Positions 1 to 64,000 of a DNA stretch of 64,000 bases are shown in pieces. The first letter of the stretch is position 1; each line of letters begins with the position of its first letter. Origin of the DNA: Gaiella occulta. GTDB lineage: Bacteria > Actinomycetota > Thermoleophilia > Gaiellales > Gaiellaceae. The notes below the pieces were generated by a model that saw only the letters and a list, made by a program, of their open reading frames with translations, did no database searches and was not told the origin of the DNA. The translations under genes and the position numbers were made by a program. The stretch is taken from the NCBI RefSeq assembly GCF_003351045.1, contig NZ_QQZY01000002.1:556001-620000 (forward strand). The letters run 5' to 3'.

Positions 1-298
1 GCGGATCGCACACGAACCGGTAGGTGCCCTTCTTCAGCGTCAGCGTGAAGGTCTTCGAGCCGGTGGCCGGCACGCTCGTCTTGATGTTGACGCCGGGGCC
101 CGTGAGGTGGAAGTTGTGGATGTTCGACTTGTCCGCGATCACGAGCCTGATCTTCCCGGCCTTCGTCGGCTTCGAGGCCATCGAGATGGTGAAGCCCGGG
201 CCGACCGTGCCCTTGAAGGTCGGTATGGCGGCGGCCGCCGGCAGCGCGGCGACGAGAGCGGCGGCGGCGACGGCCGCCGCGAGAGCGATACGGGTCAT
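1..298 (-). CDS. Secreted cupredoxin-like protein (3' end outside window)
   Basis: The gene starts at the ATG ending at 298 and runs off the left edge, so 99 residues are visible. Residues 1 to about 24 are an Ala-rich signal peptide. The rest reads as a small beta-rich domain with a HNFHL motif (His61, His64) and a FVCDP motif (Cys97), the arrangement of plastocyanin-like domains in which His and Cys bind copper. The final Cys-to-His loop that would settle copper binding lies beyond the edge. The substrate or electron partner is unknown. Confidence 0.75.
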   Translation of the reverse strand, partial: MTRIALAAAVAAAALVAALPAAAAIPTFKGTVGPGFTISMASKPTKAGKIRLVIADKSNIHNFHLTGPGVNIKTSVPATGSKTFTLTLKKGTYRFVCDP

Positions 299-379
299 GG
301 TGCTCCCAGCGTTGGAGAGGATGTCTGTCTTCCTACCTTTCGAGCGTAGCCGCCGAGCGGTTTGCCCCGCCGCATGCAG

Positions 380-1348
380 TCACAGCTCGACGGGTCGGCC
401 CTCGGCGGCGGAGCGGTAGAGGGCCTCGATCGTGCGTGCCTGGGCGACCGCGTCCTCACGGCCGAGCAGCGGCGCCCCGCCGCCGCGAATCGCAGTGCCG
501 AGGTCCTCGAGCTCGAGCCGGTAGGAGTCGGCCGGCTCGACGGCGATGCGCTCGACCTCGCCGTCGCGGCGAAGCTCGATCACCGGGTTCCGGCAGTGCC
601 ACGGGTCGTCGAGGAAGATCGACCCCTCGCTGCCTATCGCCTCCAGCTCGTCGCGCTCGGGGAGCGTCGTCCCGCAGTCGAAGAGCGCGAGCACGTCGCC
701 CGGGAATCGCATCATGCCGGCGAACACCCAGTCGGTGCCGGTCGGGCCGGTGAGCTGCCGGCCGTAGACGACCTCGGGCTCGCCGCCGAGCAGCCGCGAG
801 CCGCTGACGCAGTAGCAGCCGACGTCCATCAGCGACCCCCCCTCGACGTCGGTGCGCAGGCGGATGTTGCCGGCGTCGTGGAGCGAGTAGCTGAAGGTCG
901 AGCGGATGACGCGAAGCTCACCGATCGCTCCCACGTCGACGAGCTCCTCGAGGCGCTTCGTCTGGGGGTTGTGGCGGTACATGAACGCCTCCGTGAGCAG
1001 GCGTCCGGTCCGCTCGGAGACGTCGAACGCCGCCTCGACGTCGGCCGCGTGGCGGCTCATCGGCTTCTCGCAGAGAACGTGCTTGCCTGCCTCGAGCGCC
1101 CGGATCGACCACTCGCAGTGCATCGAGTTCGGCAGCGGGATGTAGACCGCCTCGACGTCCGGGTCGGCGAGCACCTCCTCGTAGGAGCCGTACGCCCGCT
1201 CGATCCCCCATCTCCGCGCGAACTCCTCGGCCCGCGCGCGGTCGCGGCTCCCGACCGCGAGCAGCTCGACCTCGTCGGATGCCTGCGCGCCCGGGATCAG
1301 GCGGCGATTGATGTCGGCGGTCGAGATGATTCCCCACTTCACTGGCAT
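380..1348 (-). CDS. Gfo/Idh/MocA family NAD(P)-dependent oxidoreductase
   Basis: A 322-residue sugar- or polyol-type dehydrogenase. The N-terminal Rossmann fold opens with a GIIST segment near residue 6. The family EKP motif is at residues 94-96 and a DVGCYC segment at 175-180 is in the place of the usual C-terminal active-site stretch. The ATG at 1348 is preceded by AGGAGA, which fixes the start over longer upstream frames. It follows the SDR gene on the same strand after about 50 nt and is probably the last gene of the xylulokinase operon. The substrate cannot be read from sequence, but the neighbours point to a pentose, polyol or inositol-like sugar. Confidence 0.9.
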   Translation of the reverse strand: MPVKWGIISTADINRRLIPGAQASDEVELLAVGSRDRARAEEFARRWGIERAYGSYEEVLADPDVEAVYIPLPNSMHCEWSIRALEAGKHVLCEKPMSRHAADVEAAFDVSERTGRLLTEAFMYRHNPQTKRLEELVDVGAIGELRVIRSTFSYSLHDAGNIRLRTDVEGGSLMDVGCYCVSGSRLLGGEPEVVYGRQLTGPTGTDWVFAGMMRFPGDVLALFDCGTTLPERDELEAIGSEGSIFLDDPWHCRNPVIELRRDGEVERIAVEPADSYRLELEDLGTAIRGGGAPLLGREDAVAQARTIEALYRSAAEGRPVEL

Positions 1349-1401
1349 GCTGTCTCCTGTTTCATCGGCGTTCTCGGCCTGCGGAGGCTCGACCGGTGGC
1401 G

Positions 1402-2112
1402 TTAGCCCCAGGAAGCCTCGCTCATCGGACGCAGCGCGGTCTCCAGGATGCGGTGGTTGCGCGAGCGGGTGAGGGTGAACATGACCACCTCGGCGACGTC
1501 TTCGGCGGTCATCATGCCGGAGAGCACCTCGCGGCTGCGGCCACGCCCCTCGTCGAGCGCGAAGTCCGTCGCGACGCCGCCCGGGCAGACGTTCGTGCAG
1601 CGGACGCCGTGCTCGCGCAGCTCGCCGTCGAGCGCGCGCGTGAAGCCGACCTGCCCGAACTTCGACGCGCAGTAGACGGCCTCGCCCGGGAGCCCGCGCC
1701 GGCCTGCCTCGGAGGCGAGCGTCACGATGTCGGCCTCGCCGCTTCGAAGCAGATGGGGCAGCGCCGCGCGCACGGCGTAGATCGTCCCCTTCAGGTTGAC
1801 GTCGATCATCTCCTCGAGGTGCGCGGGAGACAGGTCGAGGAACGGCCCGTAGGCGCCGACGCCCGCGTTCGCGACGAGGATGTCGAGCCTGCCGAAGCGC
1901 TCGACCGTCGCGGCCACTGCGGCGTCGACCTGCGCCGGGTCGGAGACGTCGCAAGGGACGCCGATCGCGCTCTCGAGGCCGAGGTCGTCGCCGCTGCGAG
2001 AGGCGAGCCCGACCTTCACTCCTTCGGCGACGAGAGATCTCGCGACGGCGGCTCCGATACCGCGGCTGGCGCCGGTGACGAACGCGACCTTCCCTGCAAG
2101 CGTGGTGCTCAT
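1402..2112 (-). CDS. Short-chain dehydrogenase/reductase (SDR)
   Basis: A 236-residue classical SDR. The nucleotide-binding motif TGASRGIG is at residues 13-20, the NAG motif near 82-84, and the catalytic Ser, Tyr and Lys at about 134, 147 and 151 (YCASK). Its ATG overlaps the xylulokinase stop in an ATGA, so the two are translationally coupled. An oxidoreductase coupled to a sugar kinase suggests it makes the ketose that the kinase phosphorylates; this is inference. The C-terminus is somewhat shorter than in 250-residue family members. Confidence 0.9.
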   Translation of the reverse strand: MSTTLAGKVAFVTGASRGIGAAVARSLVAEGVKVGLASRSGDDLGLESAIGVPCDVSDPAQVDAAVAATVERFGRLDILVANAGVGAYGPFLDLSPAHLEEMIDVNLKGTIYAVRAALPHLLRSGEADIVTLASEAGRRGLPGEAVYCASKFGQVGFTRALDGELREHGVRCTNVCPGGVATDFALDEGRGRSREVLSGMMTAEDVAEVVMFTLTRSRNHRILETALRPMSEASWG

Positions 2113-3563
2113 GCGTTCTCCACTCCTTTCAGTGCGGGATAGAGGGCACGGTAGCGCCCATGGATCTCCTCGTAGGCTTCCGCCCAGGTCGTGTCCGGCT
2201 CCACCGTCTCGCGCACGCGCACGCAGCGGGCGACCGCGTCGTGCACGTCCGCGAAGACGCCCCCGGCGACACCGCCGAGCAGCGCCGCGCCGTAGGCGGA
2301 GCCCTCCTCGGCGGCCGTCGTCTCGAGCGGCAGGCCGAGCACGGAGGCGACGATGCGCAGCCATGTCGGAGAACGCGCGCCACCGCCGGAGACACGCGCC
2401 GCCTCTGCCTCGACACCCAGGCCGCGGAGCAGCTCGAGCGAGTCGCGCAGCCCGAACGCGACGCCCTCGAGCACCGCCCGCACCATCGCGCCGCGGTCGT
2501 GGCGCACCCCGAGCCCGACGAACGCGGCCCTCGCGCGCGGATCGGCGTGTGGGGTTCTCTCGCCCGCGAGGTAGGGCTGGAACAGCAGGCCCTCGGCGCC
2601 CGGCGCCCACGCGTCTGCCTCGGCGACGAGCCGCTCGAACGGCACGTCCACAGCGAGCCGGTCGTGAAACCACTGCAGCGAGCCGGCAGCCGACAGCATC
2701 ACGCCCATTGCATGCCAGGCACCCGGCACCGCATGGCAGAACGCGTGCACGCGGGCCTGCGGCTCGGCGTGAAACGACGGCAGCGCGGCGAAGACGACGC
2801 CAGAGGTGCCGAGCACGACCGAGAGCGGGCCGGCATGGTCGATTCCCACTCCGAGCGCGGCAGCGGCGCAGTCGCCGGAACCCGCCGCGACCGGGATCCC
2901 TTGTGACACATTGTCACAAGCGATCGTGGCGCCGGCGACCTCCGCTGACTCGAACGCGGGCGGCAGCCACGCGCCCGGCAACTCGAGCGCCTCGAGCACC
3001 TCGGCCGACCAGGTGCGCCGGGCGACGTCGAGGAGAAGCGTCCCCGAGGCGTCGGCGACGTCGCTCGCCCACTCGCCGGTCAGCCGCAGCCGCACGTAGT
3101 CCTTCGGCAGCAGGACGCGCGCGATACGCGCGTACACGTCCGGCTCGTGGCGGCGCAGCCACAGGAGCTTCGGCGCGGTGAAGCCGGTCAGCGCCCGGTT
3201 GCCGGTCAGCGCGATGAGCCGGTCGAGGCCGACGCGCTCCTCGATCTCGGCGCACTCGGCGCCGGTGCGCTGGTCGTTCCAGAGGATCGCCGGACGCAGC
3301 ACACGGCCCGCGCCGTCGAGCGTGACGAGCCCGTGCATCTGCCCCGAGAGGCCGATGCCCGCGACCTCGCGACCCGCCGAGACGTCGGCGAGCGCCGCCT
3401 GCGCGGCGCGCCACCAGTGCTCCGGATCCTGCTCCGACCAGCCGGGGCGCGGAGTCGAGAGCGGGTAGCCGCGCTCGGCCCGCGCCACGACGCCGCCGTC
3501 CGGGTCGATCGCGATCGCCTTCGCGCCGGTCGTGCCGACATCGAGGCCGACGCAGACGCTCAC
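2109..3563 (-). CDS. xylB: Xylulokinase (FGGY carbohydrate kinase)
   Basis: A 484-residue FGGY-family kinase, the usual length for XylB, which phosphorylates D-xylulose with ATP. The N-terminal phosphate-binding motif VGLDVGTTGAK occupies residues 5-15. The second domain has a GSGDCAAAALG segment matching the conserved catalytic Asp region, and SGGGARSPTW near the C-terminus is the FGGY signature area. The GTG at 3563 is chosen because homology begins there. It is the first gene of a leftward operon with the SDR and Gfo/Idh genes and is divergent from a second Gfo/Idh gene. A relative such as ribulo- or erythrulokinase cannot be excluded. Confidence 0.85.
   Translation of the reverse strand: MSVCVGLDVGTTGAKAIAIDPDGGVVARAERGYPLSTPRPGWSEQDPEHWWRAAQAALADVSAGREVAGIGLSGQMHGLVTLDGAGRVLRPAILWNDQRTGAECAEIEERVGLDRLIALTGNRALTGFTAPKLLWLRRHEPDVYARIARVLLPKDYVRLRLTGEWASDVADASGTLLLDVARRTWSAEVLEALELPGAWLPPAFESAEVAGATIACDNVSQGIPVAAGSGDCAAAALGVGIDHAGPLSVVLGTSGVVFAALPSFHAEPQARVHAFCHAVPGAWHAMGVMLSAAGSLQWFHDRLAVDVPFERLVAEADAWAPGAEGLLFQPYLAGERTPHADPRARAAFVGLGVRHDRGAMVRAVLEGVAFGLRDSLELLRGLGVEAEAARVSGGGARSPTWLRIVASVLGLPLETTAAEEGSAYGAALLGGVAGGVFADVHDAVARCVRVRETVEPDTTWAEAYEEIHGRYRALYPALKGVENA
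2900..2920. repeat. Perfect palindrome inside xylB
   Basis: A 9-bp arm CTTGTGACA (2900-2908) and its exact inverse TGTCACAAG (2912-2920) flank a 3-nt centre. The stretch is AT-rich relative to its surroundings although it lies within coding sequence. It looks like a dimeric regulator site, but no partner site was recognised. Confidence 0.5.
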
Positions 3564-3687
3564 GCGCCGGGTACCGCGCCGACGACGGAGCGCGCGCGTC
3601 TCATCGGCCACCTGCTGACGTCCTCGCTCCCATGCGCAGCCGTAGTATCTCGGAACGCGAAGCCGGGGCGCTGCGAAGGAGCGACAG
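3564..3687. promoter_or_regulatory. Divergent promoter region between xylB and a Gfo/Idh gene
   Basis: These 124 nt separate two divergently transcribed genes and so must hold both promoters. A possible rightward -10 box TAGTAT lies at 3643-3648, and GAAGGAGCG just before the ATG at 3688 is a good ribosome-binding site. No convincing -35 element or inverted repeat was seen. Confidence 0.4.
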
Positions 3688-4845
3688 ATGAGCGAGAAGC
3701 AGGCGGGGATAGGCGCGAGGCCCGAGACCCGGGCCGTCGGGGAGATCGACGAGATCGGCATCGGCATGCTCGGGTACGCGTTCATGGGCAAGGCCCACTC
3801 GAATGCGTTCCGCAAGATCTCCTACATGACGTGGCCGCCCCCGCTGCGGCCGCGGCTCGTCGCGATCGCCGGCCGCAACGAAGAGGCGGTCGCGGGCGCC
3901 GCGCAGCGGTACGGCTACGAGCGCTGGACGACCGACTGGCGGGACATCGTCTCCGACCCGGCGATCGGCCTGTTCGACAACGGCGGCCCCAACTCCCTGC
4001 ACGCCGAGCCGACGATCGCCGCCGCGGAAGCGGGAAAGCACGTCGTGTGCGAGAAGCCGCTCGGCCGTAGCGCCGACGAGAGCCACGCTATCTGGCAGCG
4101 CGTCGCCGCCACCGGCGTCAAGCATCTGTGCGCCTTCAACTACCGCTTCGTACCCGCCGTGCGGCTCGCCCGGGAGATGATCGAGGCGGGCGAGCTCGGC
4201 GAGATCAGGCACTTTCGCGGCCGCTACCTGCAGGACTGGGGCGACGACCCGACCCTCGACAGCTGGCGCTTCCACGCCGACGAGGCCGGGTCCGGCGCCC
4301 TCGGCGACCTCGGCGCCCACGTGATCGACCTCGCCCGCTTCCTCGTCGGCGAGATCTCGACCGTCTCCGCCCTCATGCGGACATTCCTCGCGGGCCGGCA
4401 GGTCGACGACGCGGTCGAGGCGGCCGTCGAGTTCGAGCACGGCGCCGTCGGGACGATCGAGTGCACGAGGCTCGCGCTCGGCCGGCGCAACGCGTTCCAG
4501 TGGGAGATCAACGGCTCGAAGGGGTCGCTCGCGTTCGACATGGAGCGGCTCAACGAGCTCCAGGTGTTCCGGGCCGACGGCGACCGCGCCCGCGGCTTCA
4601 AGACCGTGCTCGTCTCGGAGGCCGACCATCCGTTCTGGGATTTCTGGTGGCCGCCCGGGCACATCATCGGCTGGGGCGAGACGTTCGTCCACGAGATTCA
4701 CCATCTCCTGCGCGCGATCGCGGACGACGGCGACGTCGCCCCGTACGGAGCCACGTTCGAGGACGGCTACAGGGCCGCGGAGGTGTGCGACGCGATCGTC
4801 CGCTCGAGTGAGAGCGGGACGCGCGAGACGATCACGTACCGCTGA
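3688..4845 (+). CDS. Gfo/Idh/MocA family oxidoreductase
   Basis: A 385-residue NAD(P)-dependent sugar dehydrogenase-like protein, longer than the paralogue at 380-1348. The Rossmann motif GIGMLGYAFMG starts near residue 24, EKP is at 122-124, and DLGAHVID at 207-214 is the typical active-site stretch with its conserved Asp and His. A strong ribosome-binding site supports the start. It ends 3 nt before the stop of the converging ABC permease gene. With xylulokinase and a xylose-type importer beside it, an aldose, polyol or inositol substrate is likely but unproven. Confidence 0.9.
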   Translation: MSEKQAGIGARPETRAVGEIDEIGIGMLGYAFMGKAHSNAFRKISYMTWPPPLRPRLVAIAGRNEEAVAGAAQRYGYERWTTDWRDIVSDPAIGLFDNGGPNSLHAEPTIAAAEAGKHVVCEKPLGRSADESHAIWQRVAATGVKHLCAFNYRFVPAVRLAREMIEAGELGEIRHFRGRYLQDWGDDPTLDSWRFHADEAGSGALGDLGAHVIDLARFLVGEISTVSALMRTFLAGRQVDDAVEAAVEFEHGAVGTIECTRLALGRRNAFQWEINGSKGSLAFDMERLNELQVFRADGDRARGFKTVLVSEADHPFWDFWWPPGHIIGWGETFVHEIHHLLRAIADDGDVAPYGATFEDGYRAAEVCDAIVRSSESGTRETITYR

Positions 4846-4848
4846 GGC

Positions 4849-6062
4849 TCAGCGCCCCGCCTTCGTCTGGCGCCGGCGCAGCACGGTGTCGAGCGTCACG
4901 GCGAAGAGCAGGATCGCTCCGGTCACGACGAAGATGACCCCCTGGGTGAGGTTGAGCGTGTTGAGGCCGTTGGCGATGGTCGCGATCACGAGCGAGCCGA
5001 ACAGCGCGTCGCGGACCTCGCCGCGGCCGCCGAAGAGGCTCGTGCCGCCGATGACCGCCGCCGCGATCGCGTCGATCAGGAGCGTGCCGCCGCCCGCGTT
5101 CAGGTCGACGCTGTTGAGGCGCGCGGCGAGCACGATGCCGCCGAGCCCGGCCATCCCGCTCGAGATCATGAAGACGAGGATGCGGACGCGTACGACGTTG
5201 ATGCCCGCGCGCCGCGCGGCCTCCGCGTTGCCGCCGACGGCGTAGACGTGACGGCCGAACGTCGTGCGCTTGGCGACGTACGTCCACAGCAGCAGCATCG
5301 CCACGATCAGGAGCAGGACGAAGGGCACGCCGCGGTCCCTGTTGCAGATGGCGACGGTGGCGAACGCGACCGCCGTCACGCCCACGAGCTTGGCCGCGAC
5401 GAGGAACGGATCGCGTACGGCGACGCCGTGGCGGCGACGCGCGAGCACCCCGCTCAGCACGCCGGCGACGTAGACGGCGGAGACGACGCCGGCGATGATC
5501 CACCCGACCCCGTCGGAGAAGAAGTAGTTGGCCACGTTGTTGACCGTGTCGTCCTGGATCACGAGCACGCCCTGCGGGATCGACTTCTGGATCACTCCCT
5601 GCCAGATCTGGAAGCCGGCGAGCGTGACGACGAACGCGGGAACGCCGATGAAGGCGACGAACGAGCCCTGGAACGCTCCGATCGCCGCGCACGCCGCGAT
5701 GGCGAGGGCGATGGCGACGAGGCCCGGGATCTGATGCCCGCTCCCCGCGAGCGTGAGCTGGGCGACGACGACGCCGGCGATGCCGCTCACGTAGCTGATC
5801 GAGAGGTCGATCTCGCCGAGCAGGAGAACGAACACGACGCCGTAGGCCAGCATCGTCACTCCCGCCATCTGCGTGATGATGTTGATGAAGTTGGAGGGCG
5901 TGAAGAAGTTGTTCGCCTTCAGGGAGAAGAAGAGGACGATGACGGCCAGCCCGATGACGACCGGCCAGCTGCCGAGGTTGCCCGCGCGGATGTTGTCGCG
6001 CACCCGCTGCGAGAAGGTCTCCCCTGCGAATGCCGGAGCAGCGGCCTGAACGTCGCCGTCCG

Positions 6063-6066
<4 letters not shown>
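4849..6066 (-). CDS. Sugar ABC transporter permease (XylH/RbsC type)
   Basis: A 405-residue inner-membrane permease of the ribose/xylose class (BPD_transp_2). It has about ten hydrophobic segments beginning near residue 35 and a GEIDLSISYVSG stretch near 95, matching the conserved GxIDLS motif of this class. The usual permease loop GGNAEAARRAGI is near residue 275. The GTG at 6066 overlaps the ATPase stop in a GTGA. The long cytoplasmic insert and last helices are typical of XylH rather than the shorter RbsC. It would form the channel for the sugar bound by the protein at 6938-8002. Confidence 0.9.
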
Positions 6067-6860
<794 letters not shown>

Positions 6861-6874
6861 CGGCGCAGGGGGGT

Positions 6875-6907
6875 GAGGTGGGGGCCCGCCAGGCGGGCCC
6901 CCACCTC
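6875..6907 (-). terminator. Intercistronic hairpin between binding-protein and ATPase genes
   Basis: A perfect 16-bp stem, GAGGTGGGGGCCCGCC paired with its complement, has a single A at its centre. It lies between the binding-protein stop and the ATPase start. There is no clear U tract. It probably stabilises the upstream mRNA or causes partial termination, so that more binding protein than transporter is made. Confidence 0.7.
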
Positions 6908-6937
6908 GGATTGCTCTCGTGGCCTGCTACGTCCTCT

Positions 6938-8002
6938 CTACTTGCAGAACTTCGCGAACTCGCCCACGCAGACGTCGCCCCTCTTCAGGTACTTGGCCGT
7001 GAAGAGGATCTTGTAGTTCGCCTTCGTGATCGCCTGCGGCGGGATGATGTAGGCGGGCAGCGTCTTGCTGCCGTTCTTCACCGTCCCCGTGGTCTTGGGC
7101 TTCTGGCCCTTGGCCAGGGCGACGGCCGCGTTCGCCGAGGCGGTCGCGAGCTTCCGGGTGTCCTTCCAGACGGTCATCGTCTGCCACCCGGAGATGATGT
7201 TCTGCACGCCCTGCGGCGTCGCGTCCTGCCCGCTCAGCGGGATCGGCTTCAGCTTGCGAGCCTTGAGCGCGACGACGACCGCGTTGGCGAGACCGTCGTT
7301 CGCGGCGGCGACCGCATCGATCTTGTTGTTCGTCTTCACGAGCATCTGCTCGAAGATCGTCCCCGCCTTCTGGTTGTCCCAGCCCGGGACGAACTGGTCC
7401 GGCCCCTTGACGAAGGTGCCGTTCTTGTACAGCGGCTTGAGGATCGAGTCGTAGCCGCCCTTGAAGAGGTAGGAGTTGTTGTCGGTCTGACCGCCGTTCA
7501 GCTCGGCGACGACCGGCTTCTTGCCGTACATGCCGTTTGCCTTGAGTCCCGCGACGACGCCCTTGCCCTGCAGGACGCCGACGGCGCGCCCGTCGAAGGA
7601 GATGTAGATCGCCGCGTTGCCGCCGATGACCTGGCGGTCGTACTCGATCACCTTCGCGCCGGCGCTGGCGGCGGCCTTCTCGATCGCGATCGAGGAGCCG
7701 GCGTCGAGCGAGACGAGGATGACGACCTTGGCGCCGTTCGCGAGGCACTGGTCGGCCTGCGAGCGCTGCTTCTGGGCGTCACCGTCGGCGTTCGAGATGA
7801 CGTACGAGACCCCTGCCTTCTTGAACGCCGCGACGAGCGCCGGCCGGTCCTGCGTCTCCCAGCGAACCGACGACTTGGGGTCTGGCAGCAGGACGCAGAT
7901 GTCGGCGGAAGCCGATGTCTTCGTGCTCGTCGCGAGCGCGGCGGTGACGGACGTCGTGACCGCCAGCACCCCGATCGTGAGAGCGATGATGAGCTTCTTC
8001 AC
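6938..8002 (-). CDS. Sugar ABC transporter substrate-binding protein (XylF-like)
   Basis: A 354-residue periplasmic-binding-protein-1 type protein. Residues 1 to about 25 form a signal peptide with a hydrophobic core. The mature part opens with ICVLLPDPKSSVRWETQD, the strand and loop typical of XylF-like proteins, and carries the PBP1 hinge pattern AVAAANDGLANAVV near residue 230. It ends with a Cys-rich tail (CVGEFAKFCK). It is the first gene of the importer operon and follows the ROK regulator gene by 232 nt. D-xylose or a related pentose is the best guess from family and neighbours. Confidence 0.9.
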   Translation of the reverse strand: MKKLIIALTIGVLAVTTSVTAALATSTKTSASADICVLLPDPKSSVRWETQDRPALVAAFKKAGVSYVISNADGDAQKQRSQADQCLANGAKVVILVSLDAGSSIAIEKAAASAGAKVIEYDRQVIGGNAAIYISFDGRAVGVLQGKGVVAGLKANGMYGKKPVVAELNGGQTDNNSYLFKGGYDSILKPLYKNGTFVKGPDQFVPGWDNQKAGTIFEQMLVKTNNKIDAVAAANDGLANAVVVALKARKLKPIPLSGQDATPQGVQNIISGWQTMTVWKDTRKLATASANAAVALAKGQKPKTTGTVKNGSKTLPAYIIPPQAITKANYKILFTAKYLKRGDVCVGEFAKFCK

Positions 8003-8234
8003 TTCTGTTCTCCTCCTGGTCGATCCTGCTTGTACGCAGCGCCCACTAGGCTATAGCGGCACGTCCGCTCAACCAAATCACCGACGCCACAGTTCCGTCG
8101 AAAACGATCTCGTCCTCCGCTACGCCACCTCCTCCTCCAGGCACGACGCCGGCCGCCGGCGCGCGAGCGCGGGGAGCGCGGCGACCGCATCGACTCTCGT
8201 CACCGGCCGGCCCGACAATCCGGAGCATGCCACC
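8003..8234 (-). promoter_or_regulatory. Promoter region of the sugar importer operon
   Basis: This gap between the ROK regulator and the binding-protein gene should hold the importer promoter. On the minus strand a GGAGGAG ribosome-binding site precedes the ATG. Upstream lie TATAGCC and a GATTTGGTTGAG segment that partly resembles the half-site TAGTTTG seen upstream of the regulator. The match is weak. Confidence 0.4.
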
Positions 8235-9485
8235 TCAGATCACCGCCCGGCGCGGCGCCTCACGCCGCTCGGCCATGGTCCACGGCGCGGCGAGGACGGA
8301 GCGCAGGGTCAGCGCGGCGGCGCCGCGCACGGCGGCGCCCTCGCCGAACTCGGACACGCGCAGCTCGCACCTCGACCACGCGGCCGAGAGGACACGGTCG
8401 TCGAGCCCGGCCCGCACCGCGCCTTCGAGCCACGGAGAGAGGGGCCCGAAGCAGCCGCCGAGCACGACCGCGTCGACGTCGAACAGGTTGACGGCGGCGG
8501 AGAGCCCGATCCCCAGGTACTGCCCGGCCTCGTCCAGGCTGCTCACGACCTGCGGGTCGCCGGCGCTCGCGCGCCGCACGAGCTCCTCGGTGACGCTGCG
8601 CATGCGACCGCCGCCGCCGACGGGAATGCCGGCGCGGCCCGCGATCGCCTCCTGGCCGGCGAACGTCTCGAGGCAGCCGCGGCTGCCGCAGGCGCAGAGC
8701 GCTCCGTCCCGGTCGACGGTCATGTGGCCGAACTCGCCGCTGTAGCCGTGGGAGCCGCGGAACAGCTCGCCGTCGATGAAGAGCCCGGCTCCGACGCCAA
8801 CCTCGCCGAAGATGCAGATGAAGCTGCGCAGGCCCCGCGCCGCACCCTGCCAGTGCTCGGCGAGAGCCGCGAGATTCGCCTCGTTCTCGACGCGTACGGC
8901 GCGCGGGCCGACGCGAACGCGGAGCTCGTCGGCGACGGCGATCTCCGACCAGCCGAGATTGGGCGCCCGCAGCAGGGTGCCGGTGCGGACATCGACGAGC
9001 CCGGGCAGGGCCACGGCGATCCCGGCCGGCAGTAGGCCGGCACCTTCGGCCGCGTCCAACGCCTGCCGCGCCATTCGCGCGAGGCGGTTGAGCACGGGCG
9101 CCGGCGACGAGCGCCTGTTGTCGACGTAGATGCGGCGCTCGTACCGCACCGTCCCGGTCAGATCCTCGACGCAGACGGCGAGGTAGTCGACGTTCACCTC
9201 GAGGCCGACCGCGACGACCCGGTCGTGCAGCTCGAGCGTCTGCGCCGGACGGCCGACGCGGCCGGGCCGCTCGTCCTTGCCGGTCTCGCGCAGAAGATCG
9301 AGATCGATGAGCTCGGCGACGAGGCTGGAGACGGTGCCGCGTGTGAGCCCGGTCTCGGCGGCGATCCGCGCCCGCGAGCGGGGGCCGCCGCGCGCGACGT
9401 GCTGCAGGACGACGCCGAGGTTCGCGTGGCGTACGGTGGTCTGGTCGGCACGGGTCGAGCCCGAGCGGGTGCGCTCGAAGCTCAT
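8235..9485 (-). CDS. ROK-family transcriptional repressor (XylR/NagC type)
   Basis: A 416-residue regulator. An N-terminal winged helix-turn-helix (about residues 20-75, containing TGLTRGTVSSLVAEL) is followed by a ROK sugar-binding domain. That domain has the zinc motif CACGSRGCLETF near residue 250 and a GAGLFIDGELFRG segment. It sits directly upstream of the xylose-type importer on the same strand, the common arrangement for a local sugar-responsive repressor. The ATG at 9485 is chosen because homology begins there; no clear ribosome-binding site was found. A putative operator lies about 55-80 nt upstream, suggesting autoregulation. Confidence 0.88.
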   Translation of the reverse strand: MSFERTRSGSTRADQTTVRHANLGVVLQHVARGGPRSRARIAAETGLTRGTVSSLVAELIDLDLLRETGKDERPGRVGRPAQTLELHDRVVAVGLEVNVDYLAVCVEDLTGTVRYERRIYVDNRRSSPAPVLNRLARMARQALDAAEGAGLLPAGIAVALPGLVDVRTGTLLRAPNLGWSEIAVADELRVRVGPRAVRVENEANLAALAEHWQGAARGLRSFICIFGEVGVGAGLFIDGELFRGSHGYSGEFGHMTVDRDGALCACGSRGCLETFAGQEAIAGRAGIPVGGGGRMRSVTEELVRRASAGDPQVVSSLDEAGQYLGIGLSAAVNLFDVDAVVLGGCFGPLSPWLEGAVRAGLDDRVLSAAWSRCELRVSEFGEGAAVRGAAALTLRSVLAAPWTMAERREAPRRAVI

Positions 9486-9540
9486 GCGCGCTGCCGCGGG
9501 AAAGGGGATGTCAGCATCGACGAGGTCAACCCACCGTTGG

Positions 9541-9563
9541 GTTTGTATGGCGGGCGAGCAAAC
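9541..9563 (-). promoter_or_regulatory. Putative XylR/ROK operator
   Basis: GTTTG (9541-9545) and its inverse CAAAC (9559-9563) are separated by 13 nt, and the second half extends to CAAACTAAA. ROK/XylR operators in Firmicutes have TTAGTTTG and CAAACTAA half-sites, so this fits autoregulation of the ROK gene. The left half is degenerate. Confidence 0.5.
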
Positions 9564-9712
9564 TAAATACCTTCGTTTCGCGGCTGTCAACGTCCGCCGG
9601 CGAGCCGGAGGGCGGGCGCGCCCCGCCCGTCCACTCGTGCTCGCTGATCGCGGACGCCCACCTCGCCCTCCTGCTCGAGCTCGCCCACCGTGAGCTGCGC
9701 ATCGCAGCTCTG

Positions 9713-10657
9713 TCACGGGGCGATCAGGCTGGCGCCGATGGCGCCACCGAGGTCGCCGAGCTCGGCCAGGCGGTAGGCGGGCGGCTCGCGGAAGAACGTG
9801 TGCGCGCGCGCCGCGTGCTCGATCCGCTGCAGCCACTCGGGCCCGAGCCGCTCGCCGAGGCCGCCGCCGACGACGACGGCTTCCACGTCGAGCAGCGTGA
9901 CGGCGGAGCCGATGCCGACGCCGAGCGCCTGGACGGCACGCTCGATCAGCTCCTCGGCGACCGTGTCGCCTGCCTGGAGGGCGCGCAGCCAGACGCCGCT
10001 CGTCAGCCTGTCCCGGCCGCGCTTCTCCATGATCTCGCACAGCACCGTCTTGCGCTCCTTCGCGAGCTCGCGCGCCCGCTCCTCGAGCGCGCCACGCCCC
10101 GCATACGCCTCGACGCAGCCGTCGAGGCCGCAGTTGCAGCGGCGCCCGCCCGGCTTCGCGCAGACATGGCCGATCTCGCCCGCGGAGCCGCGGCCGGCGA
10201 GCATCCTCCCGTCCATGACGATGCCGCCGCCGACGCCCGTGCCCCAGAACACGCCGAGGAACGAGTCGAAGCCGCGCCCGGCGCCGAAGCGCCGCTCGGC
10301 CTCGACGGCGACGTTGACGTCGTTGCCGACCGCAACCGGGCGGCCGATCTCCTCCGCGAGCGCCGGCCCGAGCGGGAACGGCGCCTCCCAGCCCTCGATG
10401 TTCGCGACCTGTACGACGACGCCGGTGTCCGGCTCGATGCTCCCGGGCGCGCCGACGCCGACACCGGAGAGCCCCATCGGCTCGACACCGGCATCGTCGA
10501 GAGCCGCGCGCAGCGCTTCGGCGAGCTCGAGCACGATCGCCTCCGGGCCACCCGAGCGGGGCGTCTCGCGCCGGGCGCGTCCGAGCACCAGGGCCGTGCC
10601 GTCGCTGACGACGGCCTGGATCTTCGTGCCGCCCAGGTCGACGCCGCCCTTCATCAT
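9713..10657 (-). CDS. ROK-family sugar kinase (glucokinase-like)
   Basis: A 314-residue ROK kinase without a DNA-binding domain, so an enzyme rather than a regulator. The ATP-binding motif DLGGTKIQAV is near residues 6-15, a GVGVGAPGSIEPDTG segment is near 75, and the zinc-binding CNCGLDGCVEAY is near 165. It would phosphorylate glucose or a related hexose with ATP in the cytoplasm. The first of two adjacent ATG codons (10657) is used because it forms an ATGA overlap with the nitroreductase stop, so the pair is co-transcribed. Confidence 0.88.
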   Translation of the reverse strand: MMKGGVDLGGTKIQAVVSDGTALVLGRARRETPRSGGPEAIVLELAEALRAALDDAGVEPMGLSGVGVGAPGSIEPDTGVVVQVANIEGWEAPFPLGPALAEEIGRPVAVGNDVNVAVEAERRFGAGRGFDSFLGVFWGTGVGGGIVMDGRMLAGRGSAGEIGHVCAKPGGRRCNCGLDGCVEAYAGRGALEERARELAKERKTVLCEIMEKRGRDRLTSGVWLRALQAGDTVAEELIERAVQALGVGIGSAVTLLDVEAVVVGGGLGERLGPEWLQRIEHAARAHTFFREPPAYRLAELGDLGGAIGASLIAP

Positions 10658-11169
10658 CGCAACCTGCGCACGATCTCGTCGAGCGGCTTGCGGTTCGCGC
10701 GCGCGCTCCAGGAAGCGGCGTCGAGAGACTCCGGGTCGCGCGCACGCTCCGGTACGCCGAAGGAGAGGACGATCGCCGGCACCTCCGAGGCGCCGGCGTC
10801 GAGCGCCTCGCGCGCTACGGCCTCGTCCACGATCTGGTTGGGGCAGGAGGCGATCCCGTCCGCCCAGGCGGCGAGCAGCATGCTCTGCGCCGCCCGCCCG
10901 GCGTCGAACAGCACCGGCCCCGCGCCGCTGACGAGGATCCCGACCACGAGCCCCGCCGAGAGGACGTTCGCGGGCACGGACACCGCCGTGGAAAGGTGCT
11001 CGACGCGATCGCGCGCCTCGGGTACGACGAACAGCCACGGCTGGGCGTTGCGCAGCGACCCGGACAGGCGCCCCGCGTCGAGCAGGCGCGTGACGGTCGC
11101 CGCCGGCAGGGGCCCGGGCAGGTAGCGCCGTTCGTCGCGCCGGCTCGCGATCGCGAGGAACGTGTCCAC
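10654..11169 (-). CDS. Nitroreductase-family protein
   Basis: A 171-residue flavoprotein of the nitroreductase/FMN reductase fold. It has the early RRxERRYL segment that begins many family members and the SGSLRNAQPWLFVV segment corresponding to the FMN-binding SxxNxQPW motif. Its substrate is not evident. The GTG start lies 6 nt after a TAGGCT -10 box, so the mRNA is probably leaderless. It is coupled by ATGA to the ROK kinase gene downstream, an uncommon pairing. Confidence 0.8.
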   Translation of the reverse strand: MDTFLAIASRRDERRYLPGPLPAATVTRLLDAGRLSGSLRNAQPWLFVVPEARDRVEHLSTAVSVPANVLSAGLVVGILVSGAGPVLFDAGRAAQSMLLAAWADGIASCPNQIVDEAVAREALDAGASEVPAIVLSFGVPERARDPESLDAASWSARANRKPLDEIVRRLR

Positions 11170-11175
11170 CCGCGT

Positions 11176-11181
11176 AGCCTA
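11176..11181 (-). promoter_or_regulatory. -10 box of the nitroreductase gene
   Basis: TAGGCT on the minus strand ends 6 nt before the GTG at 11169, which implies a leaderless transcript. Confidence 0.5.
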
Positions 11182-11228
11182 GTCGGCCGCGCTCGGCCGG
11201 TCGCGCCCCGGGCGCGCGCTCGGCGCGG

Positions 11229-11234
11229 TAGCCT
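11229..11234 (+). promoter_or_regulatory. -10 box of the small gene at 11243
   Basis: TAGCCT ends 8 nt before the ATG at 11243, the same short spacing as at other genes in this window. Confidence 0.45.
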
Positions 11235-11242
11235 GGACGCGA

Positions 11243-11464
11243 ATGGGCGCGACCGCGGATCAGGCGACCGTCAGCCTGCTGCGCTGGCTGCGCCGCCAGC
11301 TGCGCCAGCCGACGCCGGAGCGCGAGCGGCTCGAGGCCGCCGTCGCCAACGACGACCCGGCGGAGGCGCGCCGGCTGCTTGCCCGCTACCCGTTCGGCGA
11401 CGCGCAGCGCGCCCATGTCGAGGGGCTGATCGCCCGCTGGGAGCGCTCGCGTGGGGCGCGCTGA
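11243..11464 (+). CDS. Small hypothetical protein (73 aa)
   Basis: A 73-residue Arg- and Ala-rich, probably helical protein of no recognised family. Its helical pattern with repeated ARR and ERE runs could be an alpha-helical hairpin. A -10-like box just upstream and a short overlap with the next gene support translation. It has no Cys motif, signal peptide or membrane segment. I do not recognise a function. Confidence 0.55.
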   Translation: MGATADQATVSLLRWLRRQLRQPTPERERLEAAVANDDPAEARRLLARYPFGDAQRAHVEGLIARWERSRGAR

Positions 11465-11843
11465 GAACGAGGCGCTCGTGCGCGCCATCTTCGACGCATT
11501 CGCGCGCAAGCAGGGGTTCGCGCTGCGCGACGTGTTCGCCGACGACGCCGTCTGGACCGTGCCGGGCAGCGGCACGATGGCCGGCACCTTCCGCGGCCGC
11601 GCGGCGATCTTCGCGTTCCTCGGACGTCTGCCGAAGGAGACGGGAGGGACGTACGCGTCGCGGCTGATCGACGTGCTCGCCTCCGACGACCGCGCAGCCG
11701 CCCTCTACCGGGCGAGCGGCGAGCGCAACGGCCGGCGCCTCGATCTCGACCAGGTGCTGCTGTTCCGCATCGAGGGCGGGCTCGTGCGCGAAGTGCTGGC
11801 GCTGCCGAGCGATCCGGCCGCGTTCGCCGCGTTCTGGGGGTAG
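11451..11843 (+). CDS. SnoaL-like / NTF2-fold protein
   Basis: A 130-residue protein of the NTF2-like superfamily. The opening ENEALVRAIFDAF, the FADDAVWTVPGSG segment near residue 30 and the GRAAIFAFLG helix near 50 are the usual SnoaL-like pattern. These proteins form a cone-shaped pocket used by isomerases, hydrolases or ligand-binding proteins, and the substrate here is unknown. The GTG start overlaps the preceding gene by 14 nt. Confidence 0.75.
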   Translation: MGRAENEALVRAIFDAFARKQGFALRDVFADDAVWTVPGSGTMAGTFRGRAAIFAFLGRLPKETGGTYASRLIDVLASDDRAAALYRASGERNGRRLDLDQVLLFRIEGGLVREVLALPSDPAAFAAFWG

Positions 11844-11868
11844 CGCAACCCGAGGCAAGCGCGCCCGT

Positions 11869-11891
11869 GATTGTTCCTTTGTGTAACAATC
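11869..11891 (+). promoter_or_regulatory. Inverted repeat at the EamA gene start
   Basis: GATTGTT (11869-11875) and AACAATC (11885-11891) form a perfect 7-bp inverted repeat with 9 nt between, ending 6 nt before the ATG at 11898. The place is right for an operator or translation-blocking hairpin. The GntR regulator encoded two genes downstream is the natural candidate ligand. Confidence 0.6.
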
Positions 11892-11897
11892 GGAAGA

Positions 11898-12779
11898 ATG
11901 GCCCGCCTCCAGGTGCTCCTCGCCGCCGCCCTCTTCGGCACCACCGGCACGGCGCAGGCGCTCGGGCCGGCGTCCTCCACGCCGCTGACGGTCGGAGCGG
12001 GCAGGATCGCCGTCGGCGGCAGCCTTCTCGTGCTGCTCGCGTGGGCGAGCGGCGGTCTCCGTGGCCGCCGGCCGCCGCGCCTCGTGCTCGTCGCGGGCGC
12101 GGGTGTCGCGGTCTACCAGCTCGCCTTCTTCCAGGCGGTCGCCGACACCGGCGTCGCGATCGGCGCCATCGTGGCGATCGGCTCGGGACCGGTGTTCGCG
12201 GGACTGCTCGAGCGCGTGCTCGACGGCTCGTGGCCCGGCCGCAGCTGGCTCGTGGCGACGATCCTCGCCACGGCCGGGGTGGCGTCGCTGACGCTCTCCT
12301 CGGCGGGCGACGCGTCGCTGTCCGCCTCCGGGATCGCGCTCGCGCTCGTCTCGGGCGCGGGCTACGCGACCTACACCGTCGTCGCGAAGCGGCTGCTCCG
12401 GCTCGGGCACACGCCGATCGCCGTCATGGGCGCCTCGTTCGGCGCCGGCGCCGTCCTGCTCCTGCCGGTGCTCCTCCTGGGCGGCACGGAGTGGCTGCGG
12501 ACACCCGGCGGGCTCGCGCTCGTGCTCTATCTCGGCGTCGTCCCGACCGCGCTCGCGTACGTGCTGTTCGCCCGCGGCCTGCAGCGCCTCGACGCCTCCG
12601 AGGTGACGACGATCGTGCTCGCGGAGCCGCTCACCGCGACCGTCCTCGGAGCGGTCGTGCTCGACGAGAGGGTCGGCGCCGGCGGAGCGGCCGGTGCCGC
12701 GCTCGTGCTCGCCGGGCTCGCCGTGCTCGCCTTCCCCCGGGGCGCGAGGCACGCCGCCGTCGCGCAGGCGCGTCCATGA
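11898..12779 (+). CDS. EamA-family transporter (drug/metabolite exporter)
   Basis: A 293-residue inner-membrane protein with about ten hydrophobic segments in two EamA repeats (residues 5-135 and 145-285). The second repeat ends with the usual LAEPLTATVLGAVVL DER pattern. Such proteins export metabolites, amino acids or drugs by proton exchange. The ATG at 11898 with GGAAG just upstream is preferred to an upstream in-frame ATG at 11871 inside the inverted repeat. It is coupled to the GntR regulator by ATGA, suggesting that the regulator senses what it exports. Confidence 0.88.
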   Translation: MARLQVLLAAALFGTTGTAQALGPASSTPLTVGAGRIAVGGSLLVLLAWASGGLRGRRPPRLVLVAGAGVAVYQLAFFQAVADTGVAIGAIVAIGSGPVFAGLLERVLDGSWPGRSWLVATILATAGVASLTLSSAGDASLSASGIALALVSGAGYATYTVVAKRLLRLGHTPIAVMGASFGAGAVLLLPVLLLGGTEWLRTPGGLALVLYLGVVPTALAYVLFARGLQRLDASEVTTIVLAEPLTATVLGAVVLDERVGAGGAAGAALVLAGLAVLAFPRGARHAAVAQARP

Positions 12780-13438
12780 GCGCGACGCCGCTGCGCCGCC
12801 TCTCGGTCGTCGACGAGCTCGCGGCAACGCTGCGCCAGCGCATCCTCGACGCCGACCTGCCCGCCGGCGCAGCCCTGCGCGAGATCGAGCTCGCAGACAC
12901 CTATGACGTCTCGCGGCACACGCTGCGCGCCGCCTTCCGCACCCTCGCAGCGGAGGGGCTCGTGCGCGTCGAGCCCAACCGGGGCGCGTCCGTCGCCCGC
13001 CTCGAGCCCGGCGAGCTGCGGAGCCTGTTCGAGCTTCGTACCGCGCTCGAGCTCGAGGCAGCCCACCTCGCCCTCGAGCGCCACGGAGGACGGCTGCCGT
13101 CCGAGGTGCACGGCGCCGTCGACCGGCTCGCGGCGACCTGTCGCCGCAGCCGGCCCTCCTGGCGAGCCGTCGCCGACGCCCACGCCCTCGTCCACGGCGC
13201 CATCGTCCGCGCCGCAGAGAGCCCCCGCATCGAGTCCGCCTACGTTCTGCTGGCGACCGAGCTCCGGCTCTTCCTCGTCCAGCTCCGACCCGTGTGGTCA
13301 CTGCAACGGATGGTCGACCACCACGTGGAGCTCGTCGCCGGCCTCGAGCGCGACGGCACCGACGTGCTGCGCCGACACCTCCGCGACGGCACCGATGCGG
13401 TTCTCGCCGGAGCGGCCCGAGCAGCCCGAGACACGTGA
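12776..13438 (+). CDS. GntR-family transcriptional regulator (FCD type)
   Basis: A 220-residue regulator with an N-terminal winged helix (about residues 8-75, with the recognition region DTYDVSRHTLRAAFRTLAAEGL) and a helical C-terminal effector domain. It overlaps the EamA gene by ATGA. The likely target is the inverted repeat at 11869-11891, making this a self-contained exporter-regulator pair. The effector is unknown. Confidence 0.85.
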   Translation: MSATPLRRLSVVDELAATLRQRILDADLPAGAALREIELADTYDVSRHTLRAAFRTLAAEGLVRVEPNRGASVARLEPGELRSLFELRTALELEAAHLALERHGGRLPSEVHGAVDRLAATCRRSRPSWRAVADAHALVHGAIVRAAESPRIESAYVLLATELRLFLVQLRPVWSLQRMVDHHVELVAGLERDGTDVLRRHLRDGTDAVLAGAARAARDT

Positions 13439-13493
13439 TCCGTACGAACGCTCTCGCGATGCGCCGCGCCGGAGCAGGGCGCCCACGGCAGCA

Positions 13494-14219
13494 TCAGACG
13501 CCCCACCCCGGATCGCGTGAGCCGGCGCCGACGGTTTCGATGACGGCCTCGATGAGGCGCCCCGACGAGAGCACGTGCTCGCGGGCGAGCAGGCGCGCGC
13601 CTGCGGCGCTGCCTGCGGCGATCGCCGCCAGGATCGCGCGATGCTGGAGGTCGTTCTTCGCGTACAGGTCGTCGAGCTCGGCGCGCGCGCTCCACACGCG
13701 GTCGCCGATGAACGTGCGCCGGGCGCTCTTGGCGAGCCGCTCGACGAGCGGCATCGCGGCGGCCGCGTAGATGACGTCGTGGAAGGCGTAGTTCGCCTGC
13801 ATCCACTCGACGAACAGCTTCGACTCGCGCGCCTCGCCGCGGCGCGCCTGGTCGCGCAGCTCGAGCGTGAGCTCCGAGAACCGGCGTTCGGCCGCATCGA
13901 GGGCGGCGAGGTCGGCGGCGGTCATGCGCGGCGTCGCCACCTCCGTCGCGAGCGCCTCCAGCTCGGCGCGCACGAACGACGCCTCGCGCAGCTCGCCGGG
14001 TGAGATCGAGCGCACGCGGACGCCGCGATTCGGCTCGAACGAGACGAGGCCGAGCGCGGCAAGCCGCCGCAGCGCCTCGCGCACCGGCGTGCGGGAGACG
14101 TCGAAGCGCTCCGACAGCTGCTCCTGCCGTAGCACGGTGCCGGGCGAGATCGCTCCGCCGACGATCTCGTCCTCGAGAACGCGGGCGATGTCGTCGGCCT
14201 TGGTCGAGAGCGTATTCAC
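13494..14219 (-). CDS. GntR-family regulator, divergent from aceA
   Basis: A 241-residue FadR/FCD-type GntR regulator. The winged helix spans about residues 8-75 (SERFDVSRTPVREALRRL), followed by an FCD domain with a metal-ligand-like pattern (NYAFHDVIY near residue 145, DLQHRAIL near 195). It is divergent from isocitrate lyase, and the 149-nt gap carries several GGATCCGA motifs. It is therefore the probable regulator of the glyoxylate shunt, responding to an organic acid. Confidence 0.88.
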   Translation of the reverse strand: MNTLSTKADDIARVLEDEIVGGAISPGTVLRQEQLSERFDVSRTPVREALRRLAALGLVSFEPNRGVRVRSISPGELREASFVRAELEALATEVATPRMTAADLAALDAAERRFSELTLELRDQARRGEARESKLFVEWMQANYAFHDVIYAAAAMPLVERLAKSARRTFIGDRVWSARAELDDLYAKNDLQHRAILAAIAAGSAAGARLLAREHVLSSGRLIEAVIETVGAGSRDPGWGV

Positions 14220-14257
14220 CGCTGCCGCAGTCTAAGCGAGCGGCAAGCGCATCCCAA

Positions 14258-14351
14258 TTCGGATGTTTGGGATCCGAAAATGGTGCTTGTTGCATGCTTG
14301 TGCCGGTGATTGCCTTCATGTAGGATCCGAGAACTGAAAGTCTGGATCCGA
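14258..14351. promoter_or_regulatory. Operator cluster between GntR and aceA
   Basis: TTCGGAT (14258-14264) and ATCCGAA (14272-14278) form a perfect 7-bp inverted repeat with 7 nt between. Two further GGATCCGA copies at 14323-14330 and 14344-14351 are exactly 21 bp apart, two helical turns, so they lie on the same DNA face. The last copy adjoins the aceA ribosome-binding site (GGGGAG). Confidence 0.7.
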
Positions 14352-14368
14352 AAGGGGAGCGACATCGC

Positions 14369-15616
14369 ATGAGCCCGACCGCCACCATCGAGCGCCCGTA
14401 CGCCCAGGAAGACGTCGAGCGGCTGCGCGGCTCCGTCACGGTCGAGCACACGCTCGCCCGGCTCGGCGCCGAGCGGCTGCGCCGGCTCCTCGCCGAGGAG
14501 GAGTGGGTTCCCGCCCTCGGCGCCATGACGGGCGGCCAGGCCGTGCAGATGGTGAAGGCAGGCTTGAAGGCGATCTACCTCTCGGGCTGGCAGGTCGCGG
14601 CCGATGCGAACCTGTCCGGCAACACCTATCCGGACCAGAGCCTCTACCCGGCCAACAGCGCCCCCGCGCTCGTGAAGCGGATCAACAGCGCGCTCCTGCG
14701 CGCCGACCAGATCGCGCACGCAGAGGGCGACGACTCGATCCACTGGCTCGCCCCGATCGTCGCCGACGCCGAGGCGGGCTTCGGCGGCGCGCTGAACGCG
14801 TACGAGATCATGAGGTCGTTCATCGAGGCCGGCGCGGCGGCGGTGCACTTCGAGGACCAGCTCTCCTCCGAGAAGAAGTGCGGCCACCTCGGCGGCAAGG
14901 TGCTCGTGCCGACGGCGCAGCACATCCGTACGCTCGTGGCAGCGCGACTCGCGGCGGACGTCGCCGGCGTGCCGACACTCGTCGTCGCGCGCACCGACGC
15001 GCTCGGCGCGAAGCTGCTGACGAGCGACGTCGACGAGCGCGACGCCGCTTTCTGCACCGGCGAGCGCACCGCGGAGGGCTTCTTCCGCGTGCGCGACGGC
15101 ATCGAGGCGGCGATCGCGCGCGGGCTCGCGTACGCGCCGTACGCCGACCTGATCTGGTGCGAGACCTCCACTCCGGATCTCGCCGAAGCCGAGACGTTCG
15201 CGGCGGCGATCCACGAGCGCTACCCCGGCAAGCTCCTCGCCTACAACTGCTCGCCGTCGTTCAACTGGCGCCGCCACCTCACGGACGGCCAGATCGCGGC
15301 ATTCCAGCGCGATCTCGCGGCGATGGGCTACCGGTTCCAGTTCATCACCCTCGCCGGCTTCCACGCTGTGAACCTGTCGATGTTCGAGCTCGCCCGCGGC
15401 TACCGCGACGAGGCGATGCCCGCCTACGTGCGGCTGCAGGAGCGGGAGTTCGCGCTGGAGGACGAGGGGTACACGGCGACCCGCCACCAGCGGGAGGTGG
15501 GCGCGGGCTACTTCGACCAGGTGCTCGAGGCGATCACCGGCGGCGTCTCGTCGACGCTGGCGCTGAAGGGATCGACCGAGGAAGAGCAGTTCGACGCTGA
15601 AAGGAGCGCGGCATGA
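14369..15616 (+). CDS. aceA: Isocitrate lyase
   Basis: A 415-residue isocitrate lyase, which cleaves isocitrate to glyoxylate and succinate, the first step of the glyoxylate shunt. The active-site motif KKCGH is at residues 169-173 with catalytic Cys171. [10 protein letters not shown] near 131-140 holds metal-binding acidic residues, and YNCSPSFNW is near residue 292. Length matches the 430-residue bacterial type. It ends in an ATGA overlap with a small zinc-ribbon-like gene, followed by a 50-residue gene and malate synthase, so the whole shunt is one unit under the GGATCCGA operators. Confidence 0.96.
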
Positions 15617-15846
15617 GCACGATCTCGATCACCATCCCCCATTTCAAGACCTGCGGGTTCGTGGGCGGCCACTCGCTCGAGCGTTGCGAGGATCCCGGCT
15701 GCACGGTCCACGCCGGCGGCCGCGCCGACTGCGGGCGCGTCGCCTGTCCGTCGTGCGGCTTCAGCGGCTCGAACCTGTCCGCGCCGGACGCGCTGGAAGG
15801 CCTCGTGCACTGCTCGTGCGGCCACGTCTTCGAGACGGAGCGCTGA
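15613..15846 (+). CDS. Small Cys-rich zinc-ribbon-like protein
   Basis: A 77-residue protein with eight Cys (14, 25, 30, 40, 45, 48, 67, 69) and several His, including CPSC at 45-48 and CSC at 67-69. This suggests one or two bound zinc ions. It overlaps aceA by ATGA, so the two are co-translated. I recognise no named family. A role in stabilising or regulating the shunt enzymes is only a guess from position. Confidence 0.65.
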
Positions 15847-15847
15847 G

Positions 15848-16000
15848 ATGGCCGTCGTCGAGCACGAGCCGCGCAGCGCACCCCGCCCGGCCGTGCTTCC
15901 GCGGCCGCAGGCGGCGGCGCGGCCGCAGGTCGTCACGCGGGCCGAGACGGCCGAGTGCACGTGTCCGGACGCGTGCGAGCGCGACCACGAGCGGGACTAG
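15848..16000 (+). CDS. Tiny protein with CxCPxxC motif (50 aa)
   Basis: A 50-residue frame that starts just after the zinc-ribbon gene stop. The first 35 residues are low-complexity (Pro, Arg, Ala). The tail is ECTCPDACERDHERD, with Cys37, Cys39, Cys43 and His47 as a possible metal site. Its position between aceA and aceB and the ordered tail favour a real gene, but codon support is limited by its size. Confidence 0.5.
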   Translation: MAVVEHEPRSAPRPAVLPRPQAAARPQVVTRAETAECTCPDACERDHERD

Positions 16001-16061
16001 CAAGGCGCCTCCACCCCGCGGACGCAGACGCCTCCTCGCGATGGCGGCGTCGCGCATCGGC

Positions 16062-16067
16062 GATACT
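16062..16067 (+). promoter_or_regulatory. -10 box of aceB
   Basis: GATACT ends 8 nt before the GTG start of malate synthase, so aceB may have its own promoter and a leaderless transcript in addition to read-through from aceA. Confidence 0.45.
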
Positions 16068-16075
16068 CCACCCCC

Positions 16076-17575
<1,500 letters not shown>

Positions 17576-17725
17576 GAGCGGCCTGCGCCAGCGGCTCCGG
17601 TAGGCGCCGCCTGACCGCGATCGGCCGGCGAATCCTGAGGTTGGCATGGGATCGCGTGACGCGTTCACGCTCGGAAGCCACCGCGAGACCGCCCCGCTGC
17701 TCCGGCAAGATGATCCCGCGGTGAC

Positions 17726-18163
17726 CTAGAGCCTCGAAGCGAGCGGATTCGACCACCGCAGCCGCGGGAACCGGGCGAAGTCGTTGTCGGCAGAGCACAA
17801 CTCCGCCCCGTGCTCGATCGCGAGAGCGGCGAGGTGCGCGTCGGAGACGAGGTTGCCGGCCGTGCCGTGCGGCTCGAGCAGCTCGCGGACGAGGAGGAGG
17901 TGTCGCTCGCCCGGGGCGATGGTCGTCGCACACGGCTGCGCGAGCCATCCCTGGACGACGTCGAACGCCTCGCCGGGAGTGAACGGGCTCGAGAAGATAC
18001 GCGACTGAGTCGCGAGCCGAACGAACGCGAGCAGCACGGAGACGGGGAACGCGAACGTCTCGACCCCCGAGAGCTGCCCCTCGAGCCACTCACGGGCCGC
18101 GGCGTGCCGGGGGGACGACGAATCGACTGCGTACAGCAGCAGATTGACGTCGCTGAGCCTCAC
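17726..18163 (-). CDS. vapC: PIN-domain toxin VapC
   Basis: A 145-residue PIN-domain ribonuclease, the toxin of a VapBC pair. Acidic residues are where the family needs them: Asp5 in the first strand (SDVNLLLYAVD), Asp108 in SDAHLAALA, and Asp126 and Asp128 in SADNDF. The usual second acidic residue near position 40 is less obvious (Glu35). It overlaps vapB by ATGA. VapC toxins cleave tRNA or rRNA when released from the antitoxin. Confidence 0.9.
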   Translation of the reverse strand: MRLSDVNLLLYAVDSSSPRHAAAREWLEGQLSGVETFAFPVSVLLAFVRLATQSRIFSSPFTPGEAFDVVQGWLAQPCATTIAPGERHLLLVRELLEPHGTAGNLVSDAHLAALAIEHGAELCSADNDFARFPRLRWSNPLASRL

Positions 18164-18423
18164 TTGCGGAGCTCGAGCTTGCGCACGATCTCGCCGTCTT
18201 CGAGCTCTGCTGCGAGCGCGAGGGCCTTGTCGAGATCGATGCCGGGGCGCAACCCGAGCGGACGGGCGGGCACTTCGTAGGGTCGTGGGGCGGGCTGCGA
18301 GCCGTGCCCGAGCCCACGGCGGAGAACGTCGTTGAGCGCCTCGCGAAACGAGACGCCGCGCTCGCGCGCGAGCGCCTTCACCCTTGTCTGGAGCTCTGGA
18401 TCGATCGTGACCGTCGTGCGCAT
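18160..18423 (-). CDS. vapB: Ribbon-helix-helix antitoxin VapB
   Basis: An 87-residue antitoxin. Residues 1-45 form a ribbon-helix-helix DNA-binding domain (MRTTVTIDPELQTRVKALA then RGVSFREALNDVLRRGL), and the C-terminal tail would wrap around and block VapC. A TATGAT -10 box ends 6 nt before the ATG, and nested inverted repeats just upstream are the probable autorepressor site. Confidence 0.9.
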   Translation of the reverse strand: MRTTVTIDPELQTRVKALARERGVSFREALNDVLRRGLGHGSQPAPRPYEVPARPLGLRPGIDLDKALALAAELEDGEIVRKLELRK

Positions 18424-18425
18424 GA

Positions 18426-18464
18426 AAGCATCATAGCATCATATTTGATGATGTCATGATGCTT
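18426..18464 (-). promoter_or_regulatory. vapBC operator and promoter
   Basis: AAGCATCAT (18426-18434) and ATGATGCTT (18456-18464) form a perfect 9-bp inverted repeat. Inside lie a second GCATCAT copy (18436-18442) and an inner pair CATCA/TGATG (18437-18441, 18446-18450). The TATGAT -10 box on the minus strand is 18430-18435, inside the repeat, as expected for autorepression. The stretch is notably AT-rich. Confidence 0.75.
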
Positions 18465-18654
18465 CAGATCTGCCAGATCGAGGCGGAACCGCAACCCTGA
18501 TCCACGACCGCTGCCCGCAGACGACGAGCGTCGGGCACGTCGGCCAGGGTGGTGCCGGCTCGGCCGTCTCGCTCCGCGCCACCATCACCGCCGCCGCAGC
18601 ACACTGCCGGCGGGAGCGGCAGCCGGACGTCGTTGCCGCTGCGCCCGATCGTGC

Positions 18655-19623
18655 TCAGGCGCATGCCAGCACGAGCTTGCCGAAGTGCGAGCCCGACTCC
18701 ATCCGATCGAGCGCCGACCCGGCTTCGGAAAGCGGGTAGACGGTGTCGACCTCCGGCCGCCACGAGGCCTCGCCGAGCATGCGCAGCAGGCCTGCGAAGT
18801 CGCGCGGGCTGCCCATCGTCGTCCCGAGCAGCGAGAGCTGCTGCAGGTAGACAGGGCGCACCTGGAGCTGCACCTCGGCGCCGCCGGTGGCGCCGAAGAC
18901 GACGGCGCGGCCTCCCGGCCGCAGCGCGCGCAGCGAGTCGTCCCACGTCGAGCCGACGGAATCGACGACGAGGTCGACGCCCCGTCCACCGGCGAGCTCC
19001 TTCGCCGCGGCGGCCCAGTCGCCGTCGCCGTAGAGCACGCCGCCGGCGGCGCCGAGCGCGACCGCGCGGTCGATCTTCTCCTGCGACGACGAGGTCACGA
19101 GCACGCGGGCGCCTGCCTGCGCGGCGAGCTGCAGCGCGAACGTCGAGACGCCGCTGCCGGCGCCGAGCACGAGCACGGTCTCGCCCGCGCGCAGGCCGCC
19201 CCGCGCGAACAGCGCCCGCCATGCCGTCAGCCCGGCGAGCGGGAACGCGGCGGCCTCGTCCCACGACAGGCGCGACGGCCGCGGGTACACGTTCTCCTCG
19301 GGGATCGCGATCAGCTCCGCATAGGTGCCGTCGCGCGGGCCGCCGAGGATCTGGAAGTCGGCGCCCGGTGCGTCTTCGGCCTCGCCCCAGTGGAGCGAGG
19401 GCAGGATCACGACCTCCTCACCGGTGTCGCGGCGCACGCCGGCGCCGTCGGAGCCGGGAACCACGGGCAGGGGGAACGGGTACACGCCGCGACGCACGAG
19501 GATGTCGCGGCGGTTGAGGGCTGCGCGGCGGAGCTCGACGAGCACCTCGCCCGGGCCTGCGACCGGATCGGGAACCGTCTCGTAGACGAGGGCCCCGCCG
19601 TCGTGGACGCGTACCGCCTGCAC
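18655..19623 (-). CDS. Zinc-independent quinone oxidoreductase (MDR family)
   Basis: A 322-residue medium-chain reductase. The GroES-like domain (residues 1 to about 120, VELRRAALNRRDILVRRG) lacks the catalytic zinc Cys and the Cys lobe. This puts it with NADPH:quinone oxidoreductases rather than alcohol dehydrogenases. The Rossmann motif VLGAGSGVSTFALQLAA is near residue 155. The GTG at 19623 is used. About 130 nt separate it from the upstream amidase gene. The 184-nt stretch downstream to vapB (18471-18654) holds nothing I can identify. Confidence 0.88.
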   Translation of the reverse strand: MQAVRVHDGGALVYETVPDPVAGPGEVLVELRRAALNRRDILVRRGVYPFPLPVVPGSDGAGVRRDTGEEVVILPSLHWGEAEDAPGADFQILGGPRDGTYAELIAIPEENVYPRPSRLSWDEAAAFPLAGLTAWRALFARGGLRAGETVLVLGAGSGVSTFALQLAAQAGARVLVTSSSQEKIDRAVALGAAGGVLYGDGDWAAAAKELAGGRGVDLVVDSVGSTWDDSLRALRPGGRAVVFGATGGAEVQLQVRPVYLQQLSLLGTTMGSPRDFAGLLRMLGEASWRPEVDTVYPLSEAGSALDRMESGSHFGKLVLACA

Positions 19624-19754
19624 CTCAGCCGCTCACTCCGCCGCCGGCGTCACAGGAGGAGCACTTCGTGTTCTCCGCCATTGCCGTCCGAGACGGTAGC
19701 CGCTCGCTCGAGGGGCGTGGGCGGGGAGTCGGTCGGCGCGTCGCCGGGGCATCG

Positions 19755-20876
19755 TCAGCCGCGCTCCCAGGCGAGTCCCGCGGCGAGCACCGTCTCGTCA
19801 TGCGGCGCGATGAGCTGCATGTTCCCGATCGCAAGCCCCGCCCAACCGATCAGGTTCACCCAGCGCATGTAGGAGGAGAGAGCGAGCCGGATCTCGAGCT
19901 CGTCGCAGTCTTCGGGCGGCAGCTCGACCGCGATGCAGGGACTCACGTACAGGTCGACCGCCGGCACCCAGGCCCGCCAGGCGGCGAGCGCCTCGTAGGC
20001 GGCGGCGACGGCAGCCGGGTCGACGTGCTGGGCGGCCTCGAGCTTGGCGCGGACGTTGGCGCCGTAGTCGTCGGCACGCGAAGGGAACGTCGCCCGGTGC
20101 TGCTCGGCCGCCTCGTGGAAGAACAGGGGCCAGGTGTTCGCCGCGGGCTCGGGCACGTCGGCTTCGACGACACGGGCGCCGAGACGCTGCAGCCGCTCGG
20201 CGTAGCCTTCCGCCTCGTCGCTTGCGGGCGGCCGGTTGCCGTCGCCGACCGAGGGCGCCTGCCGCAGCAGGCCGACGGTGAGCCCGTCGAGCCGCGGCTC
20301 CGGAACCGGCTTCCCGCTGAGCACCGACCATGCGACCGCGACCTCGCCCACGCTGCGCGCCATCGGGCCGACCGTGTCGAGCGACGGGCAGAGGGGGAAC
20401 ACGCCCCTGGTCGAGATCGCGCCCCAGCGCGGCTTCAGCCCGACGACCTGGCAGCACGCCGCCGGCAGCCTGACCGAGCAGCCCGTGTCGGTGCCGAGCC
20501 CGAGGTCGCACAGGCCCGCGGCGAGAGCCGCGGCGTTGCCCCCGCTCGAGCCGCCGGTCGTACGCCCCGGCCGGGCCGGGTTGCGGACGGTGCCGTACCA
20601 GGGATTCTGGCTCGTCACGCCCCATGCGAACTCGTGCAGGTTGGCCTTCCCGACGAGGGTCGCGCCCGCGTCGAGCAGGCGGGCGACCGCGGGGGCCGTC
20701 AAGGTCGGAACATGCTCGGCGTAGATCTTCGAGCCGTACGTGGTGCGCACTCCGGCCACATCGATGAGGTCCTTCACGAGCAGGCGCGCGCCGGCGAGCG
20801 GGCCGACCGCCTCGGCAGGCGGGCGATCGGAGTCACCGACCCAGGTGATGACCGCGTTGAACGCGTCGTCGGTCAC
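19755..20876 (-). CDS. Amidase signature family hydrolase
   Basis: A 373-residue amidase, somewhat shorter than the usual 450-500. The Ser-cis-Ser-Lys triad can be read: Lys35 in LVKDLID, the cis-Ser in GGSSGGN (109-114), and the nucleophile Ser134 in TGCSVRLP. Cys replaces the usual second Gly of the GGS motif. It probably cleaves a small-molecule amide. The GTG start overlaps the stop of a 32-residue frame in a GTGA. Confidence 0.88.
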   Translation of the reverse strand: MTDDAFNAVITWVGDSDRPPAEAVGPLAGARLLVKDLIDVAGVRTTYGSKIYAEHVPTLTAPAVARLLDAGATLVGKANLHEFAWGVTSQNPWYGTVRNPARPGRTTGGSSGGNAAALAAGLCDLGLGTDTGCSVRLPAACCQVVGLKPRWGAISTRGVFPLCPSLDTVGPMARSVGEVAVAWSVLSGKPVPEPRLDGLTVGLLRQAPSVGDGNRPPASDEAEGYAERLQRLGARVVEADVPEPAANTWPLFFHEAAEQHRATFPSRADDYGANVRAKLEAAQHVDPAAVAAAYEALAAWRAWVPAVDLYVSPCIAVELPPEDCDELEIRLALSSYMRWVNLIGWAGLAIGNMQLIAPHDETVLAAGLAWERG

Positions 20877-20971
20877 GGCGCCTCCATGACGGGCTCTGCG
20901 CCTCCGCGTGCGCGCGCGATGCCGTGCAGCGCAGCACCGACGATCGCGACGTTGCCGTCGAGCCGGACCAT
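20873..20971 (-). CDS. Possible 32-residue leader peptide or SDR remnant
   Basis: A short ATG frame that ends in a GTGA overlap with the amidase start. Its text LDGNVAIVGAALHGIARARG looks like the first strand and glycine loop of an SDR, so it may be a remnant. The exact overlap would equally suit a coupling peptide. Evidence is thin. Confidence 0.25.
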   Translation of the reverse strand: MVRLDGNVAIVGAALHGIARARGGAEPVMEAP

Positions 20972-21038
20972 CGCCCTGCCCCCTACGGGATCGACGAGAG
21001 CACGGTCGGCGTACGACTTCGGTGCTGCCGGGCCATCG

Positions 21039-22505
21039 CTACAGGGGCTCCCCGATGCCGCCCATGGCGAGGTACTTGAGCTCGACCCAGTCGTCGACGC
21101 CGTAGCTCGAGCCCTCGCGGCCGATGCCGGATTCCTTCATGCCGCCGAACGGCGCCACCTCGGACGAGACGAAGCCGGTGTTGATGCCGACGATGCCGTA
21201 CTCGAGCGCCTCCGACACGCGCCAGGTGCGCCCGAGGTCGCGCGTGTAGAAGTAGGCCGAGAGGCCGTACGGCGTGTCGTTTGCGATCCGCACCGCCTCG
21301 GCCTCGGTCGCGAAACGGTTGATGCCGGCGACCGGGCCGAACGTCTCCTCGCAGCTCATCGCCATGTCCATCGTCACGCCGGTCAGCACCGACGGCTGGA
21401 AAAACTGGCCCTCGATGCGGCTGCCGCCGAGCAAAAGCTCCGCGCCCGACTCGAGCGCGTTCGCCACATGCCGCTCGACCTTGGCAACGGCCGGCGCGTC
21501 GATGAGCGGCCCGACCTGGGCGCCCTCCGTGAAGCCGTCCGCGACCTGCAGCTTCGAGACGGCCTCCGTGAACGCCGCGACGAAGTCGTCGTAGATGCCG
21601 TCCTGGACGAGGAAGCGGTTGGCCGAGATGCACGTCTGCCCGGAGTTGCGGAACTTGCACATCAGAGCACCGGCGACAGCCTCGTCGAGGTCGGCGTCGT
21701 CGAAGACGATGAAGGGCGCGTTGCCGCCGAGCTCGAGCGACACCTTCTTCACCTGGCCCGCGCACTGGGCCATCAGCAGCTTCCCGACTTCCGTGGAGCC
21801 GGTGAAGCCGAGCTTGCGCACGATCGGGTTCGAGGTCATCTCGCCGCCGATCGCGGGTGCGTCGGCCGCGTCGCCGGTGACGATCGAGAACACGCCGGCG
21901 GGGACGCCGGCCTCCTCGGCGAGGGCGGCGACGGCGAGCGCCGAGAGCGGCGTCTGCTCCGCCGGCTTCAGCACCATGGTGCAGCCGACGGCGAGCGCCG
22001 GTGCGGACTTGCGGGTGGGCATCGCCGAGGGGAAGTTCCACGGCGTGATGCCCGCCGTGACGCCGATCGCTTCCTTGAGGATCACGATGCGGCGGTCGGG
22101 CAGGGGCCGAGGGATGACCCCCCCGTCCAGGCGCTTGGCCTCCTCGCCGAACCACTCGTAGAACGAGGCCGCGTACGCGATCTCGGCCTTCGCCTCGGCG
22201 AGCGGCTTGCCCTGCTCGCGCACGAGCAGGGCTGCGAGATCGTCGCAGCGCTCCATCATCAGGTCGCCGAGGCGGCGCAGGATGCGCGCGCGCTCCTTGG
22301 CCGTGCGGTGCTTCCAGGCGGGCAGCGCACGCTGCGCCGCCTCGATCGCGCGGCGGGTCTCGGCGGCGCCCATCCGCGGCACCTCCGCGATCGTCTCGCC
22401 GCTGGCGGGGTCGACGACGGGGAACGTGGCGCCGGAGTCGGCGTCGACCCACCTGCCGTCGATGTACGCGCGGGTCTTGAGGAGGTCGGTCTCGAGGGCA
22501 GTCAT
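21039..22505 (-). CDS. gabD: NAD(P)-dependent aldehyde dehydrogenase (succinate-semialdehyde type)
   Basis: A 488-residue aldehyde dehydrogenase close in length and motifs to GabD. Catalytic Glu is in SLELGGNAPF (near residue 256), and catalytic Cys in NSGQTCISANRF (near 290). TPWNFPSAMPTRK near 155 and PFGGMKESGIGREGS near 455 are typical of succinate- and glutarate-semialdehyde enzymes. The ATG at 22505 follows a TATCGT box by 6 nt. The 68 nt between it and the upstream ATCGATTATCGAT site suggest that it is controlled with the glycolate genes at 54 kb. Confidence 0.85.
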   Translation of the reverse strand: MTALETDLLKTRAYIDGRWVDADSGATFPVVDPASGETIAEVPRMGAAETRRAIEAAQRALPAWKHRTAKERARILRRLGDLMMERCDDLAALLVREQGKPLAEAKAEIAYAASFYEWFGEEAKRLDGGVIPRPLPDRRIVILKEAIGVTAGITPWNFPSAMPTRKSAPALAVGCTMVLKPAEQTPLSALAVAALAEEAGVPAGVFSIVTGDAADAPAIGGEMTSNPIVRKLGFTGSTEVGKLLMAQCAGQVKKVSLELGGNAPFIVFDDADLDEAVAGALMCKFRNSGQTCISANRFLVQDGIYDDFVAAFTEAVSKLQVADGFTEGAQVGPLIDAPAVAKVERHVANALESGAELLLGGSRIEGQFFQPSVLTGVTMDMAMSCEETFGPVAGINRFATEAEAVRIANDTPYGLSAYFYTRDLGRTWRVSEALEYGIVGINTGFVSSEVAPFGGMKESGIGREGSSYGVDDWVELKYLAMGGIGEPL

Positions 22506-22511
22506 GACGGG

Positions 22512-22517
22512 ACGATA
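22512..22517 (-). promoter_or_regulatory. -10 box of the gabD-like gene
   Basis: TATCGT on the minus strand ends 6 nt before the ATG at 22505, implying a leaderless transcript. The ATCGATTATCGAT site lies just upstream of where the -35 region would be. Confidence 0.45.
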
Positions 22518-22550
22518 GCTACTCGCCGGTCGCACGATTCCCGTACTCTA

Positions 22551-22563
22551 ATCGATTATCGAT
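22551..22563. promoter_or_regulatory. Operator ATCGATTATCGAT (copy 1)
   Basis: Two ATCGAT words flank a central T, forming a 13-bp palindrome-like site between the divergent aldehyde dehydrogenase and cupin genes. The same form occurs at 53469-53481 and 54203-54215 next to a GntR regulator. The exact match at three promoters is unlikely by chance. Confidence 0.7.
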
Positions 22564-22605
22564 AGAGATGTCGCTTGTGGTGTCATCGACCCTTACGCGG
22601 AGTGC

Positions 22606-22611
22606 GATACT
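22606..22611 (+). promoter_or_regulatory. -10 box of the cupin gene
   Basis: GATACT ends 7 nt before the ATG at 22619, again the short spacing of a leaderless transcript. Confidence 0.45.
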
Positions 22612-22618
22612 GGTGCCG

Positions 22619-22987
22619 ATGGAGCCGCAGTTCATCCGCTTCGACGACGTCCGGCCGTTCACGCTCGCCGCGGGCGTCGACGGGCGGCCGTTGTTCGGCG
22701 ACGGTGCCATGGTCAACCTGATCGAGTTCGAGCCGGGCGCCGAGGTGCCGCTGCACAGCCACCCGCACGAGCAGCTCGGCCTCGTTCTGCGCGGCATGCA
22801 GGCGCTCGTCGTCGACGGCGTCGCACACGAGCTCGGTCCGATGGAGGGGTACGTGCTCCCCGGACACGTCGAGCACTCCGCCTACTGCGGCCCGGACGGC
22901 GCGACCGTGATCGACATCTTCTGCCCGGTGCGGGAGGACTACCGCGAGCGCTGGGCGAGCTCCGCCGGCGACGTCGGGTCACAATGA
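22619..22987 (+). CDS. Small cupin-domain protein
   Basis: A 122-residue single cupin domain. The first cupin motif is [17 protein letters not shown], with two His and a Glu, and the second is [13 protein letters not shown], so metal ligands are present. The fold is shared by enzymes and sugar-acid binding proteins. An upstream in-frame ATG at 22568 is possible, but the start at 22619 fits the -10 box. It is divergent from the aldehyde dehydrogenase and shares the ATCGATTATCGAT region with it. Confidence 0.75.
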
Positions 22988-22991
22988 GGGC

Positions 22992-23288
22992 GTGAGCCCG
23001 ACGATCGAGGCACCGGTCGAGGTCCGCCTGCCGGCGGGCGACGAGCAGCGGCACGACGACCGGCCGTGGGTCGTCATCGTCTGGAACGACCCGATCAACC
23101 TCATGAGCTACGTCACGTTCGTGCTGCGCAAGCTGTTCGGCTACTCCGAGGCCGAGGCGACGAAGCTGATGCTGCAGGTGCACAACGAGGGCAAGGCCGT
23201 GGTCTCGTCCGGCGAGCGGGAGAAGGCGGAGTTCGACGTGGCGCGCCTGCACGCGCACGGCCTCTGGGCGACGCTGCGACAGGACTGA
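22992..23288 (+). CDS. clpS: ATP-dependent Clp protease adaptor ClpS
   Basis: A 98-residue ClpS, which delivers N-end-rule substrates to ClpAP/ClpCP. The core shows the family WNDPINLM motif (near residue 31), the second helix [10 protein letters not shown] and the VHNEGKAVV motif (near 64). Starts at a GTG. The first base of the next gene's ATG is the last of its stop codon, so ClpS and DUF2017 are co-translated. Confidence 0.95.
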
Positions 23289-23758
23289 TGGCGCACCGAC
23301 GCATCGAGCAGGACGGGAAGGGCGGCTACCGCCTGCGTCTCCCCGACGAGGAGCGGGAACTGCTCCGGTCACTGCCCGCGCAGCTCCGCGACGTGCTGCG
23401 CAGCGACGACCCGTGCCTGCGGCGGCTCTTCCCGCCCGCCTATGCCGACGACCGCGAGGCCGACGACGAGTACCGGCGGCTGATGCGCGACGAGCTCCTC
23501 GGCGGCAAGCTCGCCGCGCTGCGTGTCGTCGAGCAGACCGCCGGCGCCGATCACCTGTCGGCCGAGGAGCTCGAAGCCTGGCTCGGCGCCCTCGAGAGCC
23601 TGCGCCTCGTGCTCGGCACCCAGATCGACGTGACCGAGGAGACCTACGCCGACACGCTCGACCCGAGCGACCCGCAGGCGCCGGCGCTTGCGCTGTACGG
23701 CTACCTGAGCTGGCTGCAGGAGCAGGCGGTGGACGCGTTGTCGGCAGGACTGGGCTGA
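23288..23758 (+). CDS. DUF2017 family protein
   Basis: A 156-residue, mostly helical acidic protein that follows clpS with a TGATG junction. In Actinomycetota DUF2017 genes commonly sit right after clpS, so a role in ClpS-linked proteolysis is inferred, but the family has no established function. The central RRLFPPAYADDREADDEYRRLM is a recognisable block. No membrane segment or Cys motif is present. Confidence 0.85.
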   Translation: MAHRRIEQDGKGGYRLRLPDEERELLRSLPAQLRDVLRSDDPCLRRLFPPAYADDREADDEYRRLMRDELLGGKLAALRVVEQTAGADHLSAEELEAWLGALESLRLVLGTQIDVTEETYADTLDPSDPQAPALALYGYLSWLQEQAVDALSAGLG

Positions 23759-23776
23759 CGAGAGTCGCCGGGTGGG

Positions 23777-24096
23777 CTACGGCTCCACGAGGACTCGGCC
23801 GGCTGACCCCGCGATGCTCGCCGGCACGGCGGCGTCGATCCCGTCCAGCGGGTAAGCGGGGCCGATCAGAGAGCCGAGCTCGAGCCGACGCCGGCGAGCG
23901 CCGCGCAGCCGAGCAGCGCCGCCTCCCGCAGCGGCACCGCGGCGCCCGTCGGCAGCGCCGCCTTCGAGGAGACGGCGACGCGCTCGCCCCTGACCTGGTG
24001 CAGGTCGGTGCCGCACACAGCGACGGCGGCCATGCGCACGACGACATCGTGCGGGCCGGGCTCCTCCAGGTCGGGCGCGACGACCTCGAGAGGCAC
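23777..24096 (-). pseudogene. Decayed zinc alcohol dehydrogenase
   Basis: The first 40 residues read as the GroES-like domain of a zinc-dependent alcohol dehydrogenase (VVVRMAAVAVCGTDLHQVRGE with the catalytic Cys). They are followed directly by a segment like the later AALLGCAALAGVG. After a frame change the C-terminus GPAYPLDGIDAAVPASIAGS appears, ending at a TAG at 23777. About two thirds of the normal 350 residues are deleted, so the gene cannot be functional. Confidence 0.7.
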
Positions 24097-24109
24097 GCCG
24101 ACCGCCCGG

Positions 24110-24360
24110 AGTCGAGGTCTGCCTCCCCTCTCTCAATGTCGTTGCACCTGAACGAGGGCCGGCGCGCCTCCGTCACCGTCCCGTCGAGCGTCACCTTGCG
24201 GCGGATGTCCGCCGGCGTGTCGGAGAATATAGAGGACCTGCTCGGTGGGATGCCAGATCGTCCCCTCCGTGAAGGTGAGGCCGGTCGCGAGCCGCTCGAC
24301 TGCGGAGCCTTCCTCGACGAGCTCGTCGATCGCATCCGACTTCGCGTCGATACCCGGCAC
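24110..24360 (-). pseudogene. 5' fragment of an SMP-30/gluconolactonase-like gene
   Basis: A GTG with a good ribosome-binding site (AAAGGGGA) opens a frame whose residues match the N-terminus of SMP-30-type lactonases (LATGLTFTEGTIWHPTEQVLY). One extra A near 24229 shifts the frame. The continuing sequence FSDTPADIRRKVTLDGTVTEARRPS is then in the next frame. The fragment stops where the decayed alcohol dehydrogenase begins, so the rest of the beta-propeller is missing. Confidence 0.65.
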
Positions 24361-24421
24361 TGCTGTCCCCTTTCGTGACGGAAGCGTGGGGTCGAAGCTA
24401 CAACGGCGGCGCCGCCGTTTC

Positions 24422-24450
24422 CGTCGTTGATCGAGATTCGATCAACGACG
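24422..24450. repeat. 29-nt perfect palindrome in the decayed region
   Basis: CGTCGTTGATCGA (24422-24434) and its exact inverse (24438-24450) flank a 3-nt centre. Its size and symmetry fit a LacI- or GntR-type operator that has outlived its target, since it lies between two broken genes reading apart. Confidence 0.6.
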
Positions 24451-24870
24451 GGCACTACCACGGCGATACCCTGCCGCGACGGCTCCGGCACGGTCCACCC
24501 GATCTGCGCCGCACGCCTCGAGGCTGCGGCGGCGATCGCAACGAGGGAGGACGTCGTGGTGCTCTCGGGTTGGGCACGAGCGCCCGATGCCACGTCGGAG
24601 GCGGAGCCGATGGCTGCGGCGTGGAACGGCGCGGCGGCCGAGCCCGCCGTCGACCCCGACGTGCGCACGGCGGCTGAGAACGCGGTCGACGCCCTCGACG
24701 ACGTCCTCCAAGCGAGGACGCGCGAGATCGTCGTCGTCACGTCGGCCTGGCATGCCGAGGCGCGCGAGGGTGGCGCTCCGCCGGCTCGTGCCCGACACCG
24801 GGATTCGCGTGCGCTCCGCATCGCCGACCGGGTGGTCGGCTCGCGCGGCGCTCCGTGAGCTCGCGCGTGG
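24427..24870 (+). pseudogene. Frameshifted DUF218 (YdcF/SanA-like) gene
   Basis: In one frame the text DVVVLSGWARAPDATSEAEPM, PDVRTAAENAVDALDDVLQ and IVVVTSAWHA follows the DUF218 core. From about 24765 the match moves to another frame (RRLVPDTGIRVRSASPTGWS). No start codon with a ribosome-binding site is evident, and the TTG at 24427 lies inside the palindrome. I call it inactive. Between this and the GntR gene (24871-25060) I see only a short promoter-like stretch. Confidence 0.55.
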
Positions 24871-25060
24871 CCGCTGCTCCCGTTCCAGCTCCGGCGCGCC
24901 CACCGCGACGGCTCCTCGACCTGGGCCCGGACTTCGCGCCCGGCGAGTGACCTGGGCGCCATGACGCCGGGGAGCAAAGGGAGCGGAGGCTGGGCTTGCC
25001 ACAGTTCGGTCACACAGATAGGATGACTAACCACAATGGGATGGCCGTGCTGGATAGGGC

Positions 25061-25861
25061 ATGCCGCCTTCTAGGCGTGCCACGGACGCGACCTCGCGGC
25101 CGAGCCCGCTGCGGGCGATCAAGCGGACACAGCGCAGCGAAGAGATCCGCCGCCAGATCGAAGCGGCGATAACGAGCGGGGAGTTCGCGCCCGGCGAGCG
25201 CCTTCCGTCCGAGCGCGAGCTCGTCGAGACGTTCGGCGTCAGCAGGGTGAGCGTGCGGGAGGCGATCCGCTCGCTCGAGGCCCTCGGCTTCGTGCGCGTC
25301 TACCAGGGCCGAGGCGCGTTTGTGACCGATCGCCGCTCCGGGCTCGGCGAGCCGCTCGCCCGCTGGCTCGACCTGCACCGCAACGAGGTGCTGGAGTTGC
25401 TCGGCGTCCGTGGCGCGCTCGACGAGTACGCAGCACAGCTCGCGGTCGAGAACTTCGACACGGCCAGGGTGGCGCGCATCGTGGCCGCGCATGAGGCGTT
25501 CTCGGCGGCAGTCGAGGCCGAGGCACCGGCCACGGAGATCGTGCCGCTGGACATCGACTTCCATGTCGCGATCGCCGACGCCAGCGGCAACCGCCTCCTC
25601 TACGACCTCCTCTCGGACCTGCACTCCTACCTCGCCGAGTCGCGCTACCTCGCGCTCGTTCCCACGGGCCGGCCGCGCCAGTCCATGACCGAGCACGCGC
25701 TGATCGTCGAGGCAATCCAGGCGCACGACGCCCCCATGGCCCGTCTCGCCACGAGTCGCCACATCGCCCGCGTGCGCGAGATCGTGGCGGCCGGGATCGG
25801 CCGCGAGCGCAAGAGCCGGCAGCCGGCCTCGGGCTGGAGCGGCGGGGCAGGGCGGGCATGA
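25061..25861 (+). CDS. GntR-family regulator (FCD type) of the catabolic block
   Basis: A 266-residue FadR-type regulator. An N-terminal extension of about 25 residues precedes the winged helix (about 26-95, with ERELVETFGVSRVSVREAIRSLEALG). The FCD domain has DIDFHVAIADASGN near residue 165 and TEHALIVEAI near 210, carrying Asp and His ligands. It is coupled by ATGA to the VOC fragment and then to the ABC importer genes, and probably recognises the AACATNTCAGACCA motif at 27.7 and 45.5 kb. Confidence 0.88.
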   Translation: MPPSRRATDATSRPSPLRAIKRTQRSEEIRRQIEAAITSGEFAPGERLPSERELVETFGVSRVSVREAIRSLEALGFVRVYQGRGAFVTDRRSGLGEPLARWLDLHRNEVLELLGVRGALDEYAAQLAVENFDTARVARIVAAHEAFSAAVEAEAPATEIVPLDIDFHVAIADASGNRLLYDLLSDLHSYLAESRYLALVPTGRPRQSMTEHALIVEAIQAHDAPMARLATSRHIARVREIVAAGIGRERKSRQPASGWSGGAGRA

Positions 25862-26028
25862 CCGAGCTCCGCGTACTCGTCGGAACGGCCGACTTCGAAC
25901 GCTCGAACGACTTCTACGCCGACCTGCTGAGGCTCGCCGTGGCGGAGCGCTCGGATGCCCCGGACGGCCGCAGAGTGCTCTTCCGGGCCGCGAGCGGCGG
26001 CGTGTCACGGCTGCCCGAGGAGCGATGA
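25858..26028 (+). CDS. N-terminal piece of a VOC (glyoxalase) domain
   Basis: A 56-residue frame that overlaps both neighbours by ATGA. It reads like the first half of a vicinal-oxygen-chelate domain (RVLVGTADFERSNDFYADLLRL and GRRVLFRAASGG), but VOC proteins need about 120 residues or two such repeats. It is probably a truncated gene kept for translational coupling, or a small partner protein. The perfect overlaps suggest that it is still translated. Confidence 0.6.
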   Translation: MTELRVLVGTADFERSNDFYADLLRLAVAERSDAPDGRRVLFRAASGGVSRLPEER

Positions 26029-26813
26029 CGAGCACCAGATTCTCCCCCGCCCCGGCTGCAGCCGGGGCGCTCGCGATCGATGCCGAGGTGATCGTGTTCC
26101 GCGATGCCGGCAAGGTCTTCCCGGACGGTACCGAGGCAGTGCGCGACGTCTCCTTCACACTCCGCCGCGGCGACTTCCTCTCCGTCGTCGGCCCTTCCGG
26201 CTGCGGCAAGTCGACGCTCCTGCGCATGGCCTCGGGGCTCGGCCCCCACACCTCAGGAGAAGTTGTCTGCCGCACCACGAACGTGGGCTACGTCTTCCAG
26301 GACGCGACGCTGCTGCCGTGGCGGACGGTGCAGAAGAACGTCGAGCTGCTCGCCGAGCTCGAGGGCGCGCCGGGGAAGGAGCGCCGGCGCCTCGCCCACG
26401 CGGCGATCAGCCTGGTCGGGCTCGAGGGGTTCGAGAACCACTACCCGAAGGCGCTCTCGGGCGGGATGCGAATGCGGACGTCGGTGGCGAGAGCGCTCAC
26501 CATGAAGCCCCCGCTCTTCCTCCTCGACGAGCCGTTCGGGGCGCTCGACGAGATCACGCGCGGCACCCTCAACGAGGAGCTGATGCGGCTCTTCATCTCC
26601 GAGCAGTTCGGCGCCATCTTCATCACCCACTCGATCAGCGAGGCGATCTACCTCTCGACCCGCGTGCTCGTGATGAGCGCCCGGCCGGGGCGCATCGTCG
26701 CCGACTTCGACGTGCCGTTCCCGTATCCCCGCTCCCCGGATCTCCGCTTCGATCCCGTCTTCGCGAGCCTCGCCGGCGAGGTCTCGCATGCACTGCGGCT
26801 GGGACACGAATGA
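26025..26813 (+). CDS. ABC transporter ATP-binding protein (SsuB/TauB/ThiZ type)
   Basis: A 262-residue ATPase of the nitrate/sulfonate/taurine class. Walker A GPSGCGKST is near residues 63-71, the Q-loop FQDATLLPWRTV near 97, the signature LSGGMRMR near 144 and Walker B LFLLDEPFGALD near 163. It is coupled to the permease by ATGA. The class also serves pyrimidine-precursor (ThiXYZ) and riboflavin-type importers, which fits the heterocycle enzymes downstream. Confidence 0.92.
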   Translation: MTSTRFSPAPAAAGALAIDAEVIVFRDAGKVFPDGTEAVRDVSFTLRRGDFLSVVGPSGCGKSTLLRMASGLGPHTSGEVVCRTTNVGYVFQDATLLPWRTVQKNVELLAELEGAPGKERRRLAHAAISLVGLEGFENHYPKALSGGMRMRTSVARALTMKPPLFLLDEPFGALDEITRGTLNEELMRLFISEQFGAIFITHSISEAIYLSTRVLVMSARPGRIVADFDVPFPYPRSPDLRFDPVFASLAGEVSHALRLGHE

Positions 26814-27673
26814 CGAGCGTCAGCGAGCAGCCGTCGCCGACCGCCGGTGCGACCAGGACGACCGTTGCGATCCGGCGGCGCTCCCGCGCCCGCGAGATCG
26901 TGTGGGCGCTCGTGCCGCCGGTCGTCTTCTTCGCGGCCTTCGTCGGCTTCCTCTACCTCGTCTCGTACGTGATCCTCTCGCCCGGGCGACGGTTCCTGCT
27001 CCCACCCCCGCACACGATCGTCGAGAACGGGCTGCTCGACGGACGAAACCTGCGCGACCAGCTCGACGCCCTCTGGGACACGACGCAGGTCTCCATGGCC
27101 GGGCTCGGGATCGCCTTCGTGATCGGGACGCTCCTGGCGATCATGATGAGCCAGGCAAAATGGATCGAGCGCTCGCTCTATCCGTACGCGGTGATCGTGC
27201 AGGTGACGCCGATCATCGCGATCGTGCCGCTGATCGCGATCTGGTTCGGCTACGACTTCCAGGCGCGCGTCGTCGTCTGCGTGCTGATCTCGATCTTCCC
27301 GATCATCACCAACACGCTCTGGGGGCTGCTGACGGTCGAGAGCAACCTGCACGACCTCTTCACCCTGCATGGCACCGGGCGGCTGAAGCGGTTGCTGAAG
27401 CTCCAGCTCCCCCATGCCGTACCGTCGATCTTCGTCGGGCTGCGTATCTCGGCAGGCCTGTCGGTGATAGGGGCGATCGTGGCCGAGTTCTTCTTCCGGC
27501 AGGGCACGCCGGGACTCGGGCGACTGCTCGACCTCTACCGCGCCCGGCTGCAGACGGACCTGCTGATGAGCACGCTGCTCGTCGCCTGCGGGCTTGGGAT
27601 CGCGGTTTTCGTCGTCGTCGGATTCATCGGCAACAGGCTCACGAAGAGCTGGTTTGAGGCTTCCAACCGCTGA
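26810..27673 (+). CDS. ABC transporter permease (SsuC/TauC/ThiX type)
   Basis: A 287-residue inner-membrane permease with about six hydrophobic segments from residue 30 to the end. The BPD_transp_1 coupling loop is near residues 185-200 (LHGTGRLKRLLKLQLPHAVPSI), with the conserved Gly and the PHA motif. It pairs with the ATPase just upstream. The binding-protein gene follows after 170 nt and has its own regulatory motif. Confidence 0.92.
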   Translation: MTSVSEQPSPTAGATRTTVAIRRRSRAREIVWALVPPVVFFAAFVGFLYLVSYVILSPGRRFLLPPPHTIVENGLLDGRNLRDQLDALWDTTQVSMAGLGIAFVIGTLLAIMMSQAKWIERSLYPYAVIVQVTPIIAIVPLIAIWFGYDFQARVVVCVLISIFPIITNTLWGLLTVESNLHDLFTLHGTGRLKRLLKLQLPHAVPSIFVGLRISAGLSVIGAIVAEFFFRQGTPGLGRLLDLYRARLQTDLLMSTLLVACGLGIAVFVVVGFIGNRLTKSWFEASNR

Positions 27674-27843
27674 GGGCACGCTTGACTTCTAACCCATCAG
27701 GTATCAACATGTCAGACCAGTCAGCGTTTCCGGTGGAGCGCCTGCGCGGGACTGGCTCTCGCGGCCGTCGGGCGTCCCAATCAGGAGCAGTGTCCACCAT
27801 TACACCTCTCTGACGGCGCGAGGAGGGGGAGGAAAGGAGCGAG
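27674..27843 (+). promoter_or_regulatory. Regulatory gap before the binding-protein gene
   Basis: The 170-nt gap carries, at 27703-27725, the segment with ATCAACATGTCAGACCA. It closely matches ATGAACATATCAGACCA at 45476-45492. The gene downstream has a GGAGGGGGAGGAAAGGAG ribosome-binding region. The binding protein therefore probably has its own regulated promoter inside the operon. Confidence 0.6.
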
Positions 27844-29001
27844 ATGAGGAAGGGAAGACTTGGGGCAATAGGCCTCGGCACCGGGCTCGTGCTCGCCGCC
27901 GTGCTCGCGGTCGGCTTCGGGATCGCTCAGGCCGCGTCCGGGAGCGCGAAGGCGACCAGTCCCCTGCAGAAGGCCTGCGGCGGCAAGATCGTGGTGCAGA
28001 CCGACTGGTTCCCGGAGCCCGAGCACGGCGCGCTGTACCAGCTCGCCGGCACGAACGGCACGCTCGATGCGAAGAGGGGTCGCTACACGGGCCAGATCGG
28101 CAAGACGGGCGTGCAGCTCGAGATCCGCTCGGGCGGGCCGTTCACCGGCTTCCAGCAGCCGATCTCGCAGCTATACCAGGATTCGAGCATCACCATCGGC
28201 TACGTCACGACCGACGAGGCGGTGCAGCTCTCGAAGAAGCTGCCGACGGTGGCGATCGTGGCGCCGCTCGAGTTCAGCCCCCAGATCCTGATGTGGAACC
28301 CGCAGAAGTTGAGCATCAGCCGGTTCCAGGACATCGCCAACTCCGGCGCCAAGGTGCTCGTGTTCGAGGGCGGCGTCTGGGTCGACTACCTGGTCAGCCG
28401 CGGCTGGGTGAACAAGAACCAGGTCGACACGTCCTACGACGGCTCTCCCACCCGCTTCGTCGCAAGCGACGGCGCGATCGTCCAGCAGGGGTTCGCGACG
28501 AGCGAGCCGTACCAGTATCTGCACGACATCAAGCAGTGGGGCAAGCCGGTCAAGTACCTGATGATCAAGAACTCCGGCTACGTCCCGTACCCGCAGGCCC
28601 TCGCGGCCAAGCCCGACGTCGTGAAGTCGAAGCGCGCCTGCTTCAAGCTGCTCGTGCCGCTGGTCCAGAAGGCGCAGGTCGACTTCCTGGCCAAGCCTGC
28701 CGCGGTGAACGACAAGCTCGTCCAGATCGTCGACGACATGAAGACGTTCTGGGTGCTGACGAAGGCCGGCAACGCCTGGAACGCGGACCAGCAGCGCAAG
28801 CTCGGCCTCGTCCAGAACGGGCCCAACTGCACGCTCGGCGACTTCAACATGAAGCGCACGCAGCAGCTGATCAACCTGCTCAAGCCGATCTACACAGCCA
28901 AGGGGCTCGACACGTTCGACCCGAACCTGAAGGCCGCGCAGATCGTCACGAACGAGTTCATCAACCCGAAGATCGGGCTGAAGTCGAAGAGATGCACGTG
29001 A
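27844..29001 (+). CDS. ABC transporter substrate-binding protein (SsuA/ThiY-like)
   Basis: A 385-residue exported binding protein. Residues 1 to about 32 form a signal peptide. The mature N-terminus has VVQTDWFPEPEHGALYQL near residues 50-67, matching the DWFPxxEH opening of NMT1/ThiY-type proteins, whose ligands are pyrimidines and related ring compounds. The YVTTDEAVQLSKKLPTVAI segment is near residue 120. No sugar- or amino-acid-binding hallmark is seen. With the ATPase and permease it forms a complete importer. Confidence 0.9.
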   Translation: MRKGRLGAIGLGTGLVLAAVLAVGFGIAQAASGSAKATSPLQKACGGKIVVQTDWFPEPEHGALYQLAGTNGTLDAKRGRYTGQIGKTGVQLEIRSGGPFTGFQQPISQLYQDSSITIGYVTTDEAVQLSKKLPTVAIVAPLEFSPQILMWNPQKLSISRFQDIANSGAKVLVFEGGVWVDYLVSRGWVNKNQVDTSYDGSPTRFVASDGAIVQQGFATSEPYQYLHDIKQWGKPVKYLMIKNSGYVPYPQALAAKPDVVKSKRACFKLLVPLVQKAQVDFLAKPAAVNDKLVQIVDDMKTFWVLTKAGNAWNADQQRKLGLVQNGPNCTLGDFNMKRTQQLINLLKPIYTAKGLDTFDPNLKAAQIVTNEFINPKIGLKSKRCT

Positions 29002-29075
29002 GGCGCTCCGCACGTCACTAACGAGGAGGGTGGGCCCGAGCCGAGACGGGGCCGCGGGCCCGCCCTTCCACTCGA

Positions 29076-30509
29076 ATGGCAACAACGCTCATCCGCAACC
29101 TGGAGTTCGCACTCACGGTCGATGCGCTCGACCGCGAGTTCCGGGACGCGGCAATCGTCGTCGACGGGGAGCGGATCGTAGCGCTCGGTCCGTCGGCCGA
29201 GGTCGAGGCGACCCACCCGCCGGAGAGCGTCGACGCGGTCGTCGATGGACGCCGGCGCGGCGTCGTCCCGGGGTTCGTGGACGCGCACGTGCACCTCTCC
29301 GAGACGCTCTCGCGCGCGGTCTTCCCCGACAACCTCGGAACGCGGGCCTGGGTGTTCCACTGGGCCAAGCCGTTCTACGCGCACGTCGGGCCGGAGGACG
29401 AGCACGTGTCCGTGCAGCTCGGCGTGGCGGAGATGCTGCGCAGCGGCACGACGTGCTTCCTCGACATGGGCTCCCAGCATGACGCCGGCATCACCGCGCG
29501 GGCGGCAGCCGAGGTGGGCATCCGTGGCGTCGTCGGCCGGCACGCCGCCGATGTCGCGCCCGATGTCCTCCCAGCCGGCTGGACGGACGAGATGGTCGAG
29601 CACCACTTCTTCCCGAACGCGGACGTCGCGCTCGATGTCCTCGAGCAGCAGGTGCGCGACTGGAACGGCTACGCGGACGGCCGCATCCGCTGCTGGGTGA
29701 ACATCGAGGGCAAGGAGCCCTGCAGCCCGGAGCTGCACGTTGGCGCACGCGCTCTCTCCGAGCAGCTCGGCGTCGGCACGACGTACCACCTCGCCTCCTC
29801 GATCGAGGAGGCGCGCGTGTCGGAGCGCCGGCACGGCCGCTGGCCGGTGACGCGCATCGCCGAGCTCGACGGGCTCGGGCCGAACCTCGTGATCGCGCAC
29901 GGCGTCGCCGTCAAGGACGAGGAGATCCCGCTGCTCGCCCGGCACGACACGAAGATCGCCTTCTGCCCGTCGACCTCGCTCAAGCTCGCGAAGGGCGCCA
30001 CCGCGATCGGCAGGTACCCTGAGATGCGCGACGCGGGCGTCACGGTCGGGCTCGGCACGGACGGCGTCGCGGCGGCGGGGAACCTCAACCTGATGCGGCA
30101 GCTCTACCTGGCGGCCGGGCTGTTCAAGGACGCGCGCTTGGACGAGAGCCAGATCGGCGCCCGCGAGGCGCTGCGTATGGCGACGATCGACGGCGCTCGC
30201 GCCCTCGGCTGGGACGACGAGATCGGCTCGCTCGAGGCCGGCAAGCGCGCCGACTTCGTCCTCTTCGACCTCGACCACCACGAGTGGACGCCCTACGACG
30301 ACCCGCTGCAGGCGCTCGTCTGGTCGGTCAGCGCGGCGAGCGTGGCGGAGACGTGGGTGGACGGCCAGCCGCTCTACCGGGACGGGCGCATCCTCACCCT
30401 CGACGAGCCCGAGTTGCGCACCGAGGCGCGCGGGCGGGGCGCGGAGATCGTCCGCCGGGCGGGGCTCGACCGCTCCTCCACCCCGGTCACGACGACGCTC
30501 TACGACTGA
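29076..30509 (+). CDS. Amidohydrolase of the TRZ/ATZ (deaminase) family
   Basis: A 477-residue metal-dependent hydrolase. The first metal motif is VDAHVHLSE (near residue 66), the later ligands are in IAHGVAV (near 272) and GTDGVAAAGNLNL (near 327), and the C-terminus returns to the beta-sandwich of cyclic deaminases (AGKRADFVLFD). The segment usually written HLAES is HLASSIEEA here. Members deaminate or dechlorinate ring nitrogen compounds (guanine, atrazine, 5'-deoxyadenosine). It follows the binding protein after about 75 nt. Confidence 0.88.
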   Translation: MATTLIRNLEFALTVDALDREFRDAAIVVDGERIVALGPSAEVEATHPPESVDAVVDGRRRGVVPGFVDAHVHLSETLSRAVFPDNLGTRAWVFHWAKPFYAHVGPEDEHVSVQLGVAEMLRSGTTCFLDMGSQHDAGITARAAAEVGIRGVVGRHAADVAPDVLPAGWTDEMVEHHFFPNADVALDVLEQQVRDWNGYADGRIRCWVNIEGKEPCSPELHVGARALSEQLGVGTTYHLASSIEEARVSERRHGRWPVTRIAELDGLGPNLVIAHGVAVKDEEIPLLARHDTKIAFCPSTSLKLAKGATAIGRYPEMRDAGVTVGLGTDGVAAAGNLNLMRQLYLAAGLFKDARLDESQIGAREALRMATIDGARALGWDDEIGSLEAGKRADFVLFDLDHHEWTPYDDPLQALVWSVSAASVAETWVDGQPLYRDGRILTLDEPELRTEARGRGAEIVRRAGLDRSSTPVTTTLYD

Positions 30510-30510
30510 C

Positions 30511-31665
30511 GTGGACGAGGTAGGCCCGGTTGCGCTCGCGGGCGCGGAAGGCGCGTTCACCCTCGGGCTCGAGGACGGGCGGATCGCGTCCGTCACGCCG
30601 GCGGTCGGCGCGCCGCTGCGCCTCGCCCTACCCGCGCTCGCCGACCTACATGTGCACGCCGACCGCGCCTTCGCGCGCGGCCCGCGGCCACCCCGCTCGC
30701 TCGCCGACGCAGTCGAGCTCGTGCGCGAGATCAAGCTGGCCTCGAGCGAGGACGACGTCCGTGAGCGGGCCACGCGTCTGTTCGCACGGGCGCTCGCGCA
30801 TGGGACCCTGCGCATGCGCACGCACGTCGACATCGACAAGCTGATCGGCGAGCGCGGACTCGGCGGCGTCCTGGCGGCGCGGGAGGCGGTCGCAGGGAGG
30901 ATCGACGTCGAGATCGTCGCCTTCGCAACGAAGTTCGCCGATCCGACGACCCCAGACGGCGAGGCGCGGCTGCGCGCGGCGGTCGGCGCCGGCGCCGACC
31001 TGCTCGGCGGCGTCCCTGCCTTGCACGCCGATCCGGTCGCGTCCGTCGAGCGCGTGCTCGACCTCGCCGCCGAGCTCGGGCTCGCCGCCGATCTCCACGT
31101 CGACGAGGCGTCCACGCCTGAGCCCTTCGTGCTCGAAGCGCTCGCGGACGCAACGCTCGCCCGAGGCCTCGAGGGCCGCGTCACGGCGAGCCACACCTGC
31201 GCCCTCGCGGCGGTCGACGACGCGACCGCACGCCGCACGATCGCGAAGCTGGCCGAGGCTCGGATCACCGTGATCGCGCTGCCGGCGCTCAACCTCTTCC
31301 TGCAGGGTCGCGGGGACGCGACCCCGCGCGTGCGCGGGCTCACGCTTGTGCGCGAGCTCGCCGCCGCGGGCGTCGAGGTACGCTTCGCGAGCGACAACGT
31401 CCGCGACGTCTTCTACCCGTACGGCGACGCCGACCCGCTCGAGGCCGCCTGGCTCGCCGCGCTCTCGGCCCACGTGGACGACGAGGACGTCCTCCTTGCC
31501 GGGGTGTGCGGTGGCCGCACGCGACTCCGGGCCGGTGACGCGGCCGACGTCGTGCTGCTCGACGCGCCGTCGTTCCAAGATGCCCTCTCGATCAGGCCCG
31601 CCGGGCGGACGGTGCTCCGCGCGGGCGCGATCGAGTCGGGGCCCGGCCAGGGAGGTCACCCATGA
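30511..31665 (+). CDS. Cytosine deaminase-like amidohydrolase
   Basis: A 384-residue protein with the CodA pattern: ADLHVHADRAF near residue 44, RTHVDID near 107, DLHVDEAS near 197, ASHTC near 227 and ASDNVRD near 291. These carry the metal-binding His and Asp and the catalytic Glu. The GTG start lies 1 nt after the previous stop. CodA family members remove an amino group from cytosine, creatinine or isoguanine. The substrate here is unknown, and an N-terminal His-rich extension is absent. Confidence 0.85.
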   Translation: MDEVGPVALAGAEGAFTLGLEDGRIASVTPAVGAPLRLALPALADLHVHADRAFARGPRPPRSLADAVELVREIKLASSEDDVRERATRLFARALAHGTLRMRTHVDIDKLIGERGLGGVLAAREAVAGRIDVEIVAFATKFADPTTPDGEARLRAAVGAGADLLGGVPALHADPVASVERVLDLAAELGLAADLHVDEASTPEPFVLEALADATLARGLEGRVTASHTCALAAVDDATARRTIAKLAEARITVIALPALNLFLQGRGDATPRVRGLTLVRELAAAGVEVRFASDNVRDVFYPYGDADPLEAAWLAALSAHVDDEDVLLAGVCGGRTRLRAGDAADVVLLDAPSFQDALSIRPAGRTVLRAGAIESGPGQGGHP

Positions 31666-32531
31666 GCATCACCCCCGCCGTCCGCCCTGGGTGGTTCGAG
31701 CTCTTGCTCGAGGACGAGACCGATGACGGCGCCGGCCTGCCTGCCGGCTTCGCCGCCGTGTACGGCGGCGACTGGCGCCTGCCGCCCGGCGGCGAGCAGC
31801 CCTACCTCTACGTCAACTTCTGCACCGCCCGCGACGGACGCGTCTCCTTCGCCGACCCGGGGCACCTGAGCGGGGCCGACGTCTCCGGCTTCGACGAGCG
31901 CGACCGCTGGCTAATGGGTCTGCTGCGTGCGCGCGCCGACTGCGTGCTGATGGGCGACGGGACGCTGCACTCGGAGCCCGACCACCTGTGGACGGCCGAG
32001 TTCATCTTTCCCCCGGAGGCGGCTGCGTTCGCCGCGCTCCGCGCCGCCGAGCGGCGACGGCCCGTGCCGCTACAGGTGTTCGTCTCGCTGACGGGGCAGC
32101 TGCGCTGGGATGCGGCCGTCTTCGGCGAGGCCAAGAGCGAGGTCGTCATCGCGACCACGACGGTGGGCGTGCGCAACGTGGCCGAGCGTCCCGCTACGAC
32201 CGCACAGGTCGAGGCGCTCGTCCTCGGCGAGCAGGAGGTCAACTTCGGCCGGCTCGCGCGCACGCTCGCCGAGCGGTACGGCGTCGCGACGCTTCTCTGC
32301 GAGGGCGGGCCGCGCGTATACGGCTCCGTGCTGCGGTCAGGGCTCGCCTGCGACGAGTTCCTCACGCTCTCACCCTTGGTGCTCGGCGACTCCGACGAGG
32401 GCCCGTACCGGCCGAGCCTCGTCGAGGGAGCCCGCTTCCGGCCGGGAGCGGCGCCGCAGTCGAGACTGCTCAGCATCCGCCGTGCCGGCGACTACCTGTA
32501 CCTGCGCTCCCGGTACGCCGCGCGGAGCTAG
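31662..32531 (+). CDS. RibD C-terminal/dihydrofolate-reductase-like reductase
   Basis: A 289-residue protein of the RibD reductase fold. YVNFCTARDGRVSF near residue 49 is the usual first strand and catalytic loop. ADCVLMGDGTLHSEPD near 91, EVVIATTTVG near 163 and LLCEGGPRVYGSVLRSG near 207 match the NADPH-binding pattern of the family. It would reduce a pyrimidine- or pterin-like ring with NADPH. It overlaps the deaminase by ATGA and is the last gene of the rightward operon, converging on the hydantoinase. The 43-nt gap 32532-32574 between the two operons shows only a weak GGTCA/TGACC pair. Confidence 0.85.
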   Translation: MSITPAVRPGWFELLLEDETDDGAGLPAGFAAVYGGDWRLPPGGEQPYLYVNFCTARDGRVSFADPGHLSGADVSGFDERDRWLMGLLRARADCVLMGDGTLHSEPDHLWTAEFIFPPEAAAFAALRAAERRRPVPLQVFVSLTGQLRWDAAVFGEAKSEVVIATTTVGVRNVAERPATTAQVEALVLGEQEVNFGRLARTLAERYGVATLLCEGGPRVYGSVLRSGLACDEFLTLSPLVLGDSDEGPYRPSLVEGARFRPGAAPQSRLLSIRRAGDYLYLRSRYAARS

Positions 32532-32574
32532 TCAGGCGGCGCAGGTCAGGCCGTCGTGACCGGCAGCGACGACG

Positions 32575-33939
32575 TCATGCGCCGTACGGCGAGCGGTCGG
32601 GCCGCGTCACGCAGCGACCGCGACCCGACGCGTCCGGGTCGACCTTGCCTTCCTCGAACACGACCCGCCCGCGCGCAACGGTCAGCACGGGCCAGCCGCG
32701 CAGCCGCATGCCCTCGTAGATGCACGTGCCCTTGCCGTCGTGGACGACCTCCCGCTCCTCATCGAGGTCGACGAGGACGAGGTCGGCGTCGGCGCCGACG
32801 GTGAGCGACCCCTTGCGCGGGTAGAGCCCGAAGCGGCGCGCCGGCGTGTAGCTGTTCATCTCCACGAGCCGAGAGAGCGGCAGCCCGCGGTTGTGCACCC
32901 CCTCGTTCAGCAGTAGCGGCAGCTCCCACGGGAACGAGACGATCCCGGGCTTCTCCTTCCAGAGGTCATTGCCCTCCTTGGGGAAGAAGGGGACGTGGTC
33001 GGAGCCGAGGCTGCGCACCGTGCCGGCGAAGATGCCGCGCCAGAGCCCTTCGATCTCGTCGCGGTCGCGCAGCGGCGGCGAGATCTTCGCGCGCATGTCG
33101 AGGTCCGGGTCGTAGCAGCTGCGCGTCAGGTAGTGAGGGCAGGTCTCGATCGTGACGTCGACGCCGCGCGCCCGCGCGGCCTCCGCCACCACGGGCCCCT
33201 GCCCGACGGTGGTGTGGACAACGTAGAGTGGGCATCCCGTCAGCTCGGCGAGGAAGATCATGCGCTGGATCGTCTCCACCTCGCAGAACGCGGGCCGGGA
33301 CTCGGTGAAGGCACCGAGGTCCTGGCGGCCCGTGGCGATCAGCTCCTGCTTCAGCCACGTGGCGATGCCGGTGTTCTCGCAGTGGACGGAGACGACGCCA
33401 CCCGGGATCTGCGCCGCGGTGCGCATCGTCGCGTACACCCAGCCGTCGGTGGCCGGGACGATCCCGATCGGGTTCTCGGCCTCGTAGCCGAAGTAGAGCT
33501 TGAACGAGCGCACCCCCGTCTCGGCCACGATCCGCTCGATCTCGTGAACATGCTCCTCGCGCTGGATGCCGAAGTGGAAGCCGAAGTCGACGTGCACGTT
33601 CTCCTCGCCGACGGCCGATCGCTCCCTATAGAACGGGATGTAGGACGGCTCCTTCGTACGGATGTAGAGGAGGATCGTCGTGATGCCGCCGCGCGCCGCC
33701 TGCGCCGTCTCGGTGCGCATGTCCTCGTCGTAGGGGTAGTTGACGCCGAGGTGGCAGTGCGGGTCGATCACGCCCGGCATGAGCACGCGGCCGTCGGCGT
33801 CGATCTCGCGCGTCCCGGCCGGGAGCGCGTCGCTCGCGCCGAGGGCGACGATCTGCTCTCCGCGCACGGCCACGCCCCCGAACGTCTCGCCCGTGTGGGT
33901 GACGATACGGGCGTTGCGAATCACCAGGTCAGCTTCCAC
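32575..33939 (-). CDS. D-hydantoinase/dihydropyrimidinase-like cyclic amidohydrolase
   Basis: A 454-residue cyclic amidohydrolase. The metal motif DPHCHLG is near residue 63, the Lys that would be carboxylated in SFKLYFGY near 148, and later ligands in SVHCEN, VVHTTVGQG and GSDHVPF. It hydrolyses the CO-NH bond of hydantoin or dihydropyrimidine rings, or of allantoin. The GTG at 33939 has a GAGGAGG ribosome-binding site. It is the last gene of the leftward operon and overlaps the DpaA-like gene by 11 nt. D-hydantoinase fits slightly better than allantoinase. Confidence 0.88.
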   Translation of the reverse strand: MEADLVIRNARIVTHTGETFGGVAVRGEQIVALGASDALPAGTREIDADGRVLMPGVIDPHCHLGVNYPYDEDMRTETAQAARGGITTILLYIRTKEPSYIPFYRERSAVGEENVHVDFGFHFGIQREEHVHEIERIVAETGVRSFKLYFGYEAENPIGIVPATDGWVYATMRTAAQIPGGVVSVHCENTGIATWLKQELIATGRQDLGAFTESRPAFCEVETIQRMIFLAELTGCPLYVVHTTVGQGPVVAEAARARGVDVTIETCPHYLTRSCYDPDLDMRAKISPPLRDRDEIEGLWRGIFAGTVRSLGSDHVPFFPKEGNDLWKEKPGIVSFPWELPLLLNEGVHNRGLPLSRLVEMNSYTPARRFGLYPRKGSLTVGADADLVLVDLDEEREVVHDGKGTCIYEGMRLRGWPVLTVARGRVVFEEGKVDPDASGRGRCVTRPDRSPYGA

Positions 33940-34825
33940 GTCGATCCTCCTCGATCGAGTCGATGATCCTCCGGATACCCGTCCACTGGCTCGCTCCGAC
34001 GGTGACGGGCGCGCGGCGCCCGAGACCCCGCGCCCAGACCGCCTCGAGCCCGAGCTCTCGCGCGGCGTCGAGGTCGACCCCTCCCGGTGGCGCGGCCAGG
34101 TCGATGACGAGGGCACCGCGCGGCAGCAGCTCGAGCAGCGCACGGTCGACGACCCGTGTCGGCACGGTGGAGAAGAGCATGGCGAGCGCCGGCGCGAGCC
34201 CGGCGAGCCCCTCGAACGGCACCGCGTCGGCGCCGGCGGCGAGCGCGGCGGCTCGCTGCACGGGATCGCGCGCGACGACGGTGACGCGGGCGCCGAGCAG
34301 CACGAGCGTCCGCGCGAGGAGCGCCCCGATCGTGCCGTGCCCCACGACCGCCACGCGGGAGCCGTGCAGCGTCACCCGCGTGTGTGCGATCGCGGCGGCG
34401 AGGACGCCCTCGACGATGGCGGGACCGCGCAGAAGCATCAGCTCCTTGTCGTGCTCGTACTCGTGCAGCGTCAGGCCGACCTCGGCCGCCGCCTGGCGCA
34501 GCCCGTCGTCCGCGGTGCCGAGGATGACGTGGGCGCCGGGGGCGAGCTCGCGAAGCAGCCCGGCGGCCGGGACGATCGGGGCCGGGGCCGCAGGGGCGAA
34601 CAGCGACCCGTCGGCGGCGATGCCGGGGATCGGGAAGAGCGCGTAGTGCGCTCCGCACATCGCCTCTGCCGCGGTCGCCGCGAGCGTGACACCCTCGATC
34701 CCGTTGTCGGGCCAAGGGAAACCGTATGCCGAGACCTGCGCGCCGCCGGCGGCGGCGAGCCGCGCGATCTCCTGCTCGCGCTCGTCGCCCGCGACGACGG
34801 CGATCCGGATCCCGGCGAGACTCAC
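33929..34825 (-). CDS. Dipicolinate synthase subunit A-like (DpaA/SpoVFA-like) dehydrogenase
   Basis: A 298-residue protein similar in plan to DpaA: an N-terminal domain with the DpaA-like opening (IAVVAGDEREQEIARLAAAGGAQV) and a C-terminal NAD(P)-binding domain with VAVVGHGTIGALLARTL near residue 158. DpaA helps make dipicolinate in spores, which this organism is not expected to form, and no DpaB flavoprotein is nearby. Its role may be to oxidise or reduce a ring or imine intermediate. It overlaps the opine dehydrogenase gene by GTGA. Confidence 0.7.
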   Translation of the reverse strand: MSLAGIRIAVVAGDEREQEIARLAAAGGAQVSAYGFPWPDNGIEGVTLAATAAEAMCGAHYALFPIPGIAADGSLFAPAAPAPIVPAAGLLRELAPGAHVILGTADDGLRQAAAEVGLTLHEYEHDKELMLLRGPAIVEGVLAAAIAHTRVTLHGSRVAVVGHGTIGALLARTLVLLGARVTVVARDPVQRAAALAAGADAVPFEGLAGLAPALAMLFSTVPTRVVDRALLELLPRGALVIDLAAPPGGVDLDAARELGLEAVWARGLGRRAPVTVGASQWTGIRRIIDSIEEDRRGS

Positions 34826-35913
34826 GCCGTCGCCCGCACGAGCTCCAGCAGGCTGTCGCGGTCGAGCCCGGAGATGCCGAGCCGCTCCGCCGTCAGCCCC
34901 GTCGAGCGCAGGTCCTCACCACGCAGCGCCGACGCGACCTCGACGAGCGCCGTGACGTACGGCGTCTCCACGCCGCCGATCCTCGCCAGCTCGAGCATCG
35001 GCACGAGCCCGTAGCCGAAGTCCTCGCAGTAGTAGCGGTGGTCGAGCGAGTCCGGGGCTCGGATGAGGCGGTTAGCCTCGCCTCCGGCGATCGCGGTACG
35101 CACGTCGCCGCGCGCGACCGCGTCGGCGTCGTCGACGGTCCCGATCGCCAGCATCTCCTCGACGAGCGGCGGCAGCTCGTGCCCGAAAGCGGCCGCCACG
35201 GCGAGGCGCTCCCGGTCGAGGGTAGCGATCGACCTCGCGACCCCCGGCGTCATGGCGTCCACGTAGAAGCGGAACTCGCCGCCCGTCGCCTCCACCCAGG
35301 CAGCCGAGAGGATCGCGCCCGGGGTGTGCAGGACGAGGTTGACGTTCGCGAGGCTGGAGGCGATCACATCGCGGACCGGCGTCGCGGTGGGATAGAGCGT
35401 GTGCGCCAGGGCGAGAGCATCCTCGCCGCCGGGCAGGCAGGCCGCACGGACGCAGCCCGCGGCGCCCGTGATGCGCACCGAGCCCGGGTCGGGCTTGCGG
35501 GCGACGTACGTGAGCGTGGAGAACTCGACGAGCGGCGGCGGCACGGCGCCGCGCTCCCGGAAGACCGCCGCGACGTGCAGTGCCCCGCCCGTGTGGCCAG
35601 GGTTGAGCAGGATGGGGCACGAGACGGCGGCGTCGACGAGCGCGCCGGCGACCGCCTCGTGGGCGAGCGCGGGCAGGCAGACCATGGCGACGTCCGCGCC
35701 GGCGAGTGCCCCGGCGAGCGAGTCGGCAAACACCGCCGGCCCCGCGAAGCCCTCGCCCAGCACGCCCTCGTAGCGCACCCCGCCCGCCTCGCGGAACGGC
35801 GCAATCGTGGCGTGGCGGCCGTTCCACCAGCGCAGCTCGTGGCCGGCGAGCGTCAGCTCGACGACCGCGGCCGCGCCGCCGGCCCCCGCGCCGATGACGC
35901 AGACGACCGTCAC
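34822..35913 (-). CDS. NAD/NADP octopine/nopaline dehydrogenase family protein
   Basis: A 363-residue protein with an N-terminal Rossmann fold (VIGAGAGGAAAVVELTLAGHEL at residues 7-28) and the helical C-terminal domain of opine dehydrogenases (LANVNLVLHTPGAILSAAW near 172). Opine dehydrogenases interconvert an N-carboxyalkyl amino acid with an amino acid and a 2-oxo acid. In a degradative operon the oxidative direction is likely. Coupled on both sides by GTGA overlaps. Confidence 0.8.
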   Translation of the reverse strand: MTVVCVIGAGAGGAAAVVELTLAGHELRWWNGRHATIAPFREAGGVRYEGVLGEGFAGPAVFADSLAGALAGADVAMVCLPALAHEAVAGALVDAAVSCPILLNPGHTGGALHVAAVFRERGAVPPPLVEFSTLTYVARKPDPGSVRITGAAGCVRAACLPGGEDALALAHTLYPTATPVRDVIASSLANVNLVLHTPGAILSAAWVEATGGEFRFYVDAMTPGVARSIATLDRERLAVAAAFGHELPPLVEEMLAIGTVDDADAVARGDVRTAIAGGEANRLIRAPDSLDHRYYCEDFGYGLVPMLELARIGGVETPYVTALVEVASALRGEDLRSTGLTAERLGISGLDRDSLLELVRATA

Positions 35914-37064
35914 ACCGCGTAGCGGGCGAGCTTCTCGACGTCGACCTCGACGCCGAGGCCGGGGCCGTCGGGGACCATCACCTTGCCGTCCTCGAACCGG
36001 AACGGCGCAGCGACGACGTCGTCGAGGTAGTAGACGCCCGCGATCTCGGGGCCCGGCGCCCCAGCGGGCTTCGTCACGGGGCACACGCTCGGCAGGATCG
36101 CGAGCGGCATCGCCGCTCCGAGGTGGAGATTGGCGGCGTTGCCGATCCCCATCTCGATCGAGCCGCCGATGTCGTGGTACATGCCTAGCACGGCCGCGAA
36201 CTCCGCCTGCTGGCGCGCGCGGTGGAGCCCCCCCGGCTTCGTCACGTAGCAGGAGAAGCACTCCGCGGCCCCGAGCTCGTGCAGCTCGAGGATGTCGTGC
36301 GCCGTCCAGGCCGACTCGTCCGCCATCACTGGCACGTCGATCCGCTCGGCGACACGCGCGAGCGCCTCGACGCCCGCGAGGGGCTGCTCGCATAGGAAGA
36401 TGCCGTACTCCTCCTGCCGCTTCGTCGTCTCGACCGCCTCGGCCACTGTCCGGTAGCCCTCGTTACCGTCCACCCGGATCCGGACGGCGTCGCCGGCCGT
36501 CTCCCGTAGGCGACGCACGAGCTCGACGTCGCGCTCGGGGTCGAGGCCGGTCTTGCACTTGATCGTGCGTGCGCCCTCGGCAATCGCCTGCTCGGCCTCC
36601 GCGATGCAACGATCGATCTCCATGATCCCGAGGGAGTGGGCGACCTCGATCCCGTCGCGCAGCCGGCCGCCGAGCAGCGTCGAGACGGGCACGCCCTGCG
36701 CCTTGCCGGCGATGTCGTAACAGGCGATGTCGACCGCCGCCTTCGCATAGGGGTTGCCCTTCACCACCTTGTCCATGCGTGCGTGGACGATGGCGATCTC
36801 GGCCGGATCGACGCCCCGTATCGCGGGCACGAGGTACGCCTCGACCATGTGCTTCACAGTCTCGGGCGTCTCGCCGTAGAAGCGCCCGTGCGCGCCGCCC
36901 CACGTGGCGATCGCCGGGGACTCGCCCCAGCCCGACAGACCCTCGTCGGTATCGAGGCGGACGATCGCGTGATGCCCGATCGGCGTCTCCATCTTGCTCG
37001 CCCACGTGTGCTCGCGGCGCGACGGTAGCGCCACGAGGAAGACCTCACATCCCGTCACATGCAC
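35910..37064 (-). CDS. Mandelate racemase/muconate lactonizing (enolase superfamily) enzyme
   Basis: A 384-residue enolase-superfamily protein. The KxK active-site pair is in IKCKTG near residue 175, the metal ligands follow in RVDGNEGY, CEQPL and ADES, and MGIGNAANLHLGAAM near 300 is the barrel end. The pattern is that of the muconate-lactonizing, dipeptide-epimerase and N-acylamino acid racemase group. A racemase or epimerase acting on an amino-acid intermediate is a reasonable guess. The GTG at 37064 lies 4 nt after the M24 gene. Confidence 0.85.
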   Translation of the reverse strand: MHVTGCEVFLVALPSRREHTWASKMETPIGHHAIVRLDTDEGLSGWGESPAIATWGGAHGRFYGETPETVKHMVEAYLVPAIRGVDPAEIAIVHARMDKVVKGNPYAKAAVDIACYDIAGKAQGVPVSTLLGGRLRDGIEVAHSLGIMEIDRCIAEAEQAIAEGARTIKCKTGLDPERDVELVRRLRETAGDAVRIRVDGNEGYRTVAEAVETTKRQEEYGIFLCEQPLAGVEALARVAERIDVPVMADESAWTAHDILELHELGAAECFSCYVTKPGGLHRARQQAEFAAVLGMYHDIGGSIEMGIGNAANLHLGAAMPLAILPSVCPVTKPAGAPGPEIAGVYYLDDVVAAPFRFEDGKVMVPDGPGLGVEVDVEKLARYAV

Positions 37065-37068
37065 CGCT

Positions 37069-38196
37069 CTACCCCGCCATCCGCAGCAGCTCGCCCGCCT
37101 CGGAGAACGGCTCGTAGCCGTCCGCGGTGATCAGCACCTCGTCCTCGATCTGCACACCGAACCGCCCCTCGAGCAGCGTCAGCGGCTCGATGCAGAGCAC
37201 CATCCCCTCCTGCAGCGGGATCTCCGTGAGCTCGTTCACGAACGGGTCCTCGTGCAGGGTGACCCCGAGCCCGTGCCCGACGAAGTGGTAGGGCGGAAGC
37301 CCCGCCTCGTCCATTGCCTCGCGGTAGATGCGGTACACGTCGGAGGTCAGCGCTCCCGGGCGCAGTGCGTCGAGGCAGCGCCGGTGGACGCCCATGAGCA
37401 GGTCGTACACGTGCTGCTGCTCGCTTGTCGGCTCGCCGACGACGGCGGTGCGCGCGACGTCGGAGTAGTAGCGGCCTTTCGTGCCGATGATGTCGAGCCG
37501 GATCACGTCGCCGCGCTCGAGCACGCGACTCGTCGGCGGCGCGTTCACCGCCGCCGACCGCGGCCCGGAGCCGACGACGAGCATCGTCAGCCCGTCGCCG
37601 CCTGCCTCGGCATAGCGCTCGGCGACGAAGTTCGCGATCTCGCGCTCGCTCGAGCCGGACCCGAAGCGCCCGCACACCTCCCTTGCGATGCGATCGGCAG
37701 CGCCGCCGATGTCCCTGATCGCCTCGATCTCGGCCGGCGTCTTCACCATGCGCAGCTCCTCGAACAGCTCGTCTGCCCGGACGAGCCGTGCGCCCGGCAG
37801 GGCGGCCGCGAGCTTGCCGTAGTCGGCGTGTGAGAGATGGGTCTCCTCGACGCCGATCGCCGCGCGCTCGACGCCGCGCTGTCGCAGCGAGTCGGCGAAC
37901 ACGAGCACCGGGTCCTCGACGAACTCCTCGTACAGCCGCAGCCCGTCGAGCCGGGACTGGGTGCGCACGACCGGCCCCTCGAGCGCGATCGCGACGAGCT
38001 CGCTGTCGCCGGCCCGCGGCACGATCGCCGCCGCGAGGCGCGAGCGCACCGTCCTCTGCGACGGGGGTGCCGCCCCCGACGCCCAAGCCACGTTCTCGGG
38101 CGACGTCGCCACGAGCGCGTCGAGGCCACGCTCGTCCATCGCCAGGCCCATCTTGCGGACGATCTCGTCGGCGATCCCGGTCAGCTGCTCCGTCAT
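37069..38196 (-). CDS. M24 metallopeptidase-family (creatinase/aminopeptidase P-like) hydrolase
   Basis: A 375-residue pita-bread enzyme. After an N-terminal creatinase-like domain (about 1-135), the catalytic domain carries the metal ligands Asp in RLDIIG, Asp in SDVARTA, His in GHGLGV, Glu in CIEPL and Glu in IEDEV. All are present, so a di-metal hydrolase is expected rather than creatinase, which lacks metal. Non-peptide relatives hydrolyse ectoine or dimethylsulfoniopropionate. Coupled by ATGA to the fusion protein gene upstream. Confidence 0.82.
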   Translation of the reverse strand: MTEQLTGIADEIVRKMGLAMDERGLDALVATSPENVAWASGAAPPSQRTVRSRLAAAIVPRAGDSELVAIALEGPVVRTQSRLDGLRLYEEFVEDPVLVFADSLRQRGVERAAIGVEETHLSHADYGKLAAALPGARLVRADELFEELRMVKTPAEIEAIRDIGGAADRIAREVCGRFGSGSSEREIANFVAERYAEAGGDGLTMLVVGSGPRSAAVNAPPTSRVLERGDVIRLDIIGTKGRYYSDVARTAVVGEPTSEQQHVYDLLMGVHRRCLDALRPGALTSDVYRIYREAMDEAGLPPYHFVGHGLGVTLHEDPFVNELTEIPLQEGMVLCIEPLTLLEGRFGVQIEDEVLITADGYEPFSEAGELLRMAG

Positions 38197-39176
38197 GCCG
38201 TCTCGTCTGCAAACACCTCGACCACGTTCCCGTCGGGGTCGGTGAGGTAGAGGGACAGGCCGTAGGCGCTCGGCTCGGGGCCGCGCACGATCTCGACGCC
38301 CCTGGCCGCAGCCCGCTCCGCCAGCGCGGCGATGCCGGAGCCGCGAAAGGCGAGATGCTCGAGCGGGCCCGCGCCCTCCGGCCGGCCGTTCGTGAGCCCG
38401 AGCCCCTCGTTGGTGGCGATCAGCGGGCGCCCGTCGCGGAAGGCCTCGCGCTTGCGAACGGTGAGCCCGAGAAGCCCGACGTAGAAGGCCTCGGCGGCGT
38501 CGAGATCCGTCACCTGCAGAAGCAGGTGACCCAGCCCGAGCGCGCGGGGAGCCGAAGCGCCGGCGAGCCAGTCGACGACCTCGTCGGAGCGCGCGAGCAC
38601 GCCGAAGTACTGCCCCCACACCGCATGCGCGAGCGGCTCCCACTCGGGGCGCACGGCGGCGATGCAGTCGGTCACCGCGACCACGTCGTAGTCGCGCAGG
38701 TACGCCTCGCGCAGCGTCGTCTCGACGCAGGCGTTCGCGGTCACGCCGCAGACGAGCAACGCCTCGGTGCCGAGCATGCGCAGCATCGCCTCGAGGCGGG
38801 TCTCGTAGAAACAGCCGAAGCGGTGTTTCGTGAAGACGAGGCTCGGGTCGTCGGCGAGCGGCGCGAGCTCGTCGACGAGCTGCGCGTCCCAGGTGCCCGC
38901 GAGCGCCGACACCCGGGCGCGCTTGTGCGTGTGCGACGGAAGCCGCTTGCGGGCGCGTCCGGCGTCGGTCGCGAAGTGCACCTGCTGCGACCACAGCACC
39001 GGGACGCCGGCCGCCTTGCACGAGGAGACGAGACGGGAGACGATCGGAATCGCCGCGGTCGCGGGCGCGACGTTCACGCCGGAGATGCCGAGCGTGCCCT
39101 CGGGGTGGCAGAACGCGTTCTGCATGTCGATCACGAGCAGCGCCGTGCGCTGCGGGTCGAGGGCGGCGAGCGTCAT
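38193..39176 (-). CDS. Isochorismatase-like cysteine hydrolase fused to a VOC domain
   Basis: A 327-residue two-domain protein. Residues 1-205 are a cysteine hydrolase of the isochorismatase / N-carbamoylsarcosine amidase type, with Asp in LLVIDMQNAF, Lys in FTKHRFGCF and Cys in VTANACVETT as the triad. Residues about 215-327 form a VOC domain (LGHLLLQVTDLDAAEAFYV and YLTDPDGNVVEVF). This fusion is unusual. With a hydantoinase gene in the same operon, an N-carbamoyl-amino acid substrate is attractive. Confidence 0.85.
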   Translation of the reverse strand: MTLAALDPQRTALLVIDMQNAFCHPEGTLGISGVNVAPATAAIPIVSRLVSSCKAAGVPVLWSQQVHFATDAGRARKRLPSHTHKRARVSALAGTWDAQLVDELAPLADDPSLVFTKHRFGCFYETRLEAMLRMLGTEALLVCGVTANACVETTLREAYLRDYDVVAVTDCIAAVRPEWEPLAHAVWGQYFGVLARSDEVVDWLAGASAPRALGLGHLLLQVTDLDAAEAFYVGLLGLTVRKREAFRDGRPLIATNEGLGLTNGRPEGAGPLEHLAFRGSGIAALAERAAARGVEIVRGPEPSAYGLSLYLTDPDGNVVEVFADETA

Positions 39177-39367
39177 GCGTCCTTCCGGTCGACGCCGAGC
39201 ACCCCTGCGCGCGCCCAGTTCTCACGCGGGATCTCCTGCAGGATGACGTGCAGGCAGTCCGGCTTCGCATCGGCGTGCTCGACCATCGCTTCGGTGATCG
39301 CCTTCACGAGCGCCCGCTTCTGCTCCAGGGTACGTCCCTCCCAGAGCTGGACGGTGACGACCGGCAC
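39173..39367 (-). CDS. 4-oxalocrotonate tautomerase-like protein
   Basis: A 64-residue tautomerase with the catalytic N-terminal Pro after the start codon (GTG then CCG), and the family pattern VVTVQLWEGRTLEQK. Small proteins of this fold interconvert keto and enol forms and assemble as hexamers. It has a GAGGAGG ribosome-binding site and overlaps the isochorismatase-VOC gene by ATGA. Confidence 0.85.
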   Translation of the reverse strand: MPVVTVQLWEGRTLEQKRALVKAITEAMVEHADAKPDCLHVILQEIPRENWARAGVLGVDRKDA

Positions 39368-39368
39368 C

Positions 39369-39644
39369 TCAGCCTCCTCTCGGCTCGTAGCTCTCGAGCT
39401 CGGCTGCGTCGGCGACGATCACGGCCACCGGCGTGCCGAGCGGCACCGTCTCGCCGACCGCGACGAGGTGCTCCGCCACGATCCCCGACGCGGGCGACGG
39501 CAGCTCCATCTCGACCTTCTCGCTCTCGATCGTCGCGAGCGTCTGGCCCTGCTCGATCGCCTCGCCGACGCCCACGACCCACTCGTTGATGGTCGCCTCC
39601 TCCATCGTGAGGCCGAACTTCGGCAGCTTCACCGTGGCGGCCAT
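39369..39644 (-). CDS. Stand-alone lipoyl-domain protein
   Basis: A 91-residue protein that is only a lipoyl domain. The Lys that would carry lipoate lies in ESEKVEMELPSPASG, in place of the usual ETDKA loop. It has no peripheral-subunit-binding or acyltransferase domain, so a complete 2-oxo acid dehydrogenase E2 is missing from the operon. It may be a free lipoyl carrier like glycine cleavage H protein, or work with an E2 encoded elsewhere. The single-base TGATG junction couples it to E1 beta. Confidence 0.82.
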   Translation of the reverse strand: MAATVKLPKFGLTMEEATINEWVVGVGEAIEQGQTLATIESEKVEMELPSPASGIVAEHLVAVGETVPLGTPVAVIVADAAELESYEPRGG

Positions 39645-40633
39645 CAGTGCGACACCCCCGCCGCGACGAGCGAGCGGACGCCGTCGGCGATGCGCGCGGC
39701 GTCCGGGATGACGAAGCCCTCGAGCTCGGGCGCGTACGGCACCGGGGTGTTCGTACCGCAGGCGCGCACGACCGGCGCCCGCAGGAGCTCGAAGCACTCA
39801 CCGGCGGCGATCGCCGCGATCTCCGCGCCGAACCCTCCGCGCTGCGGCGCCTCGTGGGCGATCAGCAGGCGGCCCGTCTTCTCGAGCGAAGCCCGCAGGG
39901 CCTCGCGATCGAAGGGCACGAGGCTGCGCGGGTCGAGCACCTCCACGGAGATCCCCTCCTCGGCAAGCGCCTCGGCCGCGGCGAGCGCCTCGTGCAGGGT
40001 CTTCAGGTAGGCGACGACGGTGACGTCGCTCCCCTCCCGCGCGATGCGTGCCTGCCCGAGCCGTAGCGCCTCGAGGTCGTCCGGCACCTCGCCCTTGCTG
40101 AAGTAGAGCTGCTTGTGCTCGAAGACGCAGACCGGATCGGGGTCGCGGATCGCGGCTTTCATGAGAGCTTTCGCGTCCTCCGGCGTAGAAGGAGCCACGC
40201 ACTTGAGCCCGGGCACGTGGGTGAACCACGCCTCCAGGCTCTGCGAGTGCTGGGCCGCCGTCGCTCCGGCCGTGCCCGTCACGAGCCGCAGCGTCACCGG
40301 CGCCGTCAGCCGCCCGCCGCTCATGTAGTGGGTCTTCGCCGCCTGGTTGACGATCATGTCCATCGCCAGCGTCGCGAAGTCCGAGAACATGATCTCGACC
40401 ACCGGCCTGCCGCCGAGCAGAGCCGCGCCGACCGCGGCCCCCGCGATCGCCTCCTCGGAGATCGGGGTGTCCAGCACCCGCTCGGCGCCGAAGCGCCTGT
40501 AGAGCCCCTTCGTCACGCCGAAGACGCCGCCGGACTCGCCAATGTCCTCCCCGATCAGGAATACCTGCTCGTCGCGCTCCATCTCCTCGGCGAGCGCCTC
40601 GGCGATCGCCGAGGCGTACGTGATCGTCCTCAT
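39644..40633 (-). CDS. 2-oxo acid dehydrogenase E1 component, beta subunit
   Basis: A 329-residue E1 beta protein of the pyruvate/branched-chain/acetoin type. The N-terminus is TYASAIAEALAEEMERDEQVFLIGED, with GVFGVTKGLY near residue 35 and the FSDFATLAMDMIVNQAAK block near 83. The C-terminal half carries VLDPRSLVPFD. The partner E1 alpha is just upstream, coupled by ATGA. The exact 2-oxo acid or acetoin-like substrate is unknown. Confidence 0.92.
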   Translation of the reverse strand: MRTITYASAIAEALAEEMERDEQVFLIGEDIGESGGVFGVTKGLYRRFGAERVLDTPISEEAIAGAAVGAALLGGRPVVEIMFSDFATLAMDMIVNQAAKTHYMSGGRLTAPVTLRLVTGTAGATAAQHSQSLEAWFTHVPGLKCVAPSTPEDAKALMKAAIRDPDPVCVFEHKQLYFSKGEVPDDLEALRLGQARIAREGSDVTVVAYLKTLHEALAAAEALAEEGISVEVLDPRSLVPFDREALRASLEKTGRLLIAHEAPQRGGFGAEIAAIAAGECFELLRAPVVRACGTNTPVPYAPELEGFVIPDAARIADGVRSLVAAGVSH

Positions 40634-41625
40634 CGCAGCGCCATCCCCTCGTAGCTGTCTGCGTACACGTCCTCAAGCGCCTCCTCGGGTGCAGGGTGCG
40701 GGCTCGCCTCGGCATACGCCGCCGCCTCGTCGAGCGTCTGCTCGACCTCCCCCGCAACCGCGTCGAGCGCTTCCTGCCCGACCCCGTGTTCGGAGACGAG
40801 CCGGGCGCCGAACGTGAGGATCGGATCGCGTGCCATCCACTCTGCCACCTCCTCCGGAGGCCGGTACGCGCCCATGTCGCCCTCGTAGTGGCCGCGGTGG
40901 CGGTAGGTCTTCGCCTCGATCAACGTCGGGCCCTCCCCCGCGATCGCGCGGTCCGCCGCCTCGCGGGCGACGCTATGGACGTCGAGCACGTCGTTGCCGT
41001 CGGCGATCACGCCCGGCATCTCGTAGGAGGCGGCGCGCACGGCGACATCCTTCACCGTCTGGTGGCGATCCTGCCGGGTGAACTCGCCGTAGAGGTTGTT
41101 CTCGCAGACGAAGAGCACTGGCAGCTTCCAGAGCGAGGCGAGGTTGAGCGACTCGTGGAAGGCGCCCTCGTTGGTGGCGCCGTCGCCGAAGAACGAGACC
41201 GCGACGGCCGGAACGCCTGTCCGCTTCAGCTGCAGTCCGGCACCGGTGGCGAGCGGGATGCCGCCGCCGACGATTCCGTTCGCGCCGAGGAACCCGAGCT
41301 CCGTGTCGATCATGTGCAGCGAGCCGCCCTTCGCCCGGTTGTAGCCGTCACGCCGCGCGTAGAGCTCGGCGTACATCCGCGCCGGCGACGCGCCACGCGC
41401 GAGCATGTGGCCATGACCGCGGTGCGTGCTCGTGATCGCCGCGTCGGGGCCGAGCGCGGCGCAGACGCCCACCGCGACCGCCTCCTGACCGATGTACGGA
41501 TGGAGGAAGCCGGGGATCAGGCCGGCCATGCGGAGATCGGCGGCCCGTTCCTCGAAGCGCCGGATGAGCAGCATGTCGCGATACAGCCCGAGCAGGCGCT
41601 CGATCGGCAGATCGATCATGCTCAC
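40630..41625 (-). CDS. 2-oxo acid dehydrogenase E1 component, alpha subunit
   Basis: A 331-residue thiamine-diphosphate subunit. RRFEERAADLRMAG near residue 20, THRGHGHMLARG near 65 and the ThDP motif GDGATNEGAFHESLNLASLW near 145 (GDG followed by N) are the family marks. The GTG at 41625 is preferred because GGGAGGT lies 6 nt upstream of it. An ATG two codons later and an upstream ATG at 41640 are alternatives. No E2 or E3 gene is in this operon. Confidence 0.9.
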   Translation of the reverse strand: MSMIDLPIERLLGLYRDMLLIRRFEERAADLRMAGLIPGFLHPYIGQEAVAVGVCAALGPDAAITSTHRGHGHMLARGASPARMYAELYARRDGYNRAKGGSLHMIDTELGFLGANGIVGGGIPLATGAGLQLKRTGVPAVAVSFFGDGATNEGAFHESLNLASLWKLPVLFVCENNLYGEFTRQDRHQTVKDVAVRAASYEMPGVIADGNDVLDVHSVAREAADRAIAGEGPTLIEAKTYRHRGHYEGDMGAYRPPEEVAEWMARDPILTFGARLVSEHGVGQEALDAVAGEVEQTLDEAAAYAEASPHPAPEEALEDVYADSYEGMALR

Positions 41626-41653
41626 GTACCGACCTCCCATCGCGGCGGCGCAC

Positions 41654-42379
41654 TCATACCGCGGTGAACCCTCCGTCGCAGACGACCGCAGAGCCGACGA
41701 AGAACGAGGCCTCATCGCTCACGAGGTAGGCGGCCACGCCCGCGATCTCCTCCGGCGTCGCGAAGCGCCCGATCGGGTGTGCGTCGCGGAAGTGCTGCGC
41801 GTCGGGTCGCTCCGCCATCAGCGTCTTGAGCAGCGGCGTCTCGGTGGCGCCCGGACAGAGGCAGTTCGCGCGTAGCCCCTGCCGTGCGTACTCGGCGCCG
41901 ATCGACTTCGTGAAGTTGAGCACCGCGCCCTTGGCCGCGGAGTACGCGGCGAGGCGAGGGGCGCCGACGAGAGCCGCGGTCGACCCGAACGTGACGATGA
42001 AGCCGTGGCCCTGTGCCAGCAGACCGGGCAGCGCGGCGCGGCAGCAGAGCCAGGTGCCGCGCAGGCTGACGTCGACGACGCGGTCGAAGTCCTCGATCGA
42101 CGTCTCGTGTGTCGGCCCGATGTAGTGGATCCCGGCGGCGAGCACGAGCGCGTCGAGGCCGCCGAGCGCCTCGCGGGCCTCTACGACGAGGCGCTCCGCG
42201 TCGGCGGCGTCCGTCACGTCGGCGCCCAGGTACGCGACCGCGCCGCTCGAGGTGTCCGGCGCGCGCAGGTCGGCGGCCGCGACCAGCGCACTCTCGGCGA
42301 CGAGCCGCTCCGCCACCGCGGCGCCGATGCCGCCCGCGGCGCCGGTGACGAGCACCCTTCGTCCGTCGAGCCCGCGCAT
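41654..42379 (-). CDS. Short-chain dehydrogenase/reductase
   Basis: A 241-residue SDR with TGAAGGIG near residue 12, AAG near 81, Ser near 132 and YSAAK near 145. The C-terminus ends VVCDGGFTAV as in many 3-hydroxyacyl or polyol dehydrogenases. The TGATG junction couples it to the hydroxypyruvate-isomerase-like gene. The substrate is probably an alcohol intermediate of the pathway. Confidence 0.85.
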   Translation of the reverse strand: MRGLDGRRVLVTGAAGGIGAAVAERLVAESALVAAADLRAPDTSSGAVAYLGADVTDAADAERLVVEAREALGGLDALVLAAGIHYIGPTHETSIEDFDRVVDVSLRGTWLCCRAALPGLLAQGHGFIVTFGSTAALVGAPRLAAYSAAKGAVLNFTKSIGAEYARQGLRANCLCPGATETPLLKTLMAERPDAQHFRDAHPIGRFATPEEIAGVAAYLVSDEASFFVGSAVVCDGGFTAV

Positions 42380-43161
42380 CAGAACGGGAACACCGCCTTG
42401 CATGCGGCGATCTCCTCTTCGGGATCGCCCGTCGGGACGACCTCGAACGTCACCTGCCGGTCGTAGCCGTACTCCTCGAGCACCCGGCGGATCGAGTGGA
42501 AGTTGATCTCGCCGGTTCCGGGAGCGCCGCGACCGGGGACATCGGCGATGTGCACCGAGGCGATCCACGGCAGGCCGTCGACAAGGTTGTCGAGCAGCCG
42601 CCCGCCCACGAGCTGCTGGTGGTAGGCGTCGAAGAACACCCGCAGCTGCGGATGGTCGACCTCGCGGCAGATCTCGAGCGACGCCCCGAAATCGGCGAGA
42701 AAGTACGTCGGCACGAAGACCGTGTTGATCGCCTCGAGCGTCAGCGTCATCGGCGTGCCCTCGACGAGCTTCACGCACTCGCGCAGGCAGTCGACGCAGG
42801 CGCGCCGCTTCCGGGCGTCCGTGAGCGGAGGCCCCGGGAGGAACGTGCCGTCCGGACCGCGGGCATCGGAGAACATGGACAGCTGCAGGAAGCCGAGCCG
42901 CTCCGCGGCGGCAACCGTCTCCGCGAGCGATTCGAGCACGGCGTCGTGCTGTGTGGGGTCGCACAGCGCCCCGCGCGAGTGCCCGAAGACGCAGGCGATC
43001 TCGAGGCCGGTCTCGCGGCAGGCGGCCGCAAGCCCTTCGATGTCCTCCCCGCGCCAGTCCCAGAGATCGACGCGATCGAAGCCGTGCGCAGCGGCGCGCC
43101 GCGCACGCTCGGCGAGTGGAAGGTCGGCCCACATGAACTTGATCGAGACCGCGTACTTCAT
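42379..43161 (-). CDS. Sugar-phosphate isomerase/hydroxypyruvate isomerase-like TIM barrel
   Basis: A 260-residue AP-endonuclease-2-type TIM barrel. The pattern LTLEAINTVFVPTYFL near residue 138, FFDAYHQQL near 182 and SVHIADVPGRGAPGTGEINF near 205 is that of hydroxypyruvate isomerases, with Glu, Asp and His metal ligands. It interconverts hydroxypyruvate and tartronate semialdehyde in known members. The context suggests a short-chain keto or aldehyde intermediate. Coupled by ATGA to the preceding SDR. Confidence 0.85.
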   Translation of the reverse strand: MKYAVSIKFMWADLPLAERARRAAAHGFDRVDLWDWRGEDIEGLAAACRETGLEIACVFGHSRGALCDPTQHDAVLESLAETVAAAERLGFLQLSMFSDARGPDGTFLPGPPLTDARKRRACVDCLRECVKLVEGTPMTLTLEAINTVFVPTYFLADFGASLEICREVDHPQLRVFFDAYHQQLVGGRLLDNLVDGLPWIASVHIADVPGRGAPGTGEINFHSIRRVLEEYGYDRQVTFEVVPTGDPEEEIAACKAVFPF

Positions 43162-43922
43162 GCGGGCCCCATCGTGGCGCCACCGTTGACGAGCACGGTC
43201 TGGCCGGTGATCATGCGGGCCGCGGGGCCGGCGAGGTACGCAACCGCCTCCGCGATGTCCGAGGGGAGGATCGCCTGCTGCAGGCACTGACCCTCGGCGA
43301 CGAGCCGTCGATACTCCTCGGGCACGGTCTGCGCGGTGATCTCCGTCGTCACGAGCCCCGGCGCGACCGCGTTGACGGCGATGCCCGACGGCCCCAGCTC
43401 GCGCGCCATGCTGCGCGTGATCCCGACGACGGCCGACTTGGAGGCGACGTAGTGCATCAGGTTCGCCATGCCGAACGTGATCACGTTGGAGGCGATGTTG
43501 ACGATGCGCCCGACCCCTGCCTCGCGCATCGGTGCGGCGACCGCCCTCGAGCAGAGGAATACGGAGCGGACGTTGACCGTCAGGACGTGCTCCCACTCGT
43601 CGAGCGGAATCTCCCAGAACGGCCGCCGCTCGATGCCGGCAAACAGGCCGGCGTTGTTGACGAGGACGTCGACGCGGCCGTACGTCCCGGTGACGCGTGC
43701 CACCGCATCCTCGACGGCCGCCTCGTCGGTCACGTCTGCCGCCAGGGCGAGCGCCGTGCCGCCGCCCGCCTCGATCGCCGCAACGGTGTCGTCTGCAGGG
43801 AGCAGGTCGATCGACACCACCGTCGCGCCGCGCGCGGCGAGCGTCTCCGCGGTCGTGCGCCCGATCGCGCGAGCGGCGCCCGTCACGATCGCAACCTGCC
43901 CTGCCAACTCCCGGCCGCTCAC
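43158..43922 (-). CDS. Short-chain dehydrogenase/reductase
   Basis: A 254-residue SDR. TGAARAIG near residue 14 differs from the canonical TGxxxGIG by an Ala in place of the third Gly, NNAG is near 90, and YVASK near 157. The C-terminus is typical (ITGQTVLVNGG). It overlaps the aldehyde dehydrogenase gene by GTGA. An alcohol-aldehyde-acid pair with that enzyme is likely. Confidence 0.85.
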   Translation of the reverse strand: MSGRELAGQVAIVTGAARAIGRTTAETLAARGATVVSIDLLPADDTVAAIEAGGGTALALAADVTDEAAVEDAVARVTGTYGRVDVLVNNAGLFAGIERRPFWEIPLDEWEHVLTVNVRSVFLCSRAVAAPMREAGVGRIVNIASNVITFGMANLMHYVASKSAVVGITRSMARELGPSGIAVNAVAPGLVTTEITAQTVPEEYRRLVAEGQCLQQAILPSDIAEAVAYLAGPAARMITGQTVLVNGGATMGPA

Positions 43923-45412
43923 CAGAGGGTACTCTTGCCGTCGAAGTTCAGGTGCTTCGTCTCGGTGAACTCGTACAGCCCCTCGAGCCCCTGCTGGCGG
44001 CCGACGCCCGAGCGCTTGAAACCTCCCACCTCCATCTCGTCGTAGAAGTGGTGGTACGTGTTGATCCAGATCGTCCCGGCTCGGATCGCGCGGCCGACTC
44101 GCCAGGCACGGTCGACGTCCTGCGTCCAGAGCCCGGCTGCGAGGCCATACTCGGTGTCGTTCGCGAGCGCGACTGCCTCGGCCTCGTCGCCGAAGCGCTG
44201 CACCGTCAACACTGGCCCGAAGATCTCGTCCCGGATCAGGCTCGAGTCGGCGGGCAGGTCGGCGAAGATCGCAGGCGAGACGAAGCAGCCTGCATCGTAC
44301 GGCTCGCCCGCGAGCGCGGCGCCTCCGGCGACGAGCCGGCCTTCGGCCTTCCCTCGCTCCACGTAGTCGAGCACCTTGTTGCGTTGGGACGCGGACGCGA
44401 CGGGGCCGAGCTGCGACGCCGGGTCGAGCCCGTCCCCGACGCGAAGGCCGTTCGTGACCGCTCCGAGGCGCTCCAGGAACTCGTCGTAGAGCGCGTCCTC
44501 GACGAGGAGCCGGCTGCCGGCGGTGCAGATCTGACCGCAGGTCGTGAAGATCGCGCTCTCCGCCCCTGCAAGCGCCTTATCGAGCTTCGCGTCGGCGAAG
44601 ACGACGTTGGGCGCCTTGCCGCCCAACTCGAGGGCGACCTTGCGCAGCCCCTCGGCCGCGCGCTTCATGACGCGGATCCCCGTCTCGGTCTCGCCCGTGA
44701 ACGCGATCATGTCGGTGCCGTCGTGGCCGACGAGCGCGTCGCCCACGATCCCGCCCGAGCCGAGCACGCACATGAGGATCCCCGCGGGCAGGCCCGGCTG
44801 CGAGGCGAGGAGGGCGAGCGCCTCGACGGTGATCGCCGACGTAAGGCTCGCCGGCTTGACGACCGTCGCGTTGCCCGCCGCGAGCGCGGGCGCAAGCGAG
44901 CGGACGAGCAGGACGAGCGGCCAGTTCCAGGGCGTGATCACGGCCACGACGCCGACCGGCTCACGCAGGACGACGCCCGTCACCTCTTGGCCGAGCACGG
45001 CGGAGCGGCCGTACACCATCCGGGCCAGCCCCGCGTAGTACTCGGTCATCTTGGCCGAGCTCGCGATCTCGATCCGGGCTTCGTGGATCGTCTTTCCCTG
45101 CTCGCGGGTGAGCAGCTCCGCGAGCCGGTCCTGGTCGGCGCGCAGCGCCTGGGCGAAGCCGTACAGCACCCGCGCTCGAGCCTCGCCGTTCGCGCCCCAG
45201 TCGGAAGACTCGAGCGCCTGCCTCGCGGCCGCGACCGCCCGGTCGACGTCATCCGGGGTGGACACTGCGAGCTCCGCGACGACCTCTCCCGTCGCCGGGT
45301 CGGTGCTCTCGAAGAGGTCGCCGCTGGCACGCACGAAGCCGTGGCAGGGAGCGGGCAGGCGAAGCGCCGCCCATGCCTGTCGCTGGGAGGTCGTCGCTGC
45401 TGATGCTGTCAC
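43919..45412 (-). CDS. NAD(P)-dependent aldehyde dehydrogenase
   Basis: A 497-residue aldehyde dehydrogenase, first gene of the leftward operon. TPWNWPLVLLVRSLAPALAAG is near residue 158, catalytic Glu in ALELGGKAPN near 259, and catalytic Cys in TTCGQICTAGSRLLV near 293. The GTG at 45412 is used. It is larger in its N-terminal extension than the aldehyde dehydrogenase at 21-22.5 kb and is not a close copy. The operator-like motif lies 57 nt upstream. Confidence 0.92.
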   Translation of the reverse strand: MTASAATTSQRQAWAALRLPAPCHGFVRASGDLFESTDPATGEVVAELAVSTPDDVDRAVAAARQALESSDWGANGEARARVLYGFAQALRADQDRLAELLTREQGKTIHEARIEIASSAKMTEYYAGLARMVYGRSAVLGQEVTGVVLREPVGVVAVITPWNWPLVLLVRSLAPALAAGNATVVKPASLTSAITVEALALLASQPGLPAGILMCVLGSGGIVGDALVGHDGTDMIAFTGETETGIRVMKRAAEGLRKVALELGGKAPNVVFADAKLDKALAGAESAIFTTCGQICTAGSRLLVEDALYDEFLERLGAVTNGLRVGDGLDPASQLGPVASASQRNKVLDYVERGKAEGRLVAGGAALAGEPYDAGCFVSPAIFADLPADSSLIRDEIFGPVLTVQRFGDEAEAVALANDTEYGLAAGLWTQDVDRAWRVGRAIRAGTIWINTYHHFYDEMEVGGFKRSGVGRQQGLEGLYEFTETKHLNFDGKSTLW

Positions 45413-45468
45413 GAGTCAGTCCTTGTTTCGGGTTGCCGTCTTGCGGGCGGAGTTTGACATCCCTCCCG

Positions 45469-45504
45469 CTAACTGATGAACATATCAGACCACTAACCAG
45501 TTAG
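45469..45504. promoter_or_regulatory. Operator region of the leftward operon
   Basis: CTAACTG (45469-45475) and CAGTTAG (45498-45504) form an outer 7-bp inverted repeat, and CTGAT/ATCAG (45473-45477, 45484-45488) an inner one. The right part, ATGAACATATCAGACCA at 45476-45492, matches the segment at 27703-27719 with two mismatches. It lies between two divergent genes, so it could control both. Confidence 0.65.
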
Positions 45505-45517
45505 ACTGGCAGAGGAC

Positions 45518-45757
45518 ATGCAGGCAGTCAAGACGGTGAGGACAGCGCGAACGGACGGCGGCGGTGGCGCGGTCGCGGAGGCTGTGGCGGCGGCGTACGA
45601 TCCCTTCCTCGAGCCCCTGCTGGGCGATCCGTACGCGTTCTTCGCCCAGGCACGGGCGGAGGCGCCGGTGTTCTACGCCGCCGCCGCCGACCGCTCGGTC
45701 GTCTCCGACGTCTCGTTCCGCGGGCCGCTCGCGCCGGAGGTCGAATGGGACGCCTAG
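45518..45757 (+). pseudogene. N-terminal remnant of a cytochrome P450
   Basis: Residues 25-55 (AAYDPFLEPLLGDPYAFFAQ then ARAEAPVFYA) are the usual first helix of a bacterial P450. The frame ends after 79 residues, long before the heme-binding Cys. It overlaps the next SDR by 13 nt. It has the promoter and ATG of a real gene, so it may still be translated as a fragment. Confidence 0.65.
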
Positions 45758-46476
45758 ACGGGCGCGTGGCGATCGTCACCGGGGCCGCATCGCCGCGCGG
45801 CCAGGGCGCCGCAGAGGCGCGGCTGCTCGCTGCCGAGGGCGCTCACGTCATCCTCGCCGACGTCTCCGACGCCGAGGGCGAGGCGACCGCGGCGGCGATC
45901 GGCGACATGGCCGACTACCGGCACCTCGACGTTACGGGCGAGACCGACTGGTCCGAGACCGTCGCGTGGGCGCTCGACCGGTACGGCCGTCTCGACGTGC
46001 TCGTCAACAACGCCGGCGTCTGGCTCGCGAAGACGATCGAGGAGACCTCGCTCGCCGACTACCGCCGCGTGATCGACATCAACCAGGTGGGGGCCTTCCT
46101 TGGCATGCGCGCGGTCGTCCCGTCGATGCGTGCGGCCGGATCAGGCTCGATCGTCAACATCTCATCGCTCGCAGGCCTGCGCGGCGCGCAGGTGCCGTCC
46201 GCGTATGCGGCGAGCAAGTGGGCCGTGCGCGGGATGAGCCGGCAGGCGGCCGCTGAGCTCGCGCGGGACGGGATCCGCGTCAACACGGTCTTCCCCGGCT
46301 ACGTCGACACCGGGATGATCGACGCCGGGCACGAGGAGATCGCGCAGCGCGTGCCGCTCGGGCGGCGGCTGGCCGCGCCGGAGGAGGTCGCCGAGGTGGT
46401 GGTCTTCCTCGCCTCCGACGCCGCGCGCTACGTGACGGGCGCCGAGATCGTCGTCGACGGCGCCGTCACCGCGTAG
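45745..46476 (+). CDS. Short-chain dehydrogenase/reductase
   Basis: A 243-residue SDR. Two extra residues widen the glycine loop (TGAASPRGQG near residue 13). NNAG is near 88, SS near 138 and YAASK near 150 complete the active site. It lies just after the P450 remnant and divergent from the leftward operon, so it may be controlled by the same operator. Confidence 0.87.
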   Translation: MGRLDGRVAIVTGAASPRGQGAAEARLLAAEGAHVILADVSDAEGEATAAAIGDMADYRHLDVTGETDWSETVAWALDRYGRLDVLVNNAGVWLAKTIEETSLADYRRVIDINQVGAFLGMRAVVPSMRAAGSGSIVNISSLAGLRGAQVPSAYAASKWAVRGMSRQAAAELARDGIRVNTVFPGYVDTGMIDAGHEEIAQRVPLGRRLAAPEEVAEVVVFLASDAARYVTGAEIVVDGAVTA

Positions 46477-46513
46477 CGCACCGGCGCACGGCCACCGGCT
46501 CGAGGCGGCACGA

Positions 46514-47269
46514 TCACTCCACCTCGGCGTGGATGCGCTGCCCGGCCTCGCGCAGCGTTCCGCCCTTGCGGCCGGCGCGGGTGGCGAGGATCTCGGCCAG
46601 GATCGAGAGCGCCGTCTCGGCCTGTGTGTCGGCGCCGATGTCGAGACCGCAGGGGCCGGCGATGCGGTCGAGCTTCTCCTCGGCCACGCCGGCCTCGAGC
46701 AGGCGCTGCCGGCGCCGCTCCTGGTTGCGGCGGGAGCCGAGCGCACCGATGTAGAACGCCTCCGTGTCGAGCGCGCTGATCAGGGCCGGCTCGTCGAACT
46801 TGTCGTCGTGGGTGAGCACGACCACGGCCGTCTGGTGGTCGGGAGCGATCTCCGCGAGAGCGTCCTGGGGCCACTTCGCGATCAGGCGGTCGGCGGACGG
46901 GATGCGCTCGGGCGTCAGGAACGTGGCCCTGGCATCGGCGACGATCGCCGTCCAGCCGAGCAGCTTCGCCCCCTTGCACAACGCCTCCGCCGTGTCGACG
47001 GCCCCGTACACGAACAACCGCGGCGGCGGGCCGTACCACTCGGCGAACACCTTCGTGGCGCCGTCGTCGAGCGTGAGCAAGGTGTTGCGCCCGCGGCGCA
47101 CGATCTCGCCGAAGCGGCCGCTCGCCTCCTCGGGCACGCCGCCCCCGAACGTCTCTCCGGACTCGAGCACGAGCAGCTTCGACCCGCAGCCCTCGCCCTC
47201 CACCACGGTGAACAGCACGCCGCGCTCGCCCGAGGCGCGCAGCTTCGACAGACGCGCGAGAAGGCTCAT
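46514..47269 (-). CDS. XdhC-family protein, Rossmann-domain form
   Basis: A 251-residue XdhC/CoxF-type protein. The N-terminal XdhC_CoxI part (about 1-85) is followed by the C-terminal Rossmann domain (RLFVYGAVDTAEALCKGAKLLG near residue 87, VVVLTHDDKFDEPAL near 151, YIGALGSRRNQERR near 172). These proteins hand the molybdenum cofactor, often after sulfuration, to molybdenum hydroxylases. It overlaps the smaller XdhC piece by ATGA. No hydroxylase gene is in this window. Confidence 0.88.
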   Translation of the reverse strand: MSLLARLSKLRASGERGVLFTVVEGEGCGSKLLVLESGETFGGGVPEEASGRFGEIVRRGRNTLLTLDDGATKVFAEWYGPPPRLFVYGAVDTAEALCKGAKLLGWTAIVADARATFLTPERIPSADRLIAKWPQDALAEIAPDHQTAVVVLTHDDKFDEPALISALDTEAFYIGALGSRRNQERRRQRLLEAGVAEEKLDRIAGPCGLDIGADTQAETALSILAEILATRAGRKGGTLREAGQRIHAEVE

Positions 47270-47577
47270 TCGACGGGTTCCACGAACACGTCGATCTCGC
47301 CGCCGCACGGCAGGCCCACGCTCCACGCCATGTCGTCGCTGATGCCGTAGTGGAGCAGCCGTGGCTCTCCCGACCGCATCACCTCGATGGCGTTCTCGAA
47401 CACGTCGCTCTCGACGCAGCCGCCCGACACCGAGCCGCACATCTTGCCCGACTCGGACACGGCCAGGCTCGTGCCGACGGGGCGCGGCGCCGAGCGCCGG
47501 GTGGCGACGACCGTCGCGACGACCACACGCTCGCCCGCCTCGCGCCAGCGGCCGACCTCGTCCAGGATCTCCTTCAC
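47266..47577 (-). CDS. XdhC/CoxI N-terminal domain protein
   Basis: A 103-residue protein that is only the XdhC_CoxI domain (RRSAPRPVGTSLAVSESGK and VSGGCVESDVFENA, with the conserved Cys). The family commonly has both a small and a large protein, as here. GTG start and a GTGA overlap with the VWA gene show co-translation. Confidence 0.85.
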   Translation of the reverse strand: MKEILDEVGRWREAGERVVVATVVATRRSAPRPVGTSLAVSESGKMCGSVSGGCVESDVFENAIEVMRSGEPRLLHYGISDDMAWSVGLPCGGEIDVFVEPVE

Positions 47578-48707
47578 GCTGCATGCCTCCTCTCGATGCC
47601 GGCGAGCACGGCCGCCAGCTCTTCCAGACTTCTCAGATTGTGGCCCGGCAGGAAGCGGTCGACGAAGGGCAGCGCGGCGCGCATCCCTCCGGCAAGCGGC
47701 TGGTACTCGGGATTGCCCTTCAGCGGGTTGACCCACACGACCGCGTAGGCGGCGCGCGCCAGCCGTGCCATTTCCCGGCCGACGAGTGCCGGATCCTGCC
47801 GCTCCCACCCATCCGACACGATGACGACGACGGCGCCGCGCGACAGCGCCCGCTTGCCGTAGACGTCGTTGAACTCCTTCAGCGACGCGCCGATGCGCGT
47901 GCCGCTGCCCCAGTCGGTGACCGCCTCGGTGCACTTCTCGAGGGCGGACTCCGGATCGCGCGTGCCGAGCTCCGCCGTCAGCCGCGACAGCCGCGTGCCG
48001 AACGCGAACGCCTCCACTCCCGGGCCGGAGCCGACGGCGGCGTGGAGGAAGAGGACGAGCGCGCGGGCATAGGCGTCCATCGAGCCCGAGACGTCGCAGA
48101 GGACGACGAGCTTCCGCGCCACCCGCTTGCGCGCGCGGAACGGCCGCTCGACCGGGTCGCCGCCGGTACGCAGGGAACGGCGGATCAGCCTGCGCATGTC
48201 CAGCCGGTCGCCGCGCGGATCGGACGAGCGGCGGCGCGAGGAGCGCAGCGGCCGGTTCTCGGCGATCGCGGCGATGAGCCGCTTGACCCGGCGGTACTCG
48301 GCGGGGGTCATCTCCGCGAAGTCCTTCTCGCGCAGCAGCTCGTGGCCGGAAGCGCCGAGCTCGAGCGGGTCGCCGAGCTCGTCGTCCCGCTCGCCGTCGT
48401 CGCGGGCTCTGTCGGCAAGCGACTCGCCGACGCGCTGCTGCGCGACCGGGCTCGGCGCGGTGCGCAGGGGCGGCAGCACCGGCGCGCGCAGGAACCACGC
48501 GTTGAAAGCGCGGTCGAACAGGTCGAGCTCGTCCTGCCGGCAGACGAGCGTCTGCCGCAGGGAGAAGTAGACGTCCTCCTGGCGCTCGAGATCGACGGCA
48601 TCGAGAGCGCGGAGCGCGTCGGCGACGCGGCCGGGCCCCACCTCGAGGCCGACCTCGCGCAGGACGCGACCGAAGGTGACGACGTGGCGGACGACGGCGT
48701 CGGCCAT
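47574..48707 (-). CDS. CoxE-like VWA-domain protein
   Basis: A 377-residue protein with a C-terminal von Willebrand A domain. The metal-ion-dependent adhesion site starts at CDVSGSMDAYA near residue 204, with DWGSGTRIG near 267 and VIVSDGWERQ near 298. The N-terminal half is a CoxE-like helical region. CoxE works with the CoxD AAA+ ATPase in assembling the active site of carbon monoxide dehydrogenase and related enzymes. Confidence 0.88.
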   Translation of the reverse strand: MADAVVRHVVTFGRVLREVGLEVGPGRVADALRALDAVDLERQEDVYFSLRQTLVCRQDELDLFDRAFNAWFLRAPVLPPLRTAPSPVAQQRVGESLADRARDDGERDDELGDPLELGASGHELLREKDFAEMTPAEYRRVKRLIAAIAENRPLRSSRRRSSDPRGDRLDMRRLIRRSLRTGGDPVERPFRARKRVARKLVVLCDVSGSMDAYARALVLFLHAAVGSGPGVEAFAFGTRLSRLTAELGTRDPESALEKCTEAVTDWGSGTRIGASLKEFNDVYGKRALSRGAVVVIVSDGWERQDPALVGREMARLARAAYAVVWVNPLKGNPEYQPLAGGMRAALPFVDRFLPGHNLRSLEELAAVLAGIERRHAA

Positions 48708-48715
48708 GATCGCTC

Positions 48716-49627
48716 CTATGCTCCCGCGGTCGTGCGGGCGCTGTCGACGAGCCGCGCGAGCGTCTCGTCGCGCACCGCCTCGATGTCCTCACGGTACTTC
48801 AGCACCGAGCCGAGCGTCTGCTCGACGACCTCCGCGTCGATCTCCTGGCGGCCGAGCGCGTTGAGCGCCATCGCCCAGTCGATCGTCTCGGCCACGCCGG
48901 GCGGCTTGGCGAGATCGAGGCCGCGCAGCTCGCGGACGAACGCCGCGGCCTGCGCGGCGAGACGCTCCGAGACGCCCGGGATGCGGATCTTCACGATCTC
49001 GATCTCGCGCTCGATCGACGGGTGGCCGATCCAGTGGAAGAGGGCACGGCGCTTGAGCGCGTCGTGCAGCTCGCGCGTGCGGTTCGACGTGAGGATCACC
49101 GCGGGCCGGCGGCGGGCGCGGATCGTGCCGAGCTCGGGGATCGTGATCTGGAAGTCGGAGAGCACCTCGAGCAGGAACGCCTCGAACTCCTCGTCGGCCC
49201 GGTCGATCTCGTCGATCAGCAGCACGACGGGCTCGTCGCCGTCGATCGCCTCGAGCAGCGGCCGCCGGATCAGGAACTCGGGGCCGAAGAGCTCGTCCTC
49301 GGACACCGTTCCCTCCTGCGCGGCGCGGATGTGCAGGAGCTGGCGCGGGTAGTTCCACTCGTAGACGGCGTGCGCGACGTCGAGACCCTCGTAGCACTGC
49401 AGCCGGATCAGGCGCGAGCCCGTCGCCTGCGCGAGCGACTTCGCCGCCTCGGTCTTGCCCACGCCCGCCTCCCCCTCGAGCAGGAGGGGCTTCTCGAGCG
49501 CGAGGGCGAGGAAGAGCGCCGTCGAGAGGCCGCGGTCGGGCAGGTAGTCCGCGCCACGCAGGGCGTCCTCGAGCTCGTCGATCGTGCGAAAGCCGCTCAC
49601 CGTCAGAGCGTAATCGCTCGGAGGCAT
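48716..49627 (-). CDS. MoxR/CoxD-type AAA+ ATPase
   Basis: A 303-residue AAA+ ATPase. Walker A GEAGVGKT is near residue 52, Walker B VVLLIDEIDRADEEFE near 137 and sensor 1 ILTSNRTRELHDALKRR near 180. It is the first gene of the maturation set and acts with the VWA protein just downstream. It is divergent from the ctaG gene with 61 nt between. Confidence 0.9.
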   Translation of the reverse strand: MPPSDYALTVSGFRTIDELEDALRGADYLPDRGLSTALFLALALEKPLLLEGEAGVGKTEAAKSLAQATGSRLIRLQCYEGLDVAHAVYEWNYPRQLLHIRAAQEGTVSEDELFGPEFLIRRPLLEAIDGDEPVVLLIDEIDRADEEFEAFLLEVLSDFQITIPELGTIRARRRPAVILTSNRTRELHDALKRRALFHWIGHPSIEREIEIVKIRIPGVSERLAAQAAAFVRELRGLDLAKPPGVAETIDWAMALNALGRQEIDAEVVEQTLGSVLKYREDIEAVRDETLARLVDSARTTAGA

Positions 49628-49676
49628 GCCGTGGCCCGCTGCGGCGGTGCCGCCCGGGCCCGCGTCGGGACGGCCC

Positions 49677-49682
49677 TACAAT
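49677..49682 (+). promoter_or_regulatory. -10 box of the first ctaG gene
   Basis: TACAAT ends 6 nt before the GTG at 49689; a leaderless transcript is likely. Confidence 0.5.
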
Positions 49683-49688
49683 CCCGGT

Positions 49689-50522
49689 GTGACGACCGAG
49701 AGCCTCTGGCGCGCCTGGTCGTTCCAGCCGCTCGTGGTCGGGGGCGGCATCGTCGCGATCGCCTTCTTCCTCCACGGCTGGAGCCGCCTCCACCGCCGTC
49801 GCGCCGGCCTCGCGCCGTGGACGCGCATCCCGCTCTTCGTCGCCGGCGTGTCCGTCACGGTGCTCGCGATCGTCTCCCCCATCGACTACATCGGCGAGCG
49901 CTACCTGCAGTGGGTGCACATGCTGCAACACGTGCTCATCGCCGATCTTGGCGTCGTCCTGCTCCTGCTCGCCGTCCGCGGCCCGCTCGCCGTCTTCTTC
50001 CTCCCCCGCAACCTCATCGCAGCGCTCGCACGCATGCGGGCGCTGCGGCGCACGCTCTCGTTCCTGCTCCGTCCCGGCGTGAGCTACGGCGTCTGGGTCG
50101 CCGTCCTCGTCGGCTGGCACATCCCACCGCTGTACGAAGCTGCCCTCCACCATCGCGCCGTCCACGATCTCGAGCACCTCAGCTTCGTGCTGGGAGGCCT
50201 CCTCGTCTGGACGCAGATGATCGACCCCTCCCGGCACGAGCGGCTTTCCCTCGCCGAGCGCCTCGGCTACACCGCGCTCGTCTTCTGGACGGGCCAGGTG
50301 CTCGCGTACGTGATCCTGTTCAGCTTCGAGCCGCTGTTCTCCACCTACGCCGAGGAGCCGCGGCGCCTCCTCGGCCTGTCTCCGCTCAGCGACCAGAAGC
50401 TCGCCGGGCTCGTGATGATGCTCGAGCAGACGCTCACCGTCGGCACCTGCTTCCTCGTGCTGCTGCGGGCCTCGCGGCGGCGCCTGGCCGCGGTGGCGGT
50501 CGGCGAGCACCGGCCCGCCTGA
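49689..50522 (+). CDS. ctaG: CtaG-type cytochrome c oxidase assembly protein (first copy)
   Basis: A 277-residue membrane protein of the caa3-type CtaG family with about seven hydrophobic segments. The conserved WVHMLQHVLIADLG near residue 74, GWHIPPLYEAALHH near 144 and HDLEHLSFVLGG near 160 carry the family His ligands. These proteins are linked to assembly of the copper site of heme-copper oxidases. The GTG at 49689 is used because an upstream ATG would place 21 unrelated residues before the family start. Confidence 0.85.
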   Translation: MTTESLWRAWSFQPLVVGGGIVAIAFFLHGWSRLHRRRAGLAPWTRIPLFVAGVSVTVLAIVSPIDYIGERYLQWVHMLQHVLIADLGVVLLLLAVRGPLAVFFLPRNLIAALARMRALRRTLSFLLRPGVSYGVWVAVLVGWHIPPLYEAALHHRAVHDLEHLSFVLGGLLVWTQMIDPSRHERLSLAERLGYTALVFWTGQVLAYVILFSFEPLFSTYAEEPRRLLGLSPLSDQKLAGLVMMLEQTLTVGTCFLVLLRASRRRLAAVAVGEHRPA

Positions 50523-51304
50523 TGCCCTCCCCCTGGTCGTTCACGTTCGAGCCGCTCTTCGCGGCGCTCGGCGCGCTCGCGCTCTGGCTCTACCTGCGCG
50601 CGCCCGCCGGGCGCTCCTCACGCACACGGACCACGCTCTTCGCCACCGGGGTGCTGATGATCGTGCTCGCGCTCAACTCGCCGCTCGAGACGATCGCCGT
50701 CGAGTACCTCGTGCTCTTCCACCTCCTGCAGAACGTCATCATCTCGGACTGGGCGCCGCCTCTCCTCATCCTCGGCCTCACGCCTTCCATGCGCGCGGCC
50801 GTCGCTGCCCGCGGAGGGGCCGCGTTCGCGTGGCTGACCCGGCCGATGGCGGCGTTCCCCATCTGGCTCGTCGGCTGGTACGTCGTCCATCTCGGCGCCG
50901 TCTACGACATCGCCGTCCGCCATGCGGCGCTGCTCAACCTTGAGCACGCGTTCATGATCGCCATCGGCCTGCTCTTCTGGTGGCCGGTCCTCGCGGACGC
51001 ACCGCGGTCGGCCGCGACGCTCGCGCGGATCGCATACGTCTTCGCCGCGTTCGTGTTCTCGGCCTTCCTCGGGCTCGCGCTCACGTTCGCGCCGCCCGTG
51101 TACGGCTACTACGAGACACGGCCCGAGCGCCTGTGGGGGATCTCCGCCGCGAAGGACCAGAACTTCGGCGGCATCCTCATGTCGGCCGAGCAGGCGATCG
51201 TCTTCTTCGCCGCGATCACCTGGCTGCTCGTCCGGCTCTTCCGCGAGGAGGACGAGGCGGAGCAGGCCTTGCGCGCGCGCCAGCGCGCGCAAGGCCTGCT
51301 CTAG
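50522..51304 (+). CDS. CtaG-type cytochrome c oxidase assembly protein (second copy)
   Basis: A 260-residue paralogue of the upstream protein, joined to it by a TGATG junction. LVLFHLLQNVIISDW near residue 63, GWYVVHLGAVYDIAVRH near 119 and NLEHAFMIAIGLLFWWPV near 139 correspond to the same conserved blocks, but the first His block reads FHLLQN where the first copy has HMLQH. It may have a changed metal-binding role. Its last 14 codons form a strong terminator-like hairpin. Confidence 0.8.
   Translation: MPSPWSFTFEPLFAALGALALWLYLRAPAGRSSRTRTTLFATGVLMIVLALNSPLETIAVEYLVLFHLLQNVIISDWAPPLLILGLTPSMRAAVAARGGAAFAWLTRPMAAFPIWLVGWYVVHLGAVYDIAVRHAALLNLEHAFMIAIGLLFWWPVLADAPRSAATLARIAYVFAAFVFSAFLGLALTFAPPVYGYYETRPERLWGISAAKDQNFGGILMSAEQAIVFFAAITWLLVRLFREEDEAEQALRARQRAQGLL
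51261..51300 (+). terminator. Hairpin overlapping the end of the second ctaG-like gene
   Basis: A perfect 18-bp stem (AGCAGGCCTTGCGCGCGC, 51261-51278) with a GCCA loop and its complement (51283-51300) lies inside the last codons, 1 nt before the stop codon. No U tract follows. It could act as an intrinsic terminator-like structure or an mRNA 3' stabiliser. Confidence 0.65.
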
Positions 51305-51427
51305 CCCTGCGCCTCGGAGGCGGTCGCTCGGGTCGTCGCGCGCGGGCATGGTGTCGCTCGGGCTGTCCGGCGCTCACGAGCGCGCCATCGCAAGCCCCAC
51401 TCCCGCGGCTGCTGCGATCCGGCGCGA

Positions 51428-51433
51428 TAGGGT
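51428..51433 (+). promoter_or_regulatory. -10 box of the epimerase gene
   Basis: TAGGGT ends 6 nt before the ATG at 51440. Confidence 0.45.
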
Positions 51434-51439
51434 TTTCGC

Positions 51440-52402
51440 ATGGGAAACGATGATCGACTTCGTGGGCGCGTCGCGCTCGTCACGGGTGCGCTCGGCTGCC
51501 TCGGCGCCTGGACGGCGAAGGCGTTTCTCGACGAGGGCGCGTCCGTCGTCGCCTACGATCTGCGGGTCGACGACCCGCACCGGCTGCGCCTCGTGCTCGG
51601 CGAGGACGCGGCGCGCGTGACGCTGGAGCAGGGCGACGTCACGGACGTCGAACGCCTCGGCGCGGTCATGGACCGCCACGGCGTCACGCGCGTCGTCCAC
51701 CTCGCGGGCCTGCAGGTGCCGTTCTGCCGCGCGAACCCGCCGCTCGGCGCCCGCGTCAACGTCGAGGGCACGGTCGCCGTGTTCGAGGCGGTGAAGCAGC
51801 GGCGCGACCGCATTCCCGGCGTCGCGCTCGCGTCGTCGGCCGCCGTCTACGGCCCCGATGACCCGTCGCCGGCGCCGGAGGTCGGGCCGTTCTCGCCGCG
51901 CACGCACTACGGCGTCTTCAAGCTCGCGAACGAGGGGACGGCGCGCGTCTACTGGGCCGACGACGGCATTCCCTCCATCGCCATCCGCCCGTACGTCGTC
52001 TACGGGCCCGCCCGCGACCAGGGCCTCACCTCGACGCCGACGCTCGCGATGCAGGCGGCCGCACGCGGAGACCCGTTCACGATCTCCTACGGAGGAGCCG
52101 CCCAGTACGACTACGCGCCCGACGTCGGCCTCGCCTTCGCGCGCGCGAGCGCCGCGGTCTCGACGGGGGCGATCGCCGCCAACTACCCCGGCGTCCCCGC
52201 GCACATGGCCGAGGTCATCGCCGCGATCGAGGCGGCGGCACCCGACGCCGCCGGGATGATCCGCTTCGAGGAGACCGGGCTGCCGTTTCCGGCGCAGCTC
52301 GAGGCGACGGCGCTGGAGCGCGCGATCGGGCCGCTCCCGCGCACTCCGCTCGCCGACGGCGTGCGGCAGGCGGTCGAGCACTTTCGCCGCATCGCCTCGT
52401 GA
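51440..52402 (+). CDS. NAD-dependent epimerase/dehydratase
   Basis: A 320-residue extended SDR. The Rossmann motif TGALGCLG is near residue 15, a Ser is in SSAAVYG near 134, and YGVFK near 157 is the catalytic Tyr-Lys pair. The plan is that of UDP-sugar epimerases and related sugar-acid dehydrogenases. No other sugar-nucleotide genes are adjacent, so the substrate is open. It converges on the small ABM gene. Confidence 0.85.
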   Translation: MGNDDRLRGRVALVTGALGCLGAWTAKAFLDEGASVVAYDLRVDDPHRLRLVLGEDAARVTLEQGDVTDVERLGAVMDRHGVTRVVHLAGLQVPFCRANPPLGARVNVEGTVAVFEAVKQRRDRIPGVALASSAAVYGPDDPSPAPEVGPFSPRTHYGVFKLANEGTARVYWADDGIPSIAIRPYVVYGPARDQGLTSTPTLAMQAAARGDPFTISYGGAAQYDYAPDVGLAFARASAAVSTGAIAANYPGVPAHMAEVIAAIEAAAPDAAGMIRFEETGLPFPAQLEATALERAIGPLPRTPLADGVRQAVEHFRRIAS

Positions 52403-52433
52403 TCTCCGAGCACCGCGGCACCGTTGCCCTTCT

Positions 52434-52721
52434 TCAATCGGGCAGGAGGGGCACGTAGCGCACCCGTTCGCGCGACTCGAGCAACGGCAGCGCCTGGCCG
52501 AGCACGAGCTCGCGGAAGTGCTGGCTGGCAGCGTGCCGCTCCAGGGCAGCCTCGTCGGCGTAGCGCTCGAACAGGAAGAAGGCGCGTGGATCGTCGGGGT
52601 CGCGGTGCGGGTCGTACTGCAGGCAGCCGGGCTCGGCGCGGGAGAGCGGCGCGAGCCGGGCGAGCAAGGCCGCCACCTCCTCCTCGGCACCTGGCCGGGC
52701 ACGCCAGCGCACCGCGAGCAC
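52434..52721 (-). CDS. ABM-domain (antibiotic biosynthesis monooxygenase-like) protein
   Basis: A 95-residue ferredoxin-like fold. The core RWRARPGAEEEVAALLARLAP and CLQYDPHRDPDDPRAFFLFERYADEAALERH is that of putative quinol monooxygenases of the YgiN type. No canonical start with a ribosome-binding site is visible; the GTG at 52721 is the best choice. It follows the GntR gene after 47 nt on the same strand, so it may be co-transcribed with it. Confidence 0.7.
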   Translation of the reverse strand: MLAVRWRARPGAEEEVAALLARLAPLSRAEPGCLQYDPHRDPDDPRAFFLFERYADEAALERHAASQHFRELVLGQALPLLESRERVRYVPLLPD

Positions 52722-52768
52722 GACCGTCGTGCCGCCTCCCTCGTCCGTTGCCCGTACCTCCGGCTCGC

Positions 52769-53413
52769 TCAGCGGGCGGCCTTCCCCCGTGCCAGCTTGG
52801 CGAAGTACTCCACGTGCTTGCGCGCCTCCCGGCCCGCCTTGGCAGCGGTCTCGGCCCGGATCGCCTCGAGGATCGGGACGTGTAGCTCCGCGGCCTCTTC
52901 CGGCTCGACCTGCGTGCCGTAGATGGTGAGCGTGATCCGCCCCTCGACCCCGAGCGACTTCCAGCACTGGGTCAGCACCGCGTTGCCGGCCGCTTCCACG
53001 ATCACGCGATGGAAGGCGAAGTCGTGCTGCACGAGCGCGTGCAGGTCGCCGCGCTTCGCCGCCGCCCGCATCGCCGCGACCGCAGATTCGAGCGTGGACA
53101 CGTCGCCCGCGAGGCGGACGGCCGCCTCCCTCGCGGCGAGGTCCTCGAGCGCCGCCCGCACGGGATACACCTCGATCAGCTCCTCCTCGCCGAACTCGCG
53201 CACGCGCGCGCCGCGGAACGGCTCCGATTCCACGAGGCGCAGCAGCTCGAGGTCGCGCAGCGCCTCGCGCACGGGTGCCTGGCTCGTGCCCAGATCCTGG
53301 GCGATCCGGGTCTCCACGAGCCGCTCGCCCGGCTGCAGCTCGCCCCGGACGATGCGCTGCAGCAGCACGTCCTTCACCTGCTCGCGGAGCACCGTCCGTG
53401 TGATCGCCTTCAC
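52769..53413 (-). CDS. GntR-family regulator (FCD type) of the glycolate genes
   Basis: A 214-residue FCD-type GntR regulator with the winged helix near residues 8-75 (ETRIAQDLGTSQAPVREALRDL) and metal-binding helices (DFAFHRVIVEAAGN near 130, ELHVPILEAI near 177). Its own promoter region contains ATCGATGATCGAT, and the same site lies between the FAH and glcD genes and at 22.55 kb. The family usually senses glycolate, lactate or related acids. GTG start. Confidence 0.88.
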   Translation of the reverse strand: MKAITRTVLREQVKDVLLQRIVRGELQPGERLVETRIAQDLGTSQAPVREALRDLELLRLVESEPFRGARVREFGEEELIEVYPVRAALEDLAAREAAVRLAGDVSTLESAVAAMRAAAKRGDLHALVQHDFAFHRVIVEAAGNAVLTQCWKSLGVEGRITLTIYGTQVEPEEAAELHVPILEAIRAETAAKAGREARKHVEYFAKLARGKAAR

Positions 53414-53468
53414 CGCTCACCCGTCCTGGATCTCACTGCTTCTCCTCGCCGGCGCCAGAGCCGCAACT

Positions 53469-53481
53469 ATCGATGATCGAT
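53469..53481. promoter_or_regulatory. Operator ATCGATGATCGAT (copy 2)
   Basis: ATCGAT, G, ATCGAT about 55-68 nt upstream of the GntR start. Autoregulation is likely. Confidence 0.7.
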
Positions 53482-53504
53482 TCGTCTCGCGTCAACCGTC
53501 GCCG

Positions 53505-54152
53505 TCAAGCGGCGACGACCGGATTGGTGATCTCCCCGAGACCGTCGATCTGGATCGTCACGGTGTCGCCCGGCTCAAGCAGCCGCTTCGGCTCGCGGAA
53601 GATGCCGACGCCGGCCGGGGTGCCGGTCAGGATCAGGTCGCCCGCCTCGAGCGTGGACGTGAGCGACGCGTAGCTGATGATCTCGTCGATGCCGAAGATG
53701 AGGTTGGCGGTCGTCGAGTCCTGCAGCGTCTCCCCCGAGACGATCGCCCGGATGCCGAGCGCGTGCGGGTCGGGAACCTCGGACGCCGGCACGAGCGGGC
53801 CGATCGGGCAGAACGTGTCCGGCGACTTGCCGCGCGTCCACTGGCCGTCGGCGAACTGCAGGTCGCGCGCGGACACGTCGTTCGCGACGACGTAGCCGCG
53901 CACCGCCTCCATCGCGTTCTCCTTCGAGACGTTGCGGACGGTGGTGCCGATGACGACGCCCAGCTCGGCCTCGTAGTCGCACTGCCGCACGACGGGCGGG
54001 ATCACGATCGCATCGCCGGGGCCGATCAGCGAGGTCGTGTACTTCGCGAAGAACAGCGGAGCCTGGGGGAGGTCGACTCCCTGCTCCTCGGCGTGGTCCT
54101 TGTAGTTGAGGCCGACGCAGACGATCTTTCCGGGACGGTCGATGGGGATCAT
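53505..54152 (-). CDS. Fumarylacetoacetate hydrolase (FAH)-family protein
   Basis: A 215-residue FAH-domain protein. KIVCVGLNYKDHAEEQG near residue 9, the metal ligands in CDYEAELGVVIG near 59, and NDVSARDLQFADGQWTRGKSPDTF near 90 are clear family marks. Members hydrolyse or decarboxylate 2-oxo and acylpyruvate compounds. It is divergent from glcD and shares its operator, so it probably works in the same organic-acid pathway. The ATG at 54152 follows TAGGAT by 7 nt. Confidence 0.88.
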   Translation of the reverse strand: MIPIDRPGKIVCVGLNYKDHAEEQGVDLPQAPLFFAKYTTSLIGPGDAIVIPPVVRQCDYEAELGVVIGTTVRNVSKENAMEAVRGYVVANDVSARDLQFADGQWTRGKSPDTFCPIGPLVPASEVPDPHALGIRAIVSGETLQDSTTANLIFGIDEIISYASLTSTLEAGDLILTGTPAGVGIFREPKRLLEPGDTVTIQIDGLGEITNPVVAA

Positions 54153-54159
54153 GCATACG

Positions 54160-54165
54160 ATCCTA
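54160..54165 (-). promoter_or_regulatory. -10 box of the FAH gene
   Basis: TAGGAT on the minus strand ends 7 nt before the ATG at 54152. Confidence 0.45.
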
Positions 54166-54202
54166 CGCGACGGCCTCGAGGGCGGATTGGACAACAGTGA
54201 TA

Positions 54203-54215
54203 ATCGATCATCGAT
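54203..54215. promoter_or_regulatory. Operator ATCGATCATCGAT (copy 3)
   Basis: ATCGAT, C, ATCGAT between the divergent FAH and glcD genes. Both promoters could be controlled from this one site. Confidence 0.72.
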
Positions 54216-54238
54216 TCAGCGTGGCGCGCCGCGCTCAG

Positions 54239-54244
54239 TAGACT
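54239..54244 (+). promoter_or_regulatory. -10 box of glcD
   Basis: TAGACT ends 7 nt before the ATG at 54252, with the operator just upstream of the expected -35 region. Confidence 0.5.
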
Positions 54245-54251
54245 CGAGCCG

Positions 54252-55706
54252 ATGCCTCTCGCCCACACGTTCGCCGCGGAGCTCCGGGCCGTGCTCGGCC
54301 GCGAGCACGTGCTCACCGAGCCCGAGCAGCTGCGCGTCTACGACTGCGACGGCCTCACCGGCTGGCGCGCGACGCCCGCCGTGGTGGCGCTGCCGGGAGC
54401 GACCGGCGAGGTGCAGGCGATCGTGCGGCTGTGCGCCCGCGAGGGCGTCCCCTTCGTCGCGCGCGGAGCCGGTACCGGGCTCTCGGGCGGTGCGCTGCCC
54501 GTCGCCGACGGCGTCGTGATCTCGCTCGCGCGCATGAAGCGGATCCTCGAGATCGACCTTGCCGCCCAGCGCGTCGTCGTGCAGGCCGGCGTCGCGAACC
54601 TCGACGTCACACGCGCGGTCGCCGGCGACGGCTTCTTCTACGCGCCCGACCCGTCGAGCCAGCAGGTCTGCACGATCGGCGGCAACGTGGCGGAGAACTC
54701 CGGCGGCGCCCACTGCCTGAAGAACGGCTTCACCGTCAACCACGTCACCGGTCTCGTCGTCGTGCTGCCCGACGGCGAGCTCGTCGAGCTCGGCGGCAAG
54801 GCGCTCGACCCGGACGGGATCGACCTGCTCGGCGCGTTCGTCGGCTCGGAAGGGACGCTCGGGATCGCGACGGAGATCACGCTGCGCATCCTGCGCACGC
54901 CGGAGGCGGTGACGACGCAGCTCGCGGCCTTCCGCTCGACCGACGAGGCGGGCGAGGCCGTCTCGGCGATCGTGTCGGCCGGCATCCTCCCGGCTGCGAT
55001 CGAGATGATGGACCGGCTCACGATCGCCGCCGCCGAGGAGGCGTTCCATCCCGCCTACCCCGAGGGCGCCGAGTCGGTGCTGCTCGTCGAGCTCGACGGC
55101 GTCGCCGTGCAGGTCGAGGAGGACGCCGCTCTCGTGGAGCGCATCTGCCGCGACCGCGGCGCCTTCGAGGTGCGGGTGGCCCGTGACGACGCGGAGCGGG
55201 CGCTCCTGTGGCTCGGGCGCAAGGGCGCGTTCGCCGCGATGGGGCGGATCTCGCCCGACTACTACGTCCAGGACGGCGTCGTGCCGCGGACGAAGCTGCC
55301 GCAGGTGCTGCGGCGCATCGCCGCGCTGTCGGCCGAGCACGGTCTGCGCGTCGGCAACGTCTTCCACGCCGGCGACGGCAACCTGCACCCGCTCGTGCTC
55401 TACGACGCCTCCAGGGGGGAGACCGACGCGGCGAAGGCGCTCGCCGACGAGATCCTCGTCGCCTGCCTCGAGGCGGGAGGCTCGCTCACCGGCGAGCACG
55501 GCGTCGGCGTCGACAAGGCGTGCTCGATGCCGAAGATGTTCTCGGAGCGCGACCTCGCGTCGTTCGAGCGCCTGCGCCGGGCCTTCGACCCGGACGGGCT
55601 CGCGAACCCGGGGAAGGTCGTGCCCACGCCGCGCCTGTGCGGCGAGGTGCCGGGGCCGTACAGGATGCACCCGCTCGAGAGGATGGGCGTTGCCGAGCGC
55701 CTCTAG
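54252..55706 (+). CDS. glcD: Glycolate oxidase subunit GlcD-like FAD-binding protein
   Basis: A 484-residue FAD-linked oxidase. The FAD_binding_4 domain has VARGAGTGLSGGALPV near residue 75 and PDPSSQQVCTIGGNVAENSGG near 135. The C-terminal FAD-oxidase domain has VFHAGDGNLHPL near 374 and GGSLTGEHGVGVDK near 414, with His ligands. It oxidises a 2-hydroxy acid (glycolate or D-lactate) and passes electrons to GlcF. The next gene starts 1 nt after its stop. Confidence 0.92.
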   Translation: MPLAHTFAAELRAVLGREHVLTEPEQLRVYDCDGLTGWRATPAVVALPGATGEVQAIVRLCAREGVPFVARGAGTGLSGGALPVADGVVISLARMKRILEIDLAAQRVVVQAGVANLDVTRAVAGDGFFYAPDPSSQQVCTIGGNVAENSGGAHCLKNGFTVNHVTGLVVVLPDGELVELGGKALDPDGIDLLGAFVGSEGTLGIATEITLRILRTPEAVTTQLAAFRSTDEAGEAVSAIVSAGILPAAIEMMDRLTIAAAEEAFHPAYPEGAESVLLVELDGVAVQVEEDAALVERICRDRGAFEVRVARDDAERALLWLGRKGAFAAMGRISPDYYVQDGVVPRTKLPQVLRRIAALSAEHGLRVGNVFHAGDGNLHPLVLYDASRGETDAAKALADEILVACLEAGGSLTGEHGVGVDKACSMPKMFSERDLASFERLRRAFDPDGLANPGKVVPTPRLCGEVPGPYRMHPLERMGVAERL

Positions 55707-55707
55707 C

Positions 55708-56601
55708 GTGCGCGTGACGAGCCTGGAGGAGGCGTCTGCCGCGCTGCGCGCGGCGTCGTCGCAGGGCCGCCGCGTGCGCATCGGCGACGACATCGACACG
55801 ACCGGGCTCGACCGCATCCTCGAGCACGAGGCGGGCGACCTCACGTGCACCGTGGAGGCGGGGATACGGCTCTCGGCCCTGAACGCGGCGCTGGCCCGGC
55901 ACGGGCAGCGGCTGTCGCTCGACCCGCCGGGCGACCCGACGGTCGGCGCCTGCCTGGCGGGGAACCTGTCGGGCCCGTTGCGGCACCGCTTCGGCGCGCC
56001 GCGCGATCTCGTGCTCGGCGTCACGCTCGTGCTCGCCGACGGCACGGTCGCGAACGCGGGCGGCAAGGTGGTCAAGAACGTCGCGGGCTACGACCTCGGC
56101 AAGCTCGTCTGCGGGTCTCGCGGCCGCGTCGCCCTGATCGCGCGGGTGAGCCTCCGGCTCCACCCGCTGGCGCCTGCGTCGGCGACGCTCGTCGTCGACA
56201 GCGACGACGCCGCCGCGGTGACGGCCGCGCTGATGGCGTCCCGGCTCGTGCCGAGCGCGCTCGACGTCCTGCACCCCGGGCGCGTTGCCGTCCTGTTCGA
56301 AGGGGGAAGGGCGTCGGTCGACGCGCAGCTCCGCGCGGCTCGCGACCTCGTCGGAGGGGCGGAGGCGTCCGGCGAGGTGTGGCGGGAGGCACGCGCCCGG
56401 CAGGGGGCGGCGCGCGGCCGCCTGCGGTTTTCCCCCGGCGCGCTGCGCGAGGCGCTCTCCGAGCTCGACGAGGCGGTCGCGCGCGCCGCTGCCGGCGTCG
56501 CCTACGTGCCCCACCCCACGCCCGACGACACGCCGACCTCCGTGCGCCTCCTGCAGGAGCGCGTCCGCGAGCGCTTCGATCCCGCGGGGACGCTCGCGTG
56601 A
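55708..56601 (+). CDS. glcE: Glycolate oxidase subunit GlcE-like FAD-binding protein
   Basis: A 297-residue protein with only an N-terminal FAD-binding domain of the GlcE type (LSLDPPGDPTVGACLAGN near residue 70 and GGKVVKNVAGYDLGKL near 117). The GTG at 55708 lies 1 nt after glcD. GlcE lacks the FAD-oxidase C-terminal domain and forms a complex with GlcD. It is coupled by GTGA to glcF. Confidence 0.9.
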   Translation: MRVTSLEEASAALRAASSQGRRVRIGDDIDTTGLDRILEHEAGDLTCTVEAGIRLSALNAALARHGQRLSLDPPGDPTVGACLAGNLSGPLRHRFGAPRDLVLGVTLVLADGTVANAGGKVVKNVAGYDLGKLVCGSRGRVALIARVSLRLHPLAPASATLVVDSDDAAAVTAALMASRLVPSALDVLHPGRVAVLFEGGRASVDAQLRAARDLVGGAEASGEVWREARARQGAARGRLRFSPGALREALSELDEAVARAAAGVAYVPHPTPDDTPTSVRLLQERVRERFDPAGTLA

Positions 56602-57851
56602 GCGCTGCCCCCGACGTGCTGCGCTCGCTGGCGAGCGACTGCGTCCACTGCGGCTTCTGCCTGCCCACCTGCCCGACGTACCTGCTGTGGAGCGAGGAGA
56701 TGGACTCGCCGCGCGGACGCATCCAGCTGATCGAGGCACACCTCGACGGGGAGATCGGGCTCAGCCCCACCGCGGTCACGCACTTCGACCGCTGCCTCGG
56801 CTGCATGGCGTGCGTGACGGCCTGCCCGTCGGGCGTGCAGTACGACCGCCTCATCGAGGCGACGCGCGGGACGATCGAGGCCGAGGTGCGGCGGCCGCCC
56901 GGCGAGCGGCTCGTGCGCTCGCTGCTCTTCCGGCTGCTGCCGTATCCGCGCCGGATGGCGCCGGCGCTGCGGCTCGCGCCGCTCGGCCGGGCGCTGCCGC
57001 TTCCCGGCCGGCTCGGCGCGATGACGGAGATCGCGCCGCCGTGGCGCTCGACCGAGGCGCCGGCGGCGATCACGCCCGCGCGTGGCGAGACGCGCGGGCG
57101 TGTCGCCATTCTCACAGGTTGCGTGCAGGCGGTCGTGTTCGGGTCGGTCAACGCGGCGACGGCGCGGGTGCTCGCCGCCGACGGCTACGAGGTGGCCGCC
57201 CCGCCGCAGGGCTGCTGCGGCGCCCTCTCGATGCACGCGGGCAGGCTCGAGGAGGGACGCGCCTTCTCCCGCCGCGTGATCGAGGCGCTCGAGGGCGTCG
57301 ACACGGTCGTCGTGAACGCGTCCGGCTGCGGCTCGCACCTGAGGGAGCTCGGGCACGTGCTGGGCGACGATCCCGCCTGGGCCGAGCGCGCGGCCGCTTT
57401 CTCGGCGCGCGTGCGCGATCTGGGCGAGTTCCTCACGGGCGTCGAGCCGCGGGCGCCACGTCACCCGCTCAACCTGAAGGTGGCGATGCAGGACTCGTGC
57501 CACCTCCGCCACGCACAGCGGCTGCCGCTCTCGTCGGCGGCATCGCTCGCGCGCATCCCCGGCCTCGAGGTCGTCGAGCCGGCCGAGCAGGACATCTGCT
57601 GCGGCAGCGCCGGCATCTACAACGTCACGCAGCCGCATGCGGCCCGGCAGCTCGGCGACCGCAAGGCGGCGCACGTGCTGGCGACGGGAGCGCACGTGTA
57701 TGCGAGCGCGAACCCGGGCTGCCTCGTGCAGGTGGCGACGGCGCTGCGCCGGCAGAAGCAGCCGCTGCCGGCGCTGCACCCGATCGAGCTCGTCGACGCC
57801 TCGATCCGCAACCTCGGCGCGGCGGGCCTGCTGCGCCGGGCCCGTCGATAA
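56598..57851 (+). CDS. glcF: Glycolate oxidase iron-sulfur subunit GlcF
   Basis: A 417-residue protein. Two 4Fe-4S motifs, CVHCGFCLPTCP near residue 15 and CLGCMACVTACP near 67, are followed by two CCG domains with CCGALSMHAGR near 205 and CCGSAGIYN near 333. It passes electrons from GlcD/E to the quinone pool. Its last 64 codons (57657-57847) recur almost exactly at 59268-59458, after an inserted islet. The gene itself remains intact. Confidence 0.92.
   Translation: MSAAPDVLRSLASDCVHCGFCLPTCPTYLLWSEEMDSPRGRIQLIEAHLDGEIGLSPTAVTHFDRCLGCMACVTACPSGVQYDRLIEATRGTIEAEVRRPPGERLVRSLLFRLLPYPRRMAPALRLAPLGRALPLPGRLGAMTEIAPPWRSTEAPAAITPARGETRGRVAILTGCVQAVVFGSVNAATARVLAADGYEVAAPPQGCCGALSMHAGRLEEGRAFSRRVIEALEGVDTVVVNASGCGSHLRELGHVLGDDPAWAERAAAFSARVRDLGEFLTGVEPRAPRHPLNLKVAMQDSCHLRHAQRLPLSSAASLARIPGLEVVEPAEQDICCGSAGIYNVTQPHAARQLGDRKAAHVLATGAHVYASANPGCLVQVATALRRQKQPLPALHPIELVDASIRNLGAAGLLRRARR
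57657..57847 (+). repeat. 191-bp direct repeat, copy 1 (3' end of glcF)
   Basis: Aligns with 59268-59458 at an offset of 1611 nt, with only four mismatches (57664, 57810, 57813, 57845). It encodes the last 64 residues of GlcF in frame. Confidence 0.95.
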
Positions 57852-57854
57852 AGT

Positions 57855-57864
57855 ACATATATGT
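57855..57864 (+). promoter_or_regulatory. Probable XRE operator and promoter
   Basis: ACATATATGT, a perfect 10-bp palindrome, sits 18 nt before the GTG of the XRE gene, followed by GATATAGT, a -10-like box. This AT-rich stretch is out of keeping with the surrounding DNA. Confidence 0.6.
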
Positions 57865-57881
57865 GATATAGTCGCCGAACA

Positions 57882-58223
57882 GTGCGAAGCGGTGATCTCG
57901 TCTACCTGGCCCGCACACGAGCAGGCCTGACGCAGGCGCAGCTGGGTGCTCGCGCCGGGATGGCACAGAACGCCGTCTCGCGCATCGAGCGAGGGGAAGT
58001 CGATGCGAGCTTCGCGTCCGTGACCAGGCTCGTGCGCGCCTGTGGGCTGGAGCCGCGGATCTCTCTGGCAGCTGGCGACGCTTCCTATGCACGCGACGTT
58101 CGCCGTCGGCTCGCGCTGACACCGCTTCAGCGTCTCGAGCTCGGAGTCAACCTCGCGCACGTGGCGCAATCCACGCGGCGCGCCGCGCTCGGCAACGAAG
58201 GAGTGGGCAATCGCTCGCGATAG
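57882..58223 (+). CDS. XRE-family helix-turn-helix regulator (antitoxin-like)
   Basis: A 113-residue protein. Residues 5-60 form a Cro/cI-type helix-turn-helix (LARTRAGLTQAQLGARAG then AQNAVSRIERGEVDASFASV). The rest is a short helical tail. It lies directly in front of two nucleotidyltransferase genes and next to the palindrome ACATATATGT, the arrangement of an autoregulated antitoxin. GTG start. Confidence 0.85.
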   Translation: MRSGDLVYLARTRAGLTQAQLGARAGMAQNAVSRIERGEVDASFASVTRLVRACGLEPRISLAAGDASYARDVRRRLALTPLQRLELGVNLAHVAQSTRRAALGNEGVGNRSR

Positions 58224-58311
58224 CGGGAACGACACGACCGGGTCGCAGCCCCGGCCGAGCGGCGGGACGCCGCCCCTCCACCTGTTCGACCCCCAGGCGA
58301 TCCTTGCCACG

Positions 58312-58782
58312 TTGAAGCGCCGCGGCGTCGAGTTCGTTGTGATCGGCGCCTACGCGGCGGTGACGCAGGGCTGGTCGGAGCCGACGAGCGACATCGACAT
58401 CACGCCTGACCGGCACGTCCGCAACCTCCAGCGCCTCGCTGACGCCCTTCGCGAGATGGAAGCACAGGTGCTGACTGCCGACGGGGACGCCGACGCGTCG
58501 TGGCCGATCGACGACCAGCATCTCCGCCTGCGTGAGACGACGTTCCTGACGACGCGCTTCGGCGACCTCGATGTCGTCCTCAACCCTGCCGCCACCGAGG
58601 GATATCCGGACCTTGCGCGGCCGAGCGAGTCGTTCCTTCTCGTCGCCGACGGCATCGAGATCCGAGTTGCCAACCTGGAGCGAGTCATTGCCTCCAAGCG
58701 CGCGAGCGACACGCCGAAGGATCGTGATGCCCTTCCCCGCCTCGAGGCGCTGCTGCAACGGCTTCCCAGGAGAGAGCAGTGA
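58312..58782 (+). CDS. Nucleotidyltransferase (AbiEii/MNT-like), copy 1
   Basis: A nucleotidyltransferase-fold protein, 156 residues from the TTG at 58312, the first usual start codon. The residues just upstream (HLFDPQAILATL) also match the second copy's FDPLVVLRAL, so translation probably starts earlier. The best-placed codon after AAGGAG is an ATC at 58210, 6 nt away. The core VIGAYAAVTQGWSEPTSDIDIT gives the GS-like loop, here lacking its second Gly and Ser spacing, and the DID metal triad. Such proteins act as toxins or modify tRNA or their partner. Confidence 0.7.
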   Translation: MKRRGVEFVVIGAYAAVTQGWSEPTSDIDITPDRHVRNLQRLADALREMEAQVLTADGDADASWPIDDQHLRLRETTFLTTRFGDLDVVLNPAATEGYPDLARPSESFLLVADGIEIRVANLERVIASKRASDTPKDRDALPRLEALLQRLPRREQ

Positions 58783-59267
58783 GTGGCGAGCGCCGCGGGG
58801 AGTGGCACGAATGGCCCTTCGATCCACTCGTGGTGCTTCGTGCGCTCGGCCGGCACCATGTGGAGCACGTCCTCATCGGCGGTCTCGCCGCCGTGTTGCA
58901 GGGATCGCCGCTTCCCACCTACGACATCGACATCACGCCCGCGCCCGGCGCGGCCAACCGTCGACGGCTCGTGGCCGCAATGACCGACATCGACGGGATC
59001 GTCCTGACCGACGTCGAAGACGCCCAGCGAGCTCTCGGCAAGAAGGCTGATCTGAGCCTGTACACACCCTTCGGGCACATCGATCTGCACCACACACCGG
59101 CCGGCTTCGACACCTACGCAGCAGTTCGCCGCAACGCACTCGTGCTGCAGCTCGAGCCAGACCTCACCGTTCTCGTCTCGCCACTCCGGGACATCATCCG
59201 CTCTCGCCTCGCAGCCGGCGACGAACGGCAGCTACCCGCGCTCGAAGCCGTCCTCGAGCTCGCGTGA
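58779..59267 (+). CDS. Nucleotidyltransferase (AbiEii/MNT-like), copy 2
   Basis: A 162-residue paralogue of the preceding protein. VLIGGLAAVLQGSPLPTYDIDIT near residue 28 has a full GG loop followed by the DID triad, so this copy is more canonical. GTG start with a GTGA overlap shows coupling. The final residues (RQLPALEAVLELA) end exactly at the start of the second glcF-tail repeat. Confidence 0.8.
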   Translation: MSGERRGEWHEWPFDPLVVLRALGRHHVEHVLIGGLAAVLQGSPLPTYDIDITPAPGAANRRRLVAAMTDIDGIVLTDVEDAQRALGKKADLSLYTPFGHIDLHHTPAGFDTYAAVRRNALVLQLEPDLTVLVSPLRDIIRSRLAAGDERQLPALEAVLELA

Positions 59268-59458
59268 GACCGCAGGGCGGCGCACGTGCTGGCGACGGGA
59301 GCGCACGTGTATGCGAGCGCGAACCCGGGCTGCCTCGTGCAGGTGGCGACGGCGCTGCGCCGGCAGAAGCAGCCGCTGCCGGCGCTGCACCCGATCGAGC
59401 TCGTCGACGCCTCGATCCGCGACGTCGGCGCGGCGGGCCTGCTGCGCCGGGCCCGCCG
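59268..59458 (+). repeat. 191-bp direct repeat, copy 2 (orphan glcF tail)
   Basis: Matches 57657-57847. It would read in frame to a TGA at 59461-59463 and encodes the same last 64 residues except for Arg for Lys, and Asp-Val for Asn-Leu. It is not preceded by a start codon and probably marks the original end of glcF before insertion. Confidence 0.9.
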
Positions 59459-59493
59459 CTGAGCGCACTCGACAGTTAGCTGACCGAGCTTGA

Positions 59494-60303
59494 TCACCTC
59501 GGCGTGAAGACGGCCTGGATGCCCGACTCATCGTCGGAGACGCGATATCGCCTACCCGCCTCGAGGTTGACCGTGAGGTAGACCGATGTGCCGCTCGGGA
59601 TCGTCTGCATCGCGCCGAGGAACGTCATCGGCATCGGGCCCGCCGGCAGCTTGCCCGTCGTCTCGATCGACTTGACCCAGCGGTCGACGTCGGCCTTCGT
59701 CTTCCCGGGGTTGAGGGTGACGAGGCCGAAGCCACGACCGGTCCCGGCCCGGTTGCGCAGCTCGATCGTCTGCCGGCCGGCCTGCAGCTGCGGGACGACA
59801 AACCGCTTCTTTCCGGCCGTGATCACAGCGTCGGCTTTCGGCAGTTGCGCCCCGGAGTCCCCGGTGATCGTGAAGGCTCGAGCCATGCCGAGCTTCGAGT
59901 GACGGACACCCTTCGCGTCTGGCACGGCGCAGATGAAGAAGTAGTTCCCCGGCGGGAGCTTCCTCGTGATCGTGATCTCGGCTCCGGGCGTCAGCAGCGG
60001 CGGCCCGCCGAAGTCGTGCACCCAGGCGACGTCCTTGCCCCGGTCGAACGCGCGCAGCGCCTGGGCAAACGTGTGGCCCTTGTCGATGCGGCCGAAGGCG
60101 AACTCGTGGGGCTCCTTGCCGGTGTTGCGGAACCGCATCGCAACGACGCCGCCTTTGACCACGCTCGGCATCACGTAGGCGTAGTCGGCGGCGTCGACCT
60201 CGACCGGGCCGGGTCTCGGCGCGGCACCGTGCGCCGCGGCGACGAAGCCGGCGGCGGCGAGCGCGGGCAGTGCGAGGGCGGGTAGCAGGATCCGTGCACC
60301 CAT
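59494..60303 (-). CDS. Secreted cupredoxin-like protein
   Basis: A 269-residue exported protein. The ATG at 60303 with AAGGAGG upstream is preferred to a GTG at 60330. Residues 1 to about 26 form a signal peptide (ILLPALALPALAAAGFVAA). The first domain has EPHEFAFGRI near residue 68 and YFFICAVPDAKGVRHSKLGM near 122, with His, Cys and His in cupredoxin order. A second, Cys-less repeat follows. It probably binds copper and acts outside the membrane. Confidence 0.75.
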   Translation of the reverse strand: MGARILLPALALPALAAAGFVAAAHGAAPRPGPVEVDAADYAYVMPSVVKGGVVAMRFRNTGKEPHEFAFGRIDKGHTFAQALRAFDRGKDVAWVHDFGGPPLLTPGAEITITRKLPPGNYFFICAVPDAKGVRHSKLGMARAFTITGDSGAQLPKADAVITAGKKRFVVPQLQAGRQTIELRNRAGTGRGFGLVTLNPGKTKADVDRWVKSIETTGKLPAGPMPMTFLGAMQTIPSGTSVYLTVNLEAGRRYRVSDDESGIQAVFTPR

Positions 60304-60454
60304 GGGGACGACCTCCTTCTCGGTGACCACCCGAAGCTAGGCCGCTCGGCGCTATCCGTCGTCGCCGCCCGCGGCGATCCTGGATCACTCCCCGGCGCGA
60401 TCTCGCGGATGCGGATCGCTCCGGCGGCCGATGGCGCGACCGCGGGCGACGGCG

Positions 60455-60460
60455 TACGGT
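60455..60460 (+). promoter_or_regulatory. -10 box of the histidine kinase gene
   Basis: TACGGT ends 6 nt before the GTG at 60467; this spacing favours that start. Confidence 0.45.
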
Positions 60461-60466
60461 CTAGCC

Positions 60467-61597
60467 GTGCCAGGGAGGGTCACCGACCTCATCCACCGCC
60501 ACGGCGACGCGATCCTCGCCGTCGGCCTGGTCGCCCTGATGATCGTCCAGGTCTGGTCGCTCGACGTCTCCAGGCCCGACAAGCTCGCCACCACGGCCGG
60601 CGCGCTGGCCCTGCTGGTGCCGCTCGCCCGCCGCGTTCGCGTGCCGATCACCCTGATGGCTGTCCTCGCCGCTGTCGGGCTCTTGGGACAATGGCTACCC
60701 AAGCGCGTGCTCGACGTCGAGGCGTTCGGCCTGATCGTGCTCCTCGTCGTCTACAACGGGGCCGCGCATACCTCAGGCCGCCGTGCGTGGTCGGCCGGGG
60801 CGATGACGACCGCTTTCGGGCTCACAGTGCTGGTGACCGACCCCGACGGCGTGACGTTCGGGGGCGTCATCTTCTTCACCCTGCTCTTCGGTGCGCCCTG
60901 GCTCGCCGGCTACGTCGTGCAACGCCGCCGGGTGAGCGAGGCGCGCATGCGCTGGGAGCGCGACGCCGCCGAGGCGGCGATCGTCGACGAGCGGGCGCGC
61001 ATCGCACGCGAGCTGCACGATGTCGTCGCCCATGCGATCAGCGTGATCGTGCTGCAGGCGCGCGGCGGCCGGCGGCTGCTCGACTCCGAGCCCGGCGAGA
61101 CGCGCGGCGCACTCGACACCATCGAGCACACCGGGCAGCAGGCGCTCGTCGAGATGCGCCGCCTCGTCGGCCTTCTGCGGGAGAGCGACGAGGAGCTCGC
61201 GCTCGCCCCTCAGCCGAGCCTCTCGCGGCTCGACGCGCTCGTCGACCAGGTTCGTGTCGCCGGTCTACCCGTCGAGCTGGTCGTCGAGGGCACGCCTGTC
61301 GATCTACCTCCGGGCGTCGACCTCTCCGCGTACCGGATCGTCCAGGAGGCGCTGACGAACGCGCTCAAGCACGCGGGCCCGGCACGAGCGCGCGTCATCC
61401 TGCGCTACGAGCAGGACCGACTGGAGGTCGACGTCGCCGACGACGGCGCTGGAACGACGAACGGCGACGCCGGCGGTCACGGCCTTGTCGGGATCCGCGA
61501 GCGGGTCTCCGTCTACGGGGGCGAGCTCGAAGCAGGGCCCCGCGCAGGCGGCGGCTACGCGGTGTGCGCACGTCTGCCGTACGCGAGCAAGCGATGA
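60467..61597 (+). CDS. Sensor histidine kinase (HisKA_3/NarL-type partner)
   Basis: A 376-residue membrane kinase. Five or so hydrophobic segments (about residues 12-145) are followed by a coiled-coil linker, the HisKA_3 box ERARIARELHDVVAHAI near 177 with the phosphorylated His, and the ATPase domain with EALTNALKHA near 290 and GGHGLVGIRERV near 335. The GTG at 60467 is preferred; an ATG at 60431 gives 12 more residues. Coupled by ATGA to its response regulator. Confidence 0.9.
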   Translation: MPGRVTDLIHRHGDAILAVGLVALMIVQVWSLDVSRPDKLATTAGALALLVPLARRVRVPITLMAVLAAVGLLGQWLPKRVLDVEAFGLIVLLVVYNGAAHTSGRRAWSAGAMTTAFGLTVLVTDPDGVTFGGVIFFTLLFGAPWLAGYVVQRRRVSEARMRWERDAAEAAIVDERARIARELHDVVAHAISVIVLQARGGRRLLDSEPGETRGALDTIEHTGQQALVEMRRLVGLLRESDEELALAPQPSLSRLDALVDQVRVAGLPVELVVEGTPVDLPPGVDLSAYRIVQEALTNALKHAGPARARVILRYEQDRLEVDVADDGAGTTNGDAGGHGLVGIRERVSVYGGELEAGPRAGGGYAVCARLPYASKR

Positions 61598-62250
61598 TCC
61601 GCGTCCTCCTCGCCGACGACCAGTCGCTCGTCCGGGCCGGGTTCCGGATGATCCTCAAGGCCGAGCCCGGGATCAAGGTGGCCGGCGAGGCGGACGACGG
61701 CGTCGAGGCGGTGGCGCTGGCGCGCCAGCTCCGGCCTGATGTGGTGCTGATGGACATCCGGATGCCGCTGCTCGACGGCATCGAGGCGACACGACAGGTC
61801 GTCGTCGACGAGACGAGCCCACGCGTGCTCGTGCTGACGACGTTCGATCTCGACGAGTACGTCTACGGGGCGCTGAGGGCGGGCGCCAGCGGATTCCTGC
61901 TCAAGGACGCTCCCGAGCAGCAGCTCGTCTCGGCGATCCGCGTGATCGCAACCGGCGGCTCCCTGTTCGCGCCGTCGGTCACCCGCCGGCTGATCGAGGA
62001 GTTCGCACGGCGCAACGGGCCGCCGTTGCGACCACCCACGCTCGAGACGCTGACGGCGCGCGAGGTCGACGTCCTCCGCCTCGTCGCCCGTGGCTCGACG
62101 AACGCCGAGATCGCCGCAGAGCTCGTCGTCAGCGAGCACACGGTGAAGACGCACGTCGCCCACCTCCTGCGGAAGCTCGACCTGCGCGACCGCACCCAGG
62201 CGGTTGTGGTCGCCTACGAGTCGGGCCTCGTGCGACCGGGCGACCGGTAG
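61594..62250 (+). CDS. LuxR/NarL-family response regulator
   Basis: A 218-residue regulator. The receiver domain (1-120) has the acidic pair DD at residues 8-9, the phosphorylated Asp in VVLMDIRMP near 54, Thr in TTFD near 82 and Lys in LLKDAPE near 104. The C-terminal LuxR helix-turn-helix is LTAREVDVLRLVARGSTNAE near 151. It is the partner of the kinase upstream; the signal is unknown. Confidence 0.95.
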   Translation: MIRVLLADDQSLVRAGFRMILKAEPGIKVAGEADDGVEAVALARQLRPDVVLMDIRMPLLDGIEATRQVVVDETSPRVLVLTTFDLDEYVYGALRAGASGFLLKDAPEQQLVSAIRVIATGGSLFAPSVTRRLIEEFARRNGPPLRPPTLETLTAREVDVLRLVARGSTNAEIAAELVVSEHTVKTHVAHLLRKLDLRDRTQAVVVAYESGLVRPGDR

Positions 62251-62465
62251 CGCTCGATCATCGCAACGAATCGCCGCTCGAGGTCGGCTCTGTGCGCCCT
62301 CATCGTTCGACGCTCTTCTGCGCTCGTCTGCAACCAGGTCTTCTCGGCGCAGAGGCGTCGCACCTTGCGTCCGAGAACGTCGTCGTCGGCGCGGCAGTCG
62401 GGAAACGCGGGCAACCGCCGGGTTGGGCCGTCGCCTGCCGCAACCTCGTGCTGCCCTCCGCTCAC
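62214..62465 (-). CDS. Possible small hypothetical protein (83 aa)
   Basis: A minus-strand frame in the gap between the response regulator and the MFS gene, overlapping the regulator's 3' end by 37 nt. The part AEKTWLQTSAEERRTMRAHRADLERRFVAMIERY looks like an ordered helix. Its neighbours give no hint of function. If it is not real, 62251-62484 contains nothing I can identify. Confidence 0.3.
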   Translation of the reverse strand: MSGGQHEVAAGDGPTRRLPAFPDCRADDDVLGRKVRRLCAEKTWLQTSAEERRTMRAHRADLERRFVAMIERYRSPGRTRPDS

Positions 62466-62484
62466 GCCCGCCGCAAGACGCCGC

Positions 62485-63723
62485 TCAGGACACGGCCGAC
62501 ACAGCCGGCCGCAGCTCGTCGAGCCGGTCGACGCGCGCCAGTGCCGGGAAGAAGCGCGTCCAGCCGACGGCGATCGCGACGGTGAGCACGCCGCCGACGA
62601 CGACGGCGGGCACGGCGCCGACGAGCGCGGCCGCGAGCCCGGACTCGAACGCGCCGAGCTCGTTCGACGCGCTGATGAAGACCATCTCGACGGCGTTGAC
62701 GCGTCCGCGCAGCTCGTCGGGGGTGACGAGCGGCAGGATCGTCTGCCGCAGCACGACGCTCACCATGTCGACGGCGCCGCCGGCGGCGAGCGCGAGCAGC
62801 GAGAGCCAGATCGACGTCGACAGGCCGAAGACCACGATCGAGACGCCGTAGAGCGCGACGACCGTGAGCAGCGTGCGGCCCGCCCGCTCCCGCACCGGGC
62901 GGCGCGTGAGCACGATCGCGGCGAGGAGCGCGCCCGCGGCGGGCGCCGCGCGAAGGATGCCGAGGCCCGCGGGACCGACGCCGAGGATGTCCTTCGCGAA
63001 CACCGGCAGGAGCGCCACGGCCCCGCCGAACAGCACCGCGAAGAGGTCGAGAGAGATCGCGCCGAGCAGGACGGGCGTGCGGCGAACGAGGCGAACGCCG
63101 CCGAGCAGGCTCGCGAGATCCGGCGCCGCTCCGCCGGCGGGGTCGCGCCCGGCGCGCAGGAGAAGCGTCGCCGCCAGAGCGACGACGGAGAGCGCGGCCG
63201 AGACGCCGTACACGAGATCGGCTCGCAGCGCGAAGAGCAGGCCGCCGAGTGCCGGGCCTCCGATCACCGAGGCCTGGAAGACGACGGATCGCTGCGCCAG
63301 GGCCCGCACGAGCACCTCACGCGGCACGAGCGACGGCGTCAGCGCCCGCGAAGCCGGCGAGCCGAGCGACGCCGCGACGCCGGTTGCGAACGCGAGCAGG
63401 AAGAACGGCCATGTCCGGTCGGCGCCCGCGCGCGTGACGGCGAGCAGCCCGACGGCCACGGCCGCCTCCAGCGCGATCGCGAGCGCGAGGAGCGTGCGAC
63501 GGGGGAAGCGGTCGGCGAGGTGCCCGGCGGGCAGCGCGAGCAGCGGCAGCGGGATGAACATCGCGAGCCCCACGAGCCCGAGGTCGAGCGGGTCGCCGTG
63601 CACGGCGTACACCTGCCAGCCGACGGCGACGAAGGACATCTCGAGCGCGAACCCCGACGCGAGCATGACGCCGAGGAAGAGGACGAAATCACGGTGCCGG
63701 AGCGGTGAGTCGACTGCCCGCAC
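62485..63723 (-). CDS. MFS transporter (EntS-type)
   Basis: A 412-residue transporter with about twelve hydrophobic segments. The loop PAGHLADRFPRRTLLALA near residue 66 is the MFS signature between helices 2 and 3. The C-terminal half has the matching repeat. MFS_3/EntS-type members export siderophores or macrolides. GTG start. The substrate is not evident. Confidence 0.9.
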   Translation of the reverse strand: MRAVDSPLRHRDFVLFLGVMLASGFALEMSFVAVGWQVYAVHGDPLDLGLVGLAMFIPLPLLALPAGHLADRFPRRTLLALAIALEAAVAVGLLAVTRAGADRTWPFFLLAFATGVAASLGSPASRALTPSLVPREVLVRALAQRSVVFQASVIGGPALGGLLFALRADLVYGVSAALSVVALAATLLLRAGRDPAGGAAPDLASLLGGVRLVRRTPVLLGAISLDLFAVLFGGAVALLPVFAKDILGVGPAGLGILRAAPAAGALLAAIVLTRRPVRERAGRTLLTVVALYGVSIVVFGLSTSIWLSLLALAAGGAVDMVSVVLRQTILPLVTPDELRGRVNAVEMVFISASNELGAFESGLAAALVGAVPAVVVGGVLTVAIAVGWTRFFPALARVDRLDELRPAVSAVS

Positions 63724-63740
63724 CGTCGCATGGGGCGGCG

Positions 63741-64000
63741 CTACGCCGCCTCCCCGTTCTCGTCCACGTGCTCCGGCGCCGACAGGAACTCCACTTCGAG
63801 ACGCTGGATGCGCGAGCCCTCCACCTCTCTGACGGTGAATCGCAGCCCGTCCGAGCGCACCTCGTCGCCCGGCTCGGCGGCACGACCGAGCAGGTCGAAC
63901 ACGTAGCCGGCGACCGTGTGGTAGTCCTCGTGCTCGAGCGCCGTCCCGAACTCCTCGTTGAAGTCGTCGATCGGGAAGGTGCCGTCGATGCGGATCGTCG
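63741..64000 (-). CDS. CorC/HlyC-type protein, C-terminal domain (5' end outside window)
   Basis: The last 86 residues are visible, ending at a TAG at 63741. The text TIRIDGTFPIDDFNEEFG, then YHTVAGYVFDLLGR and FTVREVEGSRIQRLEVEF, is the CorC_HlyC domain that ends CBS-domain proteins of the DUF21 class, linked to magnesium or cobalt efflux. The CBS and membrane parts would lie beyond the right edge. Confidence 0.85.
   Translation of the reverse strand, partial: TIRIDGTFPIDDFNEEFGTALEHEDYHTVAGYVFDLLGRAAEPGDEVRSDGLRFTVREVEGSRIQRLEVEFLSAPEHVDENGEAA

Follow-up and report, generated by a model that had tools for sequence, protein, structure and literature searches.

Several described systems resemble parts of the gene analysed here. 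Glyoxalase I, FosA and other single-domain VOC metalloenzymes share a fold and three His, His and Glu positions that we take to be metal ligands, and in hydantoin and dihydropyrimidine catabolism a cyclic amidohydrolase gene is clustered with a C–N hydrolase. Proteins of the EntB/VibB type combine an isochorismatase domain with a C-terminal partner, which is an aryl-carrier domain (EntB, 2fq1). Among the isochorismatase-like hydrolases, the ureidoacrylate amidohydrolase RutB (PDB 8bkd) is a single domain and, according to the accessible part of PMC8113886, acts beside the Rid-family protein RutC in the rut operon of pyrimidine breakdown. Likewise, the biuret hydrolase BiuH consists of one domain, and the accessible part of PMC5806882 lists nine conserved residues for active sites of the BiuH type. 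The guanylurea hydrolase of the metformin paper is, as far as the accessible part of PMC9800807 describes it, a different isochorismatase-type protein, and the part of a metabolic gene fusion survey available to us names isochorismatase a single time, for siderophore synthesis, and does not mention glyoxalase (PMC4921024).

We analysed a window of 64,000 nucleotides, the term denoting the whole stretch of DNA, from the soil actinobacterium Gaiella occulta, where one gene joins an isochorismatase-like cysteine hydrolase domain to a VOC domain. Like the EntB/VibB-type proteins it carries a C-terminal partner behind the isochorismatase domain, but this partner is a VOC domain; both domains are known, and joined they form a new arrangement that is conserved. 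A description of such a fusion or of its gene cluster was not found in the open-access papers searched, which omit most subscription journals, in agreement with a sequence-only reading of this DNA that knew of no characterised example. The same reading had described a 327-residue fusion of a complete Asp-Lys-Cys hydrolase with a complete VOC domain, and this description holds, as both halves pass their Pfam cut-offs (Isochorismatase, PF00857, 141.9 bits versus 27, confirming family membership; Glyoxalase, PF00903, 49.2 bits versus 20.6) and both residue triads are retained throughout the fusions compared. The coordinates of the fusion and of the surrounding genes are collected in Table 1. The fusion is single-copy in this genome, which measures 3.03 Mb and is 98 percent complete, and two other matches each cover one half of it alone (26 and 40 percent identity).

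Table 1. Coordinates, in window numbering, of the fusion gene, its domains and putative catalytic codons, and the genes around it.
Feature	Coordinates	Strand	Details
Isochorismatase-VOC fusion gene	38193..39176	minus	327 aa; ATG at 39176, stop ends at 38193, 327 codons; 17 further full-length homologues read
Isochorismatase-like cysteine hydrolase domain	38583..39146	minus	residues 11-198; PF00857, E 2.8e-41
Hydrolase triad codons	D17 39126-39128; K117 38826-38828; C150 38727-38729	minus	
VOC (glyoxalase/FosA/extradiol fold) domain	38214..38537	minus	residues 214-321; PF00903, E 8.5e-13
Putative VOC metal ligand codons	H217 38526-38528; H274 38355-38357; E320 38217-38219	minus	
4-Oxalocrotonate-tautomerase-like gene	39173..39367	minus	64 aa; PF01361
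M24 (creatinase/prolidase-like) gene	37069..38196	minus	PF00557, PF01321
Enolase-superfamily (muconate-cycloisomerase-like) gene	35910..37064	minus	PF13378, PF02746
Octopine/nopaline-dehydrogenase-like gene	34822..35913	minus	PF02317; GTG start picked by eye
DpsA/DpaA (dipicolinate synthase A)-like dehydrogenase gene	33929..34825	minus	PF16924
Hydantoinase/allantoinase-like amidohydrolase gene	32575..33936	minus	start approximate; longest open frame to 34143
Amidohydrolase (8-oxoguanine/5'-deoxyadenosine-deaminase-like)	29076..30509	plus	PF01979
Cytosine-deaminase-like amidohydrolase	30511..31665	plus	relatives in L005, L006, L009 and Rhizobiales loci
RibD-C-like reductase	31662..32531	plus	PF01872; relatives in L010, L012, L013
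TPP-dependent E1 alpha + beta, lone lipoyl-domain protein (~91 aa)	39369..41625	minus	accessory

The fusion is a real gene and neither a chance product nor a misassembly, because full-length homologues keep the domain order in other contigs, plasmids and genomes. A pattern-based scan with one genome per species, from which 80 loci were kept out of 183 relatives, yielded full-length fusions of the same domain order on at least 10 other contigs (L004–L013; 57–83 percent identity), a lower bound biased by patterns that were derived from the window protein. Among their hosts are Actinomadura barringtoniae and Amycolatopsis jejuensis as well as a Gaiella MAG and MAGs of the Acidimicrobiia. One further fusion (L015) is interrupted by a contig end (95 residues) and was omitted from residue counts. 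Fifteen plasmid records reach a query coverage of 80 percent or more, and 14 of them are true fusions, from Aminobacter (10), Shinella (3) and Phyllobacterium (1), with 48–49 percent identity; the match in the fifteenth, a Klebsiella record, spans rutB and rutC side by side. Five of the 14 plasmid regions were opened and three were used in alignments. Genome samples gave the fusion in 3 of 396 genomes of the phylum, in 2 of 129 of the order, where a third match (G465/L087) was rejected as a lone isochorismatase, and, for the order to which a 'Rhizobiales bacterium' MAG belongs, in 4 of 397; one TAG had been flagged in G728, whose reading frame is nonetheless open across both domains. The search for the two-domain order in other genomes, as proposed by the sequence-only reading, thus recovered it repeatedly. 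A fusion unique to this genome or broken in an active site, the outcome which that reading had set against its own proposal, is ruled out by the 10 contigs, 14 plasmids and further genomes, with both sites intact in 18 fusions. Together with the gene neighbourhood described below, these data identify the fusion as part of a rare, horizontally spread catabolic cluster.

We compared 18 full-length sequences from Actinomycetota and from Rhizobiales plasmids and genomes (window, L004–L013, L093–L095, L101–L104), after dropping L084–L086 and L098–L099 as repeats of L005, L006, L004, L008 and L009. D17, K117 and C150 of the hydrolase are identical in 18/18 sequences, as are H217, H274 and E320 of the VOC domain. 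In a 14-sequence alignment, invariant columns amount to 74 of 198 in the hydrolase and 22 of 114 in the VOC half; with so few invariant VOC columns, the invariant metal set exceeds the background expectation. The VOC half diverges faster, showing 35 percent identity to the plasmid copies versus 57 percent for the hydrolase. The dN/dS ratios were in the range of 0.04–0.25 for the hydrolase and 0.00–0.19 for the VOC half in all eight pairs compared, from which purifying selection is deduced to act on both domains. In trees, all fused hydrolase domains fall into a single clade (100/99) versus 11 unfused ones, and the fused VOC domains group with moderate support (85/85) versus 20 single VOC domains from hand-picked VOC-only loci. 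As the fused domains of each kind group together, the topologies fit a single fusion that later spread between phyla.

The hydrolase half is, by its family signature, a C–N hydrolase of the isochorismatase-like family. Its nearest solved structure is RutB (sequence E 1.5e-25), also at the top of the fold search and followed by biuret and triuret hydrolases. The two proteins have the Asp-Lys-Cys hydrolase fold in common at about 30 percent identity, whereas RutB stands alone as a domain and among other cluster genes; the fusion remains far from the equivalog cut-offs of RutB (TIGR03614, 105.2 versus 377.95 bits) and BiuH (NF050097, 86.2 versus 370 bits). When compared with the nine active-site residues in the accessible part of PMC5806882, the 14 aligned fusions show eight as invariant and the ninth as T or S, whereas the place of BiuH Lys145 is taken by Phe or Tyr in all 14. 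Among the unfused relatives found, L087 is the nearest (45 percent identity); it adjoins Hydantoinase_B, GntR and arginase-family genes, and its position beside Hydantoinase_B lends further support to a C–N hydrolysis step. The second nearest (L100) has an acetamidase-like gene and an aminotransferase-like frame, the latter named by eye, in its vicinity, and this different gene context counts against such a step.

The VOC domain modelled alone reached a pLDDT of 93.4 and matched VOC chains with a Z of 13.7 at best (rmsd 2.7, 112 aligned), placing it within the superfamily fold. Glyoxalase I, FosA, FosX and the ligand-binding TnmS proteins tie in the fold search, and since the rows lie less than 1–2 Z apart, structure matches cannot name the VOC reaction. 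The full-length model was poor (pLDDT 73, pTM 0.56, residues 67–103 below 50), hence no inter-site distance was read from it. The first-module Glu, which we take to be a metal ligand of glyoxalase I, is replaced by Gly or Ala in 14/14 sequences, leaving the four-ligand set incomplete, and in lacking this second Glu the domain is unlike glyoxalase I. The type I extradiol signature, in the form that we assume for PS00082, is absent from all 18 sequences. Aligned to 1f1r, the invariant Tyr305 occupies the place of the signature His and a Gly/Ala stretch faces the other active-site His, at what we take to be the dioxygenase positions. Lacking both the second glyoxalase I Glu and the extradiol signature, the domain is disfavoured on sequence grounds as the ring-cleaving unit that the sequence-only reading had considered. 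Scores for all VOC enzyme families stay below the NCBIfam cut-offs; the fosfomycin thiol transferases come closest with FosF (30.9 versus 280 bits), and the domain differs from FosA in missing these cut-offs and in being joined to a hydrolase. Asp248-Gly249-Arg250, Tyr305-Gly306 and Tyr310 are family-specific and invariant among the 14 aligned sequences. What remains as the putative VOC site is a three-ligand His-His-Glu arrangement, presumably the same as in FosA, that would bind a metal.

We inspected 20 loci, of which 18 are uncut (L007 and L015 are interrupted by contig ends). The tautomerase-like gene lies directly upstream of the fusion in 20/20 loci. In the window, its stop overlaps the start of the fusion in an ATGA, and a second ATGA joins the stop of the fusion to the start of the M24 gene; such overlapping codons suggest translational coupling of the fusion with its neighbours. 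The octopine-dehydrogenase-like, DpsA-like and hydantoinase-like genes are present in 18/18 uncut loci, the first of these having been scanned for PF02317 in a longer open frame (34822–36393), and the enolase-superfamily gene, whose nearest solved structure is muconate lactonizing enzyme, in 17 of the 18. The nearest solved structure of the hydantoinase-like protein is L-hydantoinase (1gkr), and its scores stay below the NCBIfam cut-offs of allantoinase (281.5 versus 631 bits) and D-hydantoinase (277.7 versus 393). It contains the strings DPHCH, FKLY, SVHCEN, VVHTT and GSDHVP, which presumably hold the usual hydantoinase-type metal ligands. In L010 (3016–3612; scanned) and L012 (3003–3626), a flavodoxin-like NAD(P)H oxidoreductase gene adjoins the hydantoinase-like gene.

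Around this core the gene content differs. The usual neighbours are enolase-superfamily, amidohydrolase, M24 and transport genes, with the enolase, M24, deaminase and E1 genes varying between loci. The M24 gene changes position, and a different M24 type occurs in L007–L013 and on the plasmids; copies of the 8-oxoguanine/5'-deoxyadenosine-deaminase-like amidohydrolase (62–74 percent identical) are found in most loci. E1 alpha/beta and lipoyl-domain genes stand beside fusions only in L004–L007 and in the window, and the scanned genes neighbouring this set include neither an E2 core nor an E3 gene. Aldehyde dehydrogenase, E1 and RibD-like genes are restricted to some actinobacterial loci; aldehyde dehydrogenase is absent from most loci, and the match to it in Shinella HZN7 has 36 percent identity only. 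In Actinomadura barringtoniae, a separate single-domain VOC gene (L008:1976–2437) lies about 6 kb upstream of the fusion. Adjoining the cluster in the window (46514–49627, minus strand) are XdhC-like (Pfam) and CoxE/CoxD-like (by eye) genes. Isocitrate-lyase-like and malate-synthase-like genes, named by eye, lie about 12 kb away (14369–17575, plus strand), and a malate synthase G gene sits within the Aminobacter clusters, hinting at glyoxylate as a pathway product.

The five opened Rhizobiales plasmids have the order octopine-dehydrogenase-like, DpsA, hydantoinase-like, an unassigned 227–228-residue protein, tautomerase and fusion, the hydantoinase-like gene being placed two genes upstream of the fusion. 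In L093 (17119–17802) the 227-residue protein between the hydantoinase-like and tautomerase genes is annotated 'resolvase' and matches neither Pfam nor NCBIfam. Near the fusion on the opened plasmids are also genes for a cytosine deaminase, GntR, RidA, a GTP-binding protein (CobW-type in L093), an ABC transporter and transhydrogenase. The fusion and DpsA co-occur on the identical 14 plasmid records, and in the phylum sample the DpsA-like protein was matched in 4 of 396 genomes, three of which are all three fusion genomes. In the fourth (G177, 35 percent) the gene lies within a transporter operon and the other core genes are missing. Searching the same 396 genomes via the DpsA-like protein gave no case in which the cluster holds hydrolase and VOC genes unfused, and the loci with an isochorismatase or a VOC domain alone (L014 and L016–L083) did not show the cluster (E at most 1e-8).

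The genes of the cluster suggest that a nitrogen heterocycle, probably its substrate, is taken up, deaminated, opened at the ring and hydrolysed at a C–N bond. We tentatively favour a bifunctional fusion, in which the hydrolase and the VOC domain both act and which would serve an as yet undescribed route for the breakdown of such a compound. The hydantoinase-like enzyme would open a cyclic ureide or amide, and the Asp-Lys-Cys hydrolase, by analogy with its family, would then strip a carbamoyl or amide group from the opened product via a thioester, yielding an enamine, enol or alpha-keto acid. The VOC domain, holding a divalent metal through His217, His274 and Glu320, may then work as an isomerase, epimerase or lyase alongside the tautomerase encoded upstream, and the fusion would hold a labile intermediate near both sites. 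This explanation rests on RutB as nearest solved structure, on the hydantoinase-like gene of all uncut loci and on the invariably adjacent tautomerase; furthermore, the Rid-family gene of the Rhizobiales clusters parallels the RutB–RutC pairing of the rut operon and supports it, as do the two invariant triads, the low dN/dS of both halves and the retained BiuH-type active-site residues. Compared with hydantoin and dihydropyrimidine catabolism, which has the clustering of cyclic-amidohydrolase and C–N hydrolase genes in common with this locus, the cluster adds tautomerase, VOC domain, octopine-dehydrogenase-like, DpsA-like and enolase genes. The hydantoin-like pathway of the sequence-only reading is therefore reasonable in view of the hydantoinase-like gene, but the N-carbamoyl amino acid of its suggested assay is one candidate substrate among several. 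Creatinine, purines, hydroxymethylpyrimidine and legume pyrimidines are, we presume, further candidates, and the evidence separates none of them. Against the bifunctional explanation count the variable gene content and the opine-dehydrogenase-like, DpsA-like, enolase and M24 enzymes, a set that to our knowledge fits no known pathway. So do the wide margins to the RutB and BiuH cut-offs, the Phe or Tyr in place of BiuH Lys145, the faster divergence of the VOC half and the poor full-length model. The more specific version, that the fusion is the signature enzyme of an undescribed, horizontally spread pathway by which Actinomycetota and Rhizobiales degrade N-heterocycles and that it decarbamoylates its substrate before passing an unstable enamine or enol to a novel VOC reaction, is speculative, and we regard it as rather unlikely.

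An arrangement in which only the cysteine hydrolase is catalytic, and the VOC domain binds a product, metal or effector or holds an oligomer, would account for the ligand-only VOC-fold chains that rank near the top of the structural search (TnmS3, Z 13.7), for the faster divergence of this half and for the failure of every VOC enzyme family to reach its cut-off. We consider it doubtful, as the invariant His-His-Glu set and the likewise invariant Asp248-Gly249-Arg250, Tyr305 and Tyr310 would be needless for a pure scaffold. More improbable is an extradiol-like reaction on the pattern of pyridine degradation: cleavage of an aromatic or N-heteroaromatic diol by the VOC domain would give a formamide or maleamate-type amide, which the hydrolase would then split. 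A tautomerase together with an aldehyde dehydrogenase is typical of meta-cleavage pathways, and the neighbouring genes of both types resemble these, although most loci lack the dehydrogenase. The 2-His-1-Glu arrangement and a profile match to homoprotocatechuate 2,3-dioxygenase agree with such chemistry, but the extradiol signature, in the form assumed above, is missing from all 18 fusions compared, and Tyr305 and the Gly/Ala stretch replace what we take to be two active-site His of 1f1r. The maleamate amidase NicF belongs to the same hydrolase family, as stated in the accessible part of PMC5806882, which also fits this chemistry. Finally, genes of the VOC and isochorismatase types are widespread, most of them having no assigned function, and the gene order differs among loci, as would be expected of a detoxifying or housekeeping fusion that is a chance passenger outside the neighbouring pathway. 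This is very improbable in view of the core genes common to all uncut loci in two phyla, the shared plasmids of fusion and DpsA, the three fusion genomes among the four DpsA-like ones and the start and stop codons overlapping adjoining genes.

Fused genes often unite successive steps with a shared labile intermediate. For the bifunctional enzyme favoured here, an amide or carbamoyl intermediate is expected from the hydrolase half and a subsequent metal-assisted step from the VOC half. Culturable carriers exist in Aminobacter, Shinella, Phyllobacterium, Actinomadura and Amycolatopsis, so that growth screens could reveal the substrate. Its constant association with one set of genes in two phyla makes the fusion a marker of a whole unassigned catabolic pathway.
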